Source: a virus | Reading direction: 5' to 3' (one strand) | Length of the DNA stretch: 58,441 nt | Virus record (IMG/VR): IMGVR_UViG_3300017917_002605 | Location: 110,471 to 168,911 of that record | Shown here: positions 1-58,441 of the stretch, one piece after another | Layout: each line of letters opens with the position of its first letter | How positions within the stretch are numbered: position 1 is the stretch's first letter | The notes under the pieces: generated by a model | The model's input: only the letters and a program-made list of their open reading frames with translations | What the model was told of the DNA's origin: nothing | The model's database searches: none | Made by a program: the position numbers and the translations under genes

Positions 1-2448
1 AGACACCACTGTTGTATTGTTGATTACCACAGGTTGTGCAGCATCAGCCACTTGTTTTCTCTGTTGAACACCTACATCATTTGATGCGCTTGCAACCATG
101 GCACCAGTTGGTGATTTTTGTGGTGGTGGTTGTGGAACAGGTTGTGATTTACCAGTTGATACATCAGATGCCTTACCGTCTTTACCTGCGACCAAAACTG
201 GTTGACCAGGATTAACCGGGTTATCCGGTGTTGGCATAGAACCTGTAGCTTGTACGTGCCAATCTTCATTAGGAATAGGTCTGGTCAAACCAAACTTTTC
301 CAACCATCCAGTTGGCCTATCACGTGGTCCTGCAAGAGCGTTGATACCAGCTTCACCTTTTGAATTGATATCGATGGCTTCACCAGTTAAGTGTTTGCTG
401 CCTTTGCCTTTACCCAAAGGAGGCATAGGTTCAGCAACCATCTTTCTTGCTGCAGCTTCATTGCCACCAACTTGAGCAAGTTTTGCATCCCACAATTCTT
501 TTTGTTTTTCATTACTGCGTACACCAGAAGTAACCATCAACTTCTTACCGGTTTCTGCCTGGAACGCAGCCGCCATTTTGGCAACTCTTTCTTCAAGTGT
601 AGATTTGAAACTTGAAATATCTACACCAGAATTTTGTTTTGTCACAACAGCGGAAAGTGCAGGTACTTTACCGGAAGCAACTTCTTCTTTCTTTGGTGTT
701 GTTGGTGCAGCTGCCACTTGTGTGGTTGGAGGTTTCACTGCTTGTGGTGCAACCTGGCCCATACCTTCACGAATCAAAGCAACAACAGTTTGTGCTCTAC
801 CTTTAACTTGTTTGTACCACTGACTGTCAGTTAATTCATCGGCAGCCTTTTGGAAATCTCCAGCGGCAAGTGCAGCAGCGGTATTCTTAAATTTCTTATA
901 CCATCCACCACCCATGTTGAATGCAAGGTCGATAAGTGCAGCACGACCTTTTTCATTTGCTTTGTCGTACCCTGGTGATTTCTCGGCCATCTTTTTGTGA
1001 TGTTCATAGTCTTTTGCAAACAGAGCATCAATCTCCTGCATTGTGAATTCTCTATCCCATTCTGGAGGCAAAGTTTTTCCATCACCAATCAGATGACCAA
1101 CACCGACAGTCCATAGTCCAAGTGAATCTTTGTATGGTCTTGTTCTTACACCTTCGTGTTTTTTAATCATGGCCATAATGGACTTGTCATCACCACTAAT
1201 TGAAGGCGCCTTAACTTCTTTTGTTGGTGCCTCAGGTTTTCCAGCAGGAGGTTGTTGCTTAGTTACTTTTTCTGCCTTCTGTTTTTCCATTGTCTCACGC
1301 ATTTCTGCGGCAGACACTTCACCCAATCCCATACGAGAACGAACAATTTCATCTCGACCGGTGTATTGTGCGGCCTTTTCTTGTTCCTCGGTACGTCTAA
1401 TTTCTTCTTCGGTGTATTTCGGATACATCGATTTGGCTTGTTCTGCCGTAGGACCACCTTGTCCACCACGGCCGCCACCGGCACCAACTTCTTTTTGTTT
1501 TGCAGCTGCCGCAGCATCAATTTGTTGTTGTACTGTTTTGCCGGCATCTTTTGCGTCAACATTTATTTGTGATTTGCCTGTGTCTTTAGGCATTTCTAAT
1601 TCTTTTGGTTTTTCCTCTTTTCGCTTTATAGGAATACCAAAGAAATCCATTACACTATAGAACTTGTCTGAGACAAACTTACCAACTTCACCAAAGAAAC
1701 TCTTGACTGATTCCCATAGTGGTTCCAAAAATTCACCAACCTTACCAATAGCCTTGGTCAGGTTTTCTAAAGTGAAAGTATCTTTAATCCAGTCTAAGAA
1801 TTCACCAGACTTTTCTTTAATTGTTTCCCAAAGTTTGCCGCCAACAATCCATTCGTCCCATGCGGAAACGATATCGTCCCATAGACCTTGAAAGAATTCG
1901 ATGAGATTCAATGCACCATACACCGCAAGAATCAAAACGTTGGGGTCAGCCAACATCTTAATGAGACTTGCCCACCAAGTTGTTTTGGTTTTCACACCTT
2001 TAGTGGTGTCTTTCCTTGCGGTTGGTTTTCCTGCTTTATCGACACGTTCTGGTGTACGTTTCTCTTTTTCTTTTTCACGTTGAACACCTAGTGCTTCTTC
2101 TCTCTCGCCAGCTTTTAGAAAATGTGCATCTGCACCCAAAGCAGGTTTCAATTCTTTTGCTTTGGTTATCTTAACAATGTTCTGACGAATAACGTTGAAA
2201 TCACGACTCATGCCTGCCATGGTCATGGAGTTTTTAGTCAGAATCGATAAGTCGGCCGATATATCGGACAGATGTTCTTTTTGGTCAGACAGTTGTTCAG
2301 GTTGTTGTGTAACCTTTTCAACCTTGGTTTCTTTTGCGGGTTTCTTGCTACCAAATACTTTTTCACCAACTGCACCAAGAAGACTTGTTTTCTGTGTCTT
2401 CTTTTTTGGACCAAATTCTTTTTTGATTGCGTCAAGTAGTTTTGCCAT
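1..2448 (-). CDS. Tape-measure-like tail protein with GH24 lysozyme and M15 peptidase domains (C-terminus cut by window edge)
   Basis: 816 codons are visible and the frame runs off the left edge, so the C-terminus is missing. The start ATG overlaps the stop of the upstream gene (TAATG), implying translational coupling. Residues about 70-95 (NSMTMAGMSRD...) match a segment of the neighbouring 929-aa protein. A hydrophobic stretch lies at about 160-195. A T4-lysozyme-type (GH24) domain starts near residue 425 with the catalytic triad E432, D441 and T447 in T4 lysozyme spacing (E11, D20, T26). A second hydrolase domain at about 620-735 has the M15/VanY zinc pattern: H686 and D693 in KHLTGEAID, and H731 in DWH. 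A 'VINN' motif near the visible end resembles the neighbour's C-terminus. Inferred role: tail-lumen or hub protein that cuts glycan strands and peptide stems during infection. It could alternatively be a baseplate hub lysin unrelated to length control. Confidence 0.85.
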   Translation of the reverse strand, partial: MAKLLDAIKKEFGPKKKTQKTSLLGAVGEKVFGSKKPAKETKVEKVTQQPEQLSDQKEHLSDISADLSILTKNSMTMAGMSRDFNVIRQNIVKITKAKELKPALGADAHFLKAGEREEALGVQREKEKEKRTPERVDKAGKPTARKDTTKGVKTKTTWWASLIKMLADPNVLILAVYGALNLIEFFQGLWDDIVSAWDEWIVGGKLWETIKEKSGEFLDWIKDTFTLENLTKAIGKVGEFLEPLWESVKSFFGEVGKFVSDKFYSVMDFFGIPIKRKEEKPKELEMPKDTGKSQINVDAKDAGKTVQQQIDAAAAAKQKEVGAGGGRGGQGGPTAEQAKSMYPKYTEEEIRRTEEQEKAAQYTGRDEIVRSRMGLGEVSAAEMRETMEKQKAEKVTKQQPPAGKPEAPTKEVKAPSISGDDKSIMAMIKKHEGVRTRPYKDSLGLWTVGVGHLIGDGKTLPPEWDREFTMQEIDALFAKDYEHHKKMAEKSPGYDKANEKGRAALIDLAFNMGGGWYKKFKNTAAALAAGDFQKAADELTDSQWYKQVKGRAQTVVALIREGMGQVAPQAVKPPTTQVAAAPTTPKKEEVASGKVPALSAVVTKQNSGVDISSFKSTLEERVAKMAAAFQAETGKKLMVTSGVRSNEKQKELWDAKLAQVGGNEAAARKMVAEPMPPLGKGKGSKHLTGEAIDINSKGEAGINALAGPRDRPTGWLEKFGLTRPIPNEDWHVQATGSMPTPDNPVNPGQPVLVAGKDGKASDVSTGKSQPVPQPPPQKSPTGAMVASASNDVGVQQRKQVADAAQPVVINNTTVVS

Positions 2449-5237
2449 TATGCCATCACCATTTCAGCAAACACTTCATCAACAACGCTAGCAGTTTCTT
2501 TCTTATCATCTGTTGTTGCGGTGTTGTTAGATGTACTTGAGTTGTTATTGATAACTGTTGGTTCGTTAGCAGACATTTCTAGTCTTTGTTGTTCAGCAAC
2601 TTCAGCAGACGCCAAGGACAAATCAGAACCAGAAGTTGTCGAACTTGAAGGTTCGGAAACAGTTGATGGTGTTGCCGCAAGACTTGCCGCTGACGAACTT
2701 GCCCCACCGCCTGAAGTTGCCGAAGGTGCAGCAGAAGTAGATGATTCACCACCAGAAGGAATTATTGCCGCAGACTCTGGAACAGCGCTAGGAGAAGTTG
2801 CCGAGGTGGATGATGCGCCACCACCTTCTGTGAAGATACTTTTAGCATCCGTATCTGATAGGGAAGCCACCAGTGATGGTGCCTGGTCCATGCCCATGCC
2901 GGCGGCAACTTTACCGAAAGTCTTTAATTGTTCCGCAGGAGTTTTTGCGGCACCCATTTCTGCACCGGCAGATTCCATTGCTTGTCTTGTTGGACCACCT
3001 GTACCCATACCAAAAAGTTTCGTCAGTCTGTCATTAAGATTTGCAGCTGCGCCTTTTTGTTCTGGTGTTTGTGCTACCTGTTGTTCCAATTCTTTAGAAA
3101 TGGTATTCACAGGCACAGGTTTTTCACCGGCCTTTGCCAATGTTTGAACACGCATTCTTTCGAAGTCACCAGCAGCAATCAGAGCAGTTGTGATATCGTT
3201 ATCCATTTCTGCAATCTTTTCTGGTGGTGCACCGTCAGCAATTGCTTTCTCTTTTGCTTTTTTAATTTTTCTAACAAGACTTATGGTTTCATCACGTTTC
3301 TTTTCATAGTAAGATGCTTGTTCAACCAAAGACTTGTCTTTTTCACCAACAAGGTCCATCTTTGTTGGCATCTTTTGGTCTGCTGCCGCAACAGCTTCTG
3401 TAGATTGTTTTGTTGGTGTTTGTTCTTGTTCTTTACCAATATCTGCTGGTGTTGCCGGTGTTGTTTTCTCTGGTTTAGATTCTGTCGATTCTTTTTTGGT
3501 GGCCGCATCCATTGCTTTATCAGCAGCTGCCGAAGGAGAAACTTCTTTCTTCTCTGGTTGTGCAGAAACTTCAGGTGCCGCAGATTTTGGATTAGATTTG
3601 AATGGATACCAAGGACCAATACTTCCTAATTCCCATGGTCCTTTCTTAACTTCCATGCCATCAAAGATGGTTATTCTTTTGCCACCCAACAAAGCAGGCA
3701 AATCAACTGAAATTGCTGGTATAGTAAAACCTATTGCGGGTATTGTTGGCAGTTTTATTTCAGGAATACCAACGTTGTTCACCACCCAATCTTTAATTGT
3801 GGTAACAACTTTACTGATACTATCAATCACAGGGTTGATGTACTCACCAACCGTATTGAACAGTGTTCTTATTGATTCTTTATCGAATAAACCAAAGGTT
3901 AGGAAATCAACAATACCACCAAGGCCTGCAATGATTGCTTCTTTTAGGTCTCCCGTTTCTTGCCATGCTTTCCATCCGTCAATCAGACCATTGACCAACG
4001 AGGCAACCAATGTACCAATAACGAATACTTTACCTAAAACTTTTAGTAGGTTGGATGGTTTAAAGATGAATCGTAAAGCTTTGAATAGACCATCTTTCAC
4101 CCAATTGATAATGGTACCAATGAAGTCTTTGATGTTGAAACCACCACCATCAGAAGATTTTTCTGAACCTTTAATTGGTGATGTGTTTGATTTTTCTTTA
4201 CTCTTTAATTTTGCACGTTCAGCTTCTAACGCAGCTTCACGTTCATCCGCCTTCAAGAAATACATGTCGGCACCGGTCGCAGCTTTCTTAGAATCGTCTT
4301 TGCCTTCGACCTTGCTTTTGCCTTTCTCTAATACACTGTTGGTAATTTTGATTACGTTCTGACGAATGACATTAATATCTCTGCTCATTCCAGCCCAAGT
4401 CATTGAGTTCTTGGCTAAAATGGAAATGTCATTTCTAATGTCACCTAATTCTTCACCACCGATGCCTTCAGGTGCAGGCGAAACAGAACTGGTCATATCG
4501 CCAGGTTGTTTTAGTGCATTGTATCCTTTACCGAATACTTTCTCACCAACAGCGCCCATCAGTCCAGAACCAAATGCGTTTCTTGGGTCCAGTTTTTCTT
4601 TTAGTCGTTCTTTTGTTGCAACTGCTATACCACCAAAAGTGCCGGCGCCTTCATCGGTTGCTTTTCTATACAGTTGTGCAAGTCTGGTTCCTGAACCGTA
4701 ATCTTTTCTACCAGAAGAAACGTCAGCGCCAGATTTAACACGGTCACTTTCTTTTTTCTGCTTTTGTTCCTCATTCTTTACAGTCTGAGGTTCTTCTGTT
4801 GGTTCAGGTGCAGTTGATTTTTGTTTTTCACGTTCAATCTTTTCTTTACGTGCTTCTAGTGCGGAACCACGTAGCGGTTTACCTATTTTGTCAAGGTATT
4901 CCGGTGGAACAACTTCTTCTGGCACAGGTTCCTGTTTTACAAGTTCCAATGCCTTCGATGTTACTGCTTTTTCAGCAGCATCAAATGCGGCCATTTCTTG
5001 AGGCGTTGTACCTAAGATATCCGCTTCAGATTTTTGAACTAATGCTTGTTGTTCTGCTTCCGTTACTTCTTCTTTAGGAGAAAGTAGAGCATTCAGTTTT
5101 TCAGCAATTTCTTTCTTTGCAGAACGACCGGCTTTTCCTGTTTTAGGATTAACTACCGCCCATGCGGCACCCATCCAACGATATGTGGTGCCTTCAAAGG
5201 TCACTTCAGCGTTTAGTTCTGGTTTAAAATCTGCCAT
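2448..5237 (-). CDS. Tape-measure-like tail protein, candidate gp29 analogue
   Basis: 929 aa, starting at an ATG that overlaps the stop of the frameshift extension upstream (TAATG). The protein is rich in Ala, Lys, Glu, Ser and Thr, has long charged helical stretches and a hydrophobic region at about 390-450 (LLKVLGKVFVIGTLVASLVN), a pattern common in tape-measure proteins. Residues about 268-295 (NSMTWAGMSRDINVIRQN) match the downstream lysozyme-bearing protein. The C-terminal 150 residues are low-complexity Ser/Ala/Gly/Thr followed by a 'VINNNS' motif. Position directly after a gp26-like chaperone with a frameshift extension is the classic place for a tape measure. T4 gp29 is about 590 aa, and no direct similarity to it is visible to me, so the tape-measure call rests on context and composition. 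Confidence 0.65.
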   Translation of the reverse strand: MADFKPELNAEVTFEGTTYRWMGAAWAVVNPKTGKAGRSAKKEIAEKLNALLSPKEEVTEAEQQALVQKSEADILGTTPQEMAAFDAAEKAVTSKALELVKQEPVPEEVVPPEYLDKIGKPLRGSALEARKEKIEREKQKSTAPEPTEEPQTVKNEEQKQKKESDRVKSGADVSSGRKDYGSGTRLAQLYRKATDEGAGTFGGIAVATKERLKEKLDPRNAFGSGLMGAVGEKVFGKGYNALKQPGDMTSSVSPAPEGIGGEELGDIRNDISILAKNSMTWAGMSRDINVIRQNVIKITNSVLEKGKSKVEGKDDSKKAATGADMYFLKADEREAALEAERAKLKSKEKSNTSPIKGSEKSSDGGGFNIKDFIGTIINWVKDGLFKALRFIFKPSNLLKVLGKVFVIGTLVASLVNGLIDGWKAWQETGDLKEAIIAGLGGIVDFLTFGLFDKESIRTLFNTVGEYINPVIDSISKVVTTIKDWVVNNVGIPEIKLPTIPAIGFTIPAISVDLPALLGGKRITIFDGMEVKKGPWELGSIGPWYPFKSNPKSAAPEVSAQPEKKEVSPSAAADKAMDAATKKESTESKPEKTTPATPADIGKEQEQTPTKQSTEAVAAADQKMPTKMDLVGEKDKSLVEQASYYEKKRDETISLVRKIKKAKEKAIADGAPPEKIAEMDNDITTALIAAGDFERMRVQTLAKAGEKPVPVNTISKELEQQVAQTPEQKGAAANLNDRLTKLFGMGTGGPTRQAMESAGAEMGAAKTPAEQLKTFGKVAAGMGMDQAPSLVASLSDTDAKSIFTEGGGASSTSATSPSAVPESAAIIPSGGESSTSAAPSATSGGGASSSAASLAATPSTVSEPSSSTTSGSDLSLASAEVAEQQRLEMSANEPTVINNNSSTSNNTATTDDKKETASVVDEVFAEMVMA

Positions 5238-5443
5238 TATCGTCTAGACTTTGCTGTTTGTTTTTGTAACTGAATTCTCTCTTTTTCTTCCTGAAGATAT
5301 TTCACTAATAACTCTATGTAAATTGTACGTTCCCAAGGTAACATATTTTCCAATTCTGTCAGACTATACTTGTGATGTTGCATCAGAGCAAAATTGGTTT
5401 GATAGTAATTACTCAGAGTATCATAACGGAAGCTTATACGAAA
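5237..5443 (-). CDS. -1 frameshift extension of the gp26-like chaperone (68 codons)
   Basis: This open frame lies -1 relative to gene 26 and begins at the slippery site inside its last codons. It has no ATG, GTG or TTG until M21 of the extension (5381-5383), and no Shine-Dalgarno precedes that ATG. Read through from gene 26 it adds 68 residues, ending just before the 929-aa tape-measure-like gene with a TAATG overlap. It contains MQHHKYSLTELENMLPWER, resembling the short helical chaperone domains (lambda T, P2 E types) made by frameshifting upstream of tape-measure genes. The predicted fusion is 310 aa. The open frame and slippery site are seen directly; frameshifting is inferred. Confidence 0.7.
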   Translation of the reverse strand, partial: FRISFRYDTLSNYYQTNFALMQHHKYSLTELENMLPWERTIYIELLVKYLQEEKERIQLQKQTAKSRR

Positions 5444-6168
5444 AAATTTTGCAGTCCTTTAATTGTAATCTTTTCTTCATAACCACACTTTGGACACTTG
5501 AACGGAACGTCTGCCTTAATTTCAGGCATAGTGTCAAAAAATTGTTTGATTTTCTCCAAGTCTTTTTGTTGGAGACTATCAATGAATTCTTCTAGTTCTT
5601 CACGTGTGTTGTCTTTTGCATAGTAAATGTTATCACTGTCATACACGTAGTCCAAACAATCAATTAGAACGTTCAAAAGAATCTCATCTTCTGTCTTGTT
5701 CTCATATTTTTCTGCCATTTCAAATGTTGGGTATTTTAAAACAATACCTAGATTTGGTGTCAGTTGAATCTTGTTTGTGTGTTCAGGATTCATCGTTGGT
5801 TCAATCTTTGTCAGATTCAAATCATATTCAAAGATACCAATACATTTCTTTTCTTCACCAGTTTCTTCATCTTTAACGTTGTTGTTGCACTTATAACGCA
5901 TTTCAACAACTTCTTCAACAGACCTTGCACGTAGATTCATAAACAAGTATTCAAGGTCAAAAGTTGGAAGACTTTCGATATTGATATCATCCAGAATACA
6001 GTTCTTTAGAACCTGACGAATGGTTTGAATCGTTTCTTTGGTGTCATCTGATTGTGACGCCATCATAAACAACTTTTGTTCCTTTACTAAGAAAGGACGG
6101 AATTTAATTTTCTTCTTGTTTGAAGGCAAGGTCACTTCATACACAGGCACATCAAGTTTAGGTAACAT
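5434..6168 (-). CDS. 26: gp26-like baseplate hub assembly / tail chaperone protein
   Basis: 244 aa (T4 gp26 is 208), in the T4 base-plate protein family (gp26/gp51 type). It starts at an ATG seven bases after GGAG. The N-terminus (MLPKLDVPVYEVTLPSNKKK) is the typical family opening. Four cysteines, C94, C109, C225 and C228 (the last two as CPKC), could form a zinc site. The last residues (KGLQNFFV) coincide with a slippery heptamer, and a -1 frame stays open to the next gene. In T4 gp26 is needed for hub assembly; here the position immediately before the tape-measure-like gene suggests a tail assembly chaperone role. Confidence 0.82.
   Translation of the reverse strand: MLPKLDVPVYEVTLPSNKKKIKFRPFLVKEQKLFMMASQSDDTKETIQTIRQVLKNCILDDINIESLPTFDLEYLFMNLRARSVEEVVEMRYKCNNNVKDEETGEEKKCIGIFEYDLNLTKIEPTMNPEHTNKIQLTPNLGIVLKYPTFEMAEKYENKTEDEILLNVLIDCLDYVYDSDNIYYAKDNTREELEEFIDSLQQKDLEKIKQFFDTMPEIKADVPFKCPKCGYEEKITIKGLQNFFV
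5443..5449 (-). promoter_or_regulatory. Slippery heptamer A_AAT_TTT for -1 ribosomal frameshifting
   Basis: In the gene 26 frame the codons are CAA AAT TTT TTC GTA TAA. The heptamer A_AAT_TTT fits X_XXY_YYZ with X=A, Y=T, Z=T. A -1 slip re-pairs both tRNAs on AAA TTT and enters the 68-codon extension two codons before the zero-frame stop region ends. I see no clear stimulatory hairpin downstream by eye. Confidence 0.65.
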
Positions 6169-6184
6169 AATTTCTCCAAATTAA

Positions 6185-6979
6185 TTAAAATAATATTCTA
6201 TTGAATGCACGACCAACGGTACCACCGATGGTGTTTCCAAACAACTGAGAACCTTTCGATAGTAGATTGTTGGCAATAGAACCTCCAAAGATAGAAGTTG
6301 CTGCGGCACCCAAATCGTATCCACCTTTGTAAACCACTTTATAATTGGTATACGCAAATGATATAGACAAACGATGGAAACCTTCTTCACCCCAACTCAA
6401 TGGTTGAGGAGAGATACCTACTGGAAAAGCTTCAATTAATTCCACAGCATAAATTTGTTTGATAAACTCATCATACTGAATAATCTTAATATTAGTTAGG
6501 TAACGGGTTTCGTTATCTGCTGGAAATCTAACGTTCCAGGTATCGGATGGGTGAATGCATTCCATCCATTGGTCAAACAATTTTCTTTCGTAAAATTCAT
6601 TGGTACACAAGAACGTAAGATTGATATCGTTGAATTGTGACGCATATGGAATTTTACTGATTGGTCCGTAAATTTTACGGTCAGCAGTCTGTAGTGTTCT
6701 ACCAGGCAATTCAGCAGCTTCACACTGTAATGCCAAATAACGTGACATTGCAGGATTGGAAGATGTAGATGCTGGATTTGCACCTAATCCACCAAAGATG
6801 GAGTTGGTAATATCTGTAACTGCGCCAGTCACGGAACCAATGATGTTGTCGATAACTGAGTTTCCAACAAATTTGTTTACTGCCGATGGAATGGGCAAGA
6901 CCACCTCAAAACGGTTGTTTTTGGCAAAACCGTCTTTGATTTTGGCATTAGCCAAGAATTCATTTGGTGAAAATGGCAT
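6185..6979 (-). CDS. 54: Tail-tube-fold baseplate protein, gp54-like tube initiator
   Basis: 264 aa from the ATG that overlaps the upstream stop (TAATG); a longer frame to 7066 runs back inside the preceding gene and is unlikely. It carries the gp19-superfamily pattern: an early ligand strand (NRFEVVLPIP), CEAAELPGRTL, a Tyr-Gly-Pro strand and LFDQWMECI. A Gly/Ala/Ser-rich insertion sits at about residues 35-75. The C-terminus is also Gly-rich and hydrophobic. In T4, gp54 sits with gp48 on the baseplate and nucleates the tail tube; gp48 is encoded nearby on the other strand. The family is well supported, the specific gp54 role less so. Confidence 0.7.
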   Translation of the reverse strand: MPFSPNEFLANAKIKDGFAKNNRFEVVLPIPSAVNKFVGNSVIDNIIGSVTGAVTDITNSIFGGLGANPASTSSNPAMSRYLALQCEAAELPGRTLQTADRKIYGPISKIPYASQFNDINLTFLCTNEFYERKLFDQWMECIHPSDTWNVRFPADNETRYLTNIKIIQYDEFIKQIYAVELIEAFPVGISPQPLSWGEEGFHRLSISFAYTNYKVVYKGGYDLGAAATSIFGGSIANNLLSKGSQLFGNTIGGTVGRAFNRILF

Positions 6980-7575
6980 TAGAATTTTTTCCTTGAATCT
7001 GACCAAACTCTGCTTGCACTGGCACCAGAGAAGTTGTGTACAGGTAATAAAGCCGCAATATCCCACTCACTTGCATCTATTTCCACAAAACGTGACTGTA
7101 TGTGAGAATATAGATATCTTTTGATGCAGGCCTGCAACTCATAGACCTTAGAAGCGGAGGCTAACAATTGATAACTTAAACGTAATCTTGTCGTTGAATC
7201 GTATTTGGAATTGTTGGCGTACTCACTCAATTTGTTCAAAAGAATAATTCTGTCTTTAGGATGAATGTAGTGTAAGTTTAAACCTAAAAATCCATTTGGA
7301 TACATTTCGATTGGTATCACTAAAGGGAATCGGTCAAAATACGGCAAAACATCTTTGTATTTTGCATCATATACGAAATAAAACATTCTACCAATGGCAT
7401 TTGCATCGACCTTAGTGCCATCCAATCTGGACTTGTCAGACAACAGATTTTTACGTGCGTTTGCCTGTCCAATGTTTTTAAATTTTTGAATGAGCCAATC
7501 TCTGGACTTGGCACTTCTAGGTGCAAATCCTTCTTTGGATAGTTGTTCTTGAATACGGTCTATTAGATACGGCAT
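6979..7575 (-). CDS. Conserved T4-like phage structural protein of unknown function
   Basis: 198 aa. It contains a compact conserved core, GRMFYFVYDAKYKDVLPYFD followed by RFPLVIPIE and GLNLHYI, of a kind I associate with small proteins in T4-like phages of aquatic bacteria, and a basic C-terminus. No catalytic motif or signal peptide is visible. It is coupled by TAATG to the gp54-like gene downstream and preceded by a late-promoter-like box at 7582-7589. Location between gp4 and tail genes suggests a head-completion or baseplate role, but function is not identified. Confidence 0.75.
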   Translation of the reverse strand: MPYLIDRIQEQLSKEGFAPRSAKSRDWLIQKFKNIGQANARKNLLSDKSRLDGTKVDANAIGRMFYFVYDAKYKDVLPYFDRFPLVIPIEMYPNGFLGLNLHYIHPKDRIILLNKLSEYANNSKYDSTTRLRLSYQLLASASKVYELQACIKRYLYSHIQSRFVEIDASEWDIAALLPVHNFSGASASRVWSDSRKKF

Positions 7576-7581
7576 ATGTTC

Positions 7582-7589
7582 TATTTATC
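7582..7589 (-). promoter_or_regulatory. T4-type late promoter box GATAAATA
   Basis: Minus-strand GATAAATA matches NATAAATA. Six bases separate it from the ATG of the 198-aa gene, so a transcript started from it would be leaderless or nearly so. It may drive the minus-strand operon 7575 to 1. Confidence 0.4.
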
Positions 7590-7646
7590 TCACCATCTTA
7601 ACCTGGTTTTTAACTATCGGACTGTATAAGTATTGGTGTTCCGGTT

Positions 7647-8096
7647 TCAAGTTAATCCAAGTTCATCTTCAGTGATGATTTGAAACTTCCATCCATGTTC
7701 CTGACAGAATTCGTCAGCGGCTTTCCATTTCATCTGATTCACGGCGTAAGTTGCCGCTTCCTCTAGAAACCTCTTTGTTTTTCTCTTTTGTGTTGGTTTC
7801 TGAGTCTGTTTCTTTGGTTTGACCTCAATTACGTAGGTCATCACAGTACCATCTTTCCTTTTCATCTTTGCAACAAAGTCGGGAAAGTATCTGTGTTTTC
7901 GTCCATCCACAGGCGATATATACGGGATTACCAATTCTTCACTTGCCCACCATAGAACGGATGGGTCACGGTCGAAGTGTTTCATCAATTTAAGTTCCCA
8001 TGAGGAACGGTAGATGATGTTTTTCGCATCACCCTTATACTTAGAGGGGTTTGTGGGAGTAAATATTCCCTTGTACGTTTTATTGCCGAAAGACAT
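7647..8096 (-). CDS. 4: Head completion nuclease-like protein gp4
   Basis: 149 aa (T4 gp4 is 150). The family signature is plain: TYKGIFTPTNPSKYKGD, RSSWELKLMKHFD, WASEELVIPYISP and RYFPDF. The order E (ASEE), PD (FPDF) and ExK (IEVKPKK) fits a PD-(D/E)XK nuclease core. In T4, gp4 acts after DNA packaging and before tail joining. It is the first gene of the minus-strand block; its ATG overlaps the plus-strand late box 8096-8103. No Shine-Dalgarno is apparent. Confidence 0.88.
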   Translation of the reverse strand: MSFGNKTYKGIFTPTNPSKYKGDAKNIIYRSSWELKLMKHFDRDPSVLWWASEELVIPYISPVDGRKHRYFPDFVAKMKRKDGTVMTYVIEVKPKKQTQKPTQKRKTKRFLEEAATYAVNQMKWKAADEFCQEHGWKFQIITEDELGLT

Positions 8097-8103
8097 ATAA
8101 ATA
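8096..8103 (+). promoter_or_regulatory. T4-type late promoter TATAAATA upstream of gp48
   Basis: An exact TATAAATA lies 24 bases before the gp48 start. With initiation about six bases downstream, a short leader including AGGAAA (8118-8123) would result. The box overlaps the start codon of the divergent gp4 gene, so the two directions share one 31-bp gap. Confidence 0.7.
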
Positions 8104-8127
8104 TGTATAAATTTCTACAGGAAAAAC

Positions 8128-9456
8128 ATGGCACTTTTCTCTCTAACAGACATTAGTTTTGGTTCCAAAAACAGTGTATTGAGTGGTCCTTTATCAGCAC
8201 TATTTCAATCTCCGTTCAGTACCTCGTCTTTACGATATCCAATTGACGTTGGTAGTTACGATAAGGGACACTATATGTTGTTCCATATTAACGTACAGAA
8301 GAAAACCGCATTTGACGGTATCGACAAGTACAACGGCGCTGATGCTCTAAATCTGATGGCAAACGCCGATATTCTTTCATCAATTAAAGGTCAATTGTCG
8401 GCACCAGGTTCCATCGGTGGAATGATTGGTGAGGTTAGTTCTGCAATCTCTAACGGTATTTCTGCTGCTACTAATGCTGTGAGTAAAGCTGTCAATGAGG
8501 TGGTTGGTGGAATTAAAAGTGGTATCAACGACCTAACGAATTCATTAGGCCTAGGTAATTTAGGCATCGGCAAGGCAATCGATAAGTTTAGTTTGGGAAT
8601 GCAATTTGGTTCTTCTACACCGGTCAACACAAGTCCTTTGCGTACCACAAAAAGAACCGCAACAACAATTGCATTGTACATGCCAGATACGTTGGTATTT
8701 AACTATTCACACGGTTTTGATACACCTTCCATGACAGAGGCAATGGGTGGTATTGGTCAAGCAGGCCAGGCCGCAAAATCAGTTTATGATGCCGTAAAGA
8801 ATGCACCAGAAGGACAAAAGGTTTCTTCTGCTAAAGAAAACTTAAAACCATTTGCAACAGAAGCTGCTGGTGGCCTTGCAGGTAAATTGATGGCCGCTGG
8901 TGGTGGTAATTCCGAATCTACCAAAAAGATTATCATGGCTTCACAGGGTATTGTGACCAACCCACAACTTGAAGTCATTTACTCAACAACAAACCTAAGA
9001 CAATTCTCATTTGAATTCATGTTCTATCCTCGTTCACAAGCCGAGGCAAAACAAGTAATGAGCATCATTGAAGAATTTAGATTTCATGCTGCACCTGAAC
9101 TAGATGGTTCTGGTGGTGGACGTTATTTGATTCCACCATCAGAATTTGACATTGAGTTTCATATGAACGGTGCACCAAACCCTAACATTCCTAAAATTTC
9201 AACTTGTGTGTTGACTGCAATTGATTTGGATTATGCACCAAATGGATGGTCAGCATATGAAGTTCCAGGACAAGTCAGGGCACAAACTGGCGGCTCAGGT
9301 ACACCTACCGCTGTTCGTATGACACTACAGTTCCAGGAAACTCAGATGATTACAAAAGAAATGATTCGTCCAAACTACAGAAGCGAGGGCAATCCAAGAA
9401 GTGTTCTGGAACAATTCATGGGTGCAGGTTCTCGCAAAAACGATGGTGGTTACTAA
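8128..9456 (+). CDS. 48: Baseplate tail tube cap gp48
   Basis: 442 aa (T4 gp48 is 364). The diagnostic N-terminal stretch is RYPIDVGSYDKGHYMLFHIN. Residues about 75-165 are a Gly/Ala/Ser-rich amphipathic insertion, and a second Ala/Gly-rich insertion lies near 200-270. The C-terminal half contains a tube-like fold region (FSFEFMFYPRSQAEAKQVM). gp48 caps the baseplate and, with gp54, provides the platform for gp19. Stop and next start overlap (TAATG), so it is coupled to gp53. Confidence 0.85.
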   Translation: MALFSLTDISFGSKNSVLSGPLSALFQSPFSTSSLRYPIDVGSYDKGHYMLFHINVQKKTAFDGIDKYNGADALNLMANADILSSIKGQLSAPGSIGGMIGEVSSAISNGISAATNAVSKAVNEVVGGIKSGINDLTNSLGLGNLGIGKAIDKFSLGMQFGSSTPVNTSPLRTTKRTATTIALYMPDTLVFNYSHGFDTPSMTEAMGGIGQAGQAAKSVYDAVKNAPEGQKVSSAKENLKPFATEAAGGLAGKLMAAGGGNSESTKKIIMASQGIVTNPQLEVIYSTTNLRQFSFEFMFYPRSQAEAKQVMSIIEEFRFHAAPELDGSGGGRYLIPPSEFDIEFHMNGAPNPNIPKISTCVLTAIDLDYAPNGWSAYEVPGQVRAQTGGSGTPTAVRMTLQFQETQMITKEMIRPNYRSEGNPRSVLEQFMGAGSRKNDGGY

Positions 9457-10094
9457 TGGCTAAATTTTTCGATAAGTTCCCAAAAGAACTTTATACATTA
9501 GAAGAAAAACCACAATCTTTGGATTCTGTTACAAACATTTGTACCAGAATGGCTTTTGGTCAAGATTTCAAAGAGAATGCTGCAACTTATTATGAGTATG
9601 ACATACAAGAAGGTGAAAAACCTGAATTGATTGCTCACAAATTGTATGGTTCACCAGAACAACATTGGATTGTTTTGATGATGAATGATATTATTGACCC
9701 ATACTACGATTGGCCTATGAGTCAATCTGTTTTCAACGAATACATCAATACAAAATATTCAGAACAAGCTCAAGCAAATAATACCACAGGTATAAAATGG
9801 GCTGCAAACAATGTAAAGTCTTATTACATCAACGAAAAGAGAAGTGTTGTAGGTTCAAACGTTGTTACTGAAGAAAGCAGTGAAGTTGATTATGACACAT
9901 GGGTTGCAACTGATATTAGTTTGGATGATATAACTTTGGATGACGGAACAAAAATTATTATTGAGGTAAAGAAAACATCTAAAACTTATTTTGAATATGA
10001 AAATGAGTTGAACGAAAGTAAACGAAAAATTAAACTTGTTCGACCTGGCCTGGCAGGCTCACTAAACAAAGAATTTAAGAAGGTTATTAGTTAA
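9456..10094 (+). CDS. 53: Baseplate wedge protein gp53
   Basis: 212 aa (T4 gp53 is 196). Recognised by YEYDIQEGEKPELIAHKLYG and HWIVLMMNDIIDPYYDWPMS, the LysM-like core of gp53, which matches the T4 pattern 'LYWVLLMCNDNYDPYYGW'. In T4, gp53 is the wedge component that triggers joining of wedges around the hub. It is translationally coupled at both ends by single-base stop/start overlaps. Confidence 0.88.
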   Translation: MAKFFDKFPKELYTLEEKPQSLDSVTNICTRMAFGQDFKENAATYYEYDIQEGEKPELIAHKLYGSPEQHWIVLMMNDIIDPYYDWPMSQSVFNEYINTKYSEQAQANNTTGIKWAANNVKSYYINEKRSVVGSNVVTEESSEVDYDTWVATDISLDDITLDDGTKIIIEVKKTSKTYFEYENELNESKRKIKLVRPGLAGSLNKEFKKVIS

Positions 10095-11410
10095 TGGCAA
10101 TCGGTGATACCCTTAGTTATGCAATAGGCGATTTACTATTGATAACTAAAACGGCTACTGTTGACCTCCGTGATATGATGGAGGAACTGAACATTTACGA
10201 TAACTTGTTTCTGCCTGCAATGTCAGGAAACATTGTTGTTCGTGATGCAGTTGGTTTGGCCAAGCGTTTGAAATTTGACGGCACAGAATATATCAAAATT
10301 GATATCACCAAAGACGGTGATAACATGCGAATTGAGAAAACATTCCGTGTTTTTAAACTGTCAAACAAACGTGACCAGAACAGCACCTCTGAAATTTTTG
10401 TTTTACACTTTTGTTCCGAAGAAGTATTGTTTTCTGAACAAAAGAAAATAAACCAAGCATACGAAGACACATATAGCAATATTGCTCGTTCAATACTTGT
10501 TGATTACCTTGAAGTACCTTCACATAAGTTTATGGATGGTTTTCAAGACGAATCGTATGGTATCAAAAAAGTAAACATACCAAATCTAAAACCTTTTGCT
10601 GCAATAGATTGGTGTGTTCGCCGTGCATTGGACATATATGATGCACCTAGTTTTGTATTCTTTGAGAACAGATATGGTTTTAACCTTTGCAGTTTGTATT
10701 CTTTGATTGAACAAGAACCTATTGGTACAATTAACTTTGGTATGAAAAACTTTGGTGATGATATTGGTGTTGACTTTTTTGGTGCTCGTTCAAGTAACGT
10801 AATCAAAAACTTTGATGCCACTGAAGCAATTAAGTCTGGTTTGTTGGCCAGTAAATTTAAGGGTTTTGACCCAGTTACCAGAACATACTACAACAAAGAA
10901 ATTAACTTTGCTGAACTGTATGAAGGTCGACCACACCTAAACAAATACCCCTTTATTACAATGAATAAGAATCGTGATGGTAATTTACCAACACAGGAGT
11001 TTGATTCTAAACAGGCGGTTACACCTATGCAAAGTAACCAAAATTTGAGTAAATACGCACAATCAAAAGACCCATATCTACAAACAGACGATATGGAAAA
11101 TTACGAATTACAACGTAAAGGTATTTTTGCAAACTTGATGAACAGACGAATCAACATTGTTATGCCTGGTTCTGCTATGTGGACTTCAGGTCGAGTTGTT
11201 GAATTGGATTATCCAAGACGTTCTGCTCGTTCAACAAATGACGATAGTATTTTAGACGATAGATTATCTGGCAAGTATTTGATTGTTGCAACAAGACATA
11301 AGTTTGGTTTTAAGATGTATGAAACAATTATGGAAGTTGCAACTGACTCCAGTATGGAACCAAACCTTTACAATGATTCTGCTGAACAAGGATTGATTTT
11401 AAATGACTAA
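10094..11410 (+). CDS. 27: Baseplate hub protein gp27
   Basis: 438 aa (T4 gp27 is 391). It begins with a strand-rich region typical of hub proteins (LFLPAMSGNIVVRDAVGL) and contains IARSILVDYL, a hub-fold feature. The call is supported by overlap with gp5 immediately downstream (ATG at 11403 inside the last codons), as gp27 and gp5 form one trimeric complex. Expected role: the trimeric adaptor between tail tube and spike. Confidence 0.8.
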   Translation: MAIGDTLSYAIGDLLLITKTATVDLRDMMEELNIYDNLFLPAMSGNIVVRDAVGLAKRLKFDGTEYIKIDITKDGDNMRIEKTFRVFKLSNKRDQNSTSEIFVLHFCSEEVLFSEQKKINQAYEDTYSNIARSILVDYLEVPSHKFMDGFQDESYGIKKVNIPNLKPFAAIDWCVRRALDIYDAPSFVFFENRYGFNLCSLYSLIEQEPIGTINFGMKNFGDDIGVDFFGARSSNVIKNFDATEAIKSGLLASKFKGFDPVTRTYYNKEINFAELYEGRPHLNKYPFITMNKNRDGNLPTQEFDSKQAVTPMQSNQNLSKYAQSKDPYLQTDDMENYELQRKGIFANLMNRRINIVMPGSAMWTSGRVVELDYPRRSARSTNDDSILDDRLSGKYLIVATRHKFGFKMYETIMEVATDSSMEPNLYNDSAEQGLILND

Positions 11411-12458
11411 TGAACACTCAGCTGAAATTAAACGTGGCGAATTTGTTTGGTGGACCGGTGTAGTTGAAGATAAAAGTGACCCATTAAAATTAGGCCGTTG
11501 CAAAGTTAGAATTTTTGGTTGGCATCCTGAACAAAAAGAACAAATGCCAACATTTAACTTGCCTTGGTCGCAAGTTATGTTACCAACAAACAATACAGAA
11601 GTCTATGCACCAAAAAATGGTGACATGGTTGTTGGTTTCTTTATGGACGGAAGTGTTGGTCAACAACCAGTTATTATGGGTGTAATGCCTGCGATTCCAT
11701 TAACACAAGGTAATGCAGAGTATCCTTTCAGTGATTCTAGAACAGAAGAAGAATTGTTGAAGTCTCCTAGACCACCAAAAGAAAAAGAATATAAAACCGA
11801 TGGCACTGGCATCAAACTGACCGAAGAAGATACCGCATCATTGTATCCTTTGAATCTAGATGAACCAACTACCTCTAGACTGGCAAGAAATGATGAAGAC
11901 AGTATTGTTAAAACTTTTATCGAAGAACGAAAAAAGAATGTTGTAAAAGAAGTGCCTGTTGCTGAAGGTGAAGTTTGGTCTGAACCAGAAACAAAATATA
12001 AAACTGAATATCCATGGAACAACGCAATGGAATCAGAATCTGGTCACATACTAGAATTTGATGATACTTACGAAGCAGAACGAATTCATCTTGCTCATAG
12101 AAATGGTTCTTTTCAGGAATGGTTTCCTGACGGTGATAAAGTTGAAAAAGTTACCAAAGATAACTACACGATTATTATGGGTAACGACAAAGTTTATATT
12201 ATGGGCAAAGTCAATATCACCGTACAAGGTGATGCTGATGTGTATGTCAAAAAGAGTGTTCAAATGAAAGTTGATGGTTCCGTTACTGCTGTAATCGGTG
12301 GTGACGTAAAGGCCACAATTGGTGGCAGTGTTACTGCTGATATTAGTGGTGATGTAACAGAAACTGTTGGTGGTGCCAGAAATGTGAATGTTTCTGGAGA
12401 CTATAACATCACCGCTGGTAATTTCAAAGTCAGTGCTGGTACAATTAATCTGAACTAA
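11403..12458 (+). CDS. 5: Baseplate spike gp5 without lysozyme domain
   Basis: 351 aa, much shorter than T4 gp5 (575). Residues about 8-100 form the OB-fold (WWTGVVEDKSDPLKLGRCKVR; FGWHPEQ). Residues about 105-215 are an acidic, polar linker where T4 gp5 carries lysozyme; no Glu-Asp-Thr triad is present. Residues about 270-345 are octad beta-helix repeats (IGGDVKATIGGSV) forming the spike. It overlaps gp27 by eight bases and is followed by an unknown protein and a PAAR tip. Muralytic activity is instead encoded at 1-2448. Confidence 0.85.
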   Translation: MTNEHSAEIKRGEFVWWTGVVEDKSDPLKLGRCKVRIFGWHPEQKEQMPTFNLPWSQVMLPTNNTEVYAPKNGDMVVGFFMDGSVGQQPVIMGVMPAIPLTQGNAEYPFSDSRTEEELLKSPRPPKEKEYKTDGTGIKLTEEDTASLYPLNLDEPTTSRLARNDEDSIVKTFIEERKKNVVKEVPVAEGEVWSEPETKYKTEYPWNNAMESESGHILEFDDTYEAERIHLAHRNGSFQEWFPDGDKVEKVTKDNYTIIMGNDKVYIMGKVNITVQGDADVYVKKSVQMKVDGSVTAVIGGDVKATIGGSVTADISGDVTETVGGARNVNVSGDYNITAGNFKVSAGTINLN

Positions 12459-12459
12459 C

Positions 12460-12999
12460 ATGTCTTTTCTTCTAACTCCAGTTTGGACAACACATGTCAG
12501 TAACTATCCAACGGCACCAGATGACCCAACATCAATGATGCCAGATGCGCTTTATATGTCTGATGTTATGGCTCACGAAATATCTTGGGTGGATGCAGGT
12601 GAATTGAATCCCGAAACTTCAGCACCGGCGGTGGTTGATAAAATTAAATTGACCATGACTCCGACAAATGAAGGTATAACAGTATCAGAAGGATTGCCTG
12701 CAAAAATAACAGGAATGTATGTTGGTCCTTTGTTTCCAAATCAAACACTTAAATATGTACCGAAAGGTAAATCTGACTTAACTGTTACTCCGACCGTTGT
12801 TGGTTCTTTTGAGTTGTTACCACAAAAAGATACAATTGAACTGTTTGAATTTAAACCAGACACAAGTTCTGTTACAGTTACGGTTAAAGCTGAAGCATAT
12901 GAGTTGGAAGTATTGATTGCTGAATCTACATTTACAGGTAAAGTGTTCAATAATTACACCGCTGGTAGAAATTCAATAAGAAACTTTTTTGGAACATAA
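12460..12999 (+). CDS. Spike-operon protein of unknown function
   Basis: 179 aa, not recognised. The N-terminal 60 residues are rich in Pro, Asp and Met (SNYPTAPDDPTSMMPDALYM); the rest looks like one or two Ig-like beta domains (Thr/Val alternation, 'TVTVKAEAYELEVLIAEST'). It sits one base after gp5 and two bases before PAAR, so it probably belongs to the spike or its loading. Confidence 0.7.
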   Translation: MSFLLTPVWTTHVSNYPTAPDDPTSMMPDALYMSDVMAHEISWVDAGELNPETSAPAVVDKIKLTMTPTNEGITVSEGLPAKITGMYVGPLFPNQTLKYVPKGKSDLTVTPTVVGSFELLPQKDTIELFEFKPDTSSVTVTVKAEAYELEVLIAESTFTGKVFNNYTAGRNSIRNFFGT

Positions 13000-13001
13000 A
13001 A

Positions 13002-13286
13002 ATGCCAGGTATTGCAAGATTGGGAGATGAATGCACAGGACACGGTTGTTTTGGTCCAAGAGTTAATGATGCTGCTTCTGGAAATGTATTCATAAACGGA
13101 AAAGGCGCACATCGTCAAGGTGACCATTGGATTACACATTGTTGCGGACCATCGTGCCATGACAGTGTTTTGTCTGGCGGTTCTGGCTCCGTTTTTGTAA
13201 ATGGTAAACCCTTAGGAAGAATCGGAGACCCTATTGCTTGCGGTTCAGCAGTATCTTCTGGTTCCGGTAACGTTTTCGCAGGTTGA
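13002..13286 (+). CDS. 5.4: PAAR-repeat spike tip protein (gp5.4-like)
   Basis: 94 aa (T4 gp5.4 is 97). It shows the PAAR pattern: PGIARLGDECTGHGC at the start, GHxC and HxxCC-type metal ligands, then SVFVNGKPLGRIGDP and GSAVSSGSGNVF. PAAR proteins form a small zinc- or iron-bearing cone that sharpens the gp5 beta-helix. Context directly after gp5 fits. Confidence 0.9.
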   Translation: MPGIARLGDECTGHGCFGPRVNDAASGNVFINGKGAHRQGDHWITHCCGPSCHDSVLSGGSGSVFVNGKPLGRIGDPIACGSAVSSGSGNVFAG

Positions 13287-13293
13287 ATAAATA
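13286..13293 (+). promoter_or_regulatory. Late-promoter-like box AATAAATA before gp25
   Basis: AATAAATA overlaps the PAAR stop and ends four bases before the gp25 ATG. No Shine-Dalgarno is visible between. If used, the mRNA would be leaderless; it may instead be a chance AT-rich motif. Confidence 0.35.
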
Positions 13294-13297
13294 GAAG

Positions 13298-13690
13298 ATG
13301 GCACAAAACGCAAGAACATACAGAGATTTGGATTTGAATTTTAACATTCATCCAATCACAAAAGATATCAACAAAAATGTTGGTGAGATGGCTGTTGTCG
13401 GCGCAATTAAAAATTTATTGTTGACTAATCACTATGAACGTCCATTCAATCCAGAATTAGGTTCAAATGTAAGACGTTTGTTGTTTGAACCAGCGGATAC
13501 TATTACTGCTGCCATACTTGAGCGTGCTATAAGAGAAGCTCTTTCAAACTGGGACCCACGTGTGACAGTTAAAGCAAGTAATGTTTTTCCACAACCTGAT
13601 GAAAACGCATATCAAGTTAGATTAGAGTTGTATATTGCAAACCGAACAGAACCAATGAATATCACTTTCATGCTTGAAAGAATACGATAA
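13298..13690 (+). CDS. 25: Baseplate wedge protein gp25
   Basis: 130 aa (T4 gp25 is 132), the most conserved baseplate component across contractile injection systems. Characteristic segments: YRDLDLNFNIHPITKDINKN, IKNLLLTNHYERPFNPELGS and the core ERAIREALSNWDPRV. gp25 and gp6 form the core bundle that surrounds the hub. The stop overlaps the gp6 start (TAATGG). Confidence 0.93.
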   Translation: MAQNARTYRDLDLNFNIHPITKDINKNVGEMAVVGAIKNLLLTNHYERPFNPELGSNVRRLLFEPADTITAAILERAIREALSNWDPRVTVKASNVFPQPDENAYQVRLELYIANRTEPMNITFMLERIR

Positions 13691-15729
13691 TGGCACAGAG
13701 AACAAGAATTACAGAACTTGATTTTGACCAAATCAAGACAAATTTAAAAGACTTTTTAAGAAGTCAGGACCAGTTTACCGATTACGATTTCGAAGGTTCT
13801 GGTCTGTCTATATTGTTGGATGTTTTGGCATACAACACGCACTATAATGCGTACTATCTTAACATGGTTGCAAACGAAGCTTTTATCGACACCGCCATTT
13901 TGCGTGACTCTGTGGTATCACACGCCAAAGCACTAGGTTACACACCATTCTCAACCACTGCTCCTGTTGCTATTGTTAATGTCACCGTTGAAACAAACAC
14001 TTTTGATACTGGTACTTTAACCATTCCAAAAGGTTATTATTTTATGTCAAACCTTGTTGATGGAAAATCATACAAGTATGTGACATTGGAAGACCACACC
14101 GTTTCTAAAACTGGAACAAAATTTGTTTTTGAAAACATTAAAATTTACGAAGGTATATTAACAACCTATCGTTTTACTCAAGATGATTCTAATAACCCAA
14201 AACAAATCATAATTCTTCCTAACGGAAACATTGATACTTCTACCATTGCTGTATCTGTGCAAGCAGTTTCTTCCAACACATCTGTTGTTCCGTATCAAAG
14301 AGCCGCTGATGTATTGGATTTGACTTCTGATTCTGAAGTGTTTTTTGTACAAGAAGGTCGTGGAGGAAGTTATCAACTTTATTTCGGCAATGGCGTTTTA
14401 GGTAAAAAACTTGAAGACGGTTCAACTGTAATTGTTACGTATGTTCTGACAAACTCAACCGCTTCTAACGGAGTTGATACATTTAAAGCGTTATCTTTGA
14501 TTGGTGGTTATTCTGCAATCAGTACCACCACTGTTTCACCTGCCGCCGGCGGTGCAAACAAAGAAACTTCTGATGAAATAAAAACAAATGCACCACTACA
14601 ATATGCATCACAAAATCGTTTGGTTTCTTTGTCTGATTATGAATCATATCTAAAGAAAAATTATCCAGCGGTAGATTCTTTATCTGTTTGGGGTGGTGAA
14701 GATGAAATTCCTAAAGTTTACGGTAAAGTATTCATATCATTAAAACCAAAAACAAATTTCTTCTTATCTGAAGCAGAGAAGACACGTATTGTTGAAGAAA
14801 TTTTAAAACCAAAATCTGTTGTTGCAATTGATGCTGTAATTCGTGACCCTGAGTATTTGTATCTACAGGTTAAATCTAAAGTCAGTTATGACCCAAAGAA
14901 AACCACAAGAAATGGTGACGGTATCAAAAACGCAATTAGAAATTCTGTAATTTCTTATAAAAACGTAAACTTAGATAAATTCGGTTCAACGTTCGTTCTC
15001 TCTAAATTGCAAGATTCTATTGACTCTAGTGATGCATCCATCATTGGTTCTGAAGCCACGTTAAGATTGGAGAAAAGAATTTCTCCAACAATAAACGCAA
15101 GCAAAAACTATACAGTCAATTTCTATACAACACTACACCGTGGAACTTCAACAAACAAATTAGTTTGTTCTGAATTTACCGCATATGATGTACTTGGAAA
15201 TATTAGAACATGTATCATTGAAGAAGTGCCAGAATCTTTCACTGGAATTCAATCCATCACTGTTGACAATCCAGGTTACAAGTATTTAAATCCAACAGTA
15301 ACAATTACCGGCGATGGTGTTGGTGCAGAAGCTGTTGCAAAAGTTGTAAATGGAAAAATACAATCTATAACACTGACAAAACGTGGAACTGGTTACTCAA
15401 CTGCTGTAGTTAATATTACTGATGAACGTGGAGTCGGTGCTTCTGCCACTGCGGTTGTTGATGCACAGTATGGAGATTTGCGATTGGTTTATTTTGACCA
15501 AAACGCAGAGCGCCAAGTTATTAGTGATAAAATTGGTACTATTGATTATATTAACGGAATCATACAGTTAAATAACTTAAAGGTATTGTCTGTCGTTGCA
15601 GCTGATGGTCTAATTCGTTTTAGTATTGAGGCACAAAAAGGCATTATTAAATCACAAAGAAATGTGATTCTTTCGTTTGATGAAACAGACCCTGCCGCTA
15701 TTGCAACTGAACTAGAAATTTACAGTTAA
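13690..15729 (+). CDS. 6: Baseplate wedge protein gp6
   Basis: 679 aa (T4 gp6 is 660). The N-terminus has ITELDFDQIKTNLKDFLRSQ and 'DYDFEGSGLSILLDVLAYNT', strongly typical of gp6; the J-like core (ASQNRLVSLSDYESYLKKNY) follows at about 305. Residues about 522-595 carry one copy of a Gly-Tyr repeat (PGYKYLNPTVTITGDG then GTGYSTAVVNIT) shared with three other proteins of this block. It is coupled to gp25 and to the next gene by one-base overlaps. Confidence 0.9.
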   Translation: MAQRTRITELDFDQIKTNLKDFLRSQDQFTDYDFEGSGLSILLDVLAYNTHYNAYYLNMVANEAFIDTAILRDSVVSHAKALGYTPFSTTAPVAIVNVTVETNTFDTGTLTIPKGYYFMSNLVDGKSYKYVTLEDHTVSKTGTKFVFENIKIYEGILTTYRFTQDDSNNPKQIIILPNGNIDTSTIAVSVQAVSSNTSVVPYQRAADVLDLTSDSEVFFVQEGRGGSYQLYFGNGVLGKKLEDGSTVIVTYVLTNSTASNGVDTFKALSLIGGYSAISTTTVSPAAGGANKETSDEIKTNAPLQYASQNRLVSLSDYESYLKKNYPAVDSLSVWGGEDEIPKVYGKVFISLKPKTNFFLSEAEKTRIVEEILKPKSVVAIDAVIRDPEYLYLQVKSKVSYDPKKTTRNGDGIKNAIRNSVISYKNVNLDKFGSTFVLSKLQDSIDSSDASIIGSEATLRLEKRISPTINASKNYTVNFYTTLHRGTSTNKLVCSEFTAYDVLGNIRTCIIEEVPESFTGIQSITVDNPGYKYLNPTVTITGDGVGAEAVAKVVNGKIQSITLTKRGTGYSTAVVNITDERGVGASATAVVDAQYGDLRLVYFDQNAERQVISDKIGTIDYINGIIQLNNLKVLSVVAADGLIRFSIEAQKGIIKSQRNVILSFDETDPAAIATELEIYS

Positions 15730-18296
15730 TGAGCACCAATCTGAAAACTTCACTACAGGTATCTCAACATTTACCTGAATTTGTTAGGGACGAAAACCCG
15801 AAGTTTATTGCTTTCCTTGAAGCATATTACGAATTCATGGAACAACAAACAGGATTTGATGTTACAACTAAATCAAAATTGTTAAGATATGTTGCTGACC
15901 CTGATGAATCTATAAATGATTTTGAAAAGAGTTTCTTTGAAACATACATGACATTGATTCCACGCAATGCTGTGTTGGACAAAGCAACAATGGTAAAAAA
16001 CATATTGCCGTTGTATAAAGCAAAAGGAACACCAAAAGCCTTTGAATTCTTATTCAGAATTCTTTTCAATGAACCTGTAGAAGTTTTGATGCCGAAGAAT
16101 GATATCTTGCGTGCTTCTTCGGGTAAATGGGTTGTTGAAAATCAACTGCGTTTGTTAAAAGGTTCCATCTATTCAAAGAATATTGGTGATGGCGTTACTA
16201 AAACATTCTTGATGGCACAGTCTGCCAAGTTAGAAGATGTTATTGTTTACATAAATGACGTAGAAACTATTGATTTTACAATTCAACCAGAATACAAAAA
16301 AATAAATTTTAATGTTGCACCACCTGACGGTTCTGTTATTAAAATTTATTTTAAGAAAACAGATTTAATTATTGGCAACAGTAGAGAATTGGTTGGTCAA
16401 GTTTCTGGCGCAAGAGCAATTATTGAAAAGGCAACTCTTGATAATGTTCTTGGTCTAGATGTTATTTCTGTTTTCATCAACGCCAAAACATTAATAGGTT
16501 CTTTCCAAAACGGTGAAGAAACGGTTTGTAATATGCTTTTGGATGATGGAACATCCATACCGTATTATGCAAAAACCCTTTCGTCCGTAAAAAGTATTAT
16601 AGTGTCAGAAGGTGGTGCAGGATATAACGTTCGTGACCCTGTTATAATCACCGGTGGCGGCGGAACAATTACCGCTGCTGCAATTATCGATAAGGTTTTC
16701 CGTGGTCTCATCAATCGTGTTATTGTTAACTATGGCGGCGCAGGATTCCAAGATGGTGGAGTTATTGAGGTATCTGCGCCAGCTAATGCTATTTTGCAAT
16801 TGGCAATATCTTCTGTTGATACATCTGGTAACGTATCAGCAAATTCTTTGCATGTCTATTATGACACGATTGGTGATTACGGAAATACCGTTATTTCTTC
16901 TTCGGATTATGGATTTCCGTCAGCCATTTCGGAGAATGTAAACACTGTAATTGCTGATGCTTTGACTCCAAAATATTATAAAGATATTGGACCAATCACA
17001 TCAGTTGAAGTTTTAAGTTCTTTAGCTCCGTTAGATGCTGTTCCTATTTTGAATGCAGTAGGCGCTCTAGGTTTAAACGATGACACAAACGGTGCCGTAA
17101 TCAACACATATGGTTCTATAGGTAGACTTAGAATTGATGAACCAGGATTAGGATATGAAATCGGTGATGAATTGATTTTCACCAATAAACCTATGAATTT
17201 TGGTCTTGGTGCGGCAGCAATGGTAACAAGTGTTTCCGCCAATGGTAGAATTTTGAAAGTTGATTTGCAACCACCGAGAATTACAGGTACTGCAAACATA
17301 TCCTCACCTTCCAATGTAACAATTATTGGTACAGGAACAAACTTTACCGGCGAATTGCGTGTTGGTGACAGGATTATGATTAATTCTGAATCCAGATATG
17401 TTAATGCAATTCATTCTTCTACATCATTGAATGTAAATTCAAACTTTGTTTACGCAACAACAAACAAAGCAATTGGTGTTTATAATAGAAGAATTATTGG
17501 TGGTCAAGGTTACACAATGGATGCTTTGCCAACGATTACAGTTGAATCCGCAAACGGAACAAACGCAGTCATAACCGCTGTCACAATTATGGGTGATGGT
17601 GAAAGTCTGAATCCAAAAGGTAACACACAACCTGGTCAGATTGAAAGTATTTTGGTTGTATCTGGTGGTGAAGGTTATGTTGCGCCTCCATCAGTTGATT
17701 TGACCACACGTGGCGATGGCACTGCAACCGCAAATGCAATATTGAAAACACCATACGTTACTTTACCAGGAAGATGGACAACTTCCGATGGTATTCTTTC
17801 CGCCGCTGACCGAAGACTACAAGGTAGGGATTACTATCACGACTATTCTTATGTTCTATCCGCACAGATAGAATTTTCTAAGTATAAAGATATAGTTAAA
17901 AAACTTCTACATCCTTCTGGTATGTCGTTCTATGGCGAATATGCTAAGTTGGATGAAATTTTAACAACGGTTGATAAGTCCAATATTGTTGTTAATAACG
18001 AACTTGCCGGTACTGTTAACGTTGTATCTGGTGAGAACATAATTTATGGTACAAATACAAAATTTGTACTGGCCAACACCTTGTATCTGATTCAACCAGG
18101 TTCAAATGTTGCCGTTAATTCTGAGATTCGCACGGTAAATAGCATTATAGATAATACTACGATTACTGTTACTGAAGCGTTCTCATACAATGCAAACGTA
18201 CAATCACTTGTAGTAATTTCTGTACCATACAACGGACTAGGAACAGAAGATTTCTTGGAAATTACAACCGAAAACGATTTAGTAATTAGAGTATAA
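15729..18296 (+). CDS. Large baseplate wedge-like structural protein (gp7 position)
   Basis: 855 aa. The N-terminal 140 residues (LPEFVRDENPKFIAFLEAYY; KGTPKAFEFLFRILF) form a conserved domain I know from structural proteins of T4-like phages of aquatic bacteria. Beyond that it is beta-rich, with Gly-Tyr repeat units at about 290-350 and 590-670 (GGEGYVAPPSVDLTTRG). Near the C-terminus an 'HPSGMSFYGEY' segment precedes a beta tail. Placement between gp6 and gp8 suggests the role of T4 gp7 or gp10, but I see no direct similarity to those. Confidence 0.75.
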   Translation: MSTNLKTSLQVSQHLPEFVRDENPKFIAFLEAYYEFMEQQTGFDVTTKSKLLRYVADPDESINDFEKSFFETYMTLIPRNAVLDKATMVKNILPLYKAKGTPKAFEFLFRILFNEPVEVLMPKNDILRASSGKWVVENQLRLLKGSIYSKNIGDGVTKTFLMAQSAKLEDVIVYINDVETIDFTIQPEYKKINFNVAPPDGSVIKIYFKKTDLIIGNSRELVGQVSGARAIIEKATLDNVLGLDVISVFINAKTLIGSFQNGEETVCNMLLDDGTSIPYYAKTLSSVKSIIVSEGGAGYNVRDPVIITGGGGTITAAAIIDKVFRGLINRVIVNYGGAGFQDGGVIEVSAPANAILQLAISSVDTSGNVSANSLHVYYDTIGDYGNTVISSSDYGFPSAISENVNTVIADALTPKYYKDIGPITSVEVLSSLAPLDAVPILNAVGALGLNDDTNGAVINTYGSIGRLRIDEPGLGYEIGDELIFTNKPMNFGLGAAAMVTSVSANGRILKVDLQPPRITGTANISSPSNVTIIGTGTNFTGELRVGDRIMINSESRYVNAIHSSTSLNVNSNFVYATTNKAIGVYNRRIIGGQGYTMDALPTITVESANGTNAVITAVTIMGDGESLNPKGNTQPGQIESILVVSGGEGYVAPPSVDLTTRGDGTATANAILKTPYVTLPGRWTTSDGILSAADRRLQGRDYYHDYSYVLSAQIEFSKYKDIVKKLLHPSGMSFYGEYAKLDEILTTVDKSNIVVNNELAGTVNVVSGENIIYGTNTKFVLANTLYLIQPGSNVAVNSEIRTVNSIIDNTTITVTEAFSYNANVQSLVVISVPYNGLGTEDFLEITTENDLVIRV

Positions 18297-18307
18297 CAGG
18301 ACAAAGA

Positions 18308-20233
18308 ATGTCAACAATTAAAATTACACAATTACCAATTTTAACATCACCAGATGCGAATACCCAAAACACGGTATTTGTTGTCGTTGATAAGAGTAGT
18401 GGTGTTGCAACCACAAAACAATTATCTCTGGCAAATCTTGAAATTGCTGTTGATGATACCGCTGTCCTGGCTTATGCTCATGCCAACGGCGCATACAATA
18501 CCGCAAACGCCGCATACACTCAAGCAAACATTGCAACACCAGCTTTCGCACAAGCTAATACAGCAAACAGTACTGCAAACGCTGCTTTGGTTCTTGCGAC
18601 AACTGCAAACACTGTTGCCAATTTAGGATTTAATCTTGCAAACGCAGCGAATACATTGGCAACTTCAGGATTTAATTTAGCTAACGTTGCCAATACAACC
18701 GCAACATTGGCACTAGGCATTGCAAACACCGCAAATATTGTTTCTGCTGCAGCTTTCAACCAAGCAAATATTGCAACACCAGCATTTAATCGTGCTAACG
18801 ATGCATATGTTCATGCAAACTCAGCATACAATCTTGCAAACAGTATTGTTATTACAGCAAACGTTGCATACTCCGACCAAATTTACGCACAGGCAAATTC
18901 TGCTTATAACGTTGCAAACTTGGCTGTACAGTCATCAAACGTTGCACAAACAATAGCTTTATCTGCTTACAGTCAAGCAAACGTGGCAACAATCAATGCT
19001 GATTTTGCAATCGCAACAATTAACACTGTTTTTGCACAAGTAAACACAAATTCCAACACAATTCAAACCGTTTGGAACCACGCAAACTCTGCTTATGATT
19101 TTGCAAATAATACTTCAAATACTGTAATAAATGTTTCAACACATGCAAACTCTGCTTATGATTTTGCAAATACTTTATCATTAACGTTAAGTACTCAGTT
19201 TATTACAAACGCATCAAACACCGCAAATTCTGCAAATGTAACAGCACATGCAGCATATGACACCGCAAATACCGCAACTCAGGCCGCAGCTCTTGCTTTA
19301 CTAAACAGCACTTCTGGTGGTAACACAGCAAACGTTGCTCTAGTTAATGCAAATGCATCTTTCAATTTGGCTAATACAGTAAATGCACAAGTTATCATTG
19401 CAAACACAACCGCAAACTTTGCAAATAGTTTAGCTTCAACCGCAAACGTCACTGCAACCAACGCTTTGGCCACAGGACAAGGTGCTTTTGCTCTTGCAAA
19501 CGTTGTTAATGCCGTTGCACTATCCGCAAACACGACCGCCATTGCCGCATATAATCAAGCAAACGTGGCAACCAGTAATGCTGACACAGCATATATTCAT
19601 GCAAACTCTGCTTACAATTTGGCGAACAGTTTGAATGTTACATTGACAAGTACAGTAGTAACATTGTCAAATACATCTGCCGAAGCAAATATTGCCAACA
19701 TTACATCCAGAGCTGCATTTACTAAAGCCAATTTGGCATACGATACTGCAAATACTGCTTTGGCTTTAGGTTCTCTTGCTGTCACACTAGAATCTTCCGC
19801 AAACCTATCTTTACAGAGAGCTAATGCGGCATTTGACCAAGCTAATACTGCAAATGCTATGGCTTTTGGTGCTTATTCCACTGCAAATACCGCAAGACAA
19901 GAAAATAACGCAACATTCGATAGACTGACCGTTGCATGGAATTCTGCCAATACCACAGCTAACAATTTGGTTTCTACAAATTCCAACGTTGCAAATTTAA
20001 CGATTACTGTAAGTTCTGTATATAATCTTGCTAATACCAATGCCAACGGAATTGCAAACCTGGCAAATTCTATTGTATATGTTGGAACTGCGCCTGCAAA
20101 TAACAAAGGCACAACCGGTGATACAAAAGGTATGGTTTATTTGGCCAACGATTACTTCTATTTCTGTACCACAAACTATGTTGATGGTACTGCAAATATT
20201 TGGAGTAGAATTGCTGCAACTGACGCTTGGTAA
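18308..20233 (+). CDS. Ala-Asn heptad-repeat tail fibre protein
   Basis: 641 aa. Residues about 55-570 are a nearly continuous run of seven-residue units of the form A-Y/F-x-x-A-N-x (NRANDAYVHANSAYNLANS), predicting one very long trimeric coiled coil. The first 50 residues (TIKITQLPILTSPDANTQNT) form a short attachment domain. The last 45 residues are a small globular cap (KGTTGDTKGMVYLANDYFYF). Likely a rigid shaft projecting from the baseplate. AGGACA precedes the ATG. The repeats make the DNA locally repetitive (GCAAAC and GCAAAT). Confidence 0.8.
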   Translation: MSTIKITQLPILTSPDANTQNTVFVVVDKSSGVATTKQLSLANLEIAVDDTAVLAYAHANGAYNTANAAYTQANIATPAFAQANTANSTANAALVLATTANTVANLGFNLANAANTLATSGFNLANVANTTATLALGIANTANIVSAAAFNQANIATPAFNRANDAYVHANSAYNLANSIVITANVAYSDQIYAQANSAYNVANLAVQSSNVAQTIALSAYSQANVATINADFAIATINTVFAQVNTNSNTIQTVWNHANSAYDFANNTSNTVINVSTHANSAYDFANTLSLTLSTQFITNASNTANSANVTAHAAYDTANTATQAAALALLNSTSGGNTANVALVNANASFNLANTVNAQVIIANTTANFANSLASTANVTATNALATGQGAFALANVVNAVALSANTTAIAAYNQANVATSNADTAYIHANSAYNLANSLNVTLTSTVVTLSNTSAEANIANITSRAAFTKANLAYDTANTALALGSLAVTLESSANLSLQRANAAFDQANTANAMAFGAYSTANTARQENNATFDRLTVAWNSANTTANNLVSTNSNVANLTITVSSVYNLANTNANGIANLANSIVYVGTAPANNKGTTGDTKGMVYLANDYFYFCTTNYVDGTANIWSRIAATDAW

Positions 20234-20238
20234 TCAGA

Positions 20239-20246
20239 GATAAATA
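20239..20246 (+). promoter_or_regulatory. Late-promoter-like box GATAAATA before gp8
   Basis: GATAAATA lies just after the heptad-fibre stop and ends six bases before the gp8 ATG, with no ribosome binding site between. Same close spacing as at gp25 and gp13. Confidence 0.35.
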
Positions 20247-20252
20247 AACACT

Positions 20253-21797
20253 ATGGCATCATTTATTTCTAAAAAGTTATCGTTCAATAACGCAGAACAA
20301 TTCAAAGAATCGTTCTATGAACCGGAACCAACAACCATTGGTTACGTATTTTTAGGCAACCACATTGCTTGGCCTAATGAGGATGCAGTTCCAACAATTC
20401 AAGATACAATTGTTTACCAAAAAGAAATTTGGGACAACATGTATGCTGCCAAGAAATTAACAGGCAACGATGTTGAACTTGTTATTCCAAGAAATACATG
20501 GGAAGCAAACGTAAAATATCGTGCCTTTGATGATACCATTACGCAAGAAGAGCTGTTGTCTGCTAACACCAGTCAAGGATTGAAGCCTTGTTATGTCATC
20601 ACATCACAAAGAAACGTTTACTTGTGTTTATCTAACAACGTTTCTTCAAACTCTACAGTGGAACCTACTGGCGACTATAATTCGGCAAACGGATTTATTA
20701 GAACATCTGATGGTTATTTGTGGACTTACATGTACAACATTAAGCCAACAAATAAGTTCTTAGCGAATGTTTGGATTCCTGCTCCTGTTTCAACATCAAA
20801 ATTGGATTACAACGTCAATCCTGTTGGTGTTGTTGACGGTGCTATTGCTGAAATTATTGTAACGAATCCTGGTTCAGGATACGCAACTTCCAATATTAAT
20901 GCATTTGCGTATTCTACTGCAACAAATCAAATTAGACTTGAAAATATTACCAATGTTTCTGCAAACATGGCAGTTTCAGGTTTTGGTATTGCGCCTCTTG
21001 CATATATTACGGGTATTAGCAATACCACAAACACCATTACTATTTCTAGTAGCACCATCAGTCCAGGTGGCGGCACAGGAAACGTAATAACCATTTCGAC
21101 CCGAGCTGTAGTTTCTGGTGATGGCTCAGGTTGTTTGGCAACAGTTTCACTAAATCAAGATACAGTTTTTAAGATTGTACCAACATCTTATGGTTCAAGA
21201 TACACCCACGGTAATGTAAAAATCTTTGGTTCAGGAACTGGAGCTACTGCAAGAGTTATTATTGGTCCAAAGTTTGGTCACGGATACAATCCTGCAAAAG
21301 AACTTGGTGCATCAAACGTAATGATTTCTACTAAAATTGGACAAATCGATTCAACTGAAGGTGGATTAATTTCTACAGGTACCACGTTCCGACAGTATGG
21401 CCTTATGAGGGACCCGTATAAATATGGTTCAACAATAGTAGCAAACAATTCAACATCAAATAGTGTGATTTCTCAGACTACAGATTTAACTGTTGTTTCT
21501 GGTTCTTCTTATGAAATTGATGAGTTTGTTTACCAAGGTTCAGCAAATAACGCAACATTTAAGGGCTTTATTAACTCACAATCTACAAATATAGTTCGAT
21601 TGACCAAAGTTGAGGGTGCTGTCACCTTGGGTGGCGCATTGATTGGAGCTAATTCTTCAACAAGTCGAGCAGTGGTAAAAGTTGATAATCCAGAATTTCA
21701 ACCGTATTCGGGTGATATTCTTTACGTAGAAAACATAACAAAAGCACAAAGAGCAGAAGGACAAGCAGAAAACATCCGCTTTGTCATTAAATTCTAA
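20253..21797 (+). CDS. 8: Baseplate wedge protein gp8
   Basis: 514 aa, larger than T4 gp8 (334). The gp8 hallmark segments are present: YVFLGNHIAWPNEDAVPTIQ, YCLSNN-type 'NVYLCLSNN' and TSDGYLWTYMYNI. A Gly-Tyr unit (VTNPGSGYATSNI) begins near residue 205, and the extra length is beta-rich insertion. gp8 forms the peripheral part of the wedge. It ends 13 bases before the 1998-aa gene, with AAAGGT as ribosome binding site for that gene. Confidence 0.82.
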   Translation: MASFISKKLSFNNAEQFKESFYEPEPTTIGYVFLGNHIAWPNEDAVPTIQDTIVYQKEIWDNMYAAKKLTGNDVELVIPRNTWEANVKYRAFDDTITQEELLSANTSQGLKPCYVITSQRNVYLCLSNNVSSNSTVEPTGDYNSANGFIRTSDGYLWTYMYNIKPTNKFLANVWIPAPVSTSKLDYNVNPVGVVDGAIAEIIVTNPGSGYATSNINAFAYSTATNQIRLENITNVSANMAVSGFGIAPLAYITGISNTTNTITISSSTISPGGGTGNVITISTRAVVSGDGSGCLATVSLNQDTVFKIVPTSYGSRYTHGNVKIFGSGTGATARVIIGPKFGHGYNPAKELGASNVMISTKIGQIDSTEGGLISTGTTFRQYGLMRDPYKYGSTIVANNSTSNSVISQTTDLTVVSGSSYEIDEFVYQGSANNATFKGFINSQSTNIVRLTKVEGAVTLGGALIGANSSTSRAVVKVDNPEFQPYSGDILYVENITKAQRAEGQAENIRFVIKF

Positions 21798-21810
21798 AAG
21801 GTAAGTTTGA

Positions 21811-24800
21811 ATGGCACTTGATACCAATTTTAATACAAATCCATATTATGATGATTTCGATGAAACCAAAAAGTTTCTTCGAACCCTTTTTAAACCAGGT
21901 TTTGCAGTTCAAGCTCGTGAACTGACCCAAGTACAAACACAACTACAGAATCAAATTGGTAAATTTGGTTCGCACGTTTTCCAAAACGGCAGTTTGGTTC
22001 TTGGTGGACAAACTGCTTTACAAGACGCAACTTATCTAAAAATTGATAGCACATATCTTGGTGATTCAGTAAATTATGCTGATTTCCAAGATAAAACAAT
22101 TCTTTCTGCTGACGAAAGCAAACGTGCCGAAGTTATTCTTGCCGTTCCTGTAGAGGGTTCAGACCCAATTACTTTGATGGTAAAACAAATTTATGGTAAT
22201 CCTTTTGTTGCAGGTGATACCATAAAGACAGACGTTTCAGACACCACTTTTGCTACTATTCAAGATGTTGGTGAAGGACAAGTATTTTCTGTTAATGAAG
22301 GTACATTCTTCTATGAAGGATTCTTCATTACCAATGCACAACAAATCGTACCTACTGAAAAATATAGCAACACAACAGCAAATGTTCGTGTTGGTTTTGA
22401 AATTTCAGAATCTTTTGTAACTGCTGCATCCGACACATCACTTCTTGACCCAGCTCAAGATGCCTCCAATTATCAAGCACCAGGTGCTGATAGATTTAAA
22501 ATTGATTTGGTACTTTCAACCAGAGCATTAGATTCTACTGACGATGAGCGATTCATTGAAATGGCTCGTGTTGAAAACGGTGTTCTTGTAAAAGTCGTTA
22601 AGTATCCAATTTACTCTGCACTTGAAGACACATTAGCTCGCCGTACCTATGACGAATCAGGCAATTACACTGTTCGTCCTTTTACGATTGCGTTAGAAAC
22701 AAATTCTGCTAATACCGCACAGACAAACGTATTGTTGTCTCCTGGTAAAGCTTACGTTTTTGGTTATGAATTTGAAACTACAGGCACAACAACTGTAACT
22801 GTAGATAAACCAAGAACATATGTTGATGTTTCTAACCAAAGAATTACTGCTGACTATGGTAACTTTGTTTACACAACAAATCACCGTGGTTCTTTCCCTA
22901 TCGATAGTTTGAAGACTGTTGACCTACATTGCGTACAAAATGGTAGTATCAACCTCACTTCAACTGCAACTTACACCAATACAAAAATTGGTACAGCTCG
23001 TGTTAAATCTATCGAATATGAAACCACAGGTAGTTCTTCCAACACAGGTTCCAATGTATATCGTACTTACTTGTTTGATGTAAACGTAGGTTCTATTACA
23101 GGCAATGTCGGCACCACTGGTGGTGTTTCAACATCCAATACCACACACGTTCAATTGTCAAACACCGCAGTAAGTTATTTCAGCACAGTAAATGATGCAT
23201 ATAAGGGTGCTAAGTTCCGTATTACTGCCGGTCCTGGTTTAGGAAATCAAGTTAAGACCATCACTGGTTTCAACGCAACAACACAGTTTGTTTCTTTGAA
23301 TGAACCTCTAACTGTTGCTCCTCAAGCAAACACACAATTTGCTATTGACTTCGAATTTAATGACCTTGAGTGTCTTTCTGTTGCAAATGCGACCAACCAG
23401 GCAATTATTTCTTCTTCAAATATTGACGTTCGTTCAAAAGATTTGGCGACCGCTTTTGAAGATGTTTTCTTATCTGAAGTCACCAACGAATCTCAAATTT
23501 TCCCACTAGGACAAAATTACGTTGTTCCTGGCCGCACAGGTGATATTTCTCTGTCTTACAAAAGACTGTTTGAAAACCAGGCTTTTGCTGGCAATCAAAC
23601 CACATTCACCCTAGGCTCTGGTGAAGCTATTGCTTCTGCTTCATCTGAGTCTTCAATTAACCAAGCGTATTACATCAGTGTAACTAACAGAAGAACATCT
23701 ACTGCTTACGCAAACGGTGAAATTGTTCGTGCATCCAATGTTTCTATTGATTCTGGTACCGCAACAATTACAGTATCTGGTGCGGCCGATATGTTGGCTA
23801 ACGTTATTGCAGTAATTGATGTAACAAATCCTTCTGCAAAAACCAAAACTTTCCGTTTGGCAAACAACACAGTACAAACAACTTCTGCACCAGATTTCAT
23901 TAATGTGTTTGGTAACAATGCAGTTAATGTTTACACTCAAAACTGCCAAACACATATTGCCAACACTTTTGTTGTTAAGACTCCAGATACACCACAATCT
24001 CTATTCGTTTCAGACGTTTATTCTCTGAATACAGTACTTGATTTCCGTGGTCTTGAAGTTACTGAAGCGAACAAATCTAGTGCTGTTAATATCACATCAC
24101 GTTATACTTTAGTGAATGGTCAAAAAGATTCATATTATGACCACGCATATATCAAATTGAAACCTGGTCAATTGCCACCTGATGGTCCGTTGTTGGTTAC
24201 TTACGACAGATTTATTTCTGCTGATGCTGGTGGTTTTTTTACCGCAGACTCTTACGTAAATGGCGGTTTCGAATATGGTAACATTCCTAAATTCACATCA
24301 CCAACAACTGGTTTTGAATACAATTTAAGAGATTGTTTGGATTTCCGTCCTGTTCGTGCTGACGGTTCTTCTACTGTATCTTTCTACACCACAAAAAATC
24401 CTAAAACACCAGAAAACGGTTCAGACATTATTGTTGATTATTCTTACTATCTACCACGTATCGATAAAGTGGTTTTGAATAAGAATCGTACATTTGAAGT
24501 TGTTAAGGGCATTCCAAACCTAAGACCAAAAGAACCAGAAGACAAGTCTGAAGCAATGACAATGTTTGTTCTTGCTTGCCCGCCATATATTTCTGATGTT
24601 TCTGAAATTCAAGTTTCTGCAATCGACCATAAACGTTACACAATGCGTGATATTGGTGCATTAGAAAAACGTATTTCTAATCTAGAATATTACACTTCTT
24701 TGTCACAACTTGAACAAACAACTTTGACTAAACAAGATTTGACTATTCTTGACAGTCAAAATTTACCACGATTTAAAAATGGTATTGTTGTAGATGCTTT

Positions 24801-27800
24801 CTCTGGCCACTCTGTTGGTGATGTATTCAATGAAGAATATCGTGCCGCTATTGACCCAGTGAAGAAAGAAATGCGTCCGACATTTAACGTGTCTTCACAT
24901 TTATTCACCTTCGATGCAAACAACTCTGTTGGTGTTAAGCGTACTGGTCCAGTTCTTGGTTTGAACTATACCGAAAGGTCTTTCATTAACCAGTCAATGG
25001 CATCTAAAGCAATAAATGTAAACCCATTTAACGTTATCAACTTTGTTGGTAAAGTCAAATTGACTCCAAGCTCTGATGTTTGGGTTGATACTTCCAGAAA
25101 ACCAGATGTTGTTGTTAATACAGGTGGTGAACAAGATGTTTGGAACAGATTGATTGGTAACCAATCTAATTGGAGTTATGAGTTTGGTTCTTGGGAAACA
25201 AAATGGACAGGAACTTCAACTTCCACTCAACGTGAATATGAACAAACATTTGCTTACGGCGTACCACGCCGTGTTCTAGACCGAACTGTTACCACCGCAA
25301 CAGGTACTTCTTCACGCCAAGTTATTGCTAGTCGTGTGACAACCACAACAGTTACCAAAAATCTTGGTGACCGTGTTGTTGATATGTCTGTAATCCCTTA
25401 CATGAGAAACACCACATTCTCTATTCGTGGTGCTGCATTCAAACCAGACACCAAATTGTGGTGTTTCCTTGATGGTGTCGATGTTACTGGTTGTATCACT
25501 CACACCGACCGAATTTATCTAAAACAATCCGCTGCAGGATATAAATTCCCTGCTGACGGAGAAAATCGTTACGGTATTGGTGAAAATGTAAGAATCGTTG
25601 ACGGCAGAACCGGTAACACATTAGCAACCCGTCAAATTTATGACATTGCTAATAATATGATTGAAATGAACACCTTTAGAAATACTTCGGGTGTTAACAT
25701 CAACGATTCATCAAACATCTTTGTTGTTGGTGTCACAAGCGGCGTCAACGTTGCAGTTCAATCATACGAACATTATCTTGGTTATTCTGCCGGTGCTACC
25801 GCAAACACAATCACATTATGGGAAAACGCTGTTGGTTCAAACAACATTGGCAGCATTGTTGGTGATGTTATTCACGTTCGTGATACTACATCTTCACCAT
25901 ATCGTTATCAAACTAAGACTATTGCATCTTACAATGTGTCCACAAGAGTTGTTACAATCAGTGGAACATGGGATTGGATTCCTACAACAAATGACCATTA
26001 CTCATTAGGCAATCCAAAAACTTCTAGATATGGAACTTTTGCTGGTGGTTTCTATTTGCCAGGTTCAAAGTTTAGAACCGGCGAAAAACGTTTCATGTTG
26101 ATTGATAATGCAACAGGAGATATTCCTTCATCCAGAACAAACGGTGATGCAACCTTTACTTCTCAGGGTACATTAAAAACAACTGAAGCAACAATTGTTT
26201 CTTCTATTGTTCCAACGATTGAACGTTCTGTAACAACACAAACTCAACCTGCGGCTCAAACGCTTTCTGTTTCTGAACCTAGAGTTGTTGGTTATTGGGA
26301 CCCATTGGCACAAACATTCTTGGTTGAACCTACAAATAACCCACAAGGTGTGTTTGTTACCAAAATTCGTTTGTGTTTCAAAACTAAAGATAACACGATT
26401 CCAGTCACTGTTCAAATTAGACCAACAGTTAATGGTTATCCACATTCATCAATAGTTTATCCATTGGCTTCTAAGTCTCTGACTCCTGACCTTGTTAAAA
26501 TTACAGACAATCCTAGTTTAGAAGACCCAACAAAATACACTGAATTTGTATTTGATTCTCCAGTTTGCTTGCAACCGGGTGAACACTCATTCGTTGTTCT
26601 TGCAAATTCCAAAAATTACGAATTGTATGTTGGTGAAATAGGTAAAACCGATTTGGTGACTGCTCGCCAAATTTCCGACCAACCATATGGCGGTTCATTG
26701 TTTATTTCACAAAACGGTTCTACTTGGACTGCGGACCAATCATCCGACATTATGTTCCGTGTGTTTGTTGCCGAATATGACACAAACTCAGTTGGAGTTG
26801 CATATTTCAATGTTGATTATCCATCATCCAACACTGTATTTGACCTGGTTCGTTTAGGCACAACAGAATCTGTTGTTGCCAATACTGGTATAACTTACGA
26901 AATAAATTCTACTCGTTTGGATGATGGAACTCTAACCGGATTTGATTTCATTACGCCAAATGAATCCACTTCTTTAGAAGATGGATTTGGTCGCCGTATT
27001 TTGGTGACTGGTGCAAACACCAGCTTTAATGTTAAAGTAACGATGGAAACATCTAATCGTTCCATTACACCAACATTAGACACCACACGATTGAACATCA
27101 TTACTGTTGAAAACATCATCAACAATATGGGACTATCCAATAATGATATCATCGTAACAAACGGCGGAACAGGTTATGTGAACGTAAACAACGTTTCAAT
27201 TACCTTCTCTGGTGGTGGCGGTACAGGTGCCGCTGCGGTTGCTAACGTAACTTCTAACGGTACTATTGACCGAATCTTTGTGACAAATGCTGGTTCTGGT
27301 TATATTACCAACCCAACAATCACAATCTCTACTTTGGCTGGTCCAGGTTCTGGTGCAACCGCAATCGTTAACGGTGAAACCAGTAAGTCTGGTGGTAACG
27401 GACAAGTTCGTTATGTAACTCGCCGTGTGACATTGAATGATGGTTTCGATTCTGGTGATTTGCGTGTATATCTGACCGCATACAAACCACAAGGTGCTCA
27501 GATTTATGTTTACTACAAAGTATTGTCTAAATCTGACCCTGATGAATTCGACAACAAGAACTACCAGTTGATGACACAACTTGGTGATGCAAACTTTACT
27601 TCACTAAGTCAGACAGACTATCGTGAATTGACTTTTGCTCCTGGTGTCAATGGTGTGGCAAACAACGCTGTAACATACACCTCTGGTTCTACCGCATATA
27701 ACAGCTTTAAGACTTTTGCGATTAAGATTGTTCTTGCTGGTACCGATACTGTGTCTGTTCCTAAGATTCGTGATTTCCGTGCGATTGCACTTCCTTCTGG

Positions 27801-27807
27801 AGCTTAA
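21811..27807 (+). CDS. Giant DUF4815-type virion structural protein
   Basis: 1998 aa, the largest gene in the window. The N-terminus (DTNFNTNPYYDDFDETKKFL; FKPGFAVQARELTQVQTQLQ) is the DUF4815 signature found in big structural proteins of T4-like phages from aquatic hosts. Most of the chain is beta-rich with many Asn-Thr-Gly segments. Residues about 1778-1865 carry two Gly-Tyr repeat units (NGGTGYVNVNNVSITFSGG; NAGSGYITNPTITIS). Near 1500-1600 there is a jelly-roll-like section (GVFVTKIRLCFKTKDNTIPV). Likely an outer baseplate or fibre-network component. No enzyme motif is seen. Confidence 0.8.
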   Translation: MALDTNFNTNPYYDDFDETKKFLRTLFKPGFAVQARELTQVQTQLQNQIGKFGSHVFQNGSLVLGGQTALQDATYLKIDSTYLGDSVNYADFQDKTILSADESKRAEVILAVPVEGSDPITLMVKQIYGNPFVAGDTIKTDVSDTTFATIQDVGEGQVFSVNEGTFFYEGFFITNAQQIVPTEKYSNTTANVRVGFEISESFVTAASDTSLLDPAQDASNYQAPGADRFKIDLVLSTRALDSTDDERFIEMARVENGVLVKVVKYPIYSALEDTLARRTYDESGNYTVRPFTIALETNSANTAQTNVLLSPGKAYVFGYEFETTGTTTVTVDKPRTYVDVSNQRITADYGNFVYTTNHRGSFPIDSLKTVDLHCVQNGSINLTSTATYTNTKIGTARVKSIEYETTGSSSNTGSNVYRTYLFDVNVGSITGNVGTTGGVSTSNTTHVQLSNTAVSYFSTVNDAYKGAKFRITAGPGLGNQVKTITGFNATTQFVSLNEPLTVAPQANTQFAIDFEFNDLECLSVANATNQAIISSSNIDVRSKDLATAFEDVFLSEVTNESQIFPLGQNYVVPGRTGDISLSYKRLFENQAFAGNQTTFTLGSGEAIASASSESSINQAYYISVTNRRTSTAYANGEIVRASNVSIDSGTATITVSGAADMLANVIAVIDVTNPSAKTKTFRLANNTVQTTSAPDFINVFGNNAVNVYTQNCQTHIANTFVVKTPDTPQSLFVSDVYSLNTVLDFRGLEVTEANKSSAVNITSRYTLVNGQKDSYYDHAYIKLKPGQLPPDGPLLVTYDRFISADAGGFFTADSYVNGGFEYGNIPKFTSPTTGFEYNLRDCLDFRPVRADGSSTVSFYTTKNPKTPENGSDIIVDYSYYLPRIDKVVLNKNRTFEVVKGIPNLRPKEPEDKSEAMTMFVLACPPYISDVSEIQVSAIDHKRYTMRDIGALEKRISNLEYYTSLSQLEQTTLTKQDLTILDSQNLPRFKNGIVVDAFSGHSVGDVFNEEYRAAIDPVKKEMRPTFNVSSHLFTFDANNSVGVKRTGPVLGLNYTERSFINQSMASKAINVNPFNVINFVGKVKLTPSSDVWVDTSRKPDVVVNTGGEQDVWNRLIGNQSNWSYEFGSWETKWTGTSTSTQREYEQTFAYGVPRRVLDRTVTTATGTSSRQVIASRVTTTTVTKNLGDRVVDMSVIPYMRNTTFSIRGAAFKPDTKLWCFLDGVDVTGCITHTDRIYLKQSAAGYKFPADGENRYGIGENVRIVDGRTGNTLATRQIYDIANNMIEMNTFRNTSGVNINDSSNIFVVGVTSGVNVAVQSYEHYLGYSAGATANTITLWENAVGSNNIGSIVGDVIHVRDTTSSPYRYQTKTIASYNVSTRVVTISGTWDWIPTTNDHYSLGNPKTSRYGTFAGGFYLPGSKFRTGEKRFMLIDNATGDIPSSRTNGDATFTSQGTLKTTEATIVSSIVPTIERSVTTQTQPAAQTLSVSEPRVVGYWDPLAQTFLVEPTNNPQGVFVTKIRLCFKTKDNTIPVTVQIRPTVNGYPHSSIVYPLASKSLTPDLVKITDNPSLEDPTKYTEFVFDSPVCLQPGEHSFVVLANSKNYELYVGEIGKTDLVTARQISDQPYGGSLFISQNGSTWTADQSSDIMFRVFVAEYDTNSVGVAYFNVDYPSSNTVFDLVRLGTTESVVANTGITYEINSTRLDDGTLTGFDFITPNESTSLEDGFGRRILVTGANTSFNVKVTMETSNRSITPTLDTTRLNIITVENIINNMGLSNNDIIVTNGGTGYVNVNNVSITFSGGGGTGAAAVANVTSNGTIDRIFVTNAGSGYITNPTITISTLAGPGSGATAIVNGETSKSGGNGQVRYVTRRVTLNDGFDSGDLRVYLTAYKPQGAQIYVYYKVLSKSDPDEFDNKNYQLMTQLGDANFTSLSQTDYRELTFAPGVNGVANNAVTYTSGSTAYNSFKTFAIKIVLAGTDTVSVPKIRDFRAIALPSGA

Positions 27808-27810
27808 TAG

Positions 27811-28041
27811 ATGGGTGATTTAGTTCAAATTCCTGAAACTTCTCTAGTTCGTGATGTGCATTCCAAGGCACTTCTAAATACAGACAGAACAGGATTACAA
27901 GAATACTATATGAAACGTGAGATTGCTAAAAGGCAAAACACCGCTCATATAGAAACAAAACAAAGATTAGATGTTATCGAAAACGAAATGCAAGAAATTA
28001 AAACTTTGCTACGTGAGTTGTTGCAAGTAAGGGGTAGTTAA
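27811..28041 (+). CDS. Small coiled-coil structural protein
   Basis: 76 aa. The N-terminal part (IPETSLVRDVHSKALLNTDR) is extended, and the C-terminal 35 residues (DVIENEMQEIKTLLRELLQV) are a heptad helix, suggesting an oligomeric clip or adaptor between the 1998-aa protein and the fibres. It is separated by three bases from the former and overlaps the next start by one base. Function unknown. Confidence 0.75.
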   Translation: MGDLVQIPETSLVRDVHSKALLNTDRTGLQEYYMKREIAKRQNTAHIETKQRLDVIENEMQEIKTLLRELLQVRGS

Positions 28042-28757
28042 TGGCAAACGTAATTAGTCAATTAACTACCGCCAATACCTTCAATCATTGGTTGATTGCA
28101 TCGCAACAATTGATTGCGACCGCCAACCTATTGACTGAAGGTAACGGCAGTACTTTTTATGCAAACACCAAACTTGAAATTGGTGGTTCCGCATCGCAAT
28201 TAAACGTTACTACATCCGCTGGTATCAATACTCTGTGGGCAAATACTGTTACCGCAGGAAATATTCGAATCACAGGTAACGTAACGGAAACATTGAATAT
28301 TTCCTCAGATACCAACATTGGTGGAAATCTTGCCGTTTCTGGCGACACAACGATAACAGGCAATCTTACCGTTTCTGGAAATTTGACGTTAGACACAATA
28401 GGCTTTGATGACCTATCAGTTTCTGGTTCCGGCGTCTTCGGTAATAACCTGGTTGTCTTGGGTAACACTTCTATTGGTGGTGACACCACCATCAGTGGCA
28501 ACTTGAATGTTTCAGGTAACATCAATCTAGATGAAATCGGATTCAATGACTTAAACGTTAGTGGTACGGCAAATGTAAGTAACAACTTATTTGTTTACGG
28601 TACAACTAATCTTACCGGCAACGTAACTTCACAAAACGTAGAAGTTCAACAAGTATTGACAGCGAATGTTTTTGCCGGCAATGCAAACACGCAAATTTAT
28701 AATTCTATCACTCAGACACAAGCTGATTCTTTGGCCTTCGCAATTGCTCTAGGATGA
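28041..28757 (+). CDS. Short tail fibre, beta-helical GN repeats
   Basis: 238 aa. Residues about 85-215 are repeated GNLxVSGN/GDTTITGN units (GNLAVSGDTTITGN; GNLTVSGNLTLD), predicting a triple beta-helix. Two copies of 'IGFDDLSVSG'/'IGFNDLNVSG' form a longer period of about 45 residues. It ends in AIALG, the same C-terminus as the 232-aa fibre at 42315. Likely a fibre shaft. Confidence 0.75.
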   Translation: MANVISQLTTANTFNHWLIASQQLIATANLLTEGNGSTFYANTKLEIGGSASQLNVTTSAGINTLWANTVTAGNIRITGNVTETLNISSDTNIGGNLAVSGDTTITGNLTVSGNLTLDTIGFDDLSVSGSGVFGNNLVVLGNTSIGGDTTISGNLNVSGNINLDEIGFNDLNVSGTANVSNNLFVYGTTNLTGNVTSQNVEVQQVLTANVFAGNANTQIYNSITQTQADSLAFAIALG

Positions 28758-28765
28758 TATAAATA
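28758..28765 (+). promoter_or_regulatory. T4-type late promoter TATAAATA opening the adhesin array
   Basis: An exact TATAAATA ends 23 bases before the ATG of the 108-aa gene, leaving room for a short leader that contains AAGGGA. It is the best candidate promoter for the fibre-tip array up to the terminator at 39436. Confidence 0.65.
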
Positions 28766-28788
28766 GATTATCAAGGGATACTAATTAA

Positions 28789-29115
28789 ATGGCAAACACT
28801 TTTAAATCAAACGTTGCAGCAAACATTGTGACCTCCGGAAATACGGTTTATACCTGTCCTGCGGCAACTCAAACCACATTGATTGGTTTGACACTATCAA
28901 ACAAATCTGCTGGAACATTGACAGCAAACGTATTTCTAACTCGTTCAGGTACGGATTATTCTTTAATATCTAATGCGCCTATCCTCACTGGGTCTACCTT
29001 AGTTCCAATCGGTGGTGACCAAAAAGTTGTTTTACAGGCATCAGATGGTTTAAAAGTCACCACAAGTGCCAATGGCTCACTAGATGTTATTGCTTCATTA
29101 CTTGAAATTGCTTAA
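28789..29115 (+). CDS. Small beta-sandwich structural protein
   Basis: 108 aa, entirely beta-rich (GNTVYTCPAATQTTLIGLTL; SGTLTANVFLTRSG). It resembles small virion proteins near phage fibres that look like a single Ig/jelly-roll domain. First gene after the late promoter 28758-28765. Function unknown; fibre collar or decoration protein is a guess. Confidence 0.7.
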   Translation: MANTFKSNVAANIVTSGNTVYTCPAATQTTLIGLTLSNKSAGTLTANVFLTRSGTDYSLISNAPILTGSTLVPIGGDQKVVLQASDGLKVTTSANGSLDVIASLLEIA

Positions 29116-29124
29116 GGATAAAAT

Positions 29125-29340
29125 ATGGCCTTAACTAGAGTACAAGGTGGTATTTGGGGTGCAGGTGGAAGTGCTAATACAGCATTTCAGACCGGCGTTG
29201 CCATGATGGAAAACGCAAATACCGTTTATAACAGTTATACATTGACAACAAATAATAACGCAATGTCTGTTGGTCCTATTACCATTTTAGAAGGTAAAGC
29301 AATTACAGTACCTACAGGCCAAAGTTGGGTGGTTCTATAA
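29125..29340 (+). CDS. Small fibre protein with terminal GPxTI module
   Basis: 71 aa. The C-terminal 30 residues (NNAMSVGPITILEGKAITVP, then SWVVL) form a short module that also ends the 140-aa protein at 36002 (SAGPLTIANN...WTVF). In both cases the next gene is a C1q-like tip. AAGGATAAA precedes the ATG. Probably a trimeric connector. Confidence 0.65.
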   Translation: MALTRVQGGIWGAGGSANTAFQTGVAMMENANTVYNSYTLTTNNNAMSVGPITILEGKAITVPTGQSWVVL

Positions 29341-29341
29341 G

Positions 29342-29893
29342 ATGGCACTAATTAATACAACAACTACGGGTGTAAGAGGCACCACACTTTTTGCTGACGG
29401 CACTGGTGATTTGAGCATTCAACAGAACGGCGTCACAATTAATAAGGTTACAAAAAATCCAGCTTTTTCGTCATATTTGGGTTCAAATCAAACACCAACC
29501 GAAGGCGTACTAACAAAGATACAATTTAATGTAAAATCTTTTGACACTGAAGGATGTTACGATACAACAAATTATCGTTTTGTTCCAAACGTTGCTGGTT
29601 ATTACTATTTTAGTTTGATGTTAAGTGTTGTATCACTAACTTCAGGTAGAGTTATGGCTTTCCAACCTAGAATTTATAAAAATGGTTCGGCGGTTTCCAT
29701 ATACGAACATAACATGACCATGTCTTCAGACCAAATTGGATTGACAAACTTTTGGTTTGGATACTGTAATGGTTTGTCGGATTATATCGAGGCATACGGA
29801 TACATCAATGATGTTAATTCTGCAAGCACAGGAACGTTTCAAAGTGGTGAAACTAGATGTTTGTTTTCAGGATTTTTAGTAAAGGCGGTATAA
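29342..29893 (+). CDS. C1q/TNF-like receptor-binding tip (class A)
   Basis: 183 aa. The N-terminal 45 residues (NTTTTGVRGTTLFADGTGDL) serve as anchor. The C-terminal 130 residues show the C1q/TNF jelly-roll pattern: FNVKSFDTEGCYDTTNYRF, PNVAGYYYFSLML, IYKNGSAV, and a final FSGFLVKAV. Such domains often cap phage fibres and bind the host surface. A family-1 small gene follows after one base. Confidence 0.72.
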   Translation: MALINTTTTGVRGTTLFADGTGDLSIQQNGVTINKVTKNPAFSSYLGSNQTPTEGVLTKIQFNVKSFDTEGCYDTTNYRFVPNVAGYYYFSLMLSVVSLTSGRVMAFQPRIYKNGSAVSIYEHNMTMSSDQIGLTNFWFGYCNGLSDYIEAYGYINDVNSASTGTFQSGETRCLFSGFLVKAV

Positions 29894-29894
29894 T

Positions 29895-30071
29895 ATGAAT
29901 TTGTTGGAAAAAATTATTTCTTTATATCCGGAATTAGAAACATTTAATTTTGCTTCCGGAATAATTACGTTACAAAACGATAGTGACGGAAAAGGCGACT
30001 ACATAGCCAAATGGGAACACCCAACACTTGCACAACCAACAAAGGAACAGTTAGATGCCATTAGTTCTTAA
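29895..30071 (+). CDS. Family-1 small tip-partner protein
   Basis: 58 aa, too short for usual gene calling. It shares IYPEL-, DGKGDYIAKWEHP- and PTxEQLD-type motifs with the genes at 30573 and 37080. Each copy directly follows a C1q-like tip. It overlaps the next fibre gene by 17 bases, implying coupled translation. Likely a chaperone or cap for the preceding tip, like the small assembly proteins that accompany fibres in other phages; this is inference. Confidence 0.7.
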   Translation: MNLLEKIISLYPELETFNFASGIITLQNDSDGKGDYIAKWEHPTLAQPTKEQLDAISS

Positions 30072-30573
30072 CGGTACAGGTACAGTAACAGGTTTGGCAG
30101 CTGGTGGATTGCCAGATGCAACCATTACTCAGTCCGAATTGGTTTCTGGTATTGCGGGAAATGGTCCTGTTTTTGCTAGTGGTTCGACAGGTTTGACAAG
30201 TATTTCGGCCACAACTTGGACAGCATATACAAATTTTTCTGAAAGCCAATTCGATACAATTAATGGATTTAACAGAACAACTGGAAGATATCAACCAAAC
30301 GTTGCTGGTTATTATTGGGTACAAGGTATAGTAGATTGTGGATATTCTGGTGTAACGTCTACTGCTATTTACGCTTCTATTTTTAAAAATGGAAATAACT
30401 ATAGAGGTGGCACTGCTGGCCAGTATGCGTCAGGAGCATATCCTGCCATCCTTTGCACAAGTGTTGTTTATTTAAATGGCACAACAGATTATATTCAAGT
30501 TTATTGTTACACTTTGCAGTCGATAAGCAACACATCTGGTTCACTTATGGCTTGTATGATTAGGAGTGCATAA
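30055..30573 (+). CDS. C1q/TNF-like receptor-binding tip (class A)
   Basis: 172 aa. A short anchor (PLVLNGTGTVTGLAAGGLPD) is followed by a C1q-like jelly roll: FSESQFDTINGFNRTTGRYQ, PNVAGYYWVQG, IFKNGNNYRGG and YLNGTTDYIQVY. The core matches the class A tips at 29342 and 36424, but the loops differ. Its start lies inside the previous small gene, and its stop overlaps the next start (TAATG). Confidence 0.72.
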   Translation: MPLVLNGTGTVTGLAAGGLPDATITQSELVSGIAGNGPVFASGSTGLTSISATTWTAYTNFSESQFDTINGFNRTTGRYQPNVAGYYWVQGIVDCGYSGVTSTAIYASIFKNGNNYRGGTAGQYASGAYPAILCTSVVYLNGTTDYIQVYCYTLQSISNTSGSLMACMIRSA

Positions 30574-30746
30574 TGCATTTGGTAGAAAAAATTAGAAAAG
30601 TATATCCAGAACTAAAAGATACTGATTTTTTTTCAATCATTATTGTTCAAGATGACAGTGATGGCAATGGTCCTTATATCAAACAGTGGAATCACCCAAC
30701 ACTACCAAGACCAACACAAGAACAACTAGACGCAGTTACAGAATAA
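30573..30746 (+). CDS. Family-1 small tip-partner protein
   Basis: 57 aa. It matches the 29895 and 37080 proteins: KVYPELKDTDF near the start, DDSDGNGPYIKQWNHP in the middle and PRPTQEQLDAV at the end. The TAATG overlap with the C1q-like tip upstream indicates stoichiometric coupling. Function unknown; cognate assembly factor is the favoured inference. Confidence 0.7.
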   Translation: MHLVEKIRKVYPELKDTDFFSIIIVQDDSDGNGPYIKQWNHPTLPRPTQEQLDAVTE

Positions 30747-30756
30747 GGCATAACAA

Positions 30757-31872
30757 ATGAGTGTAATTTATAGTGGAACAGGCATAACATTTGATGATGG
30801 TTCTGTGCAAACTAATAGTTGGACAGGATTCAAAAATCGTATCATCAATGGTGATATGAGAATTGACCAGAGGAACAACGGTTCATCAGTTTCTATCACT
30901 CTTGGAACAAGTAATGGTTTTGTTGTTGATAGATGGCGTTTTCAAAATGCTGGTGGTAGTTCTAGTGTTTTTTCTGCACAGAGAGTTACTGATGCGCCAG
31001 CTGGATTCACTAACTCTTTAAAAGTTACCACAACAACTGCCGCATCAACTCAGGCGGCCGATTCGAAACATCTGTGGTTACCTATCGAAGGATTTGATAC
31101 TGCCGATTTAGATTTTGGTACCGCATCAGCTAAAACTGTAACTTTGTCTTTTTGGGTCAAAAGTTCTAAAACAGGTAATTTTGGTGCAGCTATATCTAAT
31201 GACGGCGCCGCCAGAGCATATAGTTTTCTTTACAACATATCTCAAGCAGATACTTGGGAATATAAAACTGTAACTATTCCTGGTGATACTGTTGCGCCGG
31301 CTTGGTCTAAAAATAATTTTACAGGTATGCGTGTCAACTTCAACATTGGTTCTGGTTCAAATTATACTACAGTACCAAATCAATGGGGTGCTGGTCCCGA
31401 CCGTGGTGCAAATGGACAAATTACTTTACTAGATACATTAAATGCAACATGGCAGATTACTGGTGTACAATTGGAACGTGGAAGTCAAGCATCAAGTTTT
31501 GAATATCGTCCTTATGGAACTGAGTTGGCGTTATGCCAAAGATATTACTGGCGAATTTCTGGATTTTCTGGTCCTTCCGGTTATCCTTCAGTTGGTTCTG
31601 GAACACTCAGAGCTTCAAATATTGCTCGTTTATATGTTAAATTTCCAGTTTCTATGAGAAGCGCTCCAACACTCAATTTTTCTGGTTCTATTAGTGGTAC
31701 AAGCGGAGTTGTAGAAAATACTGTATCATCAATATACGGACAGTATGCTTCAACAGAAACTTCTTTGTTTGATTTGTTGTTTAGTGCCACCACATTTACA
31801 ACAGGATATGGCGTAACTGTATTTGTTAATAATGCATCTACAAATTATGTAGAGGCTTCAGCGGAGTTATAA
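30757..31872 (+). CDS. INGDM-type carbohydrate-binding-like fibre tip (class B)
   Basis: 371 aa. The anchor ([20 protein letters not shown]) is followed by the class B core: [47 protein letters not shown] and [15 protein letters not shown]...LCQRYYW. This looks like a CBM-type jelly roll found in many phage fibres, then a variable beta tip. It ends in SAEL. A family-2 small gene starts one base later. Confidence 0.78.
30835..30876 (+). repeat. 42-base near-identical block shared with 38264-38305
   Basis: The DNA encoding [14 protein letters not shown] in the class B tips at 30757 and 38129 differs at one base in 42, including silent positions, while flanking DNA has diverged. It marks recent duplication or exchange. 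Confidence 0.8.
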
Positions 31873-31873
31873 A

Positions 31874-32050
31874 ATGGAATATAAACTTCAACCTCCTTTT
31901 AGAATTGGTGAAGAAAGTGGTGGCGTAATACGTAAAAGTGATGGCGCTTGTATACCCTTTGACCCAGCCAACACCGATTATCAAGAATACCTAAAGTGGC
32001 TTGCTGAAGGTAACGAACCACTTCCTGCGGATGAACCACCGAGCGAATAA
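31874..32050 (+). CDS. Family-2 small tip-partner protein
   Basis: 58 aa. The shared motif is [20 protein letters not shown] followed by EGN and an acidic Pro-rich tail. The same motif occurs in the genes at 34545 and 39271 and, diverged, at 35773. All four follow class B tips. Similar short segments accompany fibre genes in many phages, consistent with a fibre-assembly function. Confidence 0.75.
31970..32014 (+). repeat. 45-base near-identical block shared with 34623-34667
   Basis: Encodes [15 protein letters not shown] in two family-2 small genes, with a single base difference between copies. Confidence 0.8.
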
Positions 32051-32058
32051 ATAAAAAC

Positions 32059-33219
32059 ATGGCATACTTAGGAAATAACTCATTACCTTTTGACCCAACC
32101 AGAACCGCAGCACAACCCCGTGATGCGGAAAGATTCTCTGGTAACGGTTCAACGGTCAATTTCACATTATCACGTACAGTAAATAATCCTACTGATGTTG
32201 AAGTATTTGTTGAAAACGTTCAGCAAGAACCAATTGTTGCTTACAATATTGTTGGTACTACACTATCATTTACCGAAGCACCACCATCCGGTTCACAAAA
32301 CATCTATGTAATTTACCGTGCATTTAATACTGGTGCTCAAGTTTATGTGCCAGACGGTTCTATTACATACGCTAAGTTGGCTAACAACCTAAAGTTGTTC
32401 ACGAGCGACAACTTAACACCAAACGGCAACAATTCAGTATTCACACTTTCTGATACTCCACCGGATGCAAACACTGTTATCGTATCTGTTGATGGTATTG
32501 TTCAGAGAGCACCAGTTCATTACACTGTTTCTGGACAAACAATTACATTCACATCTCCACCACCAGCTGGTTCAAATGTGCATGTTCGTCACCTTGGTAT
32601 TAGAACAACGGAAACATTGACTGCTATTGCAGCCAATACTTTTATTCCTCAGCCAACAATCAGTTCACCAACAATAACTGGAACAACAACAATTTCAGGT
32701 TTGTTGCCTGCGGCCGCAAACACCACTCAAATTGGTTCTTCAACACAACCATTTGCTGTTGGTCATTTCAATGGTATTAAGTTTCCAGGAACACAATCGG
32801 CAAGTGCTGACGCAAATACACTAGATGATTATGAGGAAGGTACTTGGACTCCAAGTATTCAAGGAAACGCTGCTGCCGGCACGGTCACTTATGGTGCATT
32901 AAGATATGGTTATTACACAAAAGTAGGTAGAAAAGTAACTGTAGGTGGAAGGATAGATTATTCAAATTTCACTGGAGCCTCTGGTTATTTACTCATAAAT
33001 GGACTCCCATTTACATCATTAGGTTCATTAGAATTTATTGGCACATTTATGACAGAGAATTTGGTTTATCCTACCAGCAGTAATTATTGTGTTACTTACA
33101 TATCTGCATCCGCATTTGTTATTCCTTGGGGAATAAGAGATAATGGAGCTTGGCAAACATTTCCTGTTACAGACACGGCCGCAAATATAATTTTTACAAT
33201 CACTTATTTTACAAGTTAA
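32059..33219 (+). CDS. Fibre protein with DDYEEGTWTP tip (class C)
   Basis: 386 aa. Two N-terminal beta modules of the type FSGNGSTVNFTL...FTEAPPSG repeat at about 28-95 and 110-180 (LTPNGNNSVFTLSDTPPDAN). A stalk follows, then the class C junction SADANTLDDYEEGTWTPSI and a beta tip of about 130 residues. The first module is shared with the 140-aa gene at 36002, the junction with the 198-aa gene at 37260. A late-like box AATAAATA (32046-32053) precedes it by five bases. Confidence 0.75.
   Translation: MAYLGNNSLPFDPTRTAAQPRDAERFSGNGSTVNFTLSRTVNNPTDVEVFVENVQQEPIVAYNIVGTTLSFTEAPPSGSQNIYVIYRAFNTGAQVYVPDGSITYAKLANNLKLFTSDNLTPNGNNSVFTLSDTPPDANTVIVSVDGIVQRAPVHYTVSGQTITFTSPPPAGSNVHVRHLGIRTTETLTAIAANTFIPQPTISSPTITGTTTISGLLPAAANTTQIGSSTQPFAVGHFNGIKFPGTQSASADANTLDDYEEGTWTPSIQGNAAAGTVTYGALRYGYYTKVGRKVTVGGRIDYSNFTGASGYLLINGLPFTSLGSLEFIGTFMTENLVYPTSSNYCVTYISASAFVIPWGIRDNGAWQTFPVTDTAANIIFTITYFTS
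32800..32854 (+). repeat. 55-base conserved junction block shared with 37461-37515
   Basis: Encodes the class C junction (SADANTLDDYEEGTWTP). Only a few bases differ from the copy at 37461, whereas upstream anchors and downstream tips are unrelated. Confidence 0.75.
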
Positions 33220-33223
33220 TAAT

Positions 33224-33481
33224 ATGAGTTTAACAAAAGAAACACTAATTGATAAAATTGAAGTTGTGGAAAACGGCACTGTACAAGTGCGTCAAGTTAC
33301 ACGCATCATGGAAGACGGTAATCAACTATCACAATCTTTTCACCGTTGGACCATTTCTCCAGGTCAAGATTATTCCGACCAACCAGATAATGTCAAAGCA
33401 ATTTGCCAAGTAACGCATACTCCAGAAGTTGTTGCTGCATATCAAGCAAAACTGGAAGAAATTAATCTAAGAGCTGAATAA
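33224..33481 (+). CDS. Family-3 small tip-partner protein
   Basis: 85 aa. Highly similar to the 84-aa product at 37873: VQVRQVTRIMED, HRWTISPGQDYSDQ, DNVKAICQV and AAYQAKLEE are shared. Both follow class C (DDYEEGTWTP) tips. The stop overlaps the next tip's ATG (TAATGG). No similarity to families 1 or 2 is visible. Assembly or capping role inferred from position. Confidence 0.75.
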   Translation: MSLTKETLIDKIEVVENGTVQVRQVTRIMEDGNQLSQSFHRWTISPGQDYSDQPDNVKAICQVTHTPEVVAAYQAKLEEINLRAE

Positions 33482-34548
33482 TGGGAATTCAAACAGCACA
33501 ACAAGCACTAGAAAATGAATTAGGTGCATCACCATTTGGTTTTAAAAACATCATAATGAATGGTGATATGTCCGTTAATCAACGAGGCAACACTTCAATA
33601 ACTGTTGGTTCGGGTCAGGCAAACGGCCAAGCTGCATTTCTTACAGACAGATGGCGTTGCTGGTCAGCAGCCAACGGTAATACCTTAGCTGCAACATTTG
33701 AACAAGTTACTGATGCTCCCGAAGGTTTCAAGTACAGTGTAAGAGCAACACCTACTGTCACAGGAACACCCAACAGTCAATTTTATTCTTTTATTTGGCA
33801 AGGCGTAGAGTATAATAATATTCGAAGACTGAAGTGGGGTACTGGACAAGCTTTACCTTTGACTTTATCTTTTTGGGTTAAATCTTCATCGACAGGCACA
33901 TTTTCTGCAATTGTAACCAACAACGGTAATAATGGCATGTCATTTAAAATTTGGCGTGCCACATATACAGTTAATCAATCAAATACTTGGGAATATAAAA
34001 CAATAAGTATTGTTGGTGATACGGATTCCACTTGGTTAAATGCCACTTCGGATAATGGTGTAGGATTATTTGTTGGATTAACTCTGGGTGGTACAACCGG
34101 TATTACTACACCTGTTAATACATGGGATAATACTGCTGCTTATAATCGTGTTGGTGACTTCAATTTCTTCTCATCAACAAGCAATACTTGGCAAGTTACC
34201 GGCATTCAATTAGAAATAGGCCGAGAAGCTACGCCTTTTGATTTTAGACCATATTCAACTGAGTTGTCTCTTTGTGAGAGATATTATGAGGTTTGTGTTG
34301 GTGGTTGGCGTGGTTATGGATATGGTTTTATTGGTGCTGCTGGTGTAAATTTTAGGCAGAAAAAAAGAGCAACGCCAACTGTAACCTTTGTATCTTTTAA
34401 TGCTTCGGAAAATACAGACGGTAGTAATGCGTATTCAGCAAACATTACTGTAAATGGATTTGAGGCTAGATGTGCCTTAACCTCTGGCGGCGGCGCACCA
34501 AATTTTGGTTCTTTTTCTGCAACATATAAATCAGAGATTGAGTTATGA
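33481..34548 (+). CDS. INGDM-type carbohydrate-binding-like fibre tip (class B)
   Basis: 355 aa. It opens with an anchor of about 20 residues, then [51 protein letters not shown] and [15 protein letters not shown]...LCERYYEV. The core is the same as at 30757, 34707 and 38129; the C-terminal 80 residues are distinct. Its stop lies within the start of the family-2 small gene (ATGA-type overlap). Confidence 0.78.
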
Positions 34549-34700
34549 TGTATAAATTAACAGAAAACACAAAAGAAATTATTCGTTTGGTCGACAAAGC
34601 GACTATTCCTTTCGATTCAGAAAACACCGATTACCAAGAATACCTAAAGTGGCTTGCTGAAGGTAACACTCCTGAACCTGCGGACGAACCTACTAAATAA
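34545..34700 (+). CDS. Family-2 small tip-partner protein
   Basis: 51 aa (ATG ATG start; the second ATG at 34548 is possible). The core [20 protein letters not shown] and tail PEPADEP match the proteins at 31874 and 39271. A 45-base stretch (34623-34667) differs from 31970-32014 by a single base, showing recent duplication or exchange. Overlaps the class B tip upstream by four bases. Confidence 0.72.
34623..34667 (+). repeat. 45-base near-identical block shared with 31970-32014
   Basis: Second copy in the family-2 gene at 34545; the flanking codons differ, so similarity stops sharply at its edges. Confidence 0.8.
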
Positions 34701-34706
34701 AACATC

Positions 34707-35771
34707 ATGCCATTAAGTAGAATTAAATCAAATTCAATTAGTAATCCAGTATCTTTAACACAACCTGTTATTGATGGTGCAGGTTACTCTCAGTACCAGT
34801 ATAGAAATAAAATCATCAACGGTGATTTTTCTGTTTGGCAACGTGGTACGTCCGGAAGTTTAGTTGGTGGTCCAGGATATGTTTCTGCTGACCGCTGGAA
34901 AATTTATGTAAACTCTAGCACAACCATGACTTTATCCAGGCAAACATTTACTCCTGGACAAACTGAAGTTCCTGGTAATCCAACTTACTATGCCAGATTT
35001 GACTGGTTGGGTACCGGTGCTTCTCAATTTTTTAGTTTTGAACAAGCAATTGAAGGTGTTCATCACGGTGCTGGCGATTATTTGACCATATCATTTTACG
35101 CTAGAACCGAACAAGGTGATGACATGACTTTAGCTGTCACACAAAAATTTGGTACTGGTGGTTCTTCTGATGTAACTGTGACAAATACTCCTCTTTCTAT
35201 TGATACAACTTGGAAAAAATTTGTTGTAACTGTTGCTGTGCCTTCTATTTCCGGCAAAACAATTGGCACAGATAATCATTTACTGGTTACTTGGTTTAGA
35301 AGCGGCACACTAAATTCTTATTTGGATATTGCAGATGTGCAGGTAGAAGTTGGTCAAGTTGCTACTCCTTTTGAGCGTAGACCTCCAGCACTTGAATTGG
35401 CTTTGTGTCAAAGATATTTTTATAGTGTTACATTACCAAGAGATACTAACCTTTTTTATCCAGCAGTTGTATATGTTGGTGCCACTGGGACATTGATTCA
35501 GGCTCTGCCGGTGACATTATTAATGCGAACAACTCCAACCGCTTCTACCATTATAGGAACAGCAAAACCAACATTCATTCGATATGACTACGGCACAAGT
35601 TCTCAACAAACCATAACGTCCATTTTTGCTACTGTTCGTTCAACTTCTGGAACTTATTGGATGGAAGTCCAATATGTAGCCGTTGGTTCTTGGGGTTCAG
35701 CAGGACACTCAGGTGTTGTTTCATGGGACACAGGAACTAGCAGTGTAATTACTCTTTCTGCGGAATTATAA
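34707..35771 (+). CDS. INGDF-type carbohydrate-binding-like fibre tip (class B, diverged)
   Basis: 354 aa. It has NKIINGDFSVWQRG, SADRWKIY, LTISFYARTEQGDDM, TWKKFVVTVAVPS and IADVQVEVGQVATPF...LCQRYFYS, so the class B order is kept but the sequence has diverged more than the other three. Ends in LSAEL. The partner gene begins one base after its stop. Preceded by CTAAATAAA at 34693. Confidence 0.76.
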   Translation: MPLSRIKSNSISNPVSLTQPVIDGAGYSQYQYRNKIINGDFSVWQRGTSGSLVGGPGYVSADRWKIYVNSSTTMTLSRQTFTPGQTEVPGNPTYYARFDWLGTGASQFFSFEQAIEGVHHGAGDYLTISFYARTEQGDDMTLAVTQKFGTGGSSDVTVTNTPLSIDTTWKKFVVTVAVPSISGKTIGTDNHLLVTWFRSGTLNSYLDIADVQVEVGQVATPFERRPPALELALCQRYFYSVTLPRDTNLFYPAVVYVGATGTLIQALPVTLLMRTTPTASTIIGTAKPTFIRYDYGTSSQQTITSIFATVRSTSGTYWMEVQYVAVGSWGSAGHSGVVSWDTGTSSVITLSAEL

Positions 35772-35772
35772 T

Positions 35773-35991
35773 ATGGAACAAAAAATTAACGTTTATAAAC
35801 TAATCGACAGTATGAAAGATACCATTTATAGAACAAATGATAACGCTTGCATACCTATTGAACCTAGAAATATAGATTACGTCTTTTTTAAAATTGAAAT
35901 GGAAAAAGGTTTGGCTGAATTACAAGATGTTACAGGCACAGTTATGACTAGAGAACAATGCCTTGATTTTATCTCCAAATTACCAAACTAA
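35773..35991 (+). CDS. Diverged family-2 small tip-partner protein
   Basis: 72 aa, longer than the other family-2 members. It keeps the order YRTNDNACIPIEPRNIDYVF, then KGLAELQD and TREQCLDFISKL. The 'NACIP...P.N.DY' core aligns with [12 protein letters not shown] of the other members. It follows the most diverged class B tip, which suggests that tip and partner have diverged together. Confidence 0.68.
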   Translation: MEQKINVYKLIDSMKDTIYRTNDNACIPIEPRNIDYVFFKIEMEKGLAELQDVTGTVMTREQCLDFISKLPN

Positions 35992-36001
35992 ATAAAAGAC
36001 T

Positions 36002-36424
36002 ATGGCATATCTTGGTAACCAACAAATAAACGGAACCTTTAATTCCCAGTTCTTTTCTGGTGATGGTTCCACAACAGAATTCACGTTACAGTATTCAACT
36101 GGTAACGAAGCTTCCGTATTGGTCTTCATCACTGGTGTTAAACAGCAGACCACTACCTATGCATTGATTAACGGTAAGATTGTTTTTACTGAAGCGCCAC
36201 CAGCTGGATACAATAACATTGAATTGGTTTATCTTGGTGACCGTGTTCAAGTTAATCCTTACCTAAGTGCAGATTCACAAGGTATTATCAGACTTAACGC
36301 AAGCGTATTGACAGAAAACGTGACAATTACAACCGGTTATAATGCATCTTCTGCCGGTCCATTGACCATTGCAAATAACGTTGTTGTAACAATCGCAAAC
36401 AACTCTACTTGGACGGTGTTCTAA
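36002..36424 (+). CDS. Fibre anchor/stalk protein with GPxTI terminal module
   Basis: 140 aa. The first 85 residues match the N-terminal beta module of the 386-aa fibre (FSGDGSTTEFTL; FTEAPPAGYNN). The last 30 residues (SSAGPLTIANNVVVTI, then WTVF) match the end of the 71-aa protein at 29125. It lacks a tip; the following gene, overlapping by one base, supplies a C1q-like one. It could be a natural connector or a remnant of a longer fibre. Confidence 0.7.
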   Translation: MAYLGNQQINGTFNSQFFSGDGSTTEFTLQYSTGNEASVLVFITGVKQQTTTYALINGKIVFTEAPPAGYNNIELVYLGDRVQVNPYLSADSQGIIRLNASVLTENVTITTGYNASSAGPLTIANNVVVTIANNSTWTVF

Positions 36425-37080
36425 TGGCAGGCACAATTATTGCAGATTACATCCGTGCGGATGCTAACAAATTAAGTTTGAATGTAGGCAATACTACTTT
36501 TGCCACAATTAATTCTTCAGGTTTTTTCAGTAACACCGGTGTTCAAATTATTGACCAAAATGGTCAAGTTGGTGCATTATCTGTAGGTACCAACCAATTA
36601 CAAACTGGTGCTGTTACACAAACAAAAATTGGTTCTAATGTTGCTGGAACAGGCCCAATTTTTATAACATCAATGGGTGCGGCACAAACTTTAACAAGTG
36701 CTGTTTGGACTAAAGTTGCCTTTGATACAGAAAGTGTTGATTCACATAACTGTTATAACACTTCTCTTTATAGATTTACGCCGACTGTTGCCGGTTATTA
36801 TCAATTCACATTACAATTCACAGCTGGTACAGGTAATATTCAAGCAGTTCAAAGCGGACTTTATAAAAACGGAAGTGCAATTGCATGGAACGTAAATTAT
36901 TTAATGTCTGTAAGTTATGGAGATGATTTAACATCTTCTTTGACAAAATTGGTTTATATGAATGGTACTACAGACTATATTGAACCTTATGGCTATGTGG
37001 TTGACGCTTCTGCCGGTAGTGATGTTATATTTTCAAGCATATATTCTCATTTTGAAGGTTTCTTGGCAAGGGCTGCATAA
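36424..37080 (+). CDS. C1q/TNF-like receptor-binding tip (class A)
   Basis: 218 aa from the ATG in TAATGG at 36424; an upstream in-frame ATG at 36409 lies inside the previous gene. The anchor MAGTIIADYIRADANKLSL is shared in form with the genes at 37260 and 38129. The C-terminal 125 residues are C1q-like: FDTESVDSHNCYNTSLYRF, PTVAGYYQFTLQF, LYKNGSAI, YMNGTTDYIEPYGYV and FEGFLARAA. The stop overlaps the next small gene. Confidence 0.75.
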   Translation: MAGTIIADYIRADANKLSLNVGNTTFATINSSGFFSNTGVQIIDQNGQVGALSVGTNQLQTGAVTQTKIGSNVAGTGPIFITSMGAAQTLTSAVWTKVAFDTESVDSHNCYNTSLYRFTPTVAGYYQFTLQFTAGTGNIQAVQSGLYKNGSAIAWNVNYLMSVSYGDDLTSSLTKLVYMNGTTDYIEPYGYVVDASAGSDVIFSSIYSHFEGFLARAA

Positions 37081-37256
37081 TGAATTTAACGCAAAAAATT
37101 TTAAAAATATATCCTGAATTGTCACAAAAAGATTTTTCTGGAAAAGTTATTGAATTGCGAAATGATTTGGACGGAAAAGGTGATTACATCGCCAAATGGG
37201 AACATCCTACATATCCTAGACCAACGCAAGAACAATTAGATAGTGTGGAAGAATAA
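37080..37256 (+). CDS. Family-1 small tip-partner protein
   Basis: 58 aa. It aligns with 29895 and 30573: MNLTQKILKIYPELSQKDF at the start, DGKGDYIAKWEHP in the middle, PRPTQEQLD near the end. The DGKGDYIAKWEHP segment is identical to the 29895 product. It overlaps the stop of the class A tip by one base. Confidence 0.72.
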   Translation: MNLTQKILKIYPELSQKDFSGKVIELRNDLDGKGDYIAKWEHPTYPRPTQEQLDSVEE

Positions 37257-37259
37257 CAC

Positions 37260-37856
37260 ATGGCAGGCATTTTAAAAGTCGATAGAGTACAATCAGATTC
37301 CAATTTGGCATTTCAAATTGGTTCTTCTAATGTTGCCTATTTTAATACCACCGGTTTGAACATAACTGGCGGTGAAATTATTGCTGGTGGTTCCACTCTG
37401 AGAACATCTGGTGGCATGTTATATGCAAACAGTGGTATTGCTTTTCCTGGAACACATGTTGCAAGTGCTGACCCAAATACTTTAGATGATTATGAAGAAG
37501 GTACTTGGACTCCAACAACAATAAGTTTAAACAATATTAGTAGTATAACAATAAGTTATGCCTCTTATATTAAAGTAGGAAGATTAGTTCATTGTTCGAT
37601 GTATGGTACCGCTGCAGTAACTTCCACTTCCACCAATACCTATTTTGGTTTTTCTTTACCGTTTGTTGCAGTAAACAACACAGTCGCACCATCTGGGACA
37701 TTTAATTTTGCTGGCGCAACAAATAATTTAGGAACAGTGATTGATTGGTCAGGTTCCACCAATGATTATTTTGGTATTTGGGTGCCTTCGGCGAATATGT
37801 TGAATAACGGCACATTAAGTTGGCAATTAGGATTTACCTATCCAACAGTTTCTTAA
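37260..37856 (+). CDS. Fibre protein with DDYEEGTWTP tip (class C)
   Basis: 198 aa. A short MAGILKVDRVQSDS anchor, a stalk (NVAYFNTTGLNITGGEI), then the class C junction SADPNTLDDYEEGTWTPTTI and a beta tip of about 105 residues, much shorter than the 386-aa relative. The junction DNA (37461-37515) is nearly the same as 32800-32854. A family-3 gene follows 16 bases downstream. Confidence 0.75.
   Translation: MAGILKVDRVQSDSNLAFQIGSSNVAYFNTTGLNITGGEIIAGGSTLRTSGGMLYANSGIAFPGTHVASADPNTLDDYEEGTWTPTTISLNNISSITISYASYIKVGRLVHCSMYGTAAVTSTSTNTYFGFSLPFVAVNNTVAPSGTFNFAGATNNLGTVIDWSGSTNDYFGIWVPSANMLNNGTLSWQLGFTYPTVS
37461..37515 (+). repeat. 55-base conserved junction block shared with 32800-32854
   Basis: Second copy of the class C junction, lying between the MAGI-type anchor and a shorter tip. 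Confidence 0.75.
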
Positions 37857-37872
37857 TTTATGGTAGAAAAAA

Positions 37873-38127
37873 ATGAGTTTATCTAAAGAAATCAGTATCG
37901 ATAAAATCGAAGTTGTTGAACCTGGTATTGTTCAGGTTCGTCAAGTAACACGTATTATGGAAGATGATAATCTACTATCTTCTTCTTATCATCGTTGGAC
38001 TATTGCTCCCGGCCAAGATTATTCTGACCAATCAGATAACGTCAAAGCAATTTGCCAAGTAGTTCATACACCACAAGTTATTGCTGCATATCAAGCAAAA
38101 TTGGAAGAAAGCACATTAGGAAAATAA
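37873..38127 (+). CDS. Family-3 small tip-partner protein
   Basis: 84 aa, a close paralogue of the 85-aa protein at 33224: IDKIEVVEPG, VQVRQVTRIMEDDN, HRWTIAPGQDYSDQ and AICQVVHTP are conserved. The two genes differ at many silent sites, so the protein similarity is maintained by selection rather than very recent copying. It follows a class C tip. Confidence 0.75.
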   Translation: MSLSKEISIDKIEVVEPGIVQVRQVTRIMEDDNLLSSSYHRWTIAPGQDYSDQSDNVKAICQVVHTPQVIAAYQAKLEESTLGK

Positions 38128-38128
38128 C

Positions 38129-39274
38129 ATGGCAGGTACAATTGTAGTTGACCGAATTGAGTCTGATGGAAGTTATGCTTCCACAATTAATGTTGCCTCA
38201 AAGGTAAATTTTACTGGTGGTGTTCAAGTTGGCGGCCAAGATGCCACATTTGGTGGTATGCGTAATCGTATCATCAATGGTGATATGAGAATTGACCAAA
38301 GGAACGTTGGAGTAACCACTACTCCAGCTGATTTTGCTTTCATTACAGATAGATGGCAAGTTCGTCAAAGTACAGCTTCAAAAATGTCGGCTGGTCAAAG
38401 CACAGTAGTTCCCGTAGGTTTTTCTAATTCTTTAGCAATAACTTCTCTTTCATCATACACCGTTTTATCTAGTGATATTTACACAGTTAGACAACAGATT
38501 GAAGGTTTTAATACTTCAGATTTTGGTTGGGGTACCGCAAATGCAAAACCTGTCACCTTGTCTTTTTGGGTACGTTCTTCATTAACAGGAACTTTTGGTG
38601 GTTCTGCATTGAATAATGGTAACAATAGAAGTTATGTTTTTTCTTATACAATAAATCAAGCAGATACCTGGGAATATAAAACAATAATTATTCCTGGAGA
38701 CACTACAGGAACCTGGCAAACAAACAACCAACGTGGAGTTCAAATATCTTTTGGATTAGGTGTAGGTTCTACACAATCGGGTACAGCAGGCGCCTGGTCT
38801 TCTAATAATTATGCTTCCGTAACTGGTGCTGTTAGTTTGGTTGGAACAAACGCAGCTACTTGGTATTTAACTGGTGTCCAATTAGAATTAGGTTCTGTAG
38901 CAACATCTTTTGAAATGAGACCATATGGAGCCGAATTAGCTTTGTGTCAAAGATACTATTCAAAATCTTATAATATTAACGTTAAACCAGGAACAGTATC
39001 TTCTTATGCTGGTGTGCTGGCTGTGGTTCCTTATTCTACAGGTTTGCAATATACAACTTGGATTATTCAATTTAAACAAACCATGAGAACTGCTCCAACT
39101 GTTTTAGTGTATAGTCCTGAAACAGGAGCATCTGGTAACTGTTATAATGGCGCAGGAGATGTTGCAGCAGGAGCATCAAGTATTGGTGAATCTGGTTGTT
39201 TTGCTAGAAATACGGCCAGTGCAAGCACTGGATATTTTGCTTATATTCAATATACAGCTGAAGCGGAGTTATGA
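38129..39274 (+). CDS. INGDM-type carbohydrate-binding-like fibre tip (class B)
   Basis: 381 aa. The anchor [20 protein letters not shown] resembles those at 36424 and 37260, but the remainder is class [51 protein letters not shown] and [15 protein letters not shown]...LCQRYYSK. Thus anchor and tip come from different gene classes. It ends in AEAEL and overlaps the family-2 gene by four bases. Confidence 0.78.
38264..38305 (+). repeat. 42-base near-identical block shared with 30835-30876
   Basis: Second copy of the class B core block; one mismatch against the first copy, located at the junction between anchor and tip domains. Confidence 0.8.
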
Positions 39275-39423
39275 TGTATAAATTAGATTCAGAACCAAAT
39301 GTTGTTATACGTTTAAAAGATAAAGCCTGTATTCCTTTTGACCCAGCAAACACCGACTATCAAGAATATTTGAAGTGGTTGGAACAAGGAAACACTCCTG
39401 AACCGGCAGACCCAATAGAATAA
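39271..39423 (+). CDS. Family-2 small tip-partner protein
   Basis: 50 aa (double ATG start, second at 39274). Core [20 protein letters not shown], tail NTPEPADP. Last gene of the adhesin array, immediately before a terminator, and paired with a class B tip. The double-ATG start and four-base overlap are the same as at 34545. Confidence 0.73.
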
Positions 39424-39435
39424 TTGAACTCTGCC

Positions 39436-39461
39436 AAACCCCACCAAGTGTGGGGTTTTTT
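39436..39461 (+). terminator. Rho-independent terminator closing the adhesin array
   Basis: Nine-base stem AAACCCCAC / GTGGGGTTT with a five-base loop (CAAGT), followed by a run of T. It ends the 28758-39423 transcription unit. Confidence 0.88.
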
Positions 39462-39509
39462 ATTATTGCATACCCAAAAAGACTAAATAGACAATAAAAG
39501 GAGTTTATT

Positions 39510-39842
39510 TTGGCAGAATTTGTAGAGCTAACCTTAGAACAAGGAGCTACATTTACAACAACAATTAACGTGAATGAGAATGACGGTACACCAAAGGACC
39601 TGTCATCCTATACTGCACGTTCTCAAATGCGTAAATCTTATTACGCAACAACCGCCAAAGACTTCACATTAACAAAAACCAATGCAGTCGGTGGTGAACT
39701 AACCATGTCCATGACTGCTGCAAATACCGCAAATCTAACTCCAGGTAGATATGTTTATGATGTTGAAATTGAAGATACCGGTGGTACGGTAACCCGCATT
39801 TTTGAGGGTATCGTTGTGGTTATGCCAGGCGTAACACGATAA
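39510..39842 (+). CDS. Beta-sandwich virion protein, possibly BppU-N-like
   Basis: 110 aa beginning at TTG, chosen because AAAGGAG (39497-39503) ends six bases upstream and no ATG lies near. The sequence (ELTLEQGATFTTTINVNEND; DLSSYTARSQMRKSYYAT; TPGRYVYDVEIED) resembles the small N-terminal sandwich domain of phage upper baseplate proteins. Role: probably fibre attachment. It begins a new operon after the terminator and couples to the 78-aa gene by TAATG. Confidence 0.7.
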   Translation: MAEFVELTLEQGATFTTTINVNENDGTPKDLSSYTARSQMRKSYYATTAKDFTLTKTNAVGGELTMSMTAANTANLTPGRYVYDVEIEDTGGTVTRIFEGIVVVMPGVTR

Positions 39843-40078
39843 TGTCCATCAAAGTCACAATCACACCTGCACCAGCCGGACCTTCTGTTAAAATTAAACA
39901 GAATAAGTCGACCGCTACGGTGTTAAACTTTGTGCCAAAACCAACAATTGATTCGTTGTCTCAAATTACACAAATTGACACAACAGGAGCAGTAGATGGT
40001 GCCACCATGGTGTACGATGCGGCAACAGATAAATACATAATCAAAATTCTACCCAACGTTAGAGGGGGACTATTCTAA
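39842..40078 (+). CDS. Small structural protein ending in GGLF
   Basis: 78 aa, Pro/Lys/Thr-rich and extended in the first half (ITPAPAGPSVKIKQNKSTAT). It ends NVRGGLF, resembling the GGTF ends of the 539-aa and 196-aa proteins downstream. No known domain. Directly adjacent to the 539-aa fibre gene, so likely a fibre joint component. Confidence 0.65.
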   Translation: MSIKVTITPAPAGPSVKIKQNKSTATVLNFVPKPTIDSLSQITQIDTTGAVDGATMVYDAATDKYIIKILPNVRGGLF

Positions 40079-41698
40079 ATGTCAAACACAGTTATTCAAA
40101 TTAAGTATTCTAATGCGACTAGCACACCGCCGTCCCTTAACGTTGGTGAATTAGCGTATTCTTTTACTTCCGATAAATTATTTGTTGGTAATACTACCAA
40201 CGCCGTACTTGCAATAGGTGGCAAATACTATGTTGACCTTATTGACGGTGCAACATCAGCAAACACACCATCTACAATTGTAAAACGTGATGCACTTGGT
40301 GGTTTTACTGCCACACACGTTTATGCATCTTTGTATGGTAATGCAAATACCGCAACAACTTTACAAACTGCCAGAACTATTAGTTTCTCTGGTGATGTTG
40401 ATGCAGTATCAAATACGTTTAACGGTTCAGGTGATATCAGTTTCAACCTTGAGTTGACCAACACTGGTGTTGTTGCAGGCACATATGGTGGTGCAACTTC
40501 TGTACCTTATTTCGTTGTTGATGCTGATGGTCGTATTACTTCTGCTGGTAACAATAATATCTCTACCGCACTATCTATTGCAGGCGATACTGGTACAGAT
40601 TCAGTTTCTCTATTAACCGACACCTTAACTTTTGAAGGTGGCGATGGTATTACTTCCGCAGTCACCAACAACAAAGCATCTTTTGCTGTTGATAACACAG
40701 TCATCAGAACTACTGGTGGTCAAACTATTTCTGGTGATATTGCAATTACTGGTAACTTGGTTGTTTCCGGTAACACAATCACTCAAGACGTAGAAAACAT
40801 CCGTACAGAAGATGCATTGATTGAGCTTGCTGCTAACAATGCTTCCAACTCAATCGATATCGGTTTCTTTGGTACATACGTAAATGGTGGTACAAAATAT
40901 ACCACATTCATGCGTGACTCCACCGATGGTAACTTTAAGATTCTTGTCGATGGTACTGAGAAACCAAACACAGCAAACTCAGTAAACGTTGCATCGTTCA
41001 CAAGAGGCACTTTAGATGCCAACTTGACCGGTGGTACAATTTCTGGTCTTTCAACAGACCTTGCAGTTGCTGACGGTGGTACAGGTAAATCTTCATTCAC
41101 CGGTGGTGCAATTATTATCGGTAATGGTTCTGGTGCTCTTGCTGAATTGGCAAACACAGGTACCGCAGGAACATACGGTTCTGCATCCTACATTCCAGTA
41201 ATCACTACTGATGCTTATGGACGTGTTTCTGGTATAAGCAATACCCAAGTTTCTATTGATGCAGCTCGTGTAACATCAGGTACTTTACCTATCGCCCGTG
41301 GCGGTACAAATCAAACATCGTTCACTGCTGGTCAAGCAATTGTATTTAATGGTACAAGTCTTGCTTCACGTGCCAACTTAACACAGACAATTACTGGTGG
41401 TTTGGCAACATCCAACACCATCACCTCATTGACTTTTGACCCAATCACTGGTGGTATTACTGCTTATACCGCAGAAAAGATTGCAATCGATACTTCACAA
41501 ATTGCTTCTGGTACTCTACCAGTAACAAGAGGTGGTACCGGTGCAAGTACATTTGCTATCAAAGGTGTTATTGTCTCTGACCAGTCTTCAACAACTGGTG
41601 CTTTGAGTGCATTGACTTCTTCCACCGAAGGTCACCTATTGACAATTAACTCCTCAGGTGCACCTGTATTTGCTCACCTGTCTGGAGGAACATTCTAA
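40079..41698 (+). CDS. Long tail fibre-like protein with GGTG repeats
   Basis: 539 aa. The N-terminus (NTVIQIKYSNATSTPPSLNV, then GELAYSF) is the IQxK-type fibre head found widely in phages, shared with the 232-aa gene at 42315. A central beta-helix has TISGDIAITGNLVVSGNTI. Three units of DGGTG/RGGTN/RGGTG-xxxF occur at about residues 331, 406 and 483. It ends LSGGTF. Likely a trimeric fibre of the baseplate or whisker. Confidence 0.78.
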   Translation: MSNTVIQIKYSNATSTPPSLNVGELAYSFTSDKLFVGNTTNAVLAIGGKYYVDLIDGATSANTPSTIVKRDALGGFTATHVYASLYGNANTATTLQTARTISFSGDVDAVSNTFNGSGDISFNLELTNTGVVAGTYGGATSVPYFVVDADGRITSAGNNNISTALSIAGDTGTDSVSLLTDTLTFEGGDGITSAVTNNKASFAVDNTVIRTTGGQTISGDIAITGNLVVSGNTITQDVENIRTEDALIELAANNASNSIDIGFFGTYVNGGTKYTTFMRDSTDGNFKILVDGTEKPNTANSVNVASFTRGTLDANLTGGTISGLSTDLAVADGGTGKSSFTGGAIIIGNGSGALAELANTGTAGTYGSASYIPVITTDAYGRVSGISNTQVSIDAARVTSGTLPIARGGTNQTSFTAGQAIVFNGTSLASRANLTQTITGGLATSNTITSLTFDPITGGITAYTAEKIAIDTSQIASGTLPVTRGGTGASTFAIKGVIVSDQSSTTGALSALTSSTEGHLLTINSSGAPVFAHLSGGTF

Positions 41699-41720
41699 AT
41701 TATTATGAAAGGGGTTTATT

Positions 41721-42311
41721 ATGGATGTGAATTTTGTAAATGCATACACTGAGGTACTAACAGAAAACTTTGATGCGGTCATCAAGCAAAATATGTTGCT
41801 TCAGGCCAAATTAAAAGTCAATGAGAAAGAATCGAAAGTAAAGGACGAACTACAGGCAAGATTACAAGAAGTTCTAAATGAAAAAAAAGAACTTGAAAAT
41901 AAAATTGAAATCTTAAATGCAACTGTAGTTCGTACTGAAAATATTCGATATAAGGCAAACGAAACAGACTCTCTATCTGCTGAAAAAACTAGAATACAAC
42001 AAGCTCTCAATGAAACCATGAGAGAAGTTGAAAATCTAAAAAAAGAAATTGAAACCAAATCAAAACAAAATAAAGAAGTTTTGAAAGAAAAAGATGGTGA
42101 AATTTCTAGATTGAATGATTATATTAAAACCCTTGAGGAAATGTTACCAACTTCTAAGTTGCGTAAAGTAAATCCTGAAGCGGCAGCAGCAAGAAAGCCT
42201 GAGCCTATTACTGTTAGTGTAACTGACGAAGTTGTTGAAAATGTCGTTATAGAACAAACCCCTGATGAAACCATAAATAAAGTACAGGTTCAATCTGGTG
42301 GCACGTTCTAA
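41721..42311 (+). CDS. Coiled-coil structural protein ending in GGTF
   Basis: 196 aa. Residues about 20-140 are a continuous charged coiled coil (ELENKIEILNATVV; EVENLKKEIETKSKQNKEVL), followed by a Pro/Val/Glu linker and the end VQSGGTF, the same as in the upstream fibre. Ribosome binding site AAAGGGG. It may be a fibrous bridge between fibre proteins; its composition is unlike the beta-rich neighbours. Confidence 0.72.
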   Translation: MDVNFVNAYTEVLTENFDAVIKQNMLLQAKLKVNEKESKVKDELQARLQEVLNEKKELENKIEILNATVVRTENIRYKANETDSLSAEKTRIQQALNETMREVENLKKEIETKSKQNKEVLKEKDGEISRLNDYIKTLEEMLPTSKLRKVNPEAAAARKPEPITVSVTDEVVENVVIEQTPDETINKVQVQSGGTF

Positions 42312-42314
42312 TAA

Positions 42315-43013
42315 ATGGCAAATACAACAATACAGTTAAAATATTCGGTAGCAAGTGGCAATACACCAGTAGCATTAGCTAATGGTGAAATTGCCATTAA
42401 TGGTGCCGATGGTAAACTGTACTATCGCACACCTTCAGGAACGATTCAATCAATCGTTACCTATCCTGGACCGGCTGGATTAAACAAAGAAGTTCAATTC
42501 AACGATGCTGGTACAGCGGGTGCCAATGCACAATTTACATTTGATAAATCTACTGGTACTTTAACAACCAAGATTTTATCAATAACTGTTGCAAACGGCA
42601 CTTCGCCAATATCTGTAACTTCAAATACTTTAGTAACAAATTTAAATGCTGACTTGTTAGATGGTCAGCATTTAACATACTTTGGTACTGCGGCTAACAC
42701 TCAAGCCGCATTTGATAAAGCAAATAGTGCTGGTACAGCAGCAAATACAGACTATACTTTTATAAACACTACTCCAGGAACATACGGTAGTGCAAACGTT
42801 ATTCCTGTTGTTACACTGACTGCAAATGGTCGTGTATCATCAATAACAAATACCAATATTCAAACGGCTAGCACAACACAAGCTGGTGTGGTTCAATTAA
42901 ATGATACTTACACATCAACTTCAACAACTCAAGCCGCAACTGCAAATTCAGTTAAAAACGCATATCAAGCCGCTGTAGATGCAGCTACCGCAATGGCTAT
43001 TGCTCTAGGATAA
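42315..43013 (+). CDS. Tail fibre protein with phage-fibre repeat
   Basis: 232 aa. Head NTTIQLKYSVASGNTPVALA as in the 539-aa fibre, a collagen-like scrap (PGPAGLNKEVQFND), and one fibre repeat (TTQAGVVQLNDTYTSTSTTQ AATANSVKNAY read as one unit). It ends MAIALG, like the fibre at 28041. Located immediately before the neck genes, where T4 has fibritin (wac) near gp13; a whisker role is conceivable but unproven. Confidence 0.72.
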   Translation: MANTTIQLKYSVASGNTPVALANGEIAINGADGKLYYRTPSGTIQSIVTYPGPAGLNKEVQFNDAGTAGANAQFTFDKSTGTLTTKILSITVANGTSPISVTSNTLVTNLNADLLDGQHLTYFGTAANTQAAFDKANSAGTAANTDYTFINTTPGTYGSANVIPVVTLTANGRVSSITNTNIQTASTTQAGVVQLNDTYTSTSTTQAATANSVKNAYQAAVDAATAMAIALG

Positions 43014-43016
43014 ATA
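43009..43016 (+). promoter_or_regulatory. Late-promoter-like box GATAAATA before gp13
   Basis: GATAAATA overlaps the stop of the fibre gene and ends seven bases before the gp13 ATG. Close spacing would give a leaderless transcript. Confidence 0.38.
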
Positions 43017-43023
43017 TTCAACT

Positions 43024-43980
43024 ATGGCTATACCTACCACAAGAGCACAATTTAAAGACTACTGCCTACGAAAGTTAGGTCATCCTGTATTGGAAATTAA
43101 CGTGGATGATGACCAAGTTGAAGACCGTATTGATGAGGCACTAGCATTCTTCCACGATTACCATTGGGATGGTGTGGAAAAGATTTTTATGAAACACCAA
43201 ATCACACAGACGGATATTGACCGTGGTTGGATTTGGGTTCCAGACCCAGTGATGTTTGTCACTGGTGTTTTCCCATTTGACGAATCGAACTCCTCTATTA
43301 ACATGTTCGATTTACGATATCAGTTAAGACTGCATGATTTGTATGACTTTACTTCTGTATCTTATGTGTCATATGAAATCACTATGCAACACTTAACAAC
43401 ATTGAATTTGTTGTTCTCAGGTAAACCACAATTCAGATTCAACAAGCACAATAATAAGTTGATGCTTGACATTGACTGGACACGTGACCTTCGTCCTGGC
43501 CAGTATGTTGTGGTTGAATGTTATCGTAAGATGGCACCAGATACCAAGGCACTATCTGGCACTTTTAATCTAGTCTCAGGTAACACAACTGTTCTTGGTA
43601 CAAACACAAGAATGGACCAAGAATTTGTTGAAGGTGATTATATTGTAATGAGTACAGGTGAATCATTGCGTGTCAATAAGATTAAATCACCAACAGAAAT
43701 GACCGTGACTTATGCACCAAACACATCAGACGCTGCTGCAACCGGTGAAATCGCTGGTTCAACGGACGTTTGGAATGACCGTTTTCTAAAAGCATTTGCC
43801 ACTGCTAAAATCAAACAACAGTGGGGCACCAACATGAAAAAGTTTGGTGGCATTCAATTGCCTGGTGGCGTCACACTAAACGGCAAAGAAATTTACGATG
43901 AAGCGGTTGAAGAAATTGAGAAGTTGGAAGAAATGATGTTCAACTACAACTCTCTGCCATCCGAAATTTTTGTTGGATAA
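43024..43980 (+). CDS. 13: Neck protein gp13
   Basis: 318 aa (T4 gp13 is 309). Family hallmarks are FKDYCLRKLGHPVLEINVDD, DQVEDRIDEALAFFHDYHWD and the later DIDWTRDLRPGQYVVVECYR. gp13 and gp14 complete the head and provide the tail-docking neck. A beta insertion occurs at about 180-245. Three bases separate it from gp14. Confidence 0.9.
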   Translation: MAIPTTRAQFKDYCLRKLGHPVLEINVDDDQVEDRIDEALAFFHDYHWDGVEKIFMKHQITQTDIDRGWIWVPDPVMFVTGVFPFDESNSSINMFDLRYQLRLHDLYDFTSVSYVSYEITMQHLTTLNLLFSGKPQFRFNKHNNKLMLDIDWTRDLRPGQYVVVECYRKMAPDTKALSGTFNLVSGNTTVLGTNTRMDQEFVEGDYIVMSTGESLRVNKIKSPTEMTVTYAPNTSDAAATGEIAGSTDVWNDRFLKAFATAKIKQQWGTNMKKFGGIQLPGGVTLNGKEIYDEAVEEIEKLEEMMFNYNSLPSEIFVG

Positions 43981-43983
43981 TAG

Positions 43984-44916
43984 ATGCCTACAAATTTTTA
44001 TTTCAATAACTTTCCATTAGGTCAAGTTACACAAGAACAATTACTTGTTGAAGACCTTGTTATTGAAGCCATGCAAATTCATGGTATGGATGTGTATTAT
44101 CTTCCTCGAGCAACACGTGATGAAGTTGATATGCTTTATGGTGAAGATACCTTAAAGGTTTACAATAAAGCATATCATATTGAAATGTACTTGGAAAACG
44201 TGACAGGTATGGACGGTGAACAAGACTTCATTTCTAAATTTGGTTTAGAAATTCGTGATGAAGTCACTATGTTAATGTCTCGCCGCAGATTTAAATATGT
44301 GACAAAAGGAACAAATATTATTAGACCAAACGAAGGTGATTTGGTTTATATCCCTTTGTTACAAAACTTTTTTGAGATTACATTTGTAGAACATGAAAAC
44401 AATCAAGCGATGTTCTATACACTTGGACGTGGCCGTGGCGGAAACGTTTATGTGTATGCAATGCGTATGAAACAGTTTGTTTTCTCTGAAGAAATTATTC
44501 AAACTGGTATTAGTGAAATTGATGACCAAATTCGTGACTCTTACCAGAGAACTCGTATTGTGTTGACTGATGCTGGTGCTCAAGGTATATACGAACAAGA
44601 TGAAATAGTTTTCCAATCCACAGACGGAACTTTGGCAAACGCTTCTGCTTCCGCAGTTGTCTATTCTGTAACTCCTACTGGTGTTATGGATGTTATTCGT
44701 TTAAGTGGAGAATGGAAAACTGGAAATATCGCAATCGGCAATACAACCAATGCACGTTGGGCAGTTGTTTCTATACCTGATGGTATTAACAATGAATCTC
44801 CAACCAGCCCATTTGATAACAATGTATTTGAAGATATTGTCGATAACACAAGAATTGAAACAGAATCAGATGCAATTTTGGATTGGTCTGAACGCAACCC
44901 ATTTGGTGAAGCATAA
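43984..44916 (+). CDS. 14: Neck protein gp14
   Basis: 310 aa (T4 gp14 is 256). Recognised by EDLVIEAMQIHGMDVYYLPR, EMYLENVTGMDGEQDFISKF and GLEIRDEVTMLMSRRRF. The C-terminal third (FQSTDGTLANASASAVVYSV) is a beta insertion relative to T4. It overlaps gp15 by one base (TAATG). Confidence 0.9.
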   Translation: MPTNFYFNNFPLGQVTQEQLLVEDLVIEAMQIHGMDVYYLPRATRDEVDMLYGEDTLKVYNKAYHIEMYLENVTGMDGEQDFISKFGLEIRDEVTMLMSRRRFKYVTKGTNIIRPNEGDLVYIPLLQNFFEITFVEHENNQAMFYTLGRGRGGNVYVYAMRMKQFVFSEEIIQTGISEIDDQIRDSYQRTRIVLTDAGAQGIYEQDEIVFQSTDGTLANASASAVVYSVTPTGVMDVIRLSGEWKTGNIAIGNTTNARWAVVSIPDGINNESPTSPFDNNVFEDIVDNTRIETESDAILDWSERNPFGEA

Positions 44917-45917
44917 TGTTAGGTAATAAACATTTTTACAATAGAACAATCAGAAAGATTGTGGTTGCTTTTGGTACTTTGTTCAATGACTTGTACTTGG
45001 TTCGTTACACAAAATCTGGTGACGAAAGAGAAAAAATTAAGGTACCATTAAATTATGGACCAAAAGAAAAGTATATCACCAGAATTACATCTGACCCAAC
45101 ATTAACAAAATCTGTTGCGGTCACTGTACCAAGGATGTCTTTTGAGTTGACCAGCATTTCATATGATGCTTCACGTAAACAACAAAGTACACTACAAAAC
45201 TTTGCCGCAGGTACTGGTGGTGCAATTAATAAACAATACGCCCCTATACCGTACAATTACGAATTTACATTATCAATCTATGTGAGAAACACAGAAGACG
45301 GTACACAAATACTGGAACAGATTCTTCCTTTCTTTACTCCAGATTTCACCGTGTCTGTAAACTTCATTCGTGAAATGGGTAAACCTTATGATTTACCTAT
45401 CATGTTGAATGACGTTTCAACAGAGATTGATTATGAAGGCGATATGTTAAATACCCGCCTTATCATTTGGACTTTAACTTTTACTGCCAAGTCGTTTATT
45501 TTCCCTGCTGTCAGAACTGCCAACACAGGTATTATCGAGACTGCCAATACAAATATGCATATCGACCTTTCTACACCTACAGTGCAGAAAGTTGGTTTGA
45601 ATACAGCAAATGGTTCTGGTTATCTAATGCCTGGTGAAGTGTTGCGTGTGGCTGACAAAGGTATTGTTGGCACGGTTGACTATTTCAGCAGACAATCACC
45701 AACATCAACATTGGTGGCAACAGACTTAAATAGATTGTTATCTATTGGTGATGTGGTTCGTGGAGACAACAGTAGAGCTTATTATCCTGTGTCTTCATTA
45801 GACCAAAATGCCATGAAAGTTGTGATTGTCAAGGTTGAGCCAGACCCAAACACAGCAGGACCTGATGATGAATTTGGTTTTGCGGAAACAATTACAGAAT
45901 TTCCCGATACATTATGA
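44916..45917 (+). CDS. 15: Tail sheath stabilizer/terminator gp15
   Basis: 333 aa (T4 gp15 is 272). Diagnostic segments: HFYNRTIRKIVVAFGTLFND, KVPLNYGPKEKYITRI and VPRMSFELTSISYDASRKQQ. gp15 forms the ring that ends the sheath and joins tail to neck. The C-terminal extension after about residue 235 contains an SH3-like stretch. Overlaps gp16 by four bases (ATGA). Confidence 0.9.
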   Translation: MLGNKHFYNRTIRKIVVAFGTLFNDLYLVRYTKSGDEREKIKVPLNYGPKEKYITRITSDPTLTKSVAVTVPRMSFELTSISYDASRKQQSTLQNFAAGTGGAINKQYAPIPYNYEFTLSIYVRNTEDGTQILEQILPFFTPDFTVSVNFIREMGKPYDLPIMLNDVSTEIDYEGDMLNTRLIIWTLTFTAKSFIFPAVRTANTGIIETANTNMHIDLSTPTVQKVGLNTANGSGYLMPGEVLRVADKGIVGTVDYFSRQSPTSTLVATDLNRLLSIGDVVRGDNSRAYYPVSSLDQNAMKVVIVKVEPDPNTAGPDDEFGFAETITEFPDTL

Positions 45918-46324
45918 AAAAGATGGAAGAAAAATTAGCAGATATTTTTGACGTTGAACCTATTGTACAAAAACCAGAGGTTCAAACTGAAGTTCTGCCA
46001 GCAGTTATTGAAGAAACTGTAAATAACGATACCGAAACAGATTTTGAGTTTGCTCGTAATAATATGAAAGAACTCATTAGAAAAGGTAATCAAGCAGTAG
46101 ATAACATTCTTGAAGTGGCAAAAGCCACCGACCACCCAAGAGCTTTTGAAGTTGTTGCCACACTGATTAATTCTGTTGCTTCAATGAATAAAGATTTGAT
46201 GGATATTCGAAAGAAAAAACAAGACCTTACTGGTGAAAAGAAAACTCAACAGATTAACGTAGATAAGGCGGTGTTTGTTGGTTCCACTACAGACCTAATT
46301 CGACAAATCAAGGAAAATAAATAA
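45914..46324 (+). CDS. 16: Small terminase subunit gp16
   Basis: 136 aa (T4 gp16 is 164). The core ARNNMKELIRKGNQAVDNIL, EVAKATDHPRAFEVV and NKDLMDIRKKKQDL matches the T4 TerS helical oligomerisation region. The N-terminal 40 residues are acidic. TerS forms the ring that recognises DNA and regulates gp17. The large subunit follows only after an intervening Dps-like gene. Confidence 0.88.
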   Translation: MKKMEEKLADIFDVEPIVQKPEVQTEVLPAVIEETVNNDTETDFEFARNNMKELIRKGNQAVDNILEVAKATDHPRAFEVVATLINSVASMNKDLMDIRKKKQDLTGEKKTQQINVDKAVFVGSTTDLIRQIKENK

Positions 46325-46328
46325 AATT

Positions 46329-46763
46329 ATGGAAACCTTAATCCAACAACTTAAAGTAATTCTTGGTACAAATTTTCATTTCTACCAAAAAACACAGTGC
46401 TTTCATTGGAATATAGAAGGCGCAGACTTTGTACAATATCACGAATATCTTGGTGATTTGTATGGTGCCGTTTATGCAAACCACGACACTATTGCCGAAA
46501 AGATTAGAATGTTAAAAGCTTACGCTCCAACAGGCATGAATCGTTTAATAGAACTTTCTGATATTGAGGACGTAGATAACATTCCTGATGCTCGCACTAT
46601 GTTCTCTATTTTAGAACGTGATAATGACCGTCTAATTTTCCACATTCGTGCAGGTATTGTTGCGGCCGATAATGCTAATGAACCTGCAATTTCAAACTAC
46701 TTACAAGATTTGTTAGACCAACATGCAAAACACGGTTGGTTCCTAAGAAGCATCAACAAGTAA
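46329..46763 (+). CDS. dps: Dps-like ferritin (DNA protection / iron oxidation)
   Basis: 144 aa, an all-helical ferritin-like protein. The Dps signature is clear: H26-W-N (FHWNIEG), H38 (YHEYLGDLY), D53 and E57 (DTIAEKIRML). The spacing H-12-H-15-D-4-E equals that of the E. coli Dps ferroxidase ligands (H51, H63, D78, E82). The C-terminal helix (LLDQHAKHGWFL) is typical. The N-terminus lacks the basic tail that E. coli Dps uses for DNA binding. Likely forms a dodecamer that oxidises Fe(II) with peroxide. It sits in the same direction between TerS and TerL, with a late-like AATAAATA (46316-46323) five bases upstream. Confidence 0.88.
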   Translation: METLIQQLKVILGTNFHFYQKTQCFHWNIEGADFVQYHEYLGDLYGAVYANHDTIAEKIRMLKAYAPTGMNRLIELSDIEDVDNIPDARTMFSILERDNDRLIFHIRAGIVAADNANEPAISNYLQDLLDQHAKHGWFLRSINK

Positions 46764-46769
46764 TTATTA

Positions 46770-48404
46770 ATGAGTAGTGATGGATATCTTGGTAATTCTA
46801 GTTTAAAAAGGGTAGGAGAGGTAATCTCCTACACCGAAGAACAGGCAATTGAACTTGCAAAATGTATTGATGACCCTGTTTACTTTATCAAGAATTACGT
46901 AAAGATTGTTAACGTGGATAGGGGTCTTGTCCCCTTTGAGATGTGGCCATTCCAAGAGGATATGGTTAACACGTTTCATCAAAATCGTTTCTCAATCGCA
47001 AAGATGCCCCGACAGGTTGGTAAAACTACCACTGCTGCGGGTTATATGCTTTGGTGCGCTCTGTTCCAAGAGAACTACAACATTGCCATTTTGGCCAACA
47101 AAGGTTCTTTGGCACGTGAAATTCTTGGACGTATTCAGTATGCATATGAATACCTGCCAAAGTGGTTGCAACAAGGCATCGTTACCTGGAACAAAGGTAA
47201 CATTGAACTAGAAAACGGTTCAAAGATTAATGCATACGCAACATCTGCCGCTGGTGTTCGTGGTGGTTCTTACAACCTAATTTTCCTTGACGAATTCGCA
47301 TTCGTGCCTAAGAACATGGCCGATGAATTCTTCACATCTACTTACCCTGTTATCTCCTCAGGTAAGACAACCAAAGTTATTATTGTTTCAACTCCTTTTG
47401 GTCTAAACCACTTCTATAAGATGTGGGTTGATGCAACCGAAGGCCGTTCACTGTACAAACCCTGTGAAGTTCACTGGTCAATGGTACCAGGTCGTGATGA
47501 AAAGTGGAAAGAAGAAACGATTCGTAACACCAGTGAAGAACAGTTTAGACAAGAATTTGAAACTGAATTCATTGGTTCTTCTGCAACTCTCATTTCTGGT
47601 TCTAAACTAAGAAGTCTTGCTTTTAGAAACCCATTGTCCTCAAATGAAGGTTTTGATATATATGAGGAACCACAAAAAGGACACTTCTACGTACTAAACG
47701 TTGACTGTGCCGAAGGTGTGTTAAAAGATTACTCAGCAATCTCGGTAGTTGATGTTACTGAGATTCCGTATAAACTGGTTGCAAAATTCAGAAAAAACGA
47801 CCTGCCTCTATTACTATTTCCTAACTTTATCTTCCAGATAGGTATGAAATACAACGAGGCATTTGTATTGGTTGAAACCAATAACATAGGACAACAGGTA
47901 GCAGACATTCTACACTATGACCTAGAATATGAAAACATCTTTAAATTGGAACATCATTCAATTAAAGGTCAACATATTTCATCAGGTTTCAAACGTTCAA
48001 TTTCCTTAGGTTTAAAAACTACGATATCAGTAAAGAAAATAGGTTGTGCCAACCTTAAAACTTTGATTGAAAATGATAAGTTACTGATACCGGATTTCGA
48101 TACTATTGCCGAACTGAATACTTTTGTGAGGGTTAAAAACTCTTATGAAGCCGAAGAAGGTAATAATGATGACTTGGTGATGACCCTTGTTATGTTTGCA
48201 TGGTTGACGGCACAGACGTTCTTTAAAGAGAACTCAAATACCGATATTAGAGAGAGATTGGTTCAGGAACAAAAAGATTTGTTTGATGAAAACCTGCTTC
48301 CTTTCGGTTTATATGATGATGGAACGAAAGAAGAAGTAACTGTGGAAGATGGAGATGCATGGTCTTCTTCCAATTTTAATGGTTATTTCCCATCAACTTT
48401 CTAA
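46770..48404 (+). CDS. 17: Large terminase subunit gp17
   Basis: 544 aa (T4 gp17 is 610). ATPase: Walker A at residues 79-87 (MPRQVGKTT), Walker B and catalytic Glu at D174-E175 (LIFLDEF), coupling motif near 205 (IIVSTPFG). The C-terminal RNase H-like nuclease starts at D312 (NVDCAEG), with later acidic residues in GNNDDLVM. It packages DNA into the prohead through the portal and cuts concatemers. Six bases separate it from the Dps-like gene. Confidence 0.95.
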   Translation: MSSDGYLGNSSLKRVGEVISYTEEQAIELAKCIDDPVYFIKNYVKIVNVDRGLVPFEMWPFQEDMVNTFHQNRFSIAKMPRQVGKTTTAAGYMLWCALFQENYNIAILANKGSLAREILGRIQYAYEYLPKWLQQGIVTWNKGNIELENGSKINAYATSAAGVRGGSYNLIFLDEFAFVPKNMADEFFTSTYPVISSGKTTKVIIVSTPFGLNHFYKMWVDATEGRSLYKPCEVHWSMVPGRDEKWKEETIRNTSEEQFRQEFETEFIGSSATLISGSKLRSLAFRNPLSSNEGFDIYEEPQKGHFYVLNVDCAEGVLKDYSAISVVDVTEIPYKLVAKFRKNDLPLLLFPNFIFQIGMKYNEAFVLVETNNIGQQVADILHYDLEYENIFKLEHHSIKGQHISSGFKRSISLGLKTTISVKKIGCANLKTLIENDKLLIPDFDTIAELNTFVRVKNSYEAEEGNNDDLVMTLVMFAWLTAQTFFKENSNTDIRERLVQEQKDLFDENLLPFGLYDDGTKEEVTVEDGDAWSSSNFNGYFPSTF

Positions 48405-48407
48405 TTT

Positions 48408-48415
48408 ACTAAATA
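48408..48415 (+). promoter_or_regulatory. Late-promoter-like box ACTAAATA before gp18
   Basis: ACTAAATA lies 41 bases before the gp18 ATG, leaving room for a leader with a strong AAAGGAGA (48443-48450). The same variant occurs before the gp67-like gene and gp22. Confidence 0.5.
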
Positions 48416-48456
48416 AAACATAAGATTTGACCCCTATAAACTAAAGGAGAAATCAA

Positions 48457-50358
48457 ATGGGATTTCAATTATCACCAGGTGTAGTCACATCAGAAATTGA
48501 TTTGACCACCATTATTCCTGCGGTAGCTACCTCTATTGGTGCTGTTGCTGGTAAGTTTGGTTGGGGACCTGTAAACGTTGTTACTTCTATTTCTGACGAA
48601 GTACGTTTGGTAGACCGTTTCGGTAAACCAGATGCAAGTAACTATGAATACTGGTTCTCTGCTGCAAACTTTCTAGCTTATGCAAACAATCTACGTGTAG
48701 TTCGTGCCGCAAACACAACATCCACACTAAACGCTACAGCAAATGGTAACGGCGTTCTTATTGAGAGCGAAGACGATTACGAAGCAAACCACTCCAGCGG
48801 TGTTACAACTTATGGTGTTGCTGCTGCTCGTTGGCCAGGTGCAATCGGTAACTCTTTAAAAGTTTCCATCTGCCCTAACGGTGCCGCTTTCGCATCTAAT
48901 CTAACCACACAATCTACCTCTGTTGTTGCAAACGCAGCAAACGTTGGTGCAACTACTGTTGATTTGTCTGCTGATACATCTGCATACTTGGTTGCTGGCG
49001 ATTATGTTTCTTTTGACGCTGGTACAACTTATATTAAAGTTGCCACTGTTAATACTGGTAACGTTGTTCTTTCTTCTGCTCTTACTGCTAACGTTGCAGC
49101 TAACACTTCTATCCTACGTAAGTGGGAATATGCAAACGAATTCACTGCTGCACCAAGCACTTCTGATTACGTTGCAAATCTAGGTGGCGCTGACGATGAA
49201 CTACACGTAATCGTTATTGACGAAGACGGTTTATTCACTGGTACTCCAGGTACAATCGTTGAAAAATATGAATTTGCTTCTAAGGCATCTGATGCTAAAG
49301 ACGCACAAGGCAATACCTCTTACTACAAGAACCAACTTGAACAAAAGTCCAAGTATGTTTGGTGGTTGTCTCACCCAACTGGTGCAACCAACTGGGGTAC
49401 TTCTGCTGCTGGTAAGACTTTCACCGCTGTTAACAAGGTAACTACTGTTTCTCTTGCTGGTGGTGCTGAAGGTGATATCGGTCAACAAGAATTGATTGCC
49501 GCTTACGACAAGTTTGCTAACGCTGACACAGTAGATATTTCTCTATTGATTGCTGGTCCAGCTACCGCAACTATTGTTAACTATCTAATCGATAACATTG
49601 CTCTAGTACGTAAAGATTGCGTAGTGTTCGCATCTCCTCCAAAGGCAGCTGTTGTTGATAACGTAGGCAATGAAGTTACAGATTCTGTTGCTTTCCGTGA
49701 TTCTCTAACATCTTCTTCTTACTCTGTTCTAGATAGCAACTGGAAATACCAGTATGACAAGTATGCTGACGTATATCGTTGGGTACCTTGCAACGCTGAT
49801 ATCGCTGGTCTATGCGCTCGTACAGATGCTGAACGTGACCCATGGTTCTCTCCGGGTGGTCTAAACCGTGGTATTCTAAAGAACGTTGTTCGTCTAGCTT
49901 ACAATCCAGTTAAGTCTGAACGTGATGACTTGTATGTTAAAGGTATCAACCCTGTTGTATCCTTCGCTGGTGAAGGCACAGTTCTATTTGGTGACAAGAC
50001 TATGCAGGCTAAACCTTCTGCATTCGACCGTATCAACGTTCGCCGTCTGTTCATCGTTCTAGAGAAAGCAATTGCTCGTGCTGCTCGTTACTCTCTATTC
50101 GAATTTAACGATGCATTTACCCGTGCTCAGTTTGTCTCCATTGTTGAACCGTTCCTACGTGATATTCAAGGTCGCCGTGGTATTACTGATTTCCGTGTTG
50201 TCTGTGATGAGACTAACAACACCGGTGAGGTAATAGATAGCAACCGCTTCGTGGGCGACATTTACATTAAACCTGCTCGTTCTATTAACTTCATTCAGTT
50301 GAACTTCGTTGCTGTTCGCACCGGCGTAAGTTTTGATGAAGTCGTAGGCAAGTTCTAA
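48457..50358 (+). CDS. 18: Tail sheath protein gp18
   Basis: 633 aa (T4 gp18 is 659). N-terminus QLSPGVVTSEIDLTTIIPAV and C-terminus RSINFIQLNFVAVRTGVSFD are classic sheath sequences, and DPWFSPGGLNRG is the central signature. The sheath contracts to drive the tube through the cell wall. Strong ribosome binding site and codon choice (AAC, TTC, CGT, GCT) point to high expression, similar to gp23. Confidence 0.95.
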   Translation: MGFQLSPGVVTSEIDLTTIIPAVATSIGAVAGKFGWGPVNVVTSISDEVRLVDRFGKPDASNYEYWFSAANFLAYANNLRVVRAANTTSTLNATANGNGVLIESEDDYEANHSSGVTTYGVAAARWPGAIGNSLKVSICPNGAAFASNLTTQSTSVVANAANVGATTVDLSADTSAYLVAGDYVSFDAGTTYIKVATVNTGNVVLSSALTANVAANTSILRKWEYANEFTAAPSTSDYVANLGGADDELHVIVIDEDGLFTGTPGTIVEKYEFASKASDAKDAQGNTSYYKNQLEQKSKYVWWLSHPTGATNWGTSAAGKTFTAVNKVTTVSLAGGAEGDIGQQELIAAYDKFANADTVDISLLIAGPATATIVNYLIDNIALVRKDCVVFASPPKAAVVDNVGNEVTDSVAFRDSLTSSSYSVLDSNWKYQYDKYADVYRWVPCNADIAGLCARTDAERDPWFSPGGLNRGILKNVVRLAYNPVKSERDDLYVKGINPVVSFAGEGTVLFGDKTMQAKPSAFDRINVRRLFIVLEKAIARAARYSLFEFNDAFTRAQFVSIVEPFLRDIQGRRGITDFRVVCDETNNTGEVIDSNRFVGDIYIKPARSINFIQLNFVAVRTGVSFDEVVGKF

Positions 50359-50364
50359 TAAATA
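50357..50364 (+). promoter_or_regulatory. Late promoter box AATAAATA before gp19
   Basis: AATAAATA overlaps the gp18 stop and ends 17 bases before the gp19 ATG, with TAGGAG (50370-50375) in between. This spacing allows a short leader with ribosome binding site. Confidence 0.55.
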
Positions 50365-50381
50365 GAAAATAGGAGAACAAA

Positions 50382-50927
50382 ATGGCCTTTACAGTAAATG
50401 AATTTCGCTCACAGATGACAGGGGACGGTGCCCGTCCTAACCTGTTTGAAGTGTCTATGCCATTCCCTGGATTCTCAGCTCCAGGAAATGCACAAAGCAA
50501 ACTTACCTTCATGTGTAAGACCGCACAGTTGCCAGGTGCAACTATCGGTGTTGTACCTGTACAATACTTCGGTCGTGAATTGAAGTTTGCTGGTAACCGT
50601 ACCTTCCAAGACTGGACAATCACCATCATTAACGATGAAGATTTCTCAGTACGTAACGCTTTCGAGCGTTGGATGGTCGGTATTAATTCCCACGTTGCAA
50701 ACGTTCGTAACCCAGCAGCATTGACTCCTGGTAGTTACGTAACTGATGCTACAGTAAGACAATACGGTAAAACCGGTAACGTAATTAAATCTTACAAGTT
50801 CGTTGGTTTATTCCCTACTGACATTGCACCAATCGATGTTGACTGGGGTTCTAACGATACTATTGAAGAATTTACCGTTACATTGTCCTACCAGTGGTGG
50901 GAAGACGCTACAAATAACGTGGTATAA
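50382..50927 (+). CDS. 19: Tail tube protein gp19
   Basis: 181 aa (T4 gp19 is 163). Tube signatures: RPNLFEVSMPFPGFS, CKTAQLPGATIGVVPV, YFGRELKFAGNRTF and NAFERWMVGINSH. It polymerises into the inner tube. The hairpin at 50934-50953 follows, so gp18-gp19 may form their own transcript. Confidence 0.93.
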   Translation: MAFTVNEFRSQMTGDGARPNLFEVSMPFPGFSAPGNAQSKLTFMCKTAQLPGATIGVVPVQYFGRELKFAGNRTFQDWTITIINDEDFSVRNAFERWMVGINSHVANVRNPAALTPGSYVTDATVRQYGKTGNVIKSYKFVGLFPTDIAPIDVDWGSNDTIEEFTVTLSYQWWEDATNNVV

Positions 50928-50933
50928 GTATAG

Positions 50934-50953
50934 AGGGGAGAGTAATCTCCCCT
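50934..50953 (+). terminator. Possible terminator or attenuator after gp19
   Basis: Stem AGGGGAGA / TCTCCCCT with GTAA loop, eight base pairs. Only a short T run follows (TTTATAAC), so it may be a weak terminator or a 3'-end stabiliser for the gp18-gp19 message. Confidence 0.6.
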
Positions 50954-50981
50954 TTATAACTTTTCAATTTAGGATGGATTG

Positions 50982-52631
50982 ATGGCGATAAAACTTTTCG
51001 GCTTTACTTTAGGTAAACAAGATATTGTTCAGGTACAATCACCTGAGCAACCTTCTTTCACGTTACCAACAGAAGCCCTTGATGATGGTGCAGTCACCAT
51101 CACGCAAAATGCCCATTACGGAACATACGTAGATTTAGAAGGCTCAGTTCGCAATGAACTAGAGCTTATTACTCGTTACCGTGAAATGGCGAATCACCCT
51201 GAGTGTGAGAATGCTATTACAGAAATTGTTGATGAAGCAATCACACATGATGATGACGGTACAGTTGTCGATATCGTATTAGACAAACTGAAACAACCCG
51301 ATACAATTAAAAAGAAAATCAAAGAAGAATATGATAACATTCTTCGCATGATGAATTTTAACAACCTTGCTGATGATATCTTCAAGCGTTGGTACATTGA
51401 CGGCAGAATTTACTATCATGTTGTTGTCAATGAGAAGAATCCCAAAGAGGGCATTCAAGAATTACGTTACGTTGACCCAAGAAAAATCCGTAAAGTCCGT
51501 GAAATCAAAAAGGACAGAGACCCAAAAACTGGTGCGGATATTATCAAGTCTATCGCTGAATATTACATGTACAGCGACCGTGGTCAAACAACACAAGGTT
51601 ATACGGCGTCAGTTAATTCTGGTTTAAGAATTGCACCAGAAGCCATTATTAACGTTAACTCAGGTTTAATGGATGCAAAGAATACCTTTGTTATCTCTTA
51701 CCTGCATAAAGCAATCAAACCCCTTAATCAGTTACGTATGATTGAGGACGCTATTGTTATCTATCGACTATCACGTGCTCCTGAACGCCGTATATTCTAT
51801 ATTGACGTAGGTAACTTGCCTAAAGGTAAGGCAGAACAATATCTGCGTGACATTATGATTAAGTATCGTAACAAGATGGTTTACGATGCCAATACTGGTG
51901 AACTGCGTGATGACCGTAAACACATGTCTATGTTGGAAGACTTCTGGTTGCCTCGTCGTGAAGGTGGTAAAGGTACAGAAATCACAACGTTGCCTGCTGG
52001 TCAGAACCTAGGTGAACTGGAAGACGTTAAGTATTTCCAAAAGAAACTGTATCAATCTTTGTCTGTTCCATATTCACGTTTGGAACCACAAGGAGGCGGC
52101 CTGGTTGGTCTAGGTAGAACAACTGAGGTCACACGTGATGAACTTAAATTTGATAAGTTTATCAATCGAATCCGTAATAAATTCTCTCAAGTATTCGACC
52201 ATGCACTGAAGATTCAATTGGTTCTCAAGGGTATTTGTACCCAAGAAGAATGGGAAGAATTCCGTGAATTTATCTATTACGACTTCAAGAAAGACAACAA
52301 TTTTGCCGAATTGAAACAAACAGAGTTGTTGATGAATAGATTACAGACCGTTGCTCAAGTTGACCCATTTGTTGGTCGTTACTTCTCACAAGAGTGGGTA
52401 AAACGCAACGTGTTAAAACTGACCGATGAAGAAATTGAACAAATGGACGAACAAATTGAAAAAGAAGGTCCAGTTGTTCCTGTTGGTCAAGAACCACCCC
52501 CACAACCAGAAGCTGATGCTGAACAATATCCTCCAGAAGATAACGTATCTGATGAAGAAGGTTCTGAGACACAAACTCCAGAACTTGATGCCGAGGTAAA
52601 TAAATACAGCACACTACTAAATAAAAAATAA
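50982..52631 (+). CDS. 20: Portal protein gp20
   Basis: 549 aa (T4 gp20 is 524). The ATG at 50982 follows AGGA by seven bases; a TTG one codon upstream is less likely. Portal hallmarks: ELITRYREMANHPECENAIT, YVDPRKIRKVREIKK, SRAPERRIFYIDVGNLPKGK and MLEDFWLPRREGGKGTEI. It forms the dodecameric gate at the head vertex. The C-terminus is acidic and Pro-rich. Confidence 0.95.
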   Translation: MAIKLFGFTLGKQDIVQVQSPEQPSFTLPTEALDDGAVTITQNAHYGTYVDLEGSVRNELELITRYREMANHPECENAITEIVDEAITHDDDGTVVDIVLDKLKQPDTIKKKIKEEYDNILRMMNFNNLADDIFKRWYIDGRIYYHVVVNEKNPKEGIQELRYVDPRKIRKVREIKKDRDPKTGADIIKSIAEYYMYSDRGQTTQGYTASVNSGLRIAPEAIINVNSGLMDAKNTFVISYLHKAIKPLNQLRMIEDAIVIYRLSRAPERRIFYIDVGNLPKGKAEQYLRDIMIKYRNKMVYDANTGELRDDRKHMSMLEDFWLPRREGGKGTEITTLPAGQNLGELEDVKYFQKKLYQSLSVPYSRLEPQGGGLVGLGRTTEVTRDELKFDKFINRIRNKFSQVFDHALKIQLVLKGICTQEEWEEFREFIYYDFKKDNNFAELKQTELLMNRLQTVAQVDPFVGRYFSQEWVKRNVLKLTDEEIEQMDEQIEKEGPVVPVGQEPPPQPEADAEQYPPEDNVSDEEGSETQTPELDAEVNKYSTLLNKK

Positions 52632-52640
52632 GGAGTTATT

Positions 52641-52823
52641 ATGACAGACCAAGTAAGACAATTTATTGACTTAGTTGCAGCTGGTGAAAATGCACAAGCT
52701 AAAGAAGCTATTTCTGAACTTCTATCTGCACGTGCTTTTGAAACATTAGAGGCCAAAAAACAAGAAATGGCATCTACACTTTTTAACGGCAAACCAGCCG
52801 AGGAACAAGTTACAGAAGAATGA
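52641..52823 (+). CDS. 67: gp67-like prohead core protein
   Basis: 60 aa, acidic (T4 gp67 is 80). The sequence FIDLVAAGENAQAKEAISEL and LEAKKQEMASTLFNG is typical of the small gene after the portal in T4-like phages. Its first 35 residues resemble the start of the 146-aa protein at 53542 (LIAEGRLVEAKELI), so the two may share a core-targeting helix. AAGGAG precedes the ATG; it overlaps the next gene by four bases. Confidence 0.7.
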   Translation: MTDQVRQFIDLVAAGENAQAKEAISELLSARAFETLEAKKQEMASTLFNGKPAEEQVTEE

Positions 52824-53545
52824 AGTCTTTACAAGATTTTAAATCGACCACAATATCAGAGGCTGAAGAAAAAGACCGCCGCCAGTTTGATATGCTGGTA
52901 CGTGCTGGTCTTGCCAATAAGGCACAGTTGCAACGCATTCACAAAATCTTAGATAAGATGGGTGAAGAACGTCCTGTTTTCAATAATGCCGATAGAATGA
53001 TTCTGCAAAACCTTTTTAATAAAATGGTTGATTTGATTTCTAATCATCCTCAGATTACCACCAAAGTTAGACAAGTGGTACGTGAAGATGAAGAATTTGA
53101 AAATGAAATTCTTGCCGAAGAACCAGAACAATTAGATGAAGTTACATCTTTACCTTCTGACCCGCCTGCTGTTCTTGTTTTAAAACGTAAAGCAATTAGA
53201 TTGTATCCTAATGGTATGAGAATTGCTTTATATCATAACGACAGATTAAATAAAATTTTTAGTGTACCTTATGGAACTTCAGAATCTTCTCCTATCCAAG
53301 CAGAAGAAACTATACATGAATCCGTAATGGACCACCTACATAAAATTGTTGCCGAAAAACAAGCACGTTCAGTTAAGTTTGCCAATGGACAAACACGCAA
53401 AGTGGATGGTTATACCGCATCCGCCATCGTTCAAGTGCATAAAGCACTAAACGATGAGAATAAGAAAAAGATTGCAGATATGGTACACAAATCTCCAGAA
53501 CACTTTGAAAAAGTGGCAAAATTTGCTTTCAGTAAAGTAAAATGA
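52820..53545 (+). CDS. Conserved prohead-region protein with possible gp21 cleavage site
   Basis: 241 aa. The N-terminus contains TTISEAEEKD, where ISE-A at residues 12-15 fits the gp21 protease rule (hydrophobic-x-Glu, then small residue). A helical region follows (RAGLANKAQLQRIHKILDKM), then VLVLKRKAIRLYPNGMRIAL. Similar proteins occur at this spot in T4-like phages of aquatic bacteria, function unknown. Overlaps both neighbours by four bases. Confidence 0.75.
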   Translation: MKSLQDFKSTTISEAEEKDRRQFDMLVRAGLANKAQLQRIHKILDKMGEERPVFNNADRMILQNLFNKMVDLISNHPQITTKVRQVVREDEEFENEILAEEPEQLDEVTSLPSDPPAVLVLKRKAIRLYPNGMRIALYHNDRLNKIFSVPYGTSESSPIQAEETIHESVMDHLHKIVAEKQARSVKFANGQTRKVDGYTASAIVQVHKALNDENKKKIADMVHKSPEHFEKVAKFAFSKVK

Positions 53546-53982
53546 ATTTAATTAATTTAATAGCTGAAGGTAGATTGGTTGAAGCAAAAGAGTTAATCTA
53601 TGCTCAATTAAATCAAATTGCTGGACAAAAATTTGAACAACTAAAACCTATTGTGGCAGAATCACAATATGAAGAAGTTGAGGTGTTGGACGAAGCAAAA
53701 GGTGGTAACGTTGTAAAAATGGGTAGAGTGCAGAAAATTCGCCGCAGAATTCGCCGAAATAAAAAAGGCAAAATCATAGTACAACGAAATGTTCGCCGCT
53801 CTGCTATTAAAGGTTATAGATTATCTGGCAGCAAAGTAGTAAGAATTTCTGCCCAAGAACGAATAAACAAAACAAGAAAACTCAAAAGGTATTGGAAGAC
53901 TAAGGGTAGAGCAAGACTTACCCGCACGTTGATGAAACGTAGAATGTCTATGCAACGCCGTAAAGGAATGGGAATAAAATAA
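53542..53982 (+). CDS. 68: gp68-like prohead core / basic internal head protein candidate
   Basis: 146 aa (T4 gp68 is 141). Residues 1-51 are helical and acidic, ending LDE-A (49-52), a good gp21 cleavage site. Residues 53-146 are extremely basic, with runs such as KIRRRIRRNKKGK and TLMKRRMSMQRRK, suggesting DNA binding. Cleavage would release a basic fragment of about 95 residues inside the head. The gp68 name rests on size and position only. Confidence 0.7.
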   Translation: MNLINLIAEGRLVEAKELIYAQLNQIAGQKFEQLKPIVAESQYEEVEVLDEAKGGNVVKMGRVQKIRRRIRRNKKGKIIVQRNVRRSAIKGYRLSGSKVVRISAQERINKTRKLKRYWKTKGRARLTRTLMKRRMSMQRRKGMGIK

Positions 53983-53983
53983 C

Positions 53984-54337
53984 ATGTCATACGAAGTCGT
54001 AAAATCTCTAAGAGGTTCTACCATCATCCGTGCTGAGGGTGCTGGTACATATACCATCACGCTTGCGGATATGTCCACCAATACCTCTATCGAAACAGTT
54101 ACATCAGCATCATTAAAAAGATTGAATTGGACAACAAACGGTTCAATCACTATTGCTAGAAACGGCACAACTGTGTTGTCTCTTTTTGGTAACGGTGAAA
54201 TGCGTTTGGATGAATATGGTGCTGCATTAGGCAATACTGCAACAGGCAACGTTGTTGTTACTATTGCATCAGGTGGTTCTATTGTTATGGATGTGTCCAA
54301 AGTAGCAACATATTCACAAGACTTAGGTAGAATCTAA
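53984..54337 (+). CDS. Small beta-rich protein in the head operon, unknown
   Basis: 117 aa, beta-rich (GAGTYTITLADMSTNTSIET; NTATGNVVVTIASGGSIVMD). Looks like a single beta-sandwich or barrel and may decorate the head or serve as a core subunit. One base after the basic protein and overlapping gp21 by one base. No family recognised. Confidence 0.7.
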   Translation: MSYEVVKSLRGSTIIRAEGAGTYTITLADMSTNTSIETVTSASLKRLNWTTNGSITIARNGTTVLSLFGNGEMRLDEYGAALGNTATGNVVVTIASGGSIVMDVSKVATYSQDLGRI

Positions 54338-54987
54338 TGAAATTAATCACAGAAACCGTTGAAGAAGTCAAGTATTTGACTGAAGCAACCGAATCAGGTA
54401 AAAAGAGTTTATTCATCGAAGGTCCATTTTTGGTAGCGGAAGAACCTAACCGTAATCGCCGCATGTACAGACTTGAACCTTTGAAAGAAGAAGTCGAACG
54501 TTACTCAAGAGAATACATTGAAACAAATCGTGCTCTTGGTGAACTAGGACATCCAGATACCCCATCAATTAATCTAGAACGTGTATCACACAAGATTGTT
54601 TCTTTGAGACAAGAAGGTAACCGTTTTATTGGTAAGGCTCAAATTCTTGACACACCTTACGGTAATATTGTAAAGAGTTTTATTGAATCAGGTGTCAATC
54701 TAGGTGTTTCATCTAGAGGCATGGGTTCTTTAACTCAGGGTGAAGGCGGCATTAATATTGTTCAGGATGATTTCCGTCTTGCAACAGCCGCCGATATTGT
54801 TGCTGACCCATCAGCGCCAGGTGCTTTTGTAAATGGCATCATGGAGAATAAAGAATGGGTATTTGTTGAAGGTCGATACGTAGAGGTCGATATTGATAAA
54901 GCTAAACAACAAATCCGTCGAGCATCATCAAAACAACTTGAGGAAGTTGCGATTAAATTATTCAGTAATTTCCTCTCAAAACTTTAA
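54337..54987 (+). CDS. 21: Prohead protease gp21
   Basis: 216 aa (T4 gp21 is 212). Serine protease of the U9/herpes-assemblin-like group: His72 in LGELGHPDTP and Ser125/126 in NLGVSSRGMG. N-terminus VKYLTEATES has LTE-A (14-17), a possible self-cleavage site. It degrades the core and trims gp23 at hydrophobic-x-Glu sites. Confidence 0.92.
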   Translation: MKLITETVEEVKYLTEATESGKKSLFIEGPFLVAEEPNRNRRMYRLEPLKEEVERYSREYIETNRALGELGHPDTPSINLERVSHKIVSLRQEGNRFIGKAQILDTPYGNIVKSFIESGVNLGVSSRGMGSLTQGEGGINIVQDDFRLATAADIVADPSAPGAFVNGIMENKEWVFVEGRYVEVDIDKAKQQIRRASSKQLEEVAIKLFSNFLSKL

Positions 54988-54990
54988 TTT

Positions 54991-54998
54991 ACTAAATA
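54991..54998 (+). promoter_or_regulatory. Late-promoter-like box ACTAAATA before gp22
   Basis: ACTAAATA ends 24 bases before the gp22 ATG, followed by AAAGGAGA (55009-55016). Likely drives strong gp22-gp23 expression. Confidence 0.5.
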
Positions 54999-55022
54999 AG
55001 CAATCATTAAAGGAGAACCCTA

Positions 55023-56012
55023 ATGGCACAAAACAAATTATTTGAAGCAGCAGCTGAAATTCTTGCAGGCAGCAAGAAGTCCGCTGGTGCTGACCCAATG
55101 CCTAAGGCGGATGAAACACCAGTAGATTTGGGCGGACCTACTCCAACAAATAGTAAGCCTGATGACGATTCTAACAAAATCGATACTACTAAAGCCGCTA
55201 AGAGCGCCACTGCCCCAACAACAAAACCTTCCGATGCGTCACCTGACACACAAAATCACCCACAGGGTGGTCAGAAGACCATGAAGGAAGATATCGATGC
55301 ATTGTTCGCTGATGACAGCACAATCTCTGAAGAATTCAAGGGTAAAGTTGCTACAATTTTTGAAGCACGTGTTACCGACCGAGTTCAGCAGATTGAAGAA
55401 GAAACCGAAGCTCGTTACGCTTCTATGCTTGAAGAAGCAGTTGAATCAGTTAAAACTGATTTGACCGAGAAAGTAAACGACTATCTTTCTTATGTTGTAG
55501 AACAATGGATTGCCGACAATGAAATCGCTATCGAGTCCGGCCTACGTGCTGAGTTGACCGAAGAATTCATTGCTGGCCTACGTAACCTATTTGCAGAACA
55601 CTACATTGATGTTCCTGCCGAAAAGGTCGACTTGGTTGAAGAACTAGCTACTAAGGTAGAAGATTTGGAAAACCAGTTGAACGAAGAAATCGAACGTGGT
55701 ATTGAAACCAAGAAAGCCTTGGTAGAATCCCGTAAGGTTGAAATTACTCGCACAGTATGTGAAGGTTTGACCGAAACTCAAGTTGAAAAAATCAAGTCAC
55801 TTGCAGAGAGTGTTGATTTCTCCACAGAGGATGAATACAAAGAAAAACTTGAGACCATTCGTGAAAACTACTTCCCTTCTACTGCCAAAAAGGCATCAGA
55901 AGAACAACTACATGAGCAAGTAGAAGACGGCACTGAAGGTCAAAAGACCGTAGTTGCTGACCCATTTGTTGCGTCAGTAATGCAAGCTATTACCAAAACC
56001 AAACCAATCTAA
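55023..56012 (+). CDS. 22: Prohead core scaffold gp22
   Basis: 329 aa (T4 gp22 is 269). The N-terminal 90 residues are low-complexity, Pro/Thr/Asp/Lys-rich; residues about 95-330 are acidic helical scaffold (LTEEFIAGLRNLFAEHYIDV; VEDLENQLNEEIERGIETKK). The chain contains many x-x-Glu sites expected for a protein digested by gp21. Located between protease and capsid as in T4. Confidence 0.88.
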   Translation: MAQNKLFEAAAEILAGSKKSAGADPMPKADETPVDLGGPTPTNSKPDDDSNKIDTTKAAKSATAPTTKPSDASPDTQNHPQGGQKTMKEDIDALFADDSTISEEFKGKVATIFEARVTDRVQQIEEETEARYASMLEEAVESVKTDLTEKVNDYLSYVVEQWIADNEIAIESGLRAELTEEFIAGLRNLFAEHYIDVPAEKVDLVEELATKVEDLENQLNEEIERGIETKKALVESRKVEITRTVCEGLTETQVEKIKSLAESVDFSTEDEYKEKLETIRENYFPSTAKKASEEQLHEQVEDGTEGQKTVVADPFVASVMQAITKTKPI

Positions 56013-56032
56013 TCGATTAGGAGATTAAAAAC

Positions 56033-57364
56033 ATGTATTTAACCGAAGAAATTCAAAAAACCTGGGCACCGGTTCTTGACCACCCAGACCTTCCTGCAAT
56101 CGCTGACCCTTATCGTAAGGCCGTTACAGCAATGGTATTGGAAAATACCAAGCAGGCTATGATTAAAGAAGGTCAAATCATCGCTGAAGCATCCCCAACC
56201 AACTCTGCTGGTACTGGTGGTTTCTCTGGTGGTGCAACCGCTACTGGTCCAGTTGCTGGTTTCGACCCAATTCTTATCTCTCTAGTTCGCCGTTCATTGC
56301 CTAACCTAATCGCATACGACATTTGCGGTGTTCAGCCAATGACTGGTCCTACTGGTCTTATCTTCGCAATGCGTACCAAGTACGGTACTCAAGCTGGTGA
56401 CGAAGCATTCTACAACGAAGCAAACACTGTACACGCTGGTGCTGCTGGTGGTTCTCAAGCCGCTCTAGCAATCGGTTCTGCTGCAGCTAATACTTTCGTT
56501 GCTAACGCTCAAGCTGGTGGTGCTATGACTACTGCTGCTGCAGAAGCTCTAGGTACTTCTGGTTCTCCAGCATTCAACGAAATGGCCTTCTCTATCGAAA
56601 AGGTTACCGTTACTGCTAACACACGTGCATTGAAGGCAGAATACTCTATGGAATTGGCACAAGACTTGAAAGCAGTTCATGGTCTTGACGCTGAAACCGA
56701 ATTGGCAAACATTTTGTCTGCTGAAATTCTTGCTGAAATCAACCGTGAAGTTGTTCGTACTATCTACCGTGTTGCTAAGACCGGTGCTCAAATCGGTACT
56801 ACAACCGCTGGTACTTTCGACCTAGACACCGACTCTAACGGTCGTTGGATGGTTGAAAAAGTTAAGGGTCTTGCTTTCCAAATCGAACGTGAAGCAAACG
56901 CTATTGCCAAGACCACCCGTCGTGGTAAGGGTAACATTATGATTGTGTCTTCTGACGTAGCTTCTGCTCTTGCAATGGCTGGTCTTCTAGACTATCAATC
57001 TGCCCTAAACTCTCAAGTTAACCTAACCGTTGACGATACTGGTAACACCTTTGCTGGTACTCTATTCGGTCGTATCAAGGTTTACATTGACCCATACTTC
57101 CCAGTTGGTCAAACTTCTGAGTTTGCTGTTGTTGGTTACAAGGGTACCAACGCTTATGACGCTGGTATGTTCTACTGCCCATACGTTCCTCTACAAATGG
57201 TTCGTGCAGTTGACACTGGTTCCTTCCAGCCAAAGATTGGCTTCAAGACTCGTTACGGTCTAGTTGCTAACCCATTCGCTGAAGGTACTAACCAAGGTTC
57301 TGGTGCTCTAAACGCACAAACCAACAACTACTATCGTGCATTCAAGATTGCTAACCTAATGTAA
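56033..57364 (+). CDS. 23: Major capsid protein gp23
   Basis: 443 aa (T4 gp23 is 521). HK97-fold capsid recognised by DPILISLVRRSLPNLIAYDI, CGVQPMTGPTGLIFAMRTKY and ALKAEYSMELAQDLKAVHGL. An IAE-A site at residues 50-53 predicts gp21 cleavage after E52, giving a mature protein of 391 residues. Codon use is strongly biased (AAC, TTC, GCT, GGT, CTA), suggesting very high expression. A terminator follows; no gp24 paralogue is adjacent. Confidence 0.95.
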   Translation: MYLTEEIQKTWAPVLDHPDLPAIADPYRKAVTAMVLENTKQAMIKEGQIIAEASPTNSAGTGGFSGGATATGPVAGFDPILISLVRRSLPNLIAYDICGVQPMTGPTGLIFAMRTKYGTQAGDEAFYNEANTVHAGAAGGSQAALAIGSAAANTFVANAQAGGAMTTAAAEALGTSGSPAFNEMAFSIEKVTVTANTRALKAEYSMELAQDLKAVHGLDAETELANILSAEILAEINREVVRTIYRVAKTGAQIGTTTAGTFDLDTDSNGRWMVEKVKGLAFQIEREANAIAKTTRRGKGNIMIVSSDVASALAMAGLLDYQSALNSQVNLTVDDTGNTFAGTLFGRIKVYIDPYFPVGQTSEFAVVGYKGTNAYDAGMFYCPYVPLQMVRAVDTGSFQPKIGFKTRYGLVANPFAEGTNQGSGALNAQTNNYYRAFKIANLM

Positions 57365-57392
57365 TCAAGAAATCACCGTAGAGTGATAACTT

Positions 57393-57421
57393 AAAGAGAC
57401 TCCTTCGGGAGTCTCTTTTTT
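57393..57421 (+). terminator. Strong rho-independent terminator after gp23
   Basis: Stem AAAGAGACTCC / GGAGTCTCTTT with a TTCG tetraloop and T run. A smaller hairpin (ATCAC / GTGAT, 57372-57387) lies before it. Confidence 0.93.
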
Positions 57422-57429
57422 ATTGGAGC

Positions 57430-57437
57430 ATAAATAA
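57430..57437 (+). promoter_or_regulatory. Late-promoter-like box CATAAATA after the capsid terminator
   Basis: CATAAATA lies between the terminator and the 176-aa gene, ending seven bases before the ATG. Its place after a terminator makes real promoter use likelier than for the boxes embedded in gene ends. Confidence 0.5.
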
Positions 57438-57444
57438 TACCACT

Positions 57445-57975
57445 ATGACTGTACTAGAACGCACACCAAAAAACGTCAATTTTCTGCAACCGAATAAGTT
57501 TCAGTTGAACTTTTCTCGTTTGCCGAATATGCAGTACTTTTGCCAGTCAGTAAATATACCTGGTGTATCTTTGGCAGAAGTGCCACGTAACACACCATTT
57601 GTTGATATCTACTCGCCTGGTGAAAAACTAATCTATGAAATCCTGAACGTCACATTCATTGTTGATGAACATCTACAATCATGGATTGAACTACATGATT
57701 GGATGCGAGCAATGACATTCCCTACCGAGTTTGAAGAATACAAAGACTTATCAAAGTTGTCTAAGTTTTCAAACAAGGCAATGCCACAATTCTCTGACGG
57801 ACAACTAACTGTACTTTCCAATCAAAACACACCAACATTCCGATTCAAGTTTGTTGATTGTTTCCCTATTTCAATTTCGTCAATCGTATTTTCATCTACC
57901 GATTCCCCAGAAACGGTAATGACGGCAGACGCATCTTTCAGATTTTCCTATTACGATATTGACAAAGTAATTTGA
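57445..57975 (+). CDS. Tail-tube-fold virion protein (gp19 superfamily)
   Basis: 176 aa. It shows the tube-fold pattern: PNKFQLNFSRLPNMQYFC, CQSVNIPGVSLAEVP, YEILNVTFIVDEHLQSW and ELHDWMRAMTFP, parallel to CKTAQLPG in gp19 and CEAAELPG in the gp54-like protein. T4 gp3 has the same length, but I see tube rather than terminator features. Probably a specialised tube ring at the baseplate or neck end. Followed by UvsY. Confidence 0.7.
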   Translation: MTVLERTPKNVNFLQPNKFQLNFSRLPNMQYFCQSVNIPGVSLAEVPRNTPFVDIYSPGEKLIYEILNVTFIVDEHLQSWIELHDWMRAMTFPTEFEEYKDLSKLSKFSNKAMPQFSDGQLTVLSNQNTPTFRFKFVDCFPISISSIVFSSTDSPETVMTADASFRFSYYDIDKVI

Positions 57976-58006
57976 TTGTGATAAACTCCTATAAGGAGGT
58001 TTTGTA

Positions 58007-58441
58007 ATGACTAAACTTGATGAACTTTTAGAAATGTGGCGTAAAGACGCCGATATTGACCGTACCGAACCAGGTAAGGCACTGCTTGATATTCCCAAAC
58101 TTCACAGCAAGTATTTGAATATTTTGTCAAATCACAGACTGCTTTCAAAACAGGCAGAATTCAAATTCAATCAGATGAAGAAGGTAAAATGGGAATACTA
58201 CACAGGTAAATTAGATGATGATGAATTGAAGAAACGTGGTTGGGAACCATTTCCATTTGTGCTCAAATCCGACATTACTACATATCTTGATAGTGATGAG
58301 GATTTAAATCGCTTTCTTGCACAGAAAGTAATGCATGATGAAATCGTTGATGTATGTCAGAGCATTCTTAAAGAATTGAATTCTCGCACTTTCCAATTAC
58401 GTGACTTTATAGCATGGGAAAGATTCATTCAAGGTGTCTGA
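58007..58441 (+). CDS. uvsY: Recombination mediator UvsY
   Basis: 144 aa (T4 UvsY is 137). Family features: IPKLHSKYLNILSNHRLL, KKVKWEYYTGKLDDDELKKR and a C-terminal helix LNSRTFQLRDFIAWERF. UvsY loads UvsX recombinase on gp32-covered single-stranded DNA. The ribosome binding site TAAGGAGGT (57992-58000) is the best in the window and sits in a small hairpin (57986-57998). The gene is complete, ending at the last base. Confidence 0.88.
   Translation: MTKLDELLEMWRKDADIDRTEPGKALLDIPKLHSKYLNILSNHRLLSKQAEFKFNQMKKVKWEYYTGKLDDDELKKRGWEPFPFVLKSDITTYLDSDEDLNRFLAQKVMHDEIVDVCQSILKELNSRTFQLRDFIAWERFIQGV

Follow-up and report, generated by a model that had tools for sequence, protein, structure and literature searches.

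Two adjacent genes in the baseplate hub operon of a T4-like virus, here termed A and B, encode paralogous proteins that are probably best explained as the ruler of the tail (A) and a tube-packed paralogue that bears muralytic cargo (B). The window, the whole stretch of 58,441 nucleotides that was analyzed, spans positions 110471-168911 of a 168,911-base virus record. That record encodes the T4-like structural proteins gp48, gp53, a gp27-position protein, gp5, and baseplate wedge proteins, together with terminase, sheath, tube, portal, and the major head protein. The minus-strand order is a gp4-type head closure protein, a gp2-type end protector, a second tube-like protein, gp26, a 48-aa ORF, A, and B, with A and B overlapping by one base (2448). 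The pair occupies a gp26-gp51-A-B arrangement in the baseplate hub neighborhood, near the genes for the tube-like protein, gp48, gp53, the gp27-position protein, and gp5. Beyond the window edge, after B and on the opposite strand, lies gp32 (L003:10974-11870), a name based on synteny with relatives. B is open at the window edge; because the window is part of a longer record, its missing C-terminus could be read, giving a full length of 844 aa and an end of ...QPVVINNTTVVSSTTVVNTTKNSVISCERDVLGRLVTRNA. The features of the locus, in window positions, are as follows.

2448..5237, minus strand: protein A, 929 aa, candidate tape measure; N-terminal extension (1-223), shared coil module (~224-330), hydrophobic helical module (~370-490), then a low-complexity region and a C-terminal VINN peptide (895)
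1..2448, minus strand: protein B, 816 of 844 aa inside the window, candidate tube-packed muralytic paralogue; shared coil module (~21-130), hydrophobic module (~155-260), linker, GH24 (429-551), M15 (616-699), VINN peptide (808)
796..1164, minus strand: GH24 lysozyme domain of B, the sole Pfam Phage_lysozyme match found in the record
352..603, minus strand: M15/VanY peptidase domain of B, the sole VanY match found in the record
4356..4409, minus strand: NSMTWAGMSRDINVIRQN segment of A, residues 277-294
5237..5383, minus strand: 48-aa ORF at the gp51 position, assigned by synteny and short as in cyanophages
5434..6168, minus strand: gp26 baseplate hub protein (T4_baseplate), the survey anchor
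6185..7066, minus strand: second tail-tube-like protein (gp54/gp19.2 position)
8128..9456, plus strand: gp48 tail tube cap
10094..11410, plus strand: gp27-position tail protein (phrog_350)
11403..12458, plus strand: gp5 spike with OB and C-terminal needle domains, in which a lysozyme domain was not found

The short gp51 of cyanophages is documented in the available text of PMC3037559. The record also encodes a SleB-type hydrolase that is separate from the pair.

A blastp comparison aligns A with B over ~250 residues (A224-474 with B21-248) at 109 bits, E 2e-28, and 35% identity. With the low-complexity filter on, the values are 84.7 bits and E 8.6e-21, as compared to 0.36 for a reversed-B control. 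The pairwise profile comparison that an earlier, sequence-only reading of this DNA had proposed gives a probability of 100. The common region, aligned in 13 rows, has two parts: a coil that contains NSMT...RQN and a hydrophobic helical stretch (WKAWQETG...FLTFGLF in A). The shared elements listed in that reading are all present: the NSMTxAGMSRDxNVIRQN segment (from A277 and from B73), the LMGAVGEKVFG/LLGAVGEKVFG lead-in (from A226 and from B23), and, by hydropathy, hydrophobic segments at A397-415, A433-451, and B171-189. The VINN motif near both C-termini is likewise found (A895, B808), but the VINN-type C-terminal similarity alone is not significant by profile search. Asn-rich ends were seen in many complete survey proteins, an impression that was not counted. 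When the 816-aa part of B is searched against the whole record, it matches itself and A (E 2.6e-26), and a profile of the module detects two copies in the 168.9 kb, A and B, and none other. Similarity limited to a short linear motif is ruled out by the A-B alignment. Judged by their sequences, A and B are true paralogues and not merely proteins that share a motif.

The same alignment bears on whether A and B could be tail fibers or adhesins that share a short motif, a reading for which no supporting evidence was found. Apart from the ~250 aligned residues, both proteins are predicted, at low confidence, to be helical and hydrophobic. Fiber or adhesin families were not found in A or B in Pfam or PHROG, and the collagen match of the A protein from one contig (L025) falls below its cut-off. 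The available reports on cyanophages S-CREM2 and S-SCSM1 describe the syntenic proteins as virion lytic enzymes and not as fibers. Tail fibers were rejected on the lack of a fiber family, and we assign this reading almost no probability.

Both peptidoglycan hydrolase domains are found in B and neither in A, in agreement with the earlier observation that they are confined to the distal member. PF00959 matches B at 59.2 bits (cut-off 22.3), and VanY/M15 matches at 30.6 bits (cut-off 25). The residues of E-x8-D-x5-T, which we take to be the GH24 catalytic motif, are intact as E432-D441-T447, and those of SxHxxGxAxD ... ExWH, presumably the M15/VanY zinc motif, are intact as H686, D693, E728, and H731. 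In the AlphaFold model of B, it is the GH24 domain that is modeled with confidence, and this domain is predicted to adopt the T4 lysozyme fold (TMt 0.75 for 189l). The best match of this domain in a PDB sequence search is the T4 gp5 tail lysozyme (1.2e-17). Whereas gp5 carries the tail lysozyme in T4, the GH24 domain here is on B, and a lysozyme domain was not found in gp5. Among 10 gp5-position proteins, a peptidoglycan-hydrolase family was not found at E 1e-3. The annotation of gp5 from Sinorhizobium phage phiM12 includes a muramidase note. In Vibrio phage VH7D, a lysozyme domain was not found in gp5 and the tape-measure-like protein is also without an enzyme-family match; complementarity between gp5 and the tape measure is therefore not a rule.

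The position after gp26 was the initial clue to a link with tape measures, and further links come from relatives of the pair. Protein A has one Pfam match, below its cut-off, and zero PHROG matches, and the PHROG matches of B are to enzyme-domain PHROGs or unknowns only. A tblastn search with A against 50,697 phage records gave no match at E 1e-5, and a scan of viral contigs with A alone matched five stretches, none of them a relative. Tape-measure PHROGs are matched at the same position by a 657-aa ORF of VH7D (E 1.1e-8) and, twice, by phiM12_166 of phiM12 (1.8e-5 and 6.5e-5). A tape-measure PHROG is also matched by contig L100 (2.7e-17), which is connected to A via L089 (L100 and L089 are similar by blastp). 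The A protein of S-CREM1 has tape-measure PHROG matches beyond its M15 domain (1.7e-9 and 3.2e-8). Profile comparison also links the first genes of seven contigs (L028, L030, L031, L033, L036, L037, and L038; four decided as single genes) through their N-terminal part, with probabilities of 99.4 for A and 98.9 for B; for the hydrophobic part of the single genes L051, L079, and L089, the probabilities are 99.9 with A and 99.2 with B. The motif GG..GEAGPE, which we assume to be typical of tape measures, occurs in 6 of 134 tape-measure-position rows versus 0 of 1239 other ORFs; the rows include duplicates, the distinct carriers are four proteins, and the match in L099 is unlike the real motif. 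It is absent from A and B of the window.

Like T4 gp29, A and B lie in a neighborhood of hub genes and have a long chain, a mid-chain hydrophobic stretch, and an Asn-rich C-terminal end. By hydropathy, their hydrophobic segments resemble those of RB69 gp29, and the AlphaFold models are helical in these segments at low confidence (pLDDT 49 for the shared-module model of A). However, sequence homology with gp29 is not detectable, RB69 has one gp29 gene, and the T4 tail lysozyme is in gp5. A phrog_1283 (gp29) search of the record gave no match. In hhalign comparisons with 7 gp29 sequences, the A, B, and single-gene groups gave nothing above the 30% limit, and L089 alone gave 27%. The link was likewise not found by iterative hmmsearch or by searching PDB sequences with A5. 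These searches give no support for direct homology to T4 gp29. Taken together, the comparisons support the conclusion that A and B work like a tape measure; on sequence grounds, they do not support the statement that either is a gp29.

In the phages compared, the place after gp26 is occupied by one or two large genes. The order gp26, gp51, A, B is found in S-PM2, P-SSM2, S-CAM3, S-CREM1, S-N03, S-H34, S-SCSM1, and S-SZBM1, and S-CREM2 has an unnamed small gene at the gp51 place. S-CRM01 and ACG-2014i have a single large gene before gp27. A metagenomic survey covered the best 80 of at least 594 gp26-anchored contigs, and a pair was scored as tandem when the next ORF had at least 140 aa, lay no more than 150 bases away on the same strand, and was not gp27-like. 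Forty of these 80 contigs were decidable, 12 as tandem and 28 as single. In the remaining 40, the contig stops too soon or the first frame extends past its end. When the tandem pairs of contigs and isolates are combined, 19 of 26 show A-B similarity at E < 1e-4, with a lowest reversed-B value of 0.004, and the S-SZBM1 pair (E 2.9e-12) raises the total to 20 of 27. Of the 20 similar pairs, 15 have alignments of at least 100 columns; five have alignments of 34-79 columns, which are weaker evidence of whole-module paralogy. The similarity is not significant in seven of the 27 pairs (L044, which is partial, L084, L099, P-SSM2, S-CAM3, S-N03, and S-B68). The cyanophage pairs S-PM2 p209/p210 (E 1.4e-18; both phrog_5453) and P-SSM2 016/017 (T4-GC 13/14) are like the window pair in their place and in being two large tandem genes, which are often paralogous. 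They differ in that S-PM2 has Phage_lysozyme2 in A and M23 in B, whereas the mutual similarity of P-SSM2 016/017 is not significant.

In a tree of the module in the window lineage, window A groups with four other A-labeled rows and two single genes (L089 and L051), and the B rows lie elsewhere, with moderate support. The fork that joins L089 and L051 with A is open (80/96), as is the rooting; WIN_B and L079 are on long branches; L079 and the two "A" rows of L006/L007 fall on the B side; and L023 was labeled A though it is without a readable second gene. These weaknesses leave the direction of duplication unsettled. True paralogy and a tape-measure-like position and architecture are supported, and the earlier suggestion of gene duplication followed by specialization fits, but its direction is not fixed by the tree. 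A tree built for a further tandem lineage (L042, L043, L053, L066, and L083) did not resolve A and B. Most simply, A would be orthologous to the single gene, and B would stem from a duplication long ago, followed in other lineages by loss or by separate duplications. The single gene of S-CRM01 is closer to A in S-CREM2 and S-B68 and slightly closer to B in S-N03. This mixed kinship, together with its GH24 domain, which is B's enzyme in its relatives, suggests that the gene is perhaps not simply an A but a mosaic.

Proteomes of two other phages place syntenic pairs in the virion. In the available part of the S-CREM2 report (PMC10665884), proteins 208 and 209 (A and B, judged by synteny) are virion proteins with 73 and 71 unique peptides, respectively; they are called endolysins, and a location in the capsid is suggested. 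For S-SCSM1, where synteny likewise identifies ORF213 and ORF214 as A and B, both are virion proteins for which a structural role is considered unlikely, and the tail measures 173 nm (PMC9602691, available text). The available text on S-SZBM1 (PMC9146016) gives an extended tail of 113.6 nm and a list of 30 proteome proteins that does not include A and B (67 and 66). Both members are therefore reported in the virion in two of the three proteomes whose accessible data are readable for both genes. Members of the S-CREM2 and S-SCSM1 pairs are named endolysin, lysozyme, or carboxypeptidase in annotation. These names and the capsid suggested for S-CREM2 would fit B (and A) as lysis endolysins or capsid-internal enzymes. 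However, the enzyme domains account for a small share of these proteins and were not found in many of them, the pair is fixed in the hub operon, and the record has its separate SleB-type hydrolase. The enzymes of B are not free-standing; they are fused to a tape-measure-like module within that operon. We consider a role in lysis or inside the capsid improbable.

An α-helix rises 0.15 nm per residue, and the helical lengths of A and B were compared with tail lengths from electron microscopy in seven isolates, S-CRM01 being entered as 155, the middle of 140-170 nm. In the six isolates other than S-CREM2, the length of A misses the tail by a mean of 17 nm, as compared to 112 nm for A+B. The S-CREM2 tail (~418 nm in the available text of PMC10665884) exceeds one helix of A (235 nm) by 183 nm and falls 35 nm short of the A+B value (0.15 nm x 3021 aa = 453 nm). 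This phage alone would suit a ruler made of A and B in series, with tail length given by the sum of the two. A serial arrangement that fits one of seven isolates was rejected, and we regard it as very unlikely. Length is also rejected as proof that A is the ruler, as B fits equally in the five isolates that have B: with S-CREM2 excluded, the miss is 15.4 nm for A and 14.3 nm for B. Over six isolates B misses by 38 nm, solely because S-CRM01 was entered with B = 0. The correlation of A length with tail length (r 0.98 in seven isolates) rests on S-CREM2 and is 0.45 (p 0.37) without it. The comparison of tail and helical length, which the sequence-only reading had recommended, thus yields lengths of a size plausible for a tape measure, without singling out A or B as the ruler.

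The equal fit of A and B is also what a mixed ruler would give, in which A and B co-fold as one hetero-oligomeric bundle (e.g., 3+3 chains), joined by the shared coil and the C-terminal peptide, with both needed for length and channel. The A-B similarity in 20 of 27 pairs, the similar peptide numbers for the two proteins in the S-CREM2 virion, and the great length of both S-CREM2 proteins are consistent with such a bundle. However, S-CRM01 and ACG-2014i have one large gene, as do 28 of the 40 decidable contigs (from the best 80 of at least 594). In addition, the A and B modules of the window lineage group apart in the tree, so that homogenization is not visible. We view a mixed bundle as possible but clearly less likely than A as the ruler with B as a cargo-bearing paralogue.

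The enzyme load differs among relatives. In the 26 B proteins (27 pairs minus L044), Pfam identifies Phage_lysozyme 8 times, VanY 6, M15_3 4, M23 1, and GDSL lipase 1, and one protein may count more than once. The 28 single proteins have glucosaminidase, Phage_lysozyme2, and SLT (2 each) and M23, GH19, VanY, and SLT_3 (1 each). The A proteins of S-CREM2, S-N03, S-B68, and L053 carry GH19, those of S-PM2 and L043 carry a tail lysozyme, and that of S-CREM1 carries VanY. A Pfam enzyme was not found in A of the window, L004, L025, S-SM2, S-CAM3, L034, or L066, and in the S-SM2 and S-CAM3 pairs it was found in neither member. The B proteins of L006, L007, and L008 are without GH24 and retain M15. 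The S-PM2 pair also bears an ADP-ribosyltransferase-like domain. The picture from these domain matches is one in which enzyme type and carrier vary and the load apparently shifts between members of the pair and single genes; the ten gp5-position proteins tested are empty. A muralytic head on the distal member, as proposed earlier, holds for B of the window but is not fixed, because the A protein of relatives may carry GH19, M15, or tail lysozyme.

Our analysis allows a mechanism to be proposed. A and B would both derive from a single tape-measure gene, located in the baseplate hub operon of a T4-superfamily phage. The ruler would be A; most single-gene relatives are closer to A than to B. B would be packed in the tail tube alongside A, since it shares the coil and hydrophobic modules with A and ends in a similar C-terminal peptide. 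The GH24 and M15 cargo in its C-terminal half would be at the baseplate end, provided that B has the orientation assumed for tape measures. Upon sheath contraction, A and B would exit the tube, and the lysozyme and peptidase of B would cleave peptidoglycan, the job of gp5 in T4; a lysozyme domain is not seen in gp5 here. The hydrophobic helices of A and B may then insert into the inner membrane and form a DNA channel, as proposed for the hydrophobic stretch of T4 gp29 (Hu et al. 2015, as cited in the available part of PMC11948020).

Muralytic domains within tape-measure proteins are known, as in mycobacteriophage TM4 (PMC1796659) and enterococcal phages (PMC10194240), according to the available text of both papers. 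Unlike these, the locus has two adjacent paralogous genes, and the cargo can be on either member. Sle1 of a Streptomyces contractile particle, as described in the accessible part of PMC13277306, likewise has a coiled coil, a predicted transmembrane hairpin, and a variable C-terminus, and is a tape-measure-related cargo loaded into the particle; it is not one of a tandem paralogue pair of a phage hub operon. Among the matches listed in a literature search, titles and abstract starts do not describe tandem paralogous tape measures in T4-like phages, most subscription papers being outside its coverage. PMC3271669, in its available part, concerns repeats within one tape measure rather than tandem genes.

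A tape measure could not be identified in a study of pelagimyophages and cyanomyophages (PMC7029224, available text), and the pair may fill this recorded annotation gap in marine T4-like phages. More tentatively, many T4-superfamily phages outside the coliphages might have a two-gene tape measure, in which a ruler and its co-packed paralogue would be combined in a mixed bundle inside the tube. Its enzymes (GH24, GH19, M15, M23, tail lysozyme, and in S-PM2 also the ADP-ribosyltransferase-like domain) would be moved between members like a magazine, and the tail lysozyme would have moved from gp5 to the bundle. The pair or its single-gene form would then be both the tape measure missing in PMC7029224 and the "endolysins" of cyanophage virions. 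If the main reading of the pair as ruler and tube-packed paralogue is right, the syntenic "endolysins" would be tail rulers with enzymes, and the annotation of marine T4-like phages would change. S-CREM2, with its 418 nm tail, and S-CRM01, with one gene and not two, would be natural tests of how contractile-tail length is set and entry enzymes are packed. For the phage of the window, the predicted tail is ~139 nm if A sets the length and ~127 nm if B does.

The enzyme domains carried by the tandem tape-measure-like proteins A and B, or by single tape-measure-like genes, may extend beyond peptidoglycan enzymes, as suggested by GDSL lipase-like matches at both positions. The A-position protein, which is the product of the first large gene after gp26-gp51, matches weakly in one case (L035:10921-13086; 19.2 bits, below the cut-off of 32.9), and one B protein also gives a GDSL match (1.2e-5). 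The A-position protein of S-PM2, p209 (L012:9880-13383), has an N-terminal extension in which residues 66-218 match the ADP-ribosyltransferase family PF01129 (25.1 bits versus a cut-off of 22.3). Judged from its sequence, this part could possibly be an enzyme that enters the host cell together with the tape measure.

Outside the window, the virus record encodes a Hydrolase_2 protein of the SleB type (G000:106537-106881; L003 ORF 7887-8462). Its N-terminus is hydrophobic, and it is a candidate for the lysis endolysin of this phage. The window contains two tail-tube-like proteins, both phrog_45, at 6185-7066 and 57445-57975; the former adjoins gp26, at a gp54-like place. Within the baseplate cluster, a 641-aa protein (window 18308-20233) has no PHROG match at 0.01, and a 1998-aa protein (window 21811-27807) belongs to phrog_358, of unknown function.

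Two further observations concern other phages. Downstream of the tape-measure-like gene of Melnitz-3, on the opposite strand, lie annotated curli genes (CsgG, CsgF, and curlin repeats) and an adenylate/guanylate cyclase (L013:12871-18687). In S-SCSM1, a single 2196-base gene (L115:1544-3739), possibly a gp48/gp53 fusion, occupies the place of the two genes gp48 and gp53 in relatives.

Follow-up and report, generated by a model that had tools for sequence, protein, structure and literature searches.

The window, a stretch of 58,441 nucleotides lying in a 168,911-base IMG/VR virus record, contains a tail gene cluster on its minus strand in which gp26 sits between a tail-tube-like gene and a gene encoding 929 amino acids. 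The features considered here, in the order in which they are transcribed, are:

6185–6979, minus strand: tail-tube-like gene upstream of gp26 (phrog_45, tail tube, E 2.4e-33)
5434–6168, minus strand: gp26, 244 aa, putative short form of the chaperone (TAC-N) (PF12322, E 6.9e-63; phrog_150, E 2.7e-68)
5455–5460, minus strand: Shine-Dalgarno (SD)-like AAAGGA, candidate frameshift stimulator, 8 nt upstream of the conserved heptamer
5443–5449, minus strand: A_AAT_TTT, the heptamer chosen in the initial annotation, overlapping T_TTT_TTC
5440–5446, minus strand: conserved slippery heptamer T_TTT_TTC
5434–5436, minus strand: zero-frame stop codon TAA of gp26, one codon past T_TTT_TTC
5240–5443, minus strand: −1 frame extension (TAC-C, gp51-like), adding about 67 residues beyond the slip (phrog_634, E 8.9e-27)
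2448–5237, minus strand: 929-aa gene, probably the tape measure protein, assigned by position and length

The 3′ end of gp26 reads ...CAA AAT TTT TTC GTA TAA. From 5458, the −1 frame runs uninterrupted to a stop codon at 5239–5237, where it overlaps the start of the 929-aa open reading frame as TAATG. Joining it to gp26 gives a predicted fusion of 310 aa; the initial annotation had described this open frame, its overlap, and the length of the fusion, and all three are confirmed in the window. The first ATG of the −1 frame is found at 5383, 20 codons into the extension. The extension matches the phrog_634 family, named "baseplate hub assembly catalyst," and also the end of phrog_150. For the 929-aa gene, PHROGs and NCBIfam gave no informative family match and Pfam gave a weak one; a search of the 168,911-base record for a T4 gp29-like tape measure, run without a positive control, found none. 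The position and size of this gene indicate that it is probably the tape measure protein. The lineage is uncultivated, and its gp26 shares at most about 41% identity with the gp26 of isolates.

The AF2 model of gp26 has a pLDDT of 88.5. The four best matches in a fold comparison of this model, aligned over its residues 1–93, were 3fgx (Z 8.0), 2ob9 (Z 7.3), 3klu (YqbN; Z 7.0), and 5ir0 (Z 6.1), with the following match at Z 2.9. The 2ob9 entry is the HK97 tail assembly chaperone, and we take 3fgx and 3klu to be relatives of tail assembly chaperones. A Foldseek search of the model against the PDB gave no significant match (2ob9, E 0.76), and a PDB sequence search gave nothing useful. Taken alone, Z scores of 6.1–8.0 are modest, and the weight lies on the agreement of protein identity, gene position, and locus architecture.

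A comparison with T4 bears on both parts of the locus. The PF12322 domain covers residues 1–201 of T4-type gp51 (E 4.3e-55), and the last 50 residues of that protein match the extension of the phage studied here. With hhalign, this fusion of a gp26-like domain and the extension is supported at 97.2% and 96.5%, the latter value being for the extension against residues 200–250. T4 gp26 and gp51 are thus both gp26-like, and gp51 additionally bears the extension. T4-type gp26 has no T_TTT_TTN, and gene 25 occupies its −1 frame. Whereas the long form in T4 is a separate, divergent gene 51, the record of this phage contains no separate gene 51. Judged from these domain matches, T4 gp51 proves to be a genetic fusion that would stand in for the frameshift. 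The fold comparison and the fused T4 equivalent both lend support to the earlier suggestion that gp26 is a chaperone resembling lambda G. The record, which is possibly incomplete, has one match to PF12322 and one to phrog_634; a long form built from these two domains is possible only if the two frames are joined.

To place the slip site in a wider context, gp26 loci were gathered from viral contigs and phage records, giving 237 usable loci and, from these, 106 non-redundant ones. The set takes in cyanophages, Melnitz-type phages, phiM12, phiM9, KVP40, Aeromonas 65, and Moby, and counts drawn from it are non-independent because its members are related; T4-type and Ackermannviridae gp26 were examined apart from it. 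All 106 loci carry T_TTT_TTN in the gp26 frame 0–2 codons ahead of the gp26 stop, with a spacing of one codon in 91, none in 14, and two in 1. The −1 frame is open for 54–66 codons beyond that stop at every locus, and the +1 frame is shut within 3–45 codons. Stops in the −1 frame of relatives had been named as evidence that would count against a frameshift, and none occurs before the extension. The codon preceding TTT is AGT in 40 loci, AAT in 35, TCT in 22, GAT in 7, and GCT in 2. With five differing codons at this position, it is the wobble T that is invariant (106 found versus 75 expected from the codon use of the same genes) and not A_AAT_TTT. The initial annotation, which had placed the slip at A_AAT_TTT and expected both heptamer and −1 frame to hold across relatives, was thus right about a slippery heptamer near the gp26 end and about the −1 frame, but the invariant heptamer is T_TTT_TTN.

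Within the window itself, finding such a heptamer would be only slightly surprising: TTTTTTCGNNTRA is present once, against an expectation of 0.27. Among 52 non-overlapping open reading frames of at least 100 aa, gp26 alone combines a heptamer within the final 15 codons with an extended −1 opening that is more than the next gene's own start. At about 0.7% of shuffled positions (129/19414), a random frame runs for 65 codons without a stop. It is the conservation of the arrangement across the 106 relatives that rules out chance.

Variants of the site were observed in several related phages. In Ackermannviridae (L269–L283, L091, and L098), gp26 has no T_TTT_TTN and ends ATT TTC ATT TAA; the −1 frame of these loci is open for 53 codons and encodes a related C-terminal domain (YS..E..MPWHL). 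Slippage in these phages is possibly T7-like or involves a single tRNA. In Vibrio phage K351 (L090, near position 3172), gp26 ends CTT TTC AAG TAA TGG, a variant slip site, with a −1 frame open for 58 codons and a similar C-terminal domain. One locus nearly identical to that of Moby (L262, near position 1755) is one T short at the slip site, with five in place of six, so that the gp26 frame is broken; this is either a sequencing error or a real variant.

Selection on the extension was estimated within the window clade, using 64 distinct alleles. Between the gp26 stop and the first ATG, the 15 codons have a dN/dS of 0.06 in the −1 frame, as against 2.7 in frame 0 and 1.0 in frame +1 for the same bases. 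After the first ATG, the value in the −1 frame is 0.08. Purifying selection therefore acts on the −1 frame of the extension even upstream of any ATG. With no start codon of its own, a segment selected in this way can be translated only by way of gp26.

Alternatively, the extension could be a small independent gene, gp51, whose translation begins by termination-reinitiation or at a start codon of its own. Such a gene is annotated in S-PM2, P-SSM2, phiM12, Melnitz, KVP40, Moby, and phiM9, and in KVP40, Moby, and phiM9 TAATG or TGATG lies directly at the gp26 stop. An ATG ahead of the conserved motif of the extension is present in 38 of the 106 relatives, at codon index 4 in 28 of these, and it is possible that relatives with an ATG near the stop make a free small gp51. 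However, 50 of the 106 loci contain no ATG, GTG, or TTG between the heptamer and the conserved motif, and no ATG was found ahead of the motif in the window clade, where the selected codons precede any start. The internal ATGs have weak SD sequences (mean −1.4 kcal/mol versus −4.7 kcal/mol at gp26 starts), and a separate gene leaves the invariant T_TTT_TTN unexplained. We consider a separate gp51 very improbable and, on account of the start-less selected codons and the invariant heptamer, reject it for this lineage; the observation in the initial annotation that the head of the extension has neither a start codon nor a ribosome binding site holds here.

Slippage could also take place at the level of transcription, with mRNAs that have gained or lost bases on the T6 run fusing the two frames, and the six-T run is indeed common to all relatives. 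Six T residues are short for polymerase slippage, however, and the run is phased for tandem tRNA slippage, with NNT_TTT_TTN at every locus. An SD-like element and a nearby stop are features of ribosomal frameshifting, and we regard transcriptional slippage as very improbable. If the ribosome is what slips, it might do so on A_AAT_TTT rather than on T_TTT_TTC. The former occurs in the window, but it is missing from 71 of the 106 relatives, all of which keep T_TTT_TTN. We reject A_AAT_TTT as the conserved site and give it a small chance of being the one used; both heptamers could contribute in the window.

We estimate at roughly 93% the probability that gp26 and its extension form a chaperone pair of the lambda G/GT type, a prediction drawn from sequence, in which −1 frameshifting gives the long form. 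In this T4-like phage, gp26 itself would serve as the short tail assembly chaperone (TAC-N). Near its end, tRNA-Phe would occupy the P and A sites on U_UUU_UUC, and a fraction of ribosomes would slip by −1, bypass the UAA one codon on, and read about 67 further codons. The product would be the 310-aa long form (TAC-NC), with a C-terminal domain predicted to bind the probable tape measure protein of the following gene. Sequence establishes the slip site, the open frame, the selection on start-less codons, the presence of each domain once in the record, and the homology to T4 gp51; that ribosomes slip during infection, how often they do so, and that the products act as chaperones are inferred.

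The sequences around the heptamer suggest how slippage may be stimulated. Across the loci, the stretch between 24 and 4 nt upstream pairs more strongly with the anti-SD sequence than synonymous recodings do (−6.47 versus −5.10 kcal/mol; Wilcoxon 5e-12, with loci taken as independent); in the window, this corresponds to AAAGGA at 5460–5455. No comparable excess was found in eight other stretches of gp26 or in control windows. Downstream RNA structure gave no consistent signal in the window clade (mean z −0.5; consensus fold nearly empty). In S-PM2-type loci, a downstream hairpin has a mean z of about −2.5, a signal that may include coding constraint, and one of its pairs covaries (C-G to U-A in 6/15). 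This 11-bp hairpin (L001 and L099–L119) lies just past the gp26 stop, starting about 10 nt after the heptamer, and could be a stimulator. With a hairpin in S-PM2-type loci and none that is consistent in the window clade, candidate downstream stimulators differ among clades. We tentatively suggest, at somewhat less than even odds, a conserved device in three parts (an SD-like element 8 nt upstream, U_UUU_UUN, and a stop 0–1 codon downstream) to which some cyanophage clades have added hairpins and which T4 has replaced by duplication and fusion.

The arrangement resembles two well known systems in its architecture. In lambda, G/GT are a short and a long chaperone made from one gene by a −1 slip just ahead of the tape measure gene; the lambda slip site is G_GGA_AAG, whereas this phage has T_TTT_TTC with a stop one codon on. 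P2, a myovirus, makes the short/long pair E/E+E′ by a −1 slip, and the P2 site, T_TTT_TTG, is close to the T_TTT_TTC found here.

Frameshifting is reportedly conserved in several groups of T4-like phages, with T4 using genes 26 and 51. The chaperones of T4-like phages (gp26/gp51) were identified by Vladimirov, Gautam and Davidson (Virology 2022, pmid 34826709). The PRFect paper cites that study for some T4-like phages having one short and one fused gene, and the paper on phage Adele (PMC12846349) cites it for poly-T slippery sequences in T4-like TAC-N genes. Because the T4-like chaperones and the poly-T slip sites are there credited to Vladimirov et al. (2022), the core of our claim is prior art, and the idea, of which the initial annotation knew no description for T4-type gp26, is not new for T4-like phages. 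The phage examined here is an added member of the known T4-like chaperone system. Possibly undescribed so far are the SD-like stimulator and the hairpins seen in particular clades. A −1 frameshift is also present in the chaperone locus of Vandenendeviridae and Andersonviridae, at a conserved GTTTTT in phage Adele, where the extension was misannotated as a hypothetical gene (PMC12846349), but this locus belongs to other phage families.

In the records of S-PM2, P-SSM2, phiM12, KVP40, Moby, and others, the small gp51 open reading frame is annotated as an independent gene or omitted, and a joined gp26–gp51 frameshift product is marked in none of the phage records examined. The reading of gp26 and its extension as a frameshifted chaperone pair would give a new meaning to the small open reading frame called "gp51 baseplate hub assembly catalyst" in many cyanophages, which would be the last part of the long chaperone and not a catalyst in its own right. 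This reading would also set up an evolutionary contrast within one phage group, between a frameshift and a duplicated fusion gene, and a site this sharply conserved would offer a testing ground for frameshift signals.

Follow-up and report, generated by a model that had tools for sequence, protein, structure and literature searches.

Three unrelated families of small phage proteins, each paired with its own class of fibre tip, as candidate tip-specific assembly factors

In a contractile-tailed phage, nine fibre tip genes are each followed by a gene for a small partner protein, and the partners fall into three families that keep strictly to three classes of tip: family 1 to C1q-like tips, family 2 to INGDM tips and family 3 to DDYEEGTWTP (DDY) tips. 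The pairing is a genuine and widespread pattern, with high specificity for tip class. It is likely, in our judgement, that these three unrelated families are tip-class-specific folding or assembly factors, i.e., minimal intermolecular chaperones carried in exchangeable cassettes.

The array of tips and partners

The window is the whole stretch of DNA analysed here (58,441 nucleotides; positions 110471-168911 of a 168.9-kb virus record, IMGVR_UViG_3300017917_002605). PHROG matches identified genes for the sheath, baseplate wedge, hub, portal and terminase, and therefore the phage is contractile-tailed. The initial annotation had described nine tip genes, each followed by a gene of 50-85 aa that overlaps it by up to 4 bp or begins within 16 bp; the nine tip genes and nine small genes were confirmed at their positions, with tip-to-partner gaps of -4, -4, -1, -1, +1, +1, +1, +4 and +16 bp (n=9) and partner lengths of 50-85 aa. 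The features are as follows.

29125..29340, + strand: fourth-class tip without partner, VTVPTGQSWVVL end (class without any of the three partners, 227/227)
29342..29893, + strand: C1q-class tip 1 (Pfam C1q E 2.1e-5, above cutoff)
29895..30071, + strand: family 1 partner (XkdW), 58 aa (Pfam XkdW PF09636 E 8.1e-7, above cutoff)
30055..30573, + strand: C1q-class tip 2 (alignment with C1q-class tips)
30573..30746, + strand: family 1 partner (XkdW), 57 aa (family 1 alignment)
30757..31872, + strand: INGDM-class tip 1 (phrog_4492 tail fibre, C-terminal part, E 1.5e-57)
31874..32050, + strand: family 2 partner, 58 aa (phrog_20370 E 2.8e-13; AlphaFold2 pLDDT 84.5)
32059..33219, + strand: DDYEEGTWTP-class tip 1 (phrog_29288/17970 over residues 217-323)
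33224..33481, + strand: family 3 partner, 85 aa (phrog_6228 E 5e-19; AlphaFold2 pLDDT 96.4)
33481..34548, + strand: INGDM-class tip 2 (INGDM-class tip alignment)
34545..34700, + strand: family 2 partner, 51 aa (family 2 alignment)
34707..35771, + strand: INGDF-class tip 3, divergent (phrog_4492 E 5.3e-59)
35773..35991, + strand: family 2 partner, 72 aa, divergent, with C-terminal extension (phrog_20370 E 0.0045; profile match E 4.6e-13)
36002..36424, + strand: fourth-class tip without partner, VTIANNSTWTVF end (phrog_5342 tail fibre C-terminus E 6.4e-12; class 227/227 without partners)
36424..37080, + strand: C1q-class tip 3, ATG start inside ORF 36409-37080 (C1q-class tip alignment)
37080..37256, + strand: family 1 partner (XkdW), 58 aa (Pfam XkdW E 3.4e-7, above cutoff)
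37260..37856, + strand: DDYEEGTWTP-class tip 2 (phrog_17970 E 4.3e-7)
37873..38127, + strand: family 3 partner, 84 aa (79% identity to the partner at 33224)
38129..39274, + strand: INGDM-class tip 4 (INGDM-class tip alignment)
39271..39423, + strand: family 2 partner, 50 aa (profile match E 3.5e-27)

The short tips at 29125-29340 and 36002-36424 belong to the same array and had gone uncounted in the initial annotation. Within the window, the members of families 1, 2 and 3 each align with one another as described, although the signature given for family 2 (CIPF/I) was slightly off and is really [CT]IP[FI], because the member at 34545 has ATIPFD; the member at 35773 is the divergent one of 72 aa. 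A profile search of the whole 168.9-kb record recovered three family 1, four family 2 and two family 3 genes and no further copies. The absence of mismatched pairs despite the shuffled gene order was borne out (9/9), an outcome that random re-pairing would give with a chance of 8e-4. The small ORFs behave like genes: substitutions are concentrated at third codon positions (0.49-0.58), and Shine-Dalgarno-like sites lie upstream of most of them.

Class matching in viral metagenomes and named phages

Scans of IMG/VR with the partner families gave 239 loci, to which the window was added; as these loci match the window partners best, they sample near relatives. An upstream ORF was present for 388 partner genes, and it was of the C1q class for family 1 (117/117), of the INGDM class for family 2 (172/172) and of the DDY class for family 3 (94/99), i.e., 383 of 388 were direct matches and none was a cross-class match, which is the tabulation that the initial annotation had proposed as a check. 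Four of the five family 3 exceptions are near-identical loci in which a tandem second family 3 gene lies behind the DDY tip, and in the fifth an unrelated ORF intervenes between tip and partner. The first-round counts, obtained with tip profiles from the window tips alone, were 117, 171 and 89. Clustering at 85% partner identity left 74, 136 and 59 clusters for families 1, 2 and 3; for these 269 non-redundant pairs the chance expectation is ~1e-118, a figure that treats the pairs as more independent than they are, given their shared ancestry.

Independent scans with the tip domains gave 290 matched and 0 mismatched pairs: family 2 followed 128 of 137 INGDM tips, family 3 followed 84 of 95 DDY tips, and family 1 followed 78 of 125 C1q tips. 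Several of the nine leftover INGDM tips are accompanied by a divergent family-2-like gene starting M[IN]Y[KQ]. The C1q tips without XkdW directly downstream (47/125, ~38%) are mostly a subgroup ending FGAYRIGS or KLIG, together with tandem tips whose last base also belongs to the next tip. The claim that the tips are "always" paired is therefore too strong for the C1q class, although no mismatches were found; occurrence beside unrelated tip classes at chance frequency, which the initial annotation had named as contrary evidence, was seen neither from the partners nor from the tips. A fourth tip class, ending VTVPSGSxWVVV, was without any of the three partners in all 227 cases, and therefore a partner goes with particular domains.

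In deposited phages, 15 of 15 pairs were class-matched, in 12 phages of several families (MEP401, P-TIM68, P-SCSP1u, HTVC142P, S-2L, Kaagvere, ct2os315, S-CAM4, ACP17, ctz7E20, CRP-804 and Simon). No statement of the tip/partner pairing was found in the literature searched.

Identity of the partner families

By profile homology, family 1 is Pfam XkdW (PF09636), a common phage protein of unknown function: it scored 29.1 and 30.4 bits against a curated cutoff of 24.6, and its profile matched the solved XkdW of PBSX (PDB 2HG7) at E 1.8e-5. The C1q tip at 29342 scored 25.2 bits against PF00386 (cutoff 23.7). The window members, at 57-58 aa, end without the C-terminal extension that follows the Pfam domain in long forms of 104-145 aa, such as the Bacillus and SAR11 members; the Pfam definition does not include this extension. 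Like family 1, the long XkdW proteins of Bacillus phage PBP180, Paenibacillus phage Unity and the SAR11 phages HTVC026P, HTVC010P and HTVC131P each stand directly behind a C1q-class domain (upstream E 2.2e-14, 9e-16, 1.7e-19, 2.4e-11 and 1e-36, respectively); the window phage differs in having several copies per genome. These distant tips were sub-threshold or without a match against Pfam C1q and were matched by the C1q-class profile built here. The tip gene of HTVC010P seems to be split in the deposited annotation. In one bacterial locus (L497), a family 1 gene is preceded by a family 2 gene and followed by its C1q tip, and among the 297 genomes of the phylum of genome G002, XkdW was found in G002 itself only.

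A tail-fibre-assembly profile (phrog_8746) was matched by 12 of 68 family 1 members (best 1.4e-4). In the Bacillus phages Sam46 and Sam112, mutations in the C-terminal coiled coil of an XkdW-like protein alter plaque type (PMC8190038), which supports a role of XkdW-like proteins in tail function. The account of host-recognition island genes in a 2014 metavirome study includes both C1q proteins and XkdW, with no link noted between them in the passages concerned (PMC3909814).

Families 2 and 3 correspond to phrog_20370/34019 and phrog_6228, respectively, which are PHROGs of unknown function; for the INGDM tips, the match is to the C-terminus of a tail-fibre PHROG. AlphaFold2 predicts one helix and three short strands for family 2 (pLDDT 84.5) and two helices and three long strands for family 3 (pLDDT 96.4). 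Neither family had a significant relative among solved structures, by sequence or by the fold of the models, nor a match above the curated cutoff to described chaperone families. Family 3 gave no tail-fibre-assembly profile match, and Pfam Tfa models matched none of the partner families above cutoff. In the family 2 protein of Kaagvere, a C-terminal extension matches the tail-fibre-assembly profiles phrog_4628/188/8746. Common ancestry of the three families was rejected (profile-profile probabilities <1%). A search for natural tip-partner fusions found none, the long N-terminal extensions being out-of-frame noise or an HNH insertion.

Cassette structure, translation signals and conservation

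Among 331 short tips, N-terminal anchors are common to different tip classes in 152 sequence pairs (e.g., a DDY and an INGDM tip with 78% identity across 40 residues), and in such pairs the partner family changes along with the C-terminal domain. Since anchors are exchanged between classes and the partner tracks the C-terminal domain, the cassette consists of the C-terminal domain plus the partner.

The last tip codons show a strong synonymous bias. INGDM tips end in ..GCG GAG TTA, with GAG in 119 of 138 cases at that codon compared with 33% in the gene body, and at the end of C1q tips AGG is used in 80 of 95 cases compared with 20%. In both classes the bias places the Shine-Dalgarno of the partner within the last codons of the tip, and a ribosome-binding site written in this way suggests translational coupling. 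The tip tails SAEL and R-x-A were considered as partner-binding motifs and rejected, as R-x-A tails precede other tips too; the tails are also confounded because their codons double as the Shine-Dalgarno of the gene that follows.

Sequence conservation is higher in the partners than in the tips (mean identity 69 vs 37%, 51 vs 41% and 47 vs 25%), which argues against receptor-binding adhesins and for recognition of features common to a class. No pairing specificity was found below the class level when partner subtype was compared with tip similarity in the INGDM class (partner subtype vs nearest tips, p ~0.7; rarer subtype 9/136), and four INGDM tips with similar partners would be hard to tell apart for this reason. 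The presence of many tips per array implies choice or mixture, and the initial annotation had suggested that the partners could be selectors or regulators of which tip is mounted. This part of its reading is not supported and we regard it as highly improbable: below-class specificity was not found, the partners do not have the variability expected of selectors or adhesins, and in the array genes examined we noticed no invertase, reverse transcriptase or regulator.

Tip-partner distance correlations are weak (rho 0.25-0.35), and so is window-by-window covariation, which is about zero at the variable end beside the partner and higher in more conserved parts; we do not count the covariation as proof, because saturation could explain the pattern. 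Weak correlations and weak within-class specificity are what might be seen if a tip domain and its small neighbour had simply arisen together and co-travelled by overlap, without functional interaction; moreover, tip-partner recombination is rare because the genes overlap or nearly touch. We think such mere linkage improbable, however, given that recombination is frequent on the anchor side, that the small genes are under purifying selection, that the pairing is kept even where the partner is duplicated, and that it persists across the deep divergence from Bacillus to SAR11 phages.

Comparison with known fibre chaperones and adhesins

The assembly-factor reading has a precedent in gp24/gp25 of phage Pam3 (PDB 7YPX), where a small protein gene likewise adjoins a TNF-like tip gene. 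The 55-residue N-terminal domain of gp25 (residues 1-55) binds the tip, the C-terminal helices trimerise, and the protein, which is not found in virions, promotes a soluble trimeric fibre; according to the authors, differing N-terminal domains are attached to a conserved C-terminal domain (PMC9608196). The tip-binding domain is close in size to families 1 and 2, whereas gp25 as a whole has 162 aa with a trimerising helical domain, and no kinship in sequence with families 1-3 was seen. As in the Tfa/Pam3 gp25 type, the partner gene in the window is directly beside the fibre gene (9/9), but the two-domain plan with C-terminal helical trimerisation is absent from window families 1 and 2, which are single domains of 50-72 aa. 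By analogy, these two families resemble the N-terminal half of two-domain chaperones, the part that recognises the tip, with the C-terminal oligomerising half missing; longer family 1 and 2 proteins of other phages carry C-terminal extensions.

The chaperones of Mu (Tfa), V22 and A5 are larger than the partners described here. In Mu and in the Alteromonas phages V22 and A5, as in our array, a cognate gene adjoins its fibre gene and is exchanged with it between phages (PMC10579305), but that paper has no counterpart to three class-specific families serving several tips per array. T-even gp38 is likewise encoded by a small gene near the distal fibre gene and acts at the fibre tip. Adhesins of this type have variable glycine-rich loops; hypervariable receptor-contacting loops were not seen in the partners, which are conserved above their tips.

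The partners share their genetic position with Mu Tfa and gp38, and they might similarly remain on the mature fibre tip as caps or accessory structural proteins, with a role in the virion and not in folding; Mu Tfa is kept in the mature phage, while the Pam3 chaperone is absent from virions (PMC9608196). The latter observation, and a conservation unlike that of gp38-type adhesins with their hypervariable tips, make permanent caps unlikely in our view.

Proposed role and implications

The initial annotation had proposed that the partners are cognate factors for folding or capping the tip within an exchangeable cassette system, and this part of its interpretation is favoured by class matching across phage families, anchor swapping, translational coupling, partner conservation and the Pam3 gp24-gp25 precedent. 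We infer that the partner acts as a chaperone on the tip. It would be translated together with a C-terminal receptor-binding domain of one class (C1q/TNF-like, INGDM or DDYEEGTWTP), would probably bind class-common features while three tip chains meet, would aid folding and trimerisation of the tip, and would be released after assembly. The C-terminal domain and its partner would recombine as one unit that is moved onto different N-terminal anchors, and family 1 (XkdW) would serve the C1q-like tips of both Gram-negative and Gram-positive phages.

Whether this extends to a general code in tailed phages, in which several tip fold classes each have their own minimal dedicated chaperone family and XkdW is the chaperone of C1q/TNF-like tips across Gram-positive and Gram-negative phages, we judge to be an even call. 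If true, the downstream small gene would reveal the class of a tip, so that receptor-binding tips in marine and freshwater viromes could be found and typed by a sequence rule, and the pairing would tell which small gene to keep with a tip in fibre expression. It would also offer a testable function for XkdW, whose Pfam family includes a solved structure, and for the unnamed PHROG families, and the naturally minimal partners of 50-85 aa may serve as simple models of how the tip-recognition specificity of chaperones is built.

Fibre tips and their surroundings

Immediately upstream of the tip/partner array in the window lies a large structural protein, and within the array there are two tips of a fourth class, which end in VTVPSGSxWVVV:

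21811-27807, structural protein of 1998 aa
29125-29340, fourth-class tip
36002-36424, fourth-class tip

The N-terminal 500 aa of the structural protein are matched by phrog_358, a family of unknown function (E 2.2e-117), and the protein is a candidate for the mount of the short fibres. Partners of families 1, 2 and 3 were absent at fourth-class tips in all cases (227/227); these tips are presumably self-folding.

Variation in partner arrangement

In five loci (L179, L136, L188, L190 and L357) a C1q tip lacks XkdW (the family 1 partner) and is followed by a gene of 85-91 aa (MSKTYTITLSAAEDKALGYVAFSQQDWIDNA..), which possibly represents a further small family tied either to tips or to the array end. 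XkdW precedes the C1q tip in a Flavobacteriaceae MAG (L497:3982-4650; order family 2, XkdW, C1q tip), the sole order inversion observed. A single DDY tip is followed by two tandem family 3 genes in L229-L232 (3746-4264).

Endonuclease-like ORFs lie within or adjoin partner genes (L081:6814-7434, L197:2-478), and also 3' of tips in L317 and L425. The L081 ORF, which is joined to a family 2 gene's tail, matches Pfam HNH (E 1.8e-6); for L197, L317 and L425 the resemblance was judged by eye and is only suggestive. Homing elements might drive the exchange of cassettes (tip C-terminal domain plus partner).

Follow-up and report, generated by a model that had tools for sequence, protein, structure and literature searches.

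The window, by which we mean the whole stretch of 58,441 nucleotides that was analysed (positions 110,471 to 168,911 of the IMG/VR virus record IMGVR_UViG_3300017917_002605), contains an open reading frame for a Dps-like protein between the genes of the two terminase subunits, in the following surroundings:

44916 to 45917, plus strand: gp15-like tail sheath stabiliser, in the same operon as dps (PF16724, 2.1e-69)
45914 to 46324, plus strand: terminase small subunit TerS (gp16-like), the upstream flank of the slot (PF11053, 4.8e-15; phrog_445, 2.8e-37)
46329 to 46763, plus strand: Dps open reading frame, 144 aa, with an ATG start (PF00210, PHROG 3636, Dps chains of the PDB)
46770 to 48404, plus strand: terminase large subunit TerL (gp17-like), the downstream flank of the slot (PF03237, 2.8e-30; PF17289, 5.9e-12)
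48457 to 50358, plus strand: tail sheath (gp18-like; phrog_23, 7.5e-134)

The intergenic gaps around dps are of 4 nt on the TerS side and 6 nt on the TerL side, and the setting is a T4-like structural module with gp13-, gp14-, gp15-, gp18-, gp19- and gp20-like genes and a prohead protease. The preliminary description had placed a ferritin-like protein of 144 aa between gp16 and gp17, which placement was borne out by the Pfam, PHROG and PDB matches along with those of the flanking terminase genes. No tRNAs were found in the window, nor any RNA families around the TerS–TerL slot. Elsewhere, at 29895–39423 of the window, open reading frames of 50–60 aa recur among the tail-fibre-like genes and have similar endings (HPT..PTQEQLD or PADEP).

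Dps is a bacterial iron-oxidising protein used for DNA protection. The predicted product matched the Pfam family PF00210 (Ferritin) at 1.9e-15, with 57.4 bits against a gathering score of 24.5, as well as PHROG 3636 (2.5e-29) and, in the PDB, some 60 chains of Dps proteins, the best at 1.3e-12 (2.8e-54 when a profile was used); the matches to the narrower Dps equivalogs of NCBIfam fall under the cut-offs of those models. An AlphaFold2 model of the monomer, computed from the protein plus 42 related sequences, reached a pLDDT of 97.8 and predicts helices at residues 2–28, 34–61, 70–76, 88–115 and 119–143, of which the short one at 70–76 is the BC helix. The top solved structures retrieved with this model were all Dps, both by Foldseek (E about 1e-7) and by VIA-align (Z of 20–23, the leading ones at 0.9–1.2 A), with 2c41 aligning over 144 residues at 0.9 A (Z 23.4). 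The four-helix bundle with its BC helix, in a chain of a length in keeping with the class size of about 145–190 aa, is that of the family; on the strength of the profile matches and the model, we regard the assignment of the predicted product to Dps, within the ferritin superfamily, as confirmed. The nearest solved cellular Dps, PA0962 of Pseudomonas aeruginosa (8ff9), is alike in fold, length and the four iron ligands considered below, with 27% identity along the chain.

Residues H26, H38, D53 and E57 share the spacing of H51, H63, D78 and E82 of the E. coli Dps, as the preliminary description had claimed and as the alignment upheld; the E. coli numbering follows a sequence that we took to be that of the protein, and the PDB alignments give the same register. 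The four ligands are invariant across 132 distinct phage Dps and 78 cellular Dps, and likewise W27, Y45, R60 and W137. The fifth canonical ligand (D67 in E. coli, four residues past the second His) is in contrast replaced by G42, so that to call the ferroxidase site intact, as had been done, is too strong, since only four of the five canonical ligands are kept. At this position the 132 phage proteins have G in 66, N in 39, D in 15, A in 4, E in 3, K in 3 and S in 2, whereas the 78 cellular relatives have E in 57, M in 18, G in 2 and D in 1. An acidic fifth ligand therefore occurs in 18 of the 132 phage versus 58 of the 78 cellular Dps, in which comparison the cellular set was gathered with a pattern around HWN[VI]EG, and is accordingly biased towards that form, and includes at least one row (L165) that is probably a phage contig. 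PA0962 has Glu there in the PDB alignment, unlike the Gly of the phage protein. Because 18 of the 78 cellular members have Met at the position, we take the missing ligand for a variation inside the Dps family. The ferroxidase centre of the Listeria Dps is given as His31, Asp58 and Glu62 (PMC8389677), whose counterparts H26, D53 and E57 are all kept; since the residues of this Listeria-type centre are present, the main iron site of the phage Dps is probably functional. The second iron site, for its part, may be weaker, and the loss of the fifth ligand from most phage copies may have weakened or changed their reaction with iron.

As to DNA binding, the Lys/Arg-rich N-terminal tail of the E. coli-type protein is lacking: the first helix begins at residue 2, the first ligand lies at position 26 versus 51 in E. 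coli, and the pI is 5.4. Without a tail and at that pI, binding and shielding of DNA in the E. coli manner are unlikely. A Dps that protects without binding DNA is named in the title of the entry 1o9r, and as far as that title goes the tail-less phage protein would be similar.

Concerning expression, the late-promoter motif TATAAATA occurs three times in the window, no more than expected by chance, and none was found there at a sensible distance from dps; sigma-70-like sites likewise showed no excess over shuffled sequences. Two of the motifs, at 8096–8103 and 28758–28765, precede the gene starts at 8128 and 28789 by 23–24 nt, and might be T4-type late promoters of those genes. Late expression of dps itself is plausible.

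The distribution of the gene was surveyed in IMG/VR with the nearest 80 TerL relatives per query, the loci being contigs of which some are redundant or partial. For the window-type TerL, Dps lay between TerS and TerL in 70 of the 72 loci in which both terminase genes were visible, and in six more of the nearest 80 it adjoined TerL at the edge of a contig. The TerL of L001 as query gave Dps in the slot in 27 of 61 such loci, whereas those of the pelagiphage HTVC008M and the cyanophage S-PM2 gave none (0 of 71 and 0 of 13 such loci, respectively). A Dps neighbour was present for 122 of the 235 distinct TerL sequences, and on the TerL tree (built, like the others, with FastTree) this character required 5 gains or losses, against a mean of 78.5 upon shuffling. 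When we searched by Dps alone, the order TerS–Dps–TerL held almost without exception among the matches listed. The gene is thus regularly found at this place in relatives of this phage; absence from all of the close ones, which in the preliminary description stood for a chance insertion, was looked for and is not the case, and the occupancy of 70 of 72 together with the 5 changes among 235 TerL sequences rules that explanation out. Moreover, the phage Dps is under purifying selection, the median dN/dS being 0.23 over 762 pairs.

The gp16–gp17 interval has been described as an insertion hot spot of cyanomyoviruses (PMC3037559), and gp15–gp18 as their hyperplastic region (PMC2984593), both papers drawing on Millard 2009. 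The position is the same there, with cargo between the terminase genes, but the cyanomyovirus cargo is variable whereas in the clade of the window the slot almost always holds Dps. Our relatives agree with a cargo site, some holding other genes there and some none: the slot of HTVC008M contains a dioxygenase and a halogenase, and other slots a 2OG-Fe(II) oxygenase, a PAP2 phosphatase or an SNase, while some are empty. The SNase-like nuclease was seen in the slots of L359, L360, L363 and L398, of which at least L363 (record G012) keeps its Dps elsewhere. The 13 records with Dps have a single copy each. In three of them (G012, G014 and G015) the gene is retained although the slot does not hold it, the copy being at another locus—in G012 near clamp loader and DNA polymerase genes, and in G014 and G015 beside nucleotidyltransferase-type and small accessory genes, all names read from the sequence by eye.

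The pairwise distances of TerL and TerS correlate (Spearman 0.53), but those of Dps follow neither TerL (0.05) nor TerS (0.07), and along the well-supported branches of the Dps tree the TerL type switches at least 5 times; from this want of co-divergence and these switches we conclude that Dps alleles are, to judge by the sequences, exchanged between phages at a fixed site. One pair of relatives, L057 and L067, have TerL sequences 98% identical and flanks about 95% and about 98% identical (counted from the alignment), and yet L057, a 9-kb fragment, lacks exactly the Dps open reading frame (region of L057:2896 versus L067:1570–2030). To judge by this clean absence, at least one relative can do without Dps in the slot, although a copy may lie outside those 9 kb. 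The difference may have arisen by natural deletion of Dps or by its recent gain.

These results bear on the link to packaging that had been drawn from the position of the gene. Such a role in its fullest form would have Dps made late with the terminase and packaged with the DNA or loaded on it, protecting the genome in the capsid or at ejection. In its favour, dps is co-directional within an operon of structural genes, with gaps of 4–6 nt, and mass spectrometry of purified particles identified proteins of the Dps family in two podophages, Privateer (PMC7881722) and SU10, where the protein is the product of a middle gene (PMC4281155). The C3 podophages (SU10, Privateer, 7-11 and P59) encode distant relatives (24–29% identity to the window Dps for 7-11 and P59) and differ in phage type and in the position of the gene; nevertheless, the presence of such proteins in two kinds of particles is the reason for which we still grant a virion role a small probability. 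Against it stand the unrelated cargo in the slots of sister clades, the non-packaging loci of Dps in G012, G014 and G015, the failure of Dps to co-diverge with the terminase, the absence in L057, and the lack of a DNA-binding tail or capsid-targeting extension, and on balance we consider it unlikely. Because the interval is a cargo site, the location of a gene in the packaging operon says little for a function in packaging; with sister clades holding other genes or nothing there, we dropped such a function as the main reading, and the place of dps looks more like a cargo slot than like a hint at a packaging role.

The phage Dps part from the cellular ones with two changes on a FastTree tree of few columns, and the closest cellular proteins, mostly proteobacterial, are only 30–38% identical. 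The phage lineage is thus separate. A phylogeny against bacterial Dps had been suggested for finding the donor host, but at that identity the cellular proteins are too distant for a donor to be named. The gene looks to have been owned by phages for a long time. One apparent cellular donor, L165 (CAIWHI010000271.1, in a Bacteroidetes MAG bin, a 44% match), was rejected because its surroundings are of phage type, like those of L002 and L163; it is probably a misbinned phage contig. The cyanophage sign psbA is absent from the phage record. That the gene should be a host gene recently captured and carried without benefit is scarcely credible to us: the hot spot accepts many genes, and L057 is cleanly without this one, but near-fixation in the clade, intact open reading frames, a dN/dS of 0.23, the small number of changes required on the TerL tree and a lineage distinct from the cellular Dps all speak against a passive passenger.

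With regard to function, the same phage record, outside the window, contains adjacent genes for an AhpC-type peroxiredoxin (motif FVCPTE) and an AhpD-type alkylhydroperoxidase (CHFCVKAH, with CxxC) at G000:20481–21663 (L486:1481–2663). AhpC was present in 3 of 25 related records, many of them partial, and all three are Dps-positive. When the AhpC of this phage was used as a pointer to the host, the best matches stood at 67% among the sampled members of one class and at 61% in another. From the presence of the pair, and from the AhpC records all being Dps-positive, iron and peroxide detoxification is the best-supported reading. The preliminary description had proposed protection of DNA or the handling of iron; anti-oxidative protection is now the likeliest form of this idea, with which the AhpC–AhpD pair fits, while a tail-type shielding of DNA has become unlikely. 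We therefore think it likely, with some room for doubt, that the phage-owned Dps is an auxiliary cargo whose cage oxidises and stores iron and limits Fenton damage during infection. The subunits would assemble into the usual 12-subunit cage and bind Fe(II) at sites between neighbours, to which one subunit would contribute H26 and H38 and the other D53 and E57. Hydrogen peroxide is the oxidant used by most Dps, and the phage protein would probably employ it to oxidise Fe(II), the Fe(III) being kept inside the cage; with both Fenton reactants so removed in the infected cell, the replicating and packaged phage DNA would be protected, as would the iron-using enzymes of the phage. Dps would in this way act beside the encoded peroxide defence of AhpC and AhpD. 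A DPS of gut phages, 'Gratiaviridae' and others, has been suggested to mitigate the oxidative damage of an infection (PMC8008677), a proposal close to ours, although the hosts there are anaerobic Bacteroides and a T4-like gp16–gp17 slot was not reported.

A broader proposal, which we offer tentatively and hold to be rather doubtful as a whole, is that a phage-specific Dps lineage, its di-iron site remodelled by loss of the fifth ligand, has become near-fixed in a large aquatic T4-like clade as a cassette swapped between phages at the slot and able to move to other loci, and that together with AhpC and AhpD it makes up a viral defence against iron and peroxide whose chemistry departs from that of cellular Dps. 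Two other functions have less to recommend them than the detoxification of iron and peroxide. Were the cage instead to store host iron for late needs, such as class I ribonucleotide reductase and tail proteins, and not for protection, the class I ribonucleotide reductase pair encoded in the genome and the four conserved iron ligands would be accounted for; the neighbourhood of dps has nevertheless no iron-uptake genes, and the AhpC–AhpD pair points to peroxide, so that we rate this supply of iron as quite improbable. Still less probable is a Dps that blunts an oxidative or iron-dependent response of the host to infection, for which a phage-specific lineage under selection, in a slot that gains other accessory genes, might argue, but our results point to no known defence system, and the fold and ligands are as in ordinary Dps.

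If the detoxification reading is true, the control of iron and peroxide is no oddity but routine when this large group of aquatic, uncultured phages infects its hosts, and phages that are nearly identical but differ in having Dps in the same slot provide a testable case. Phage Dps and the gp16–gp17 hot spot were already known, whereas the near-fixation of Dps there appears new: no report of Dps in that slot was found in a literature search limited to open-licence papers. Among cultured phages, 11 of 50,697 records had a Dps relative at the search sensitivity used, and these include one T4-like phage, the freshwater cyanomyovirus Synechococcus phage S-SRM01, whose Dps is 31% identical to that of the window; the gene is separated from TerL there by about 57 kb, in a different neighbourhood and not between TerS and TerL. 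Finally, in three of the environmental loci (L106, L139 and L159) TerL is in two pieces or about 0.6–1.2 kb from Dps, which arrangements possibly reflect introns or homing endonuclease insertions.
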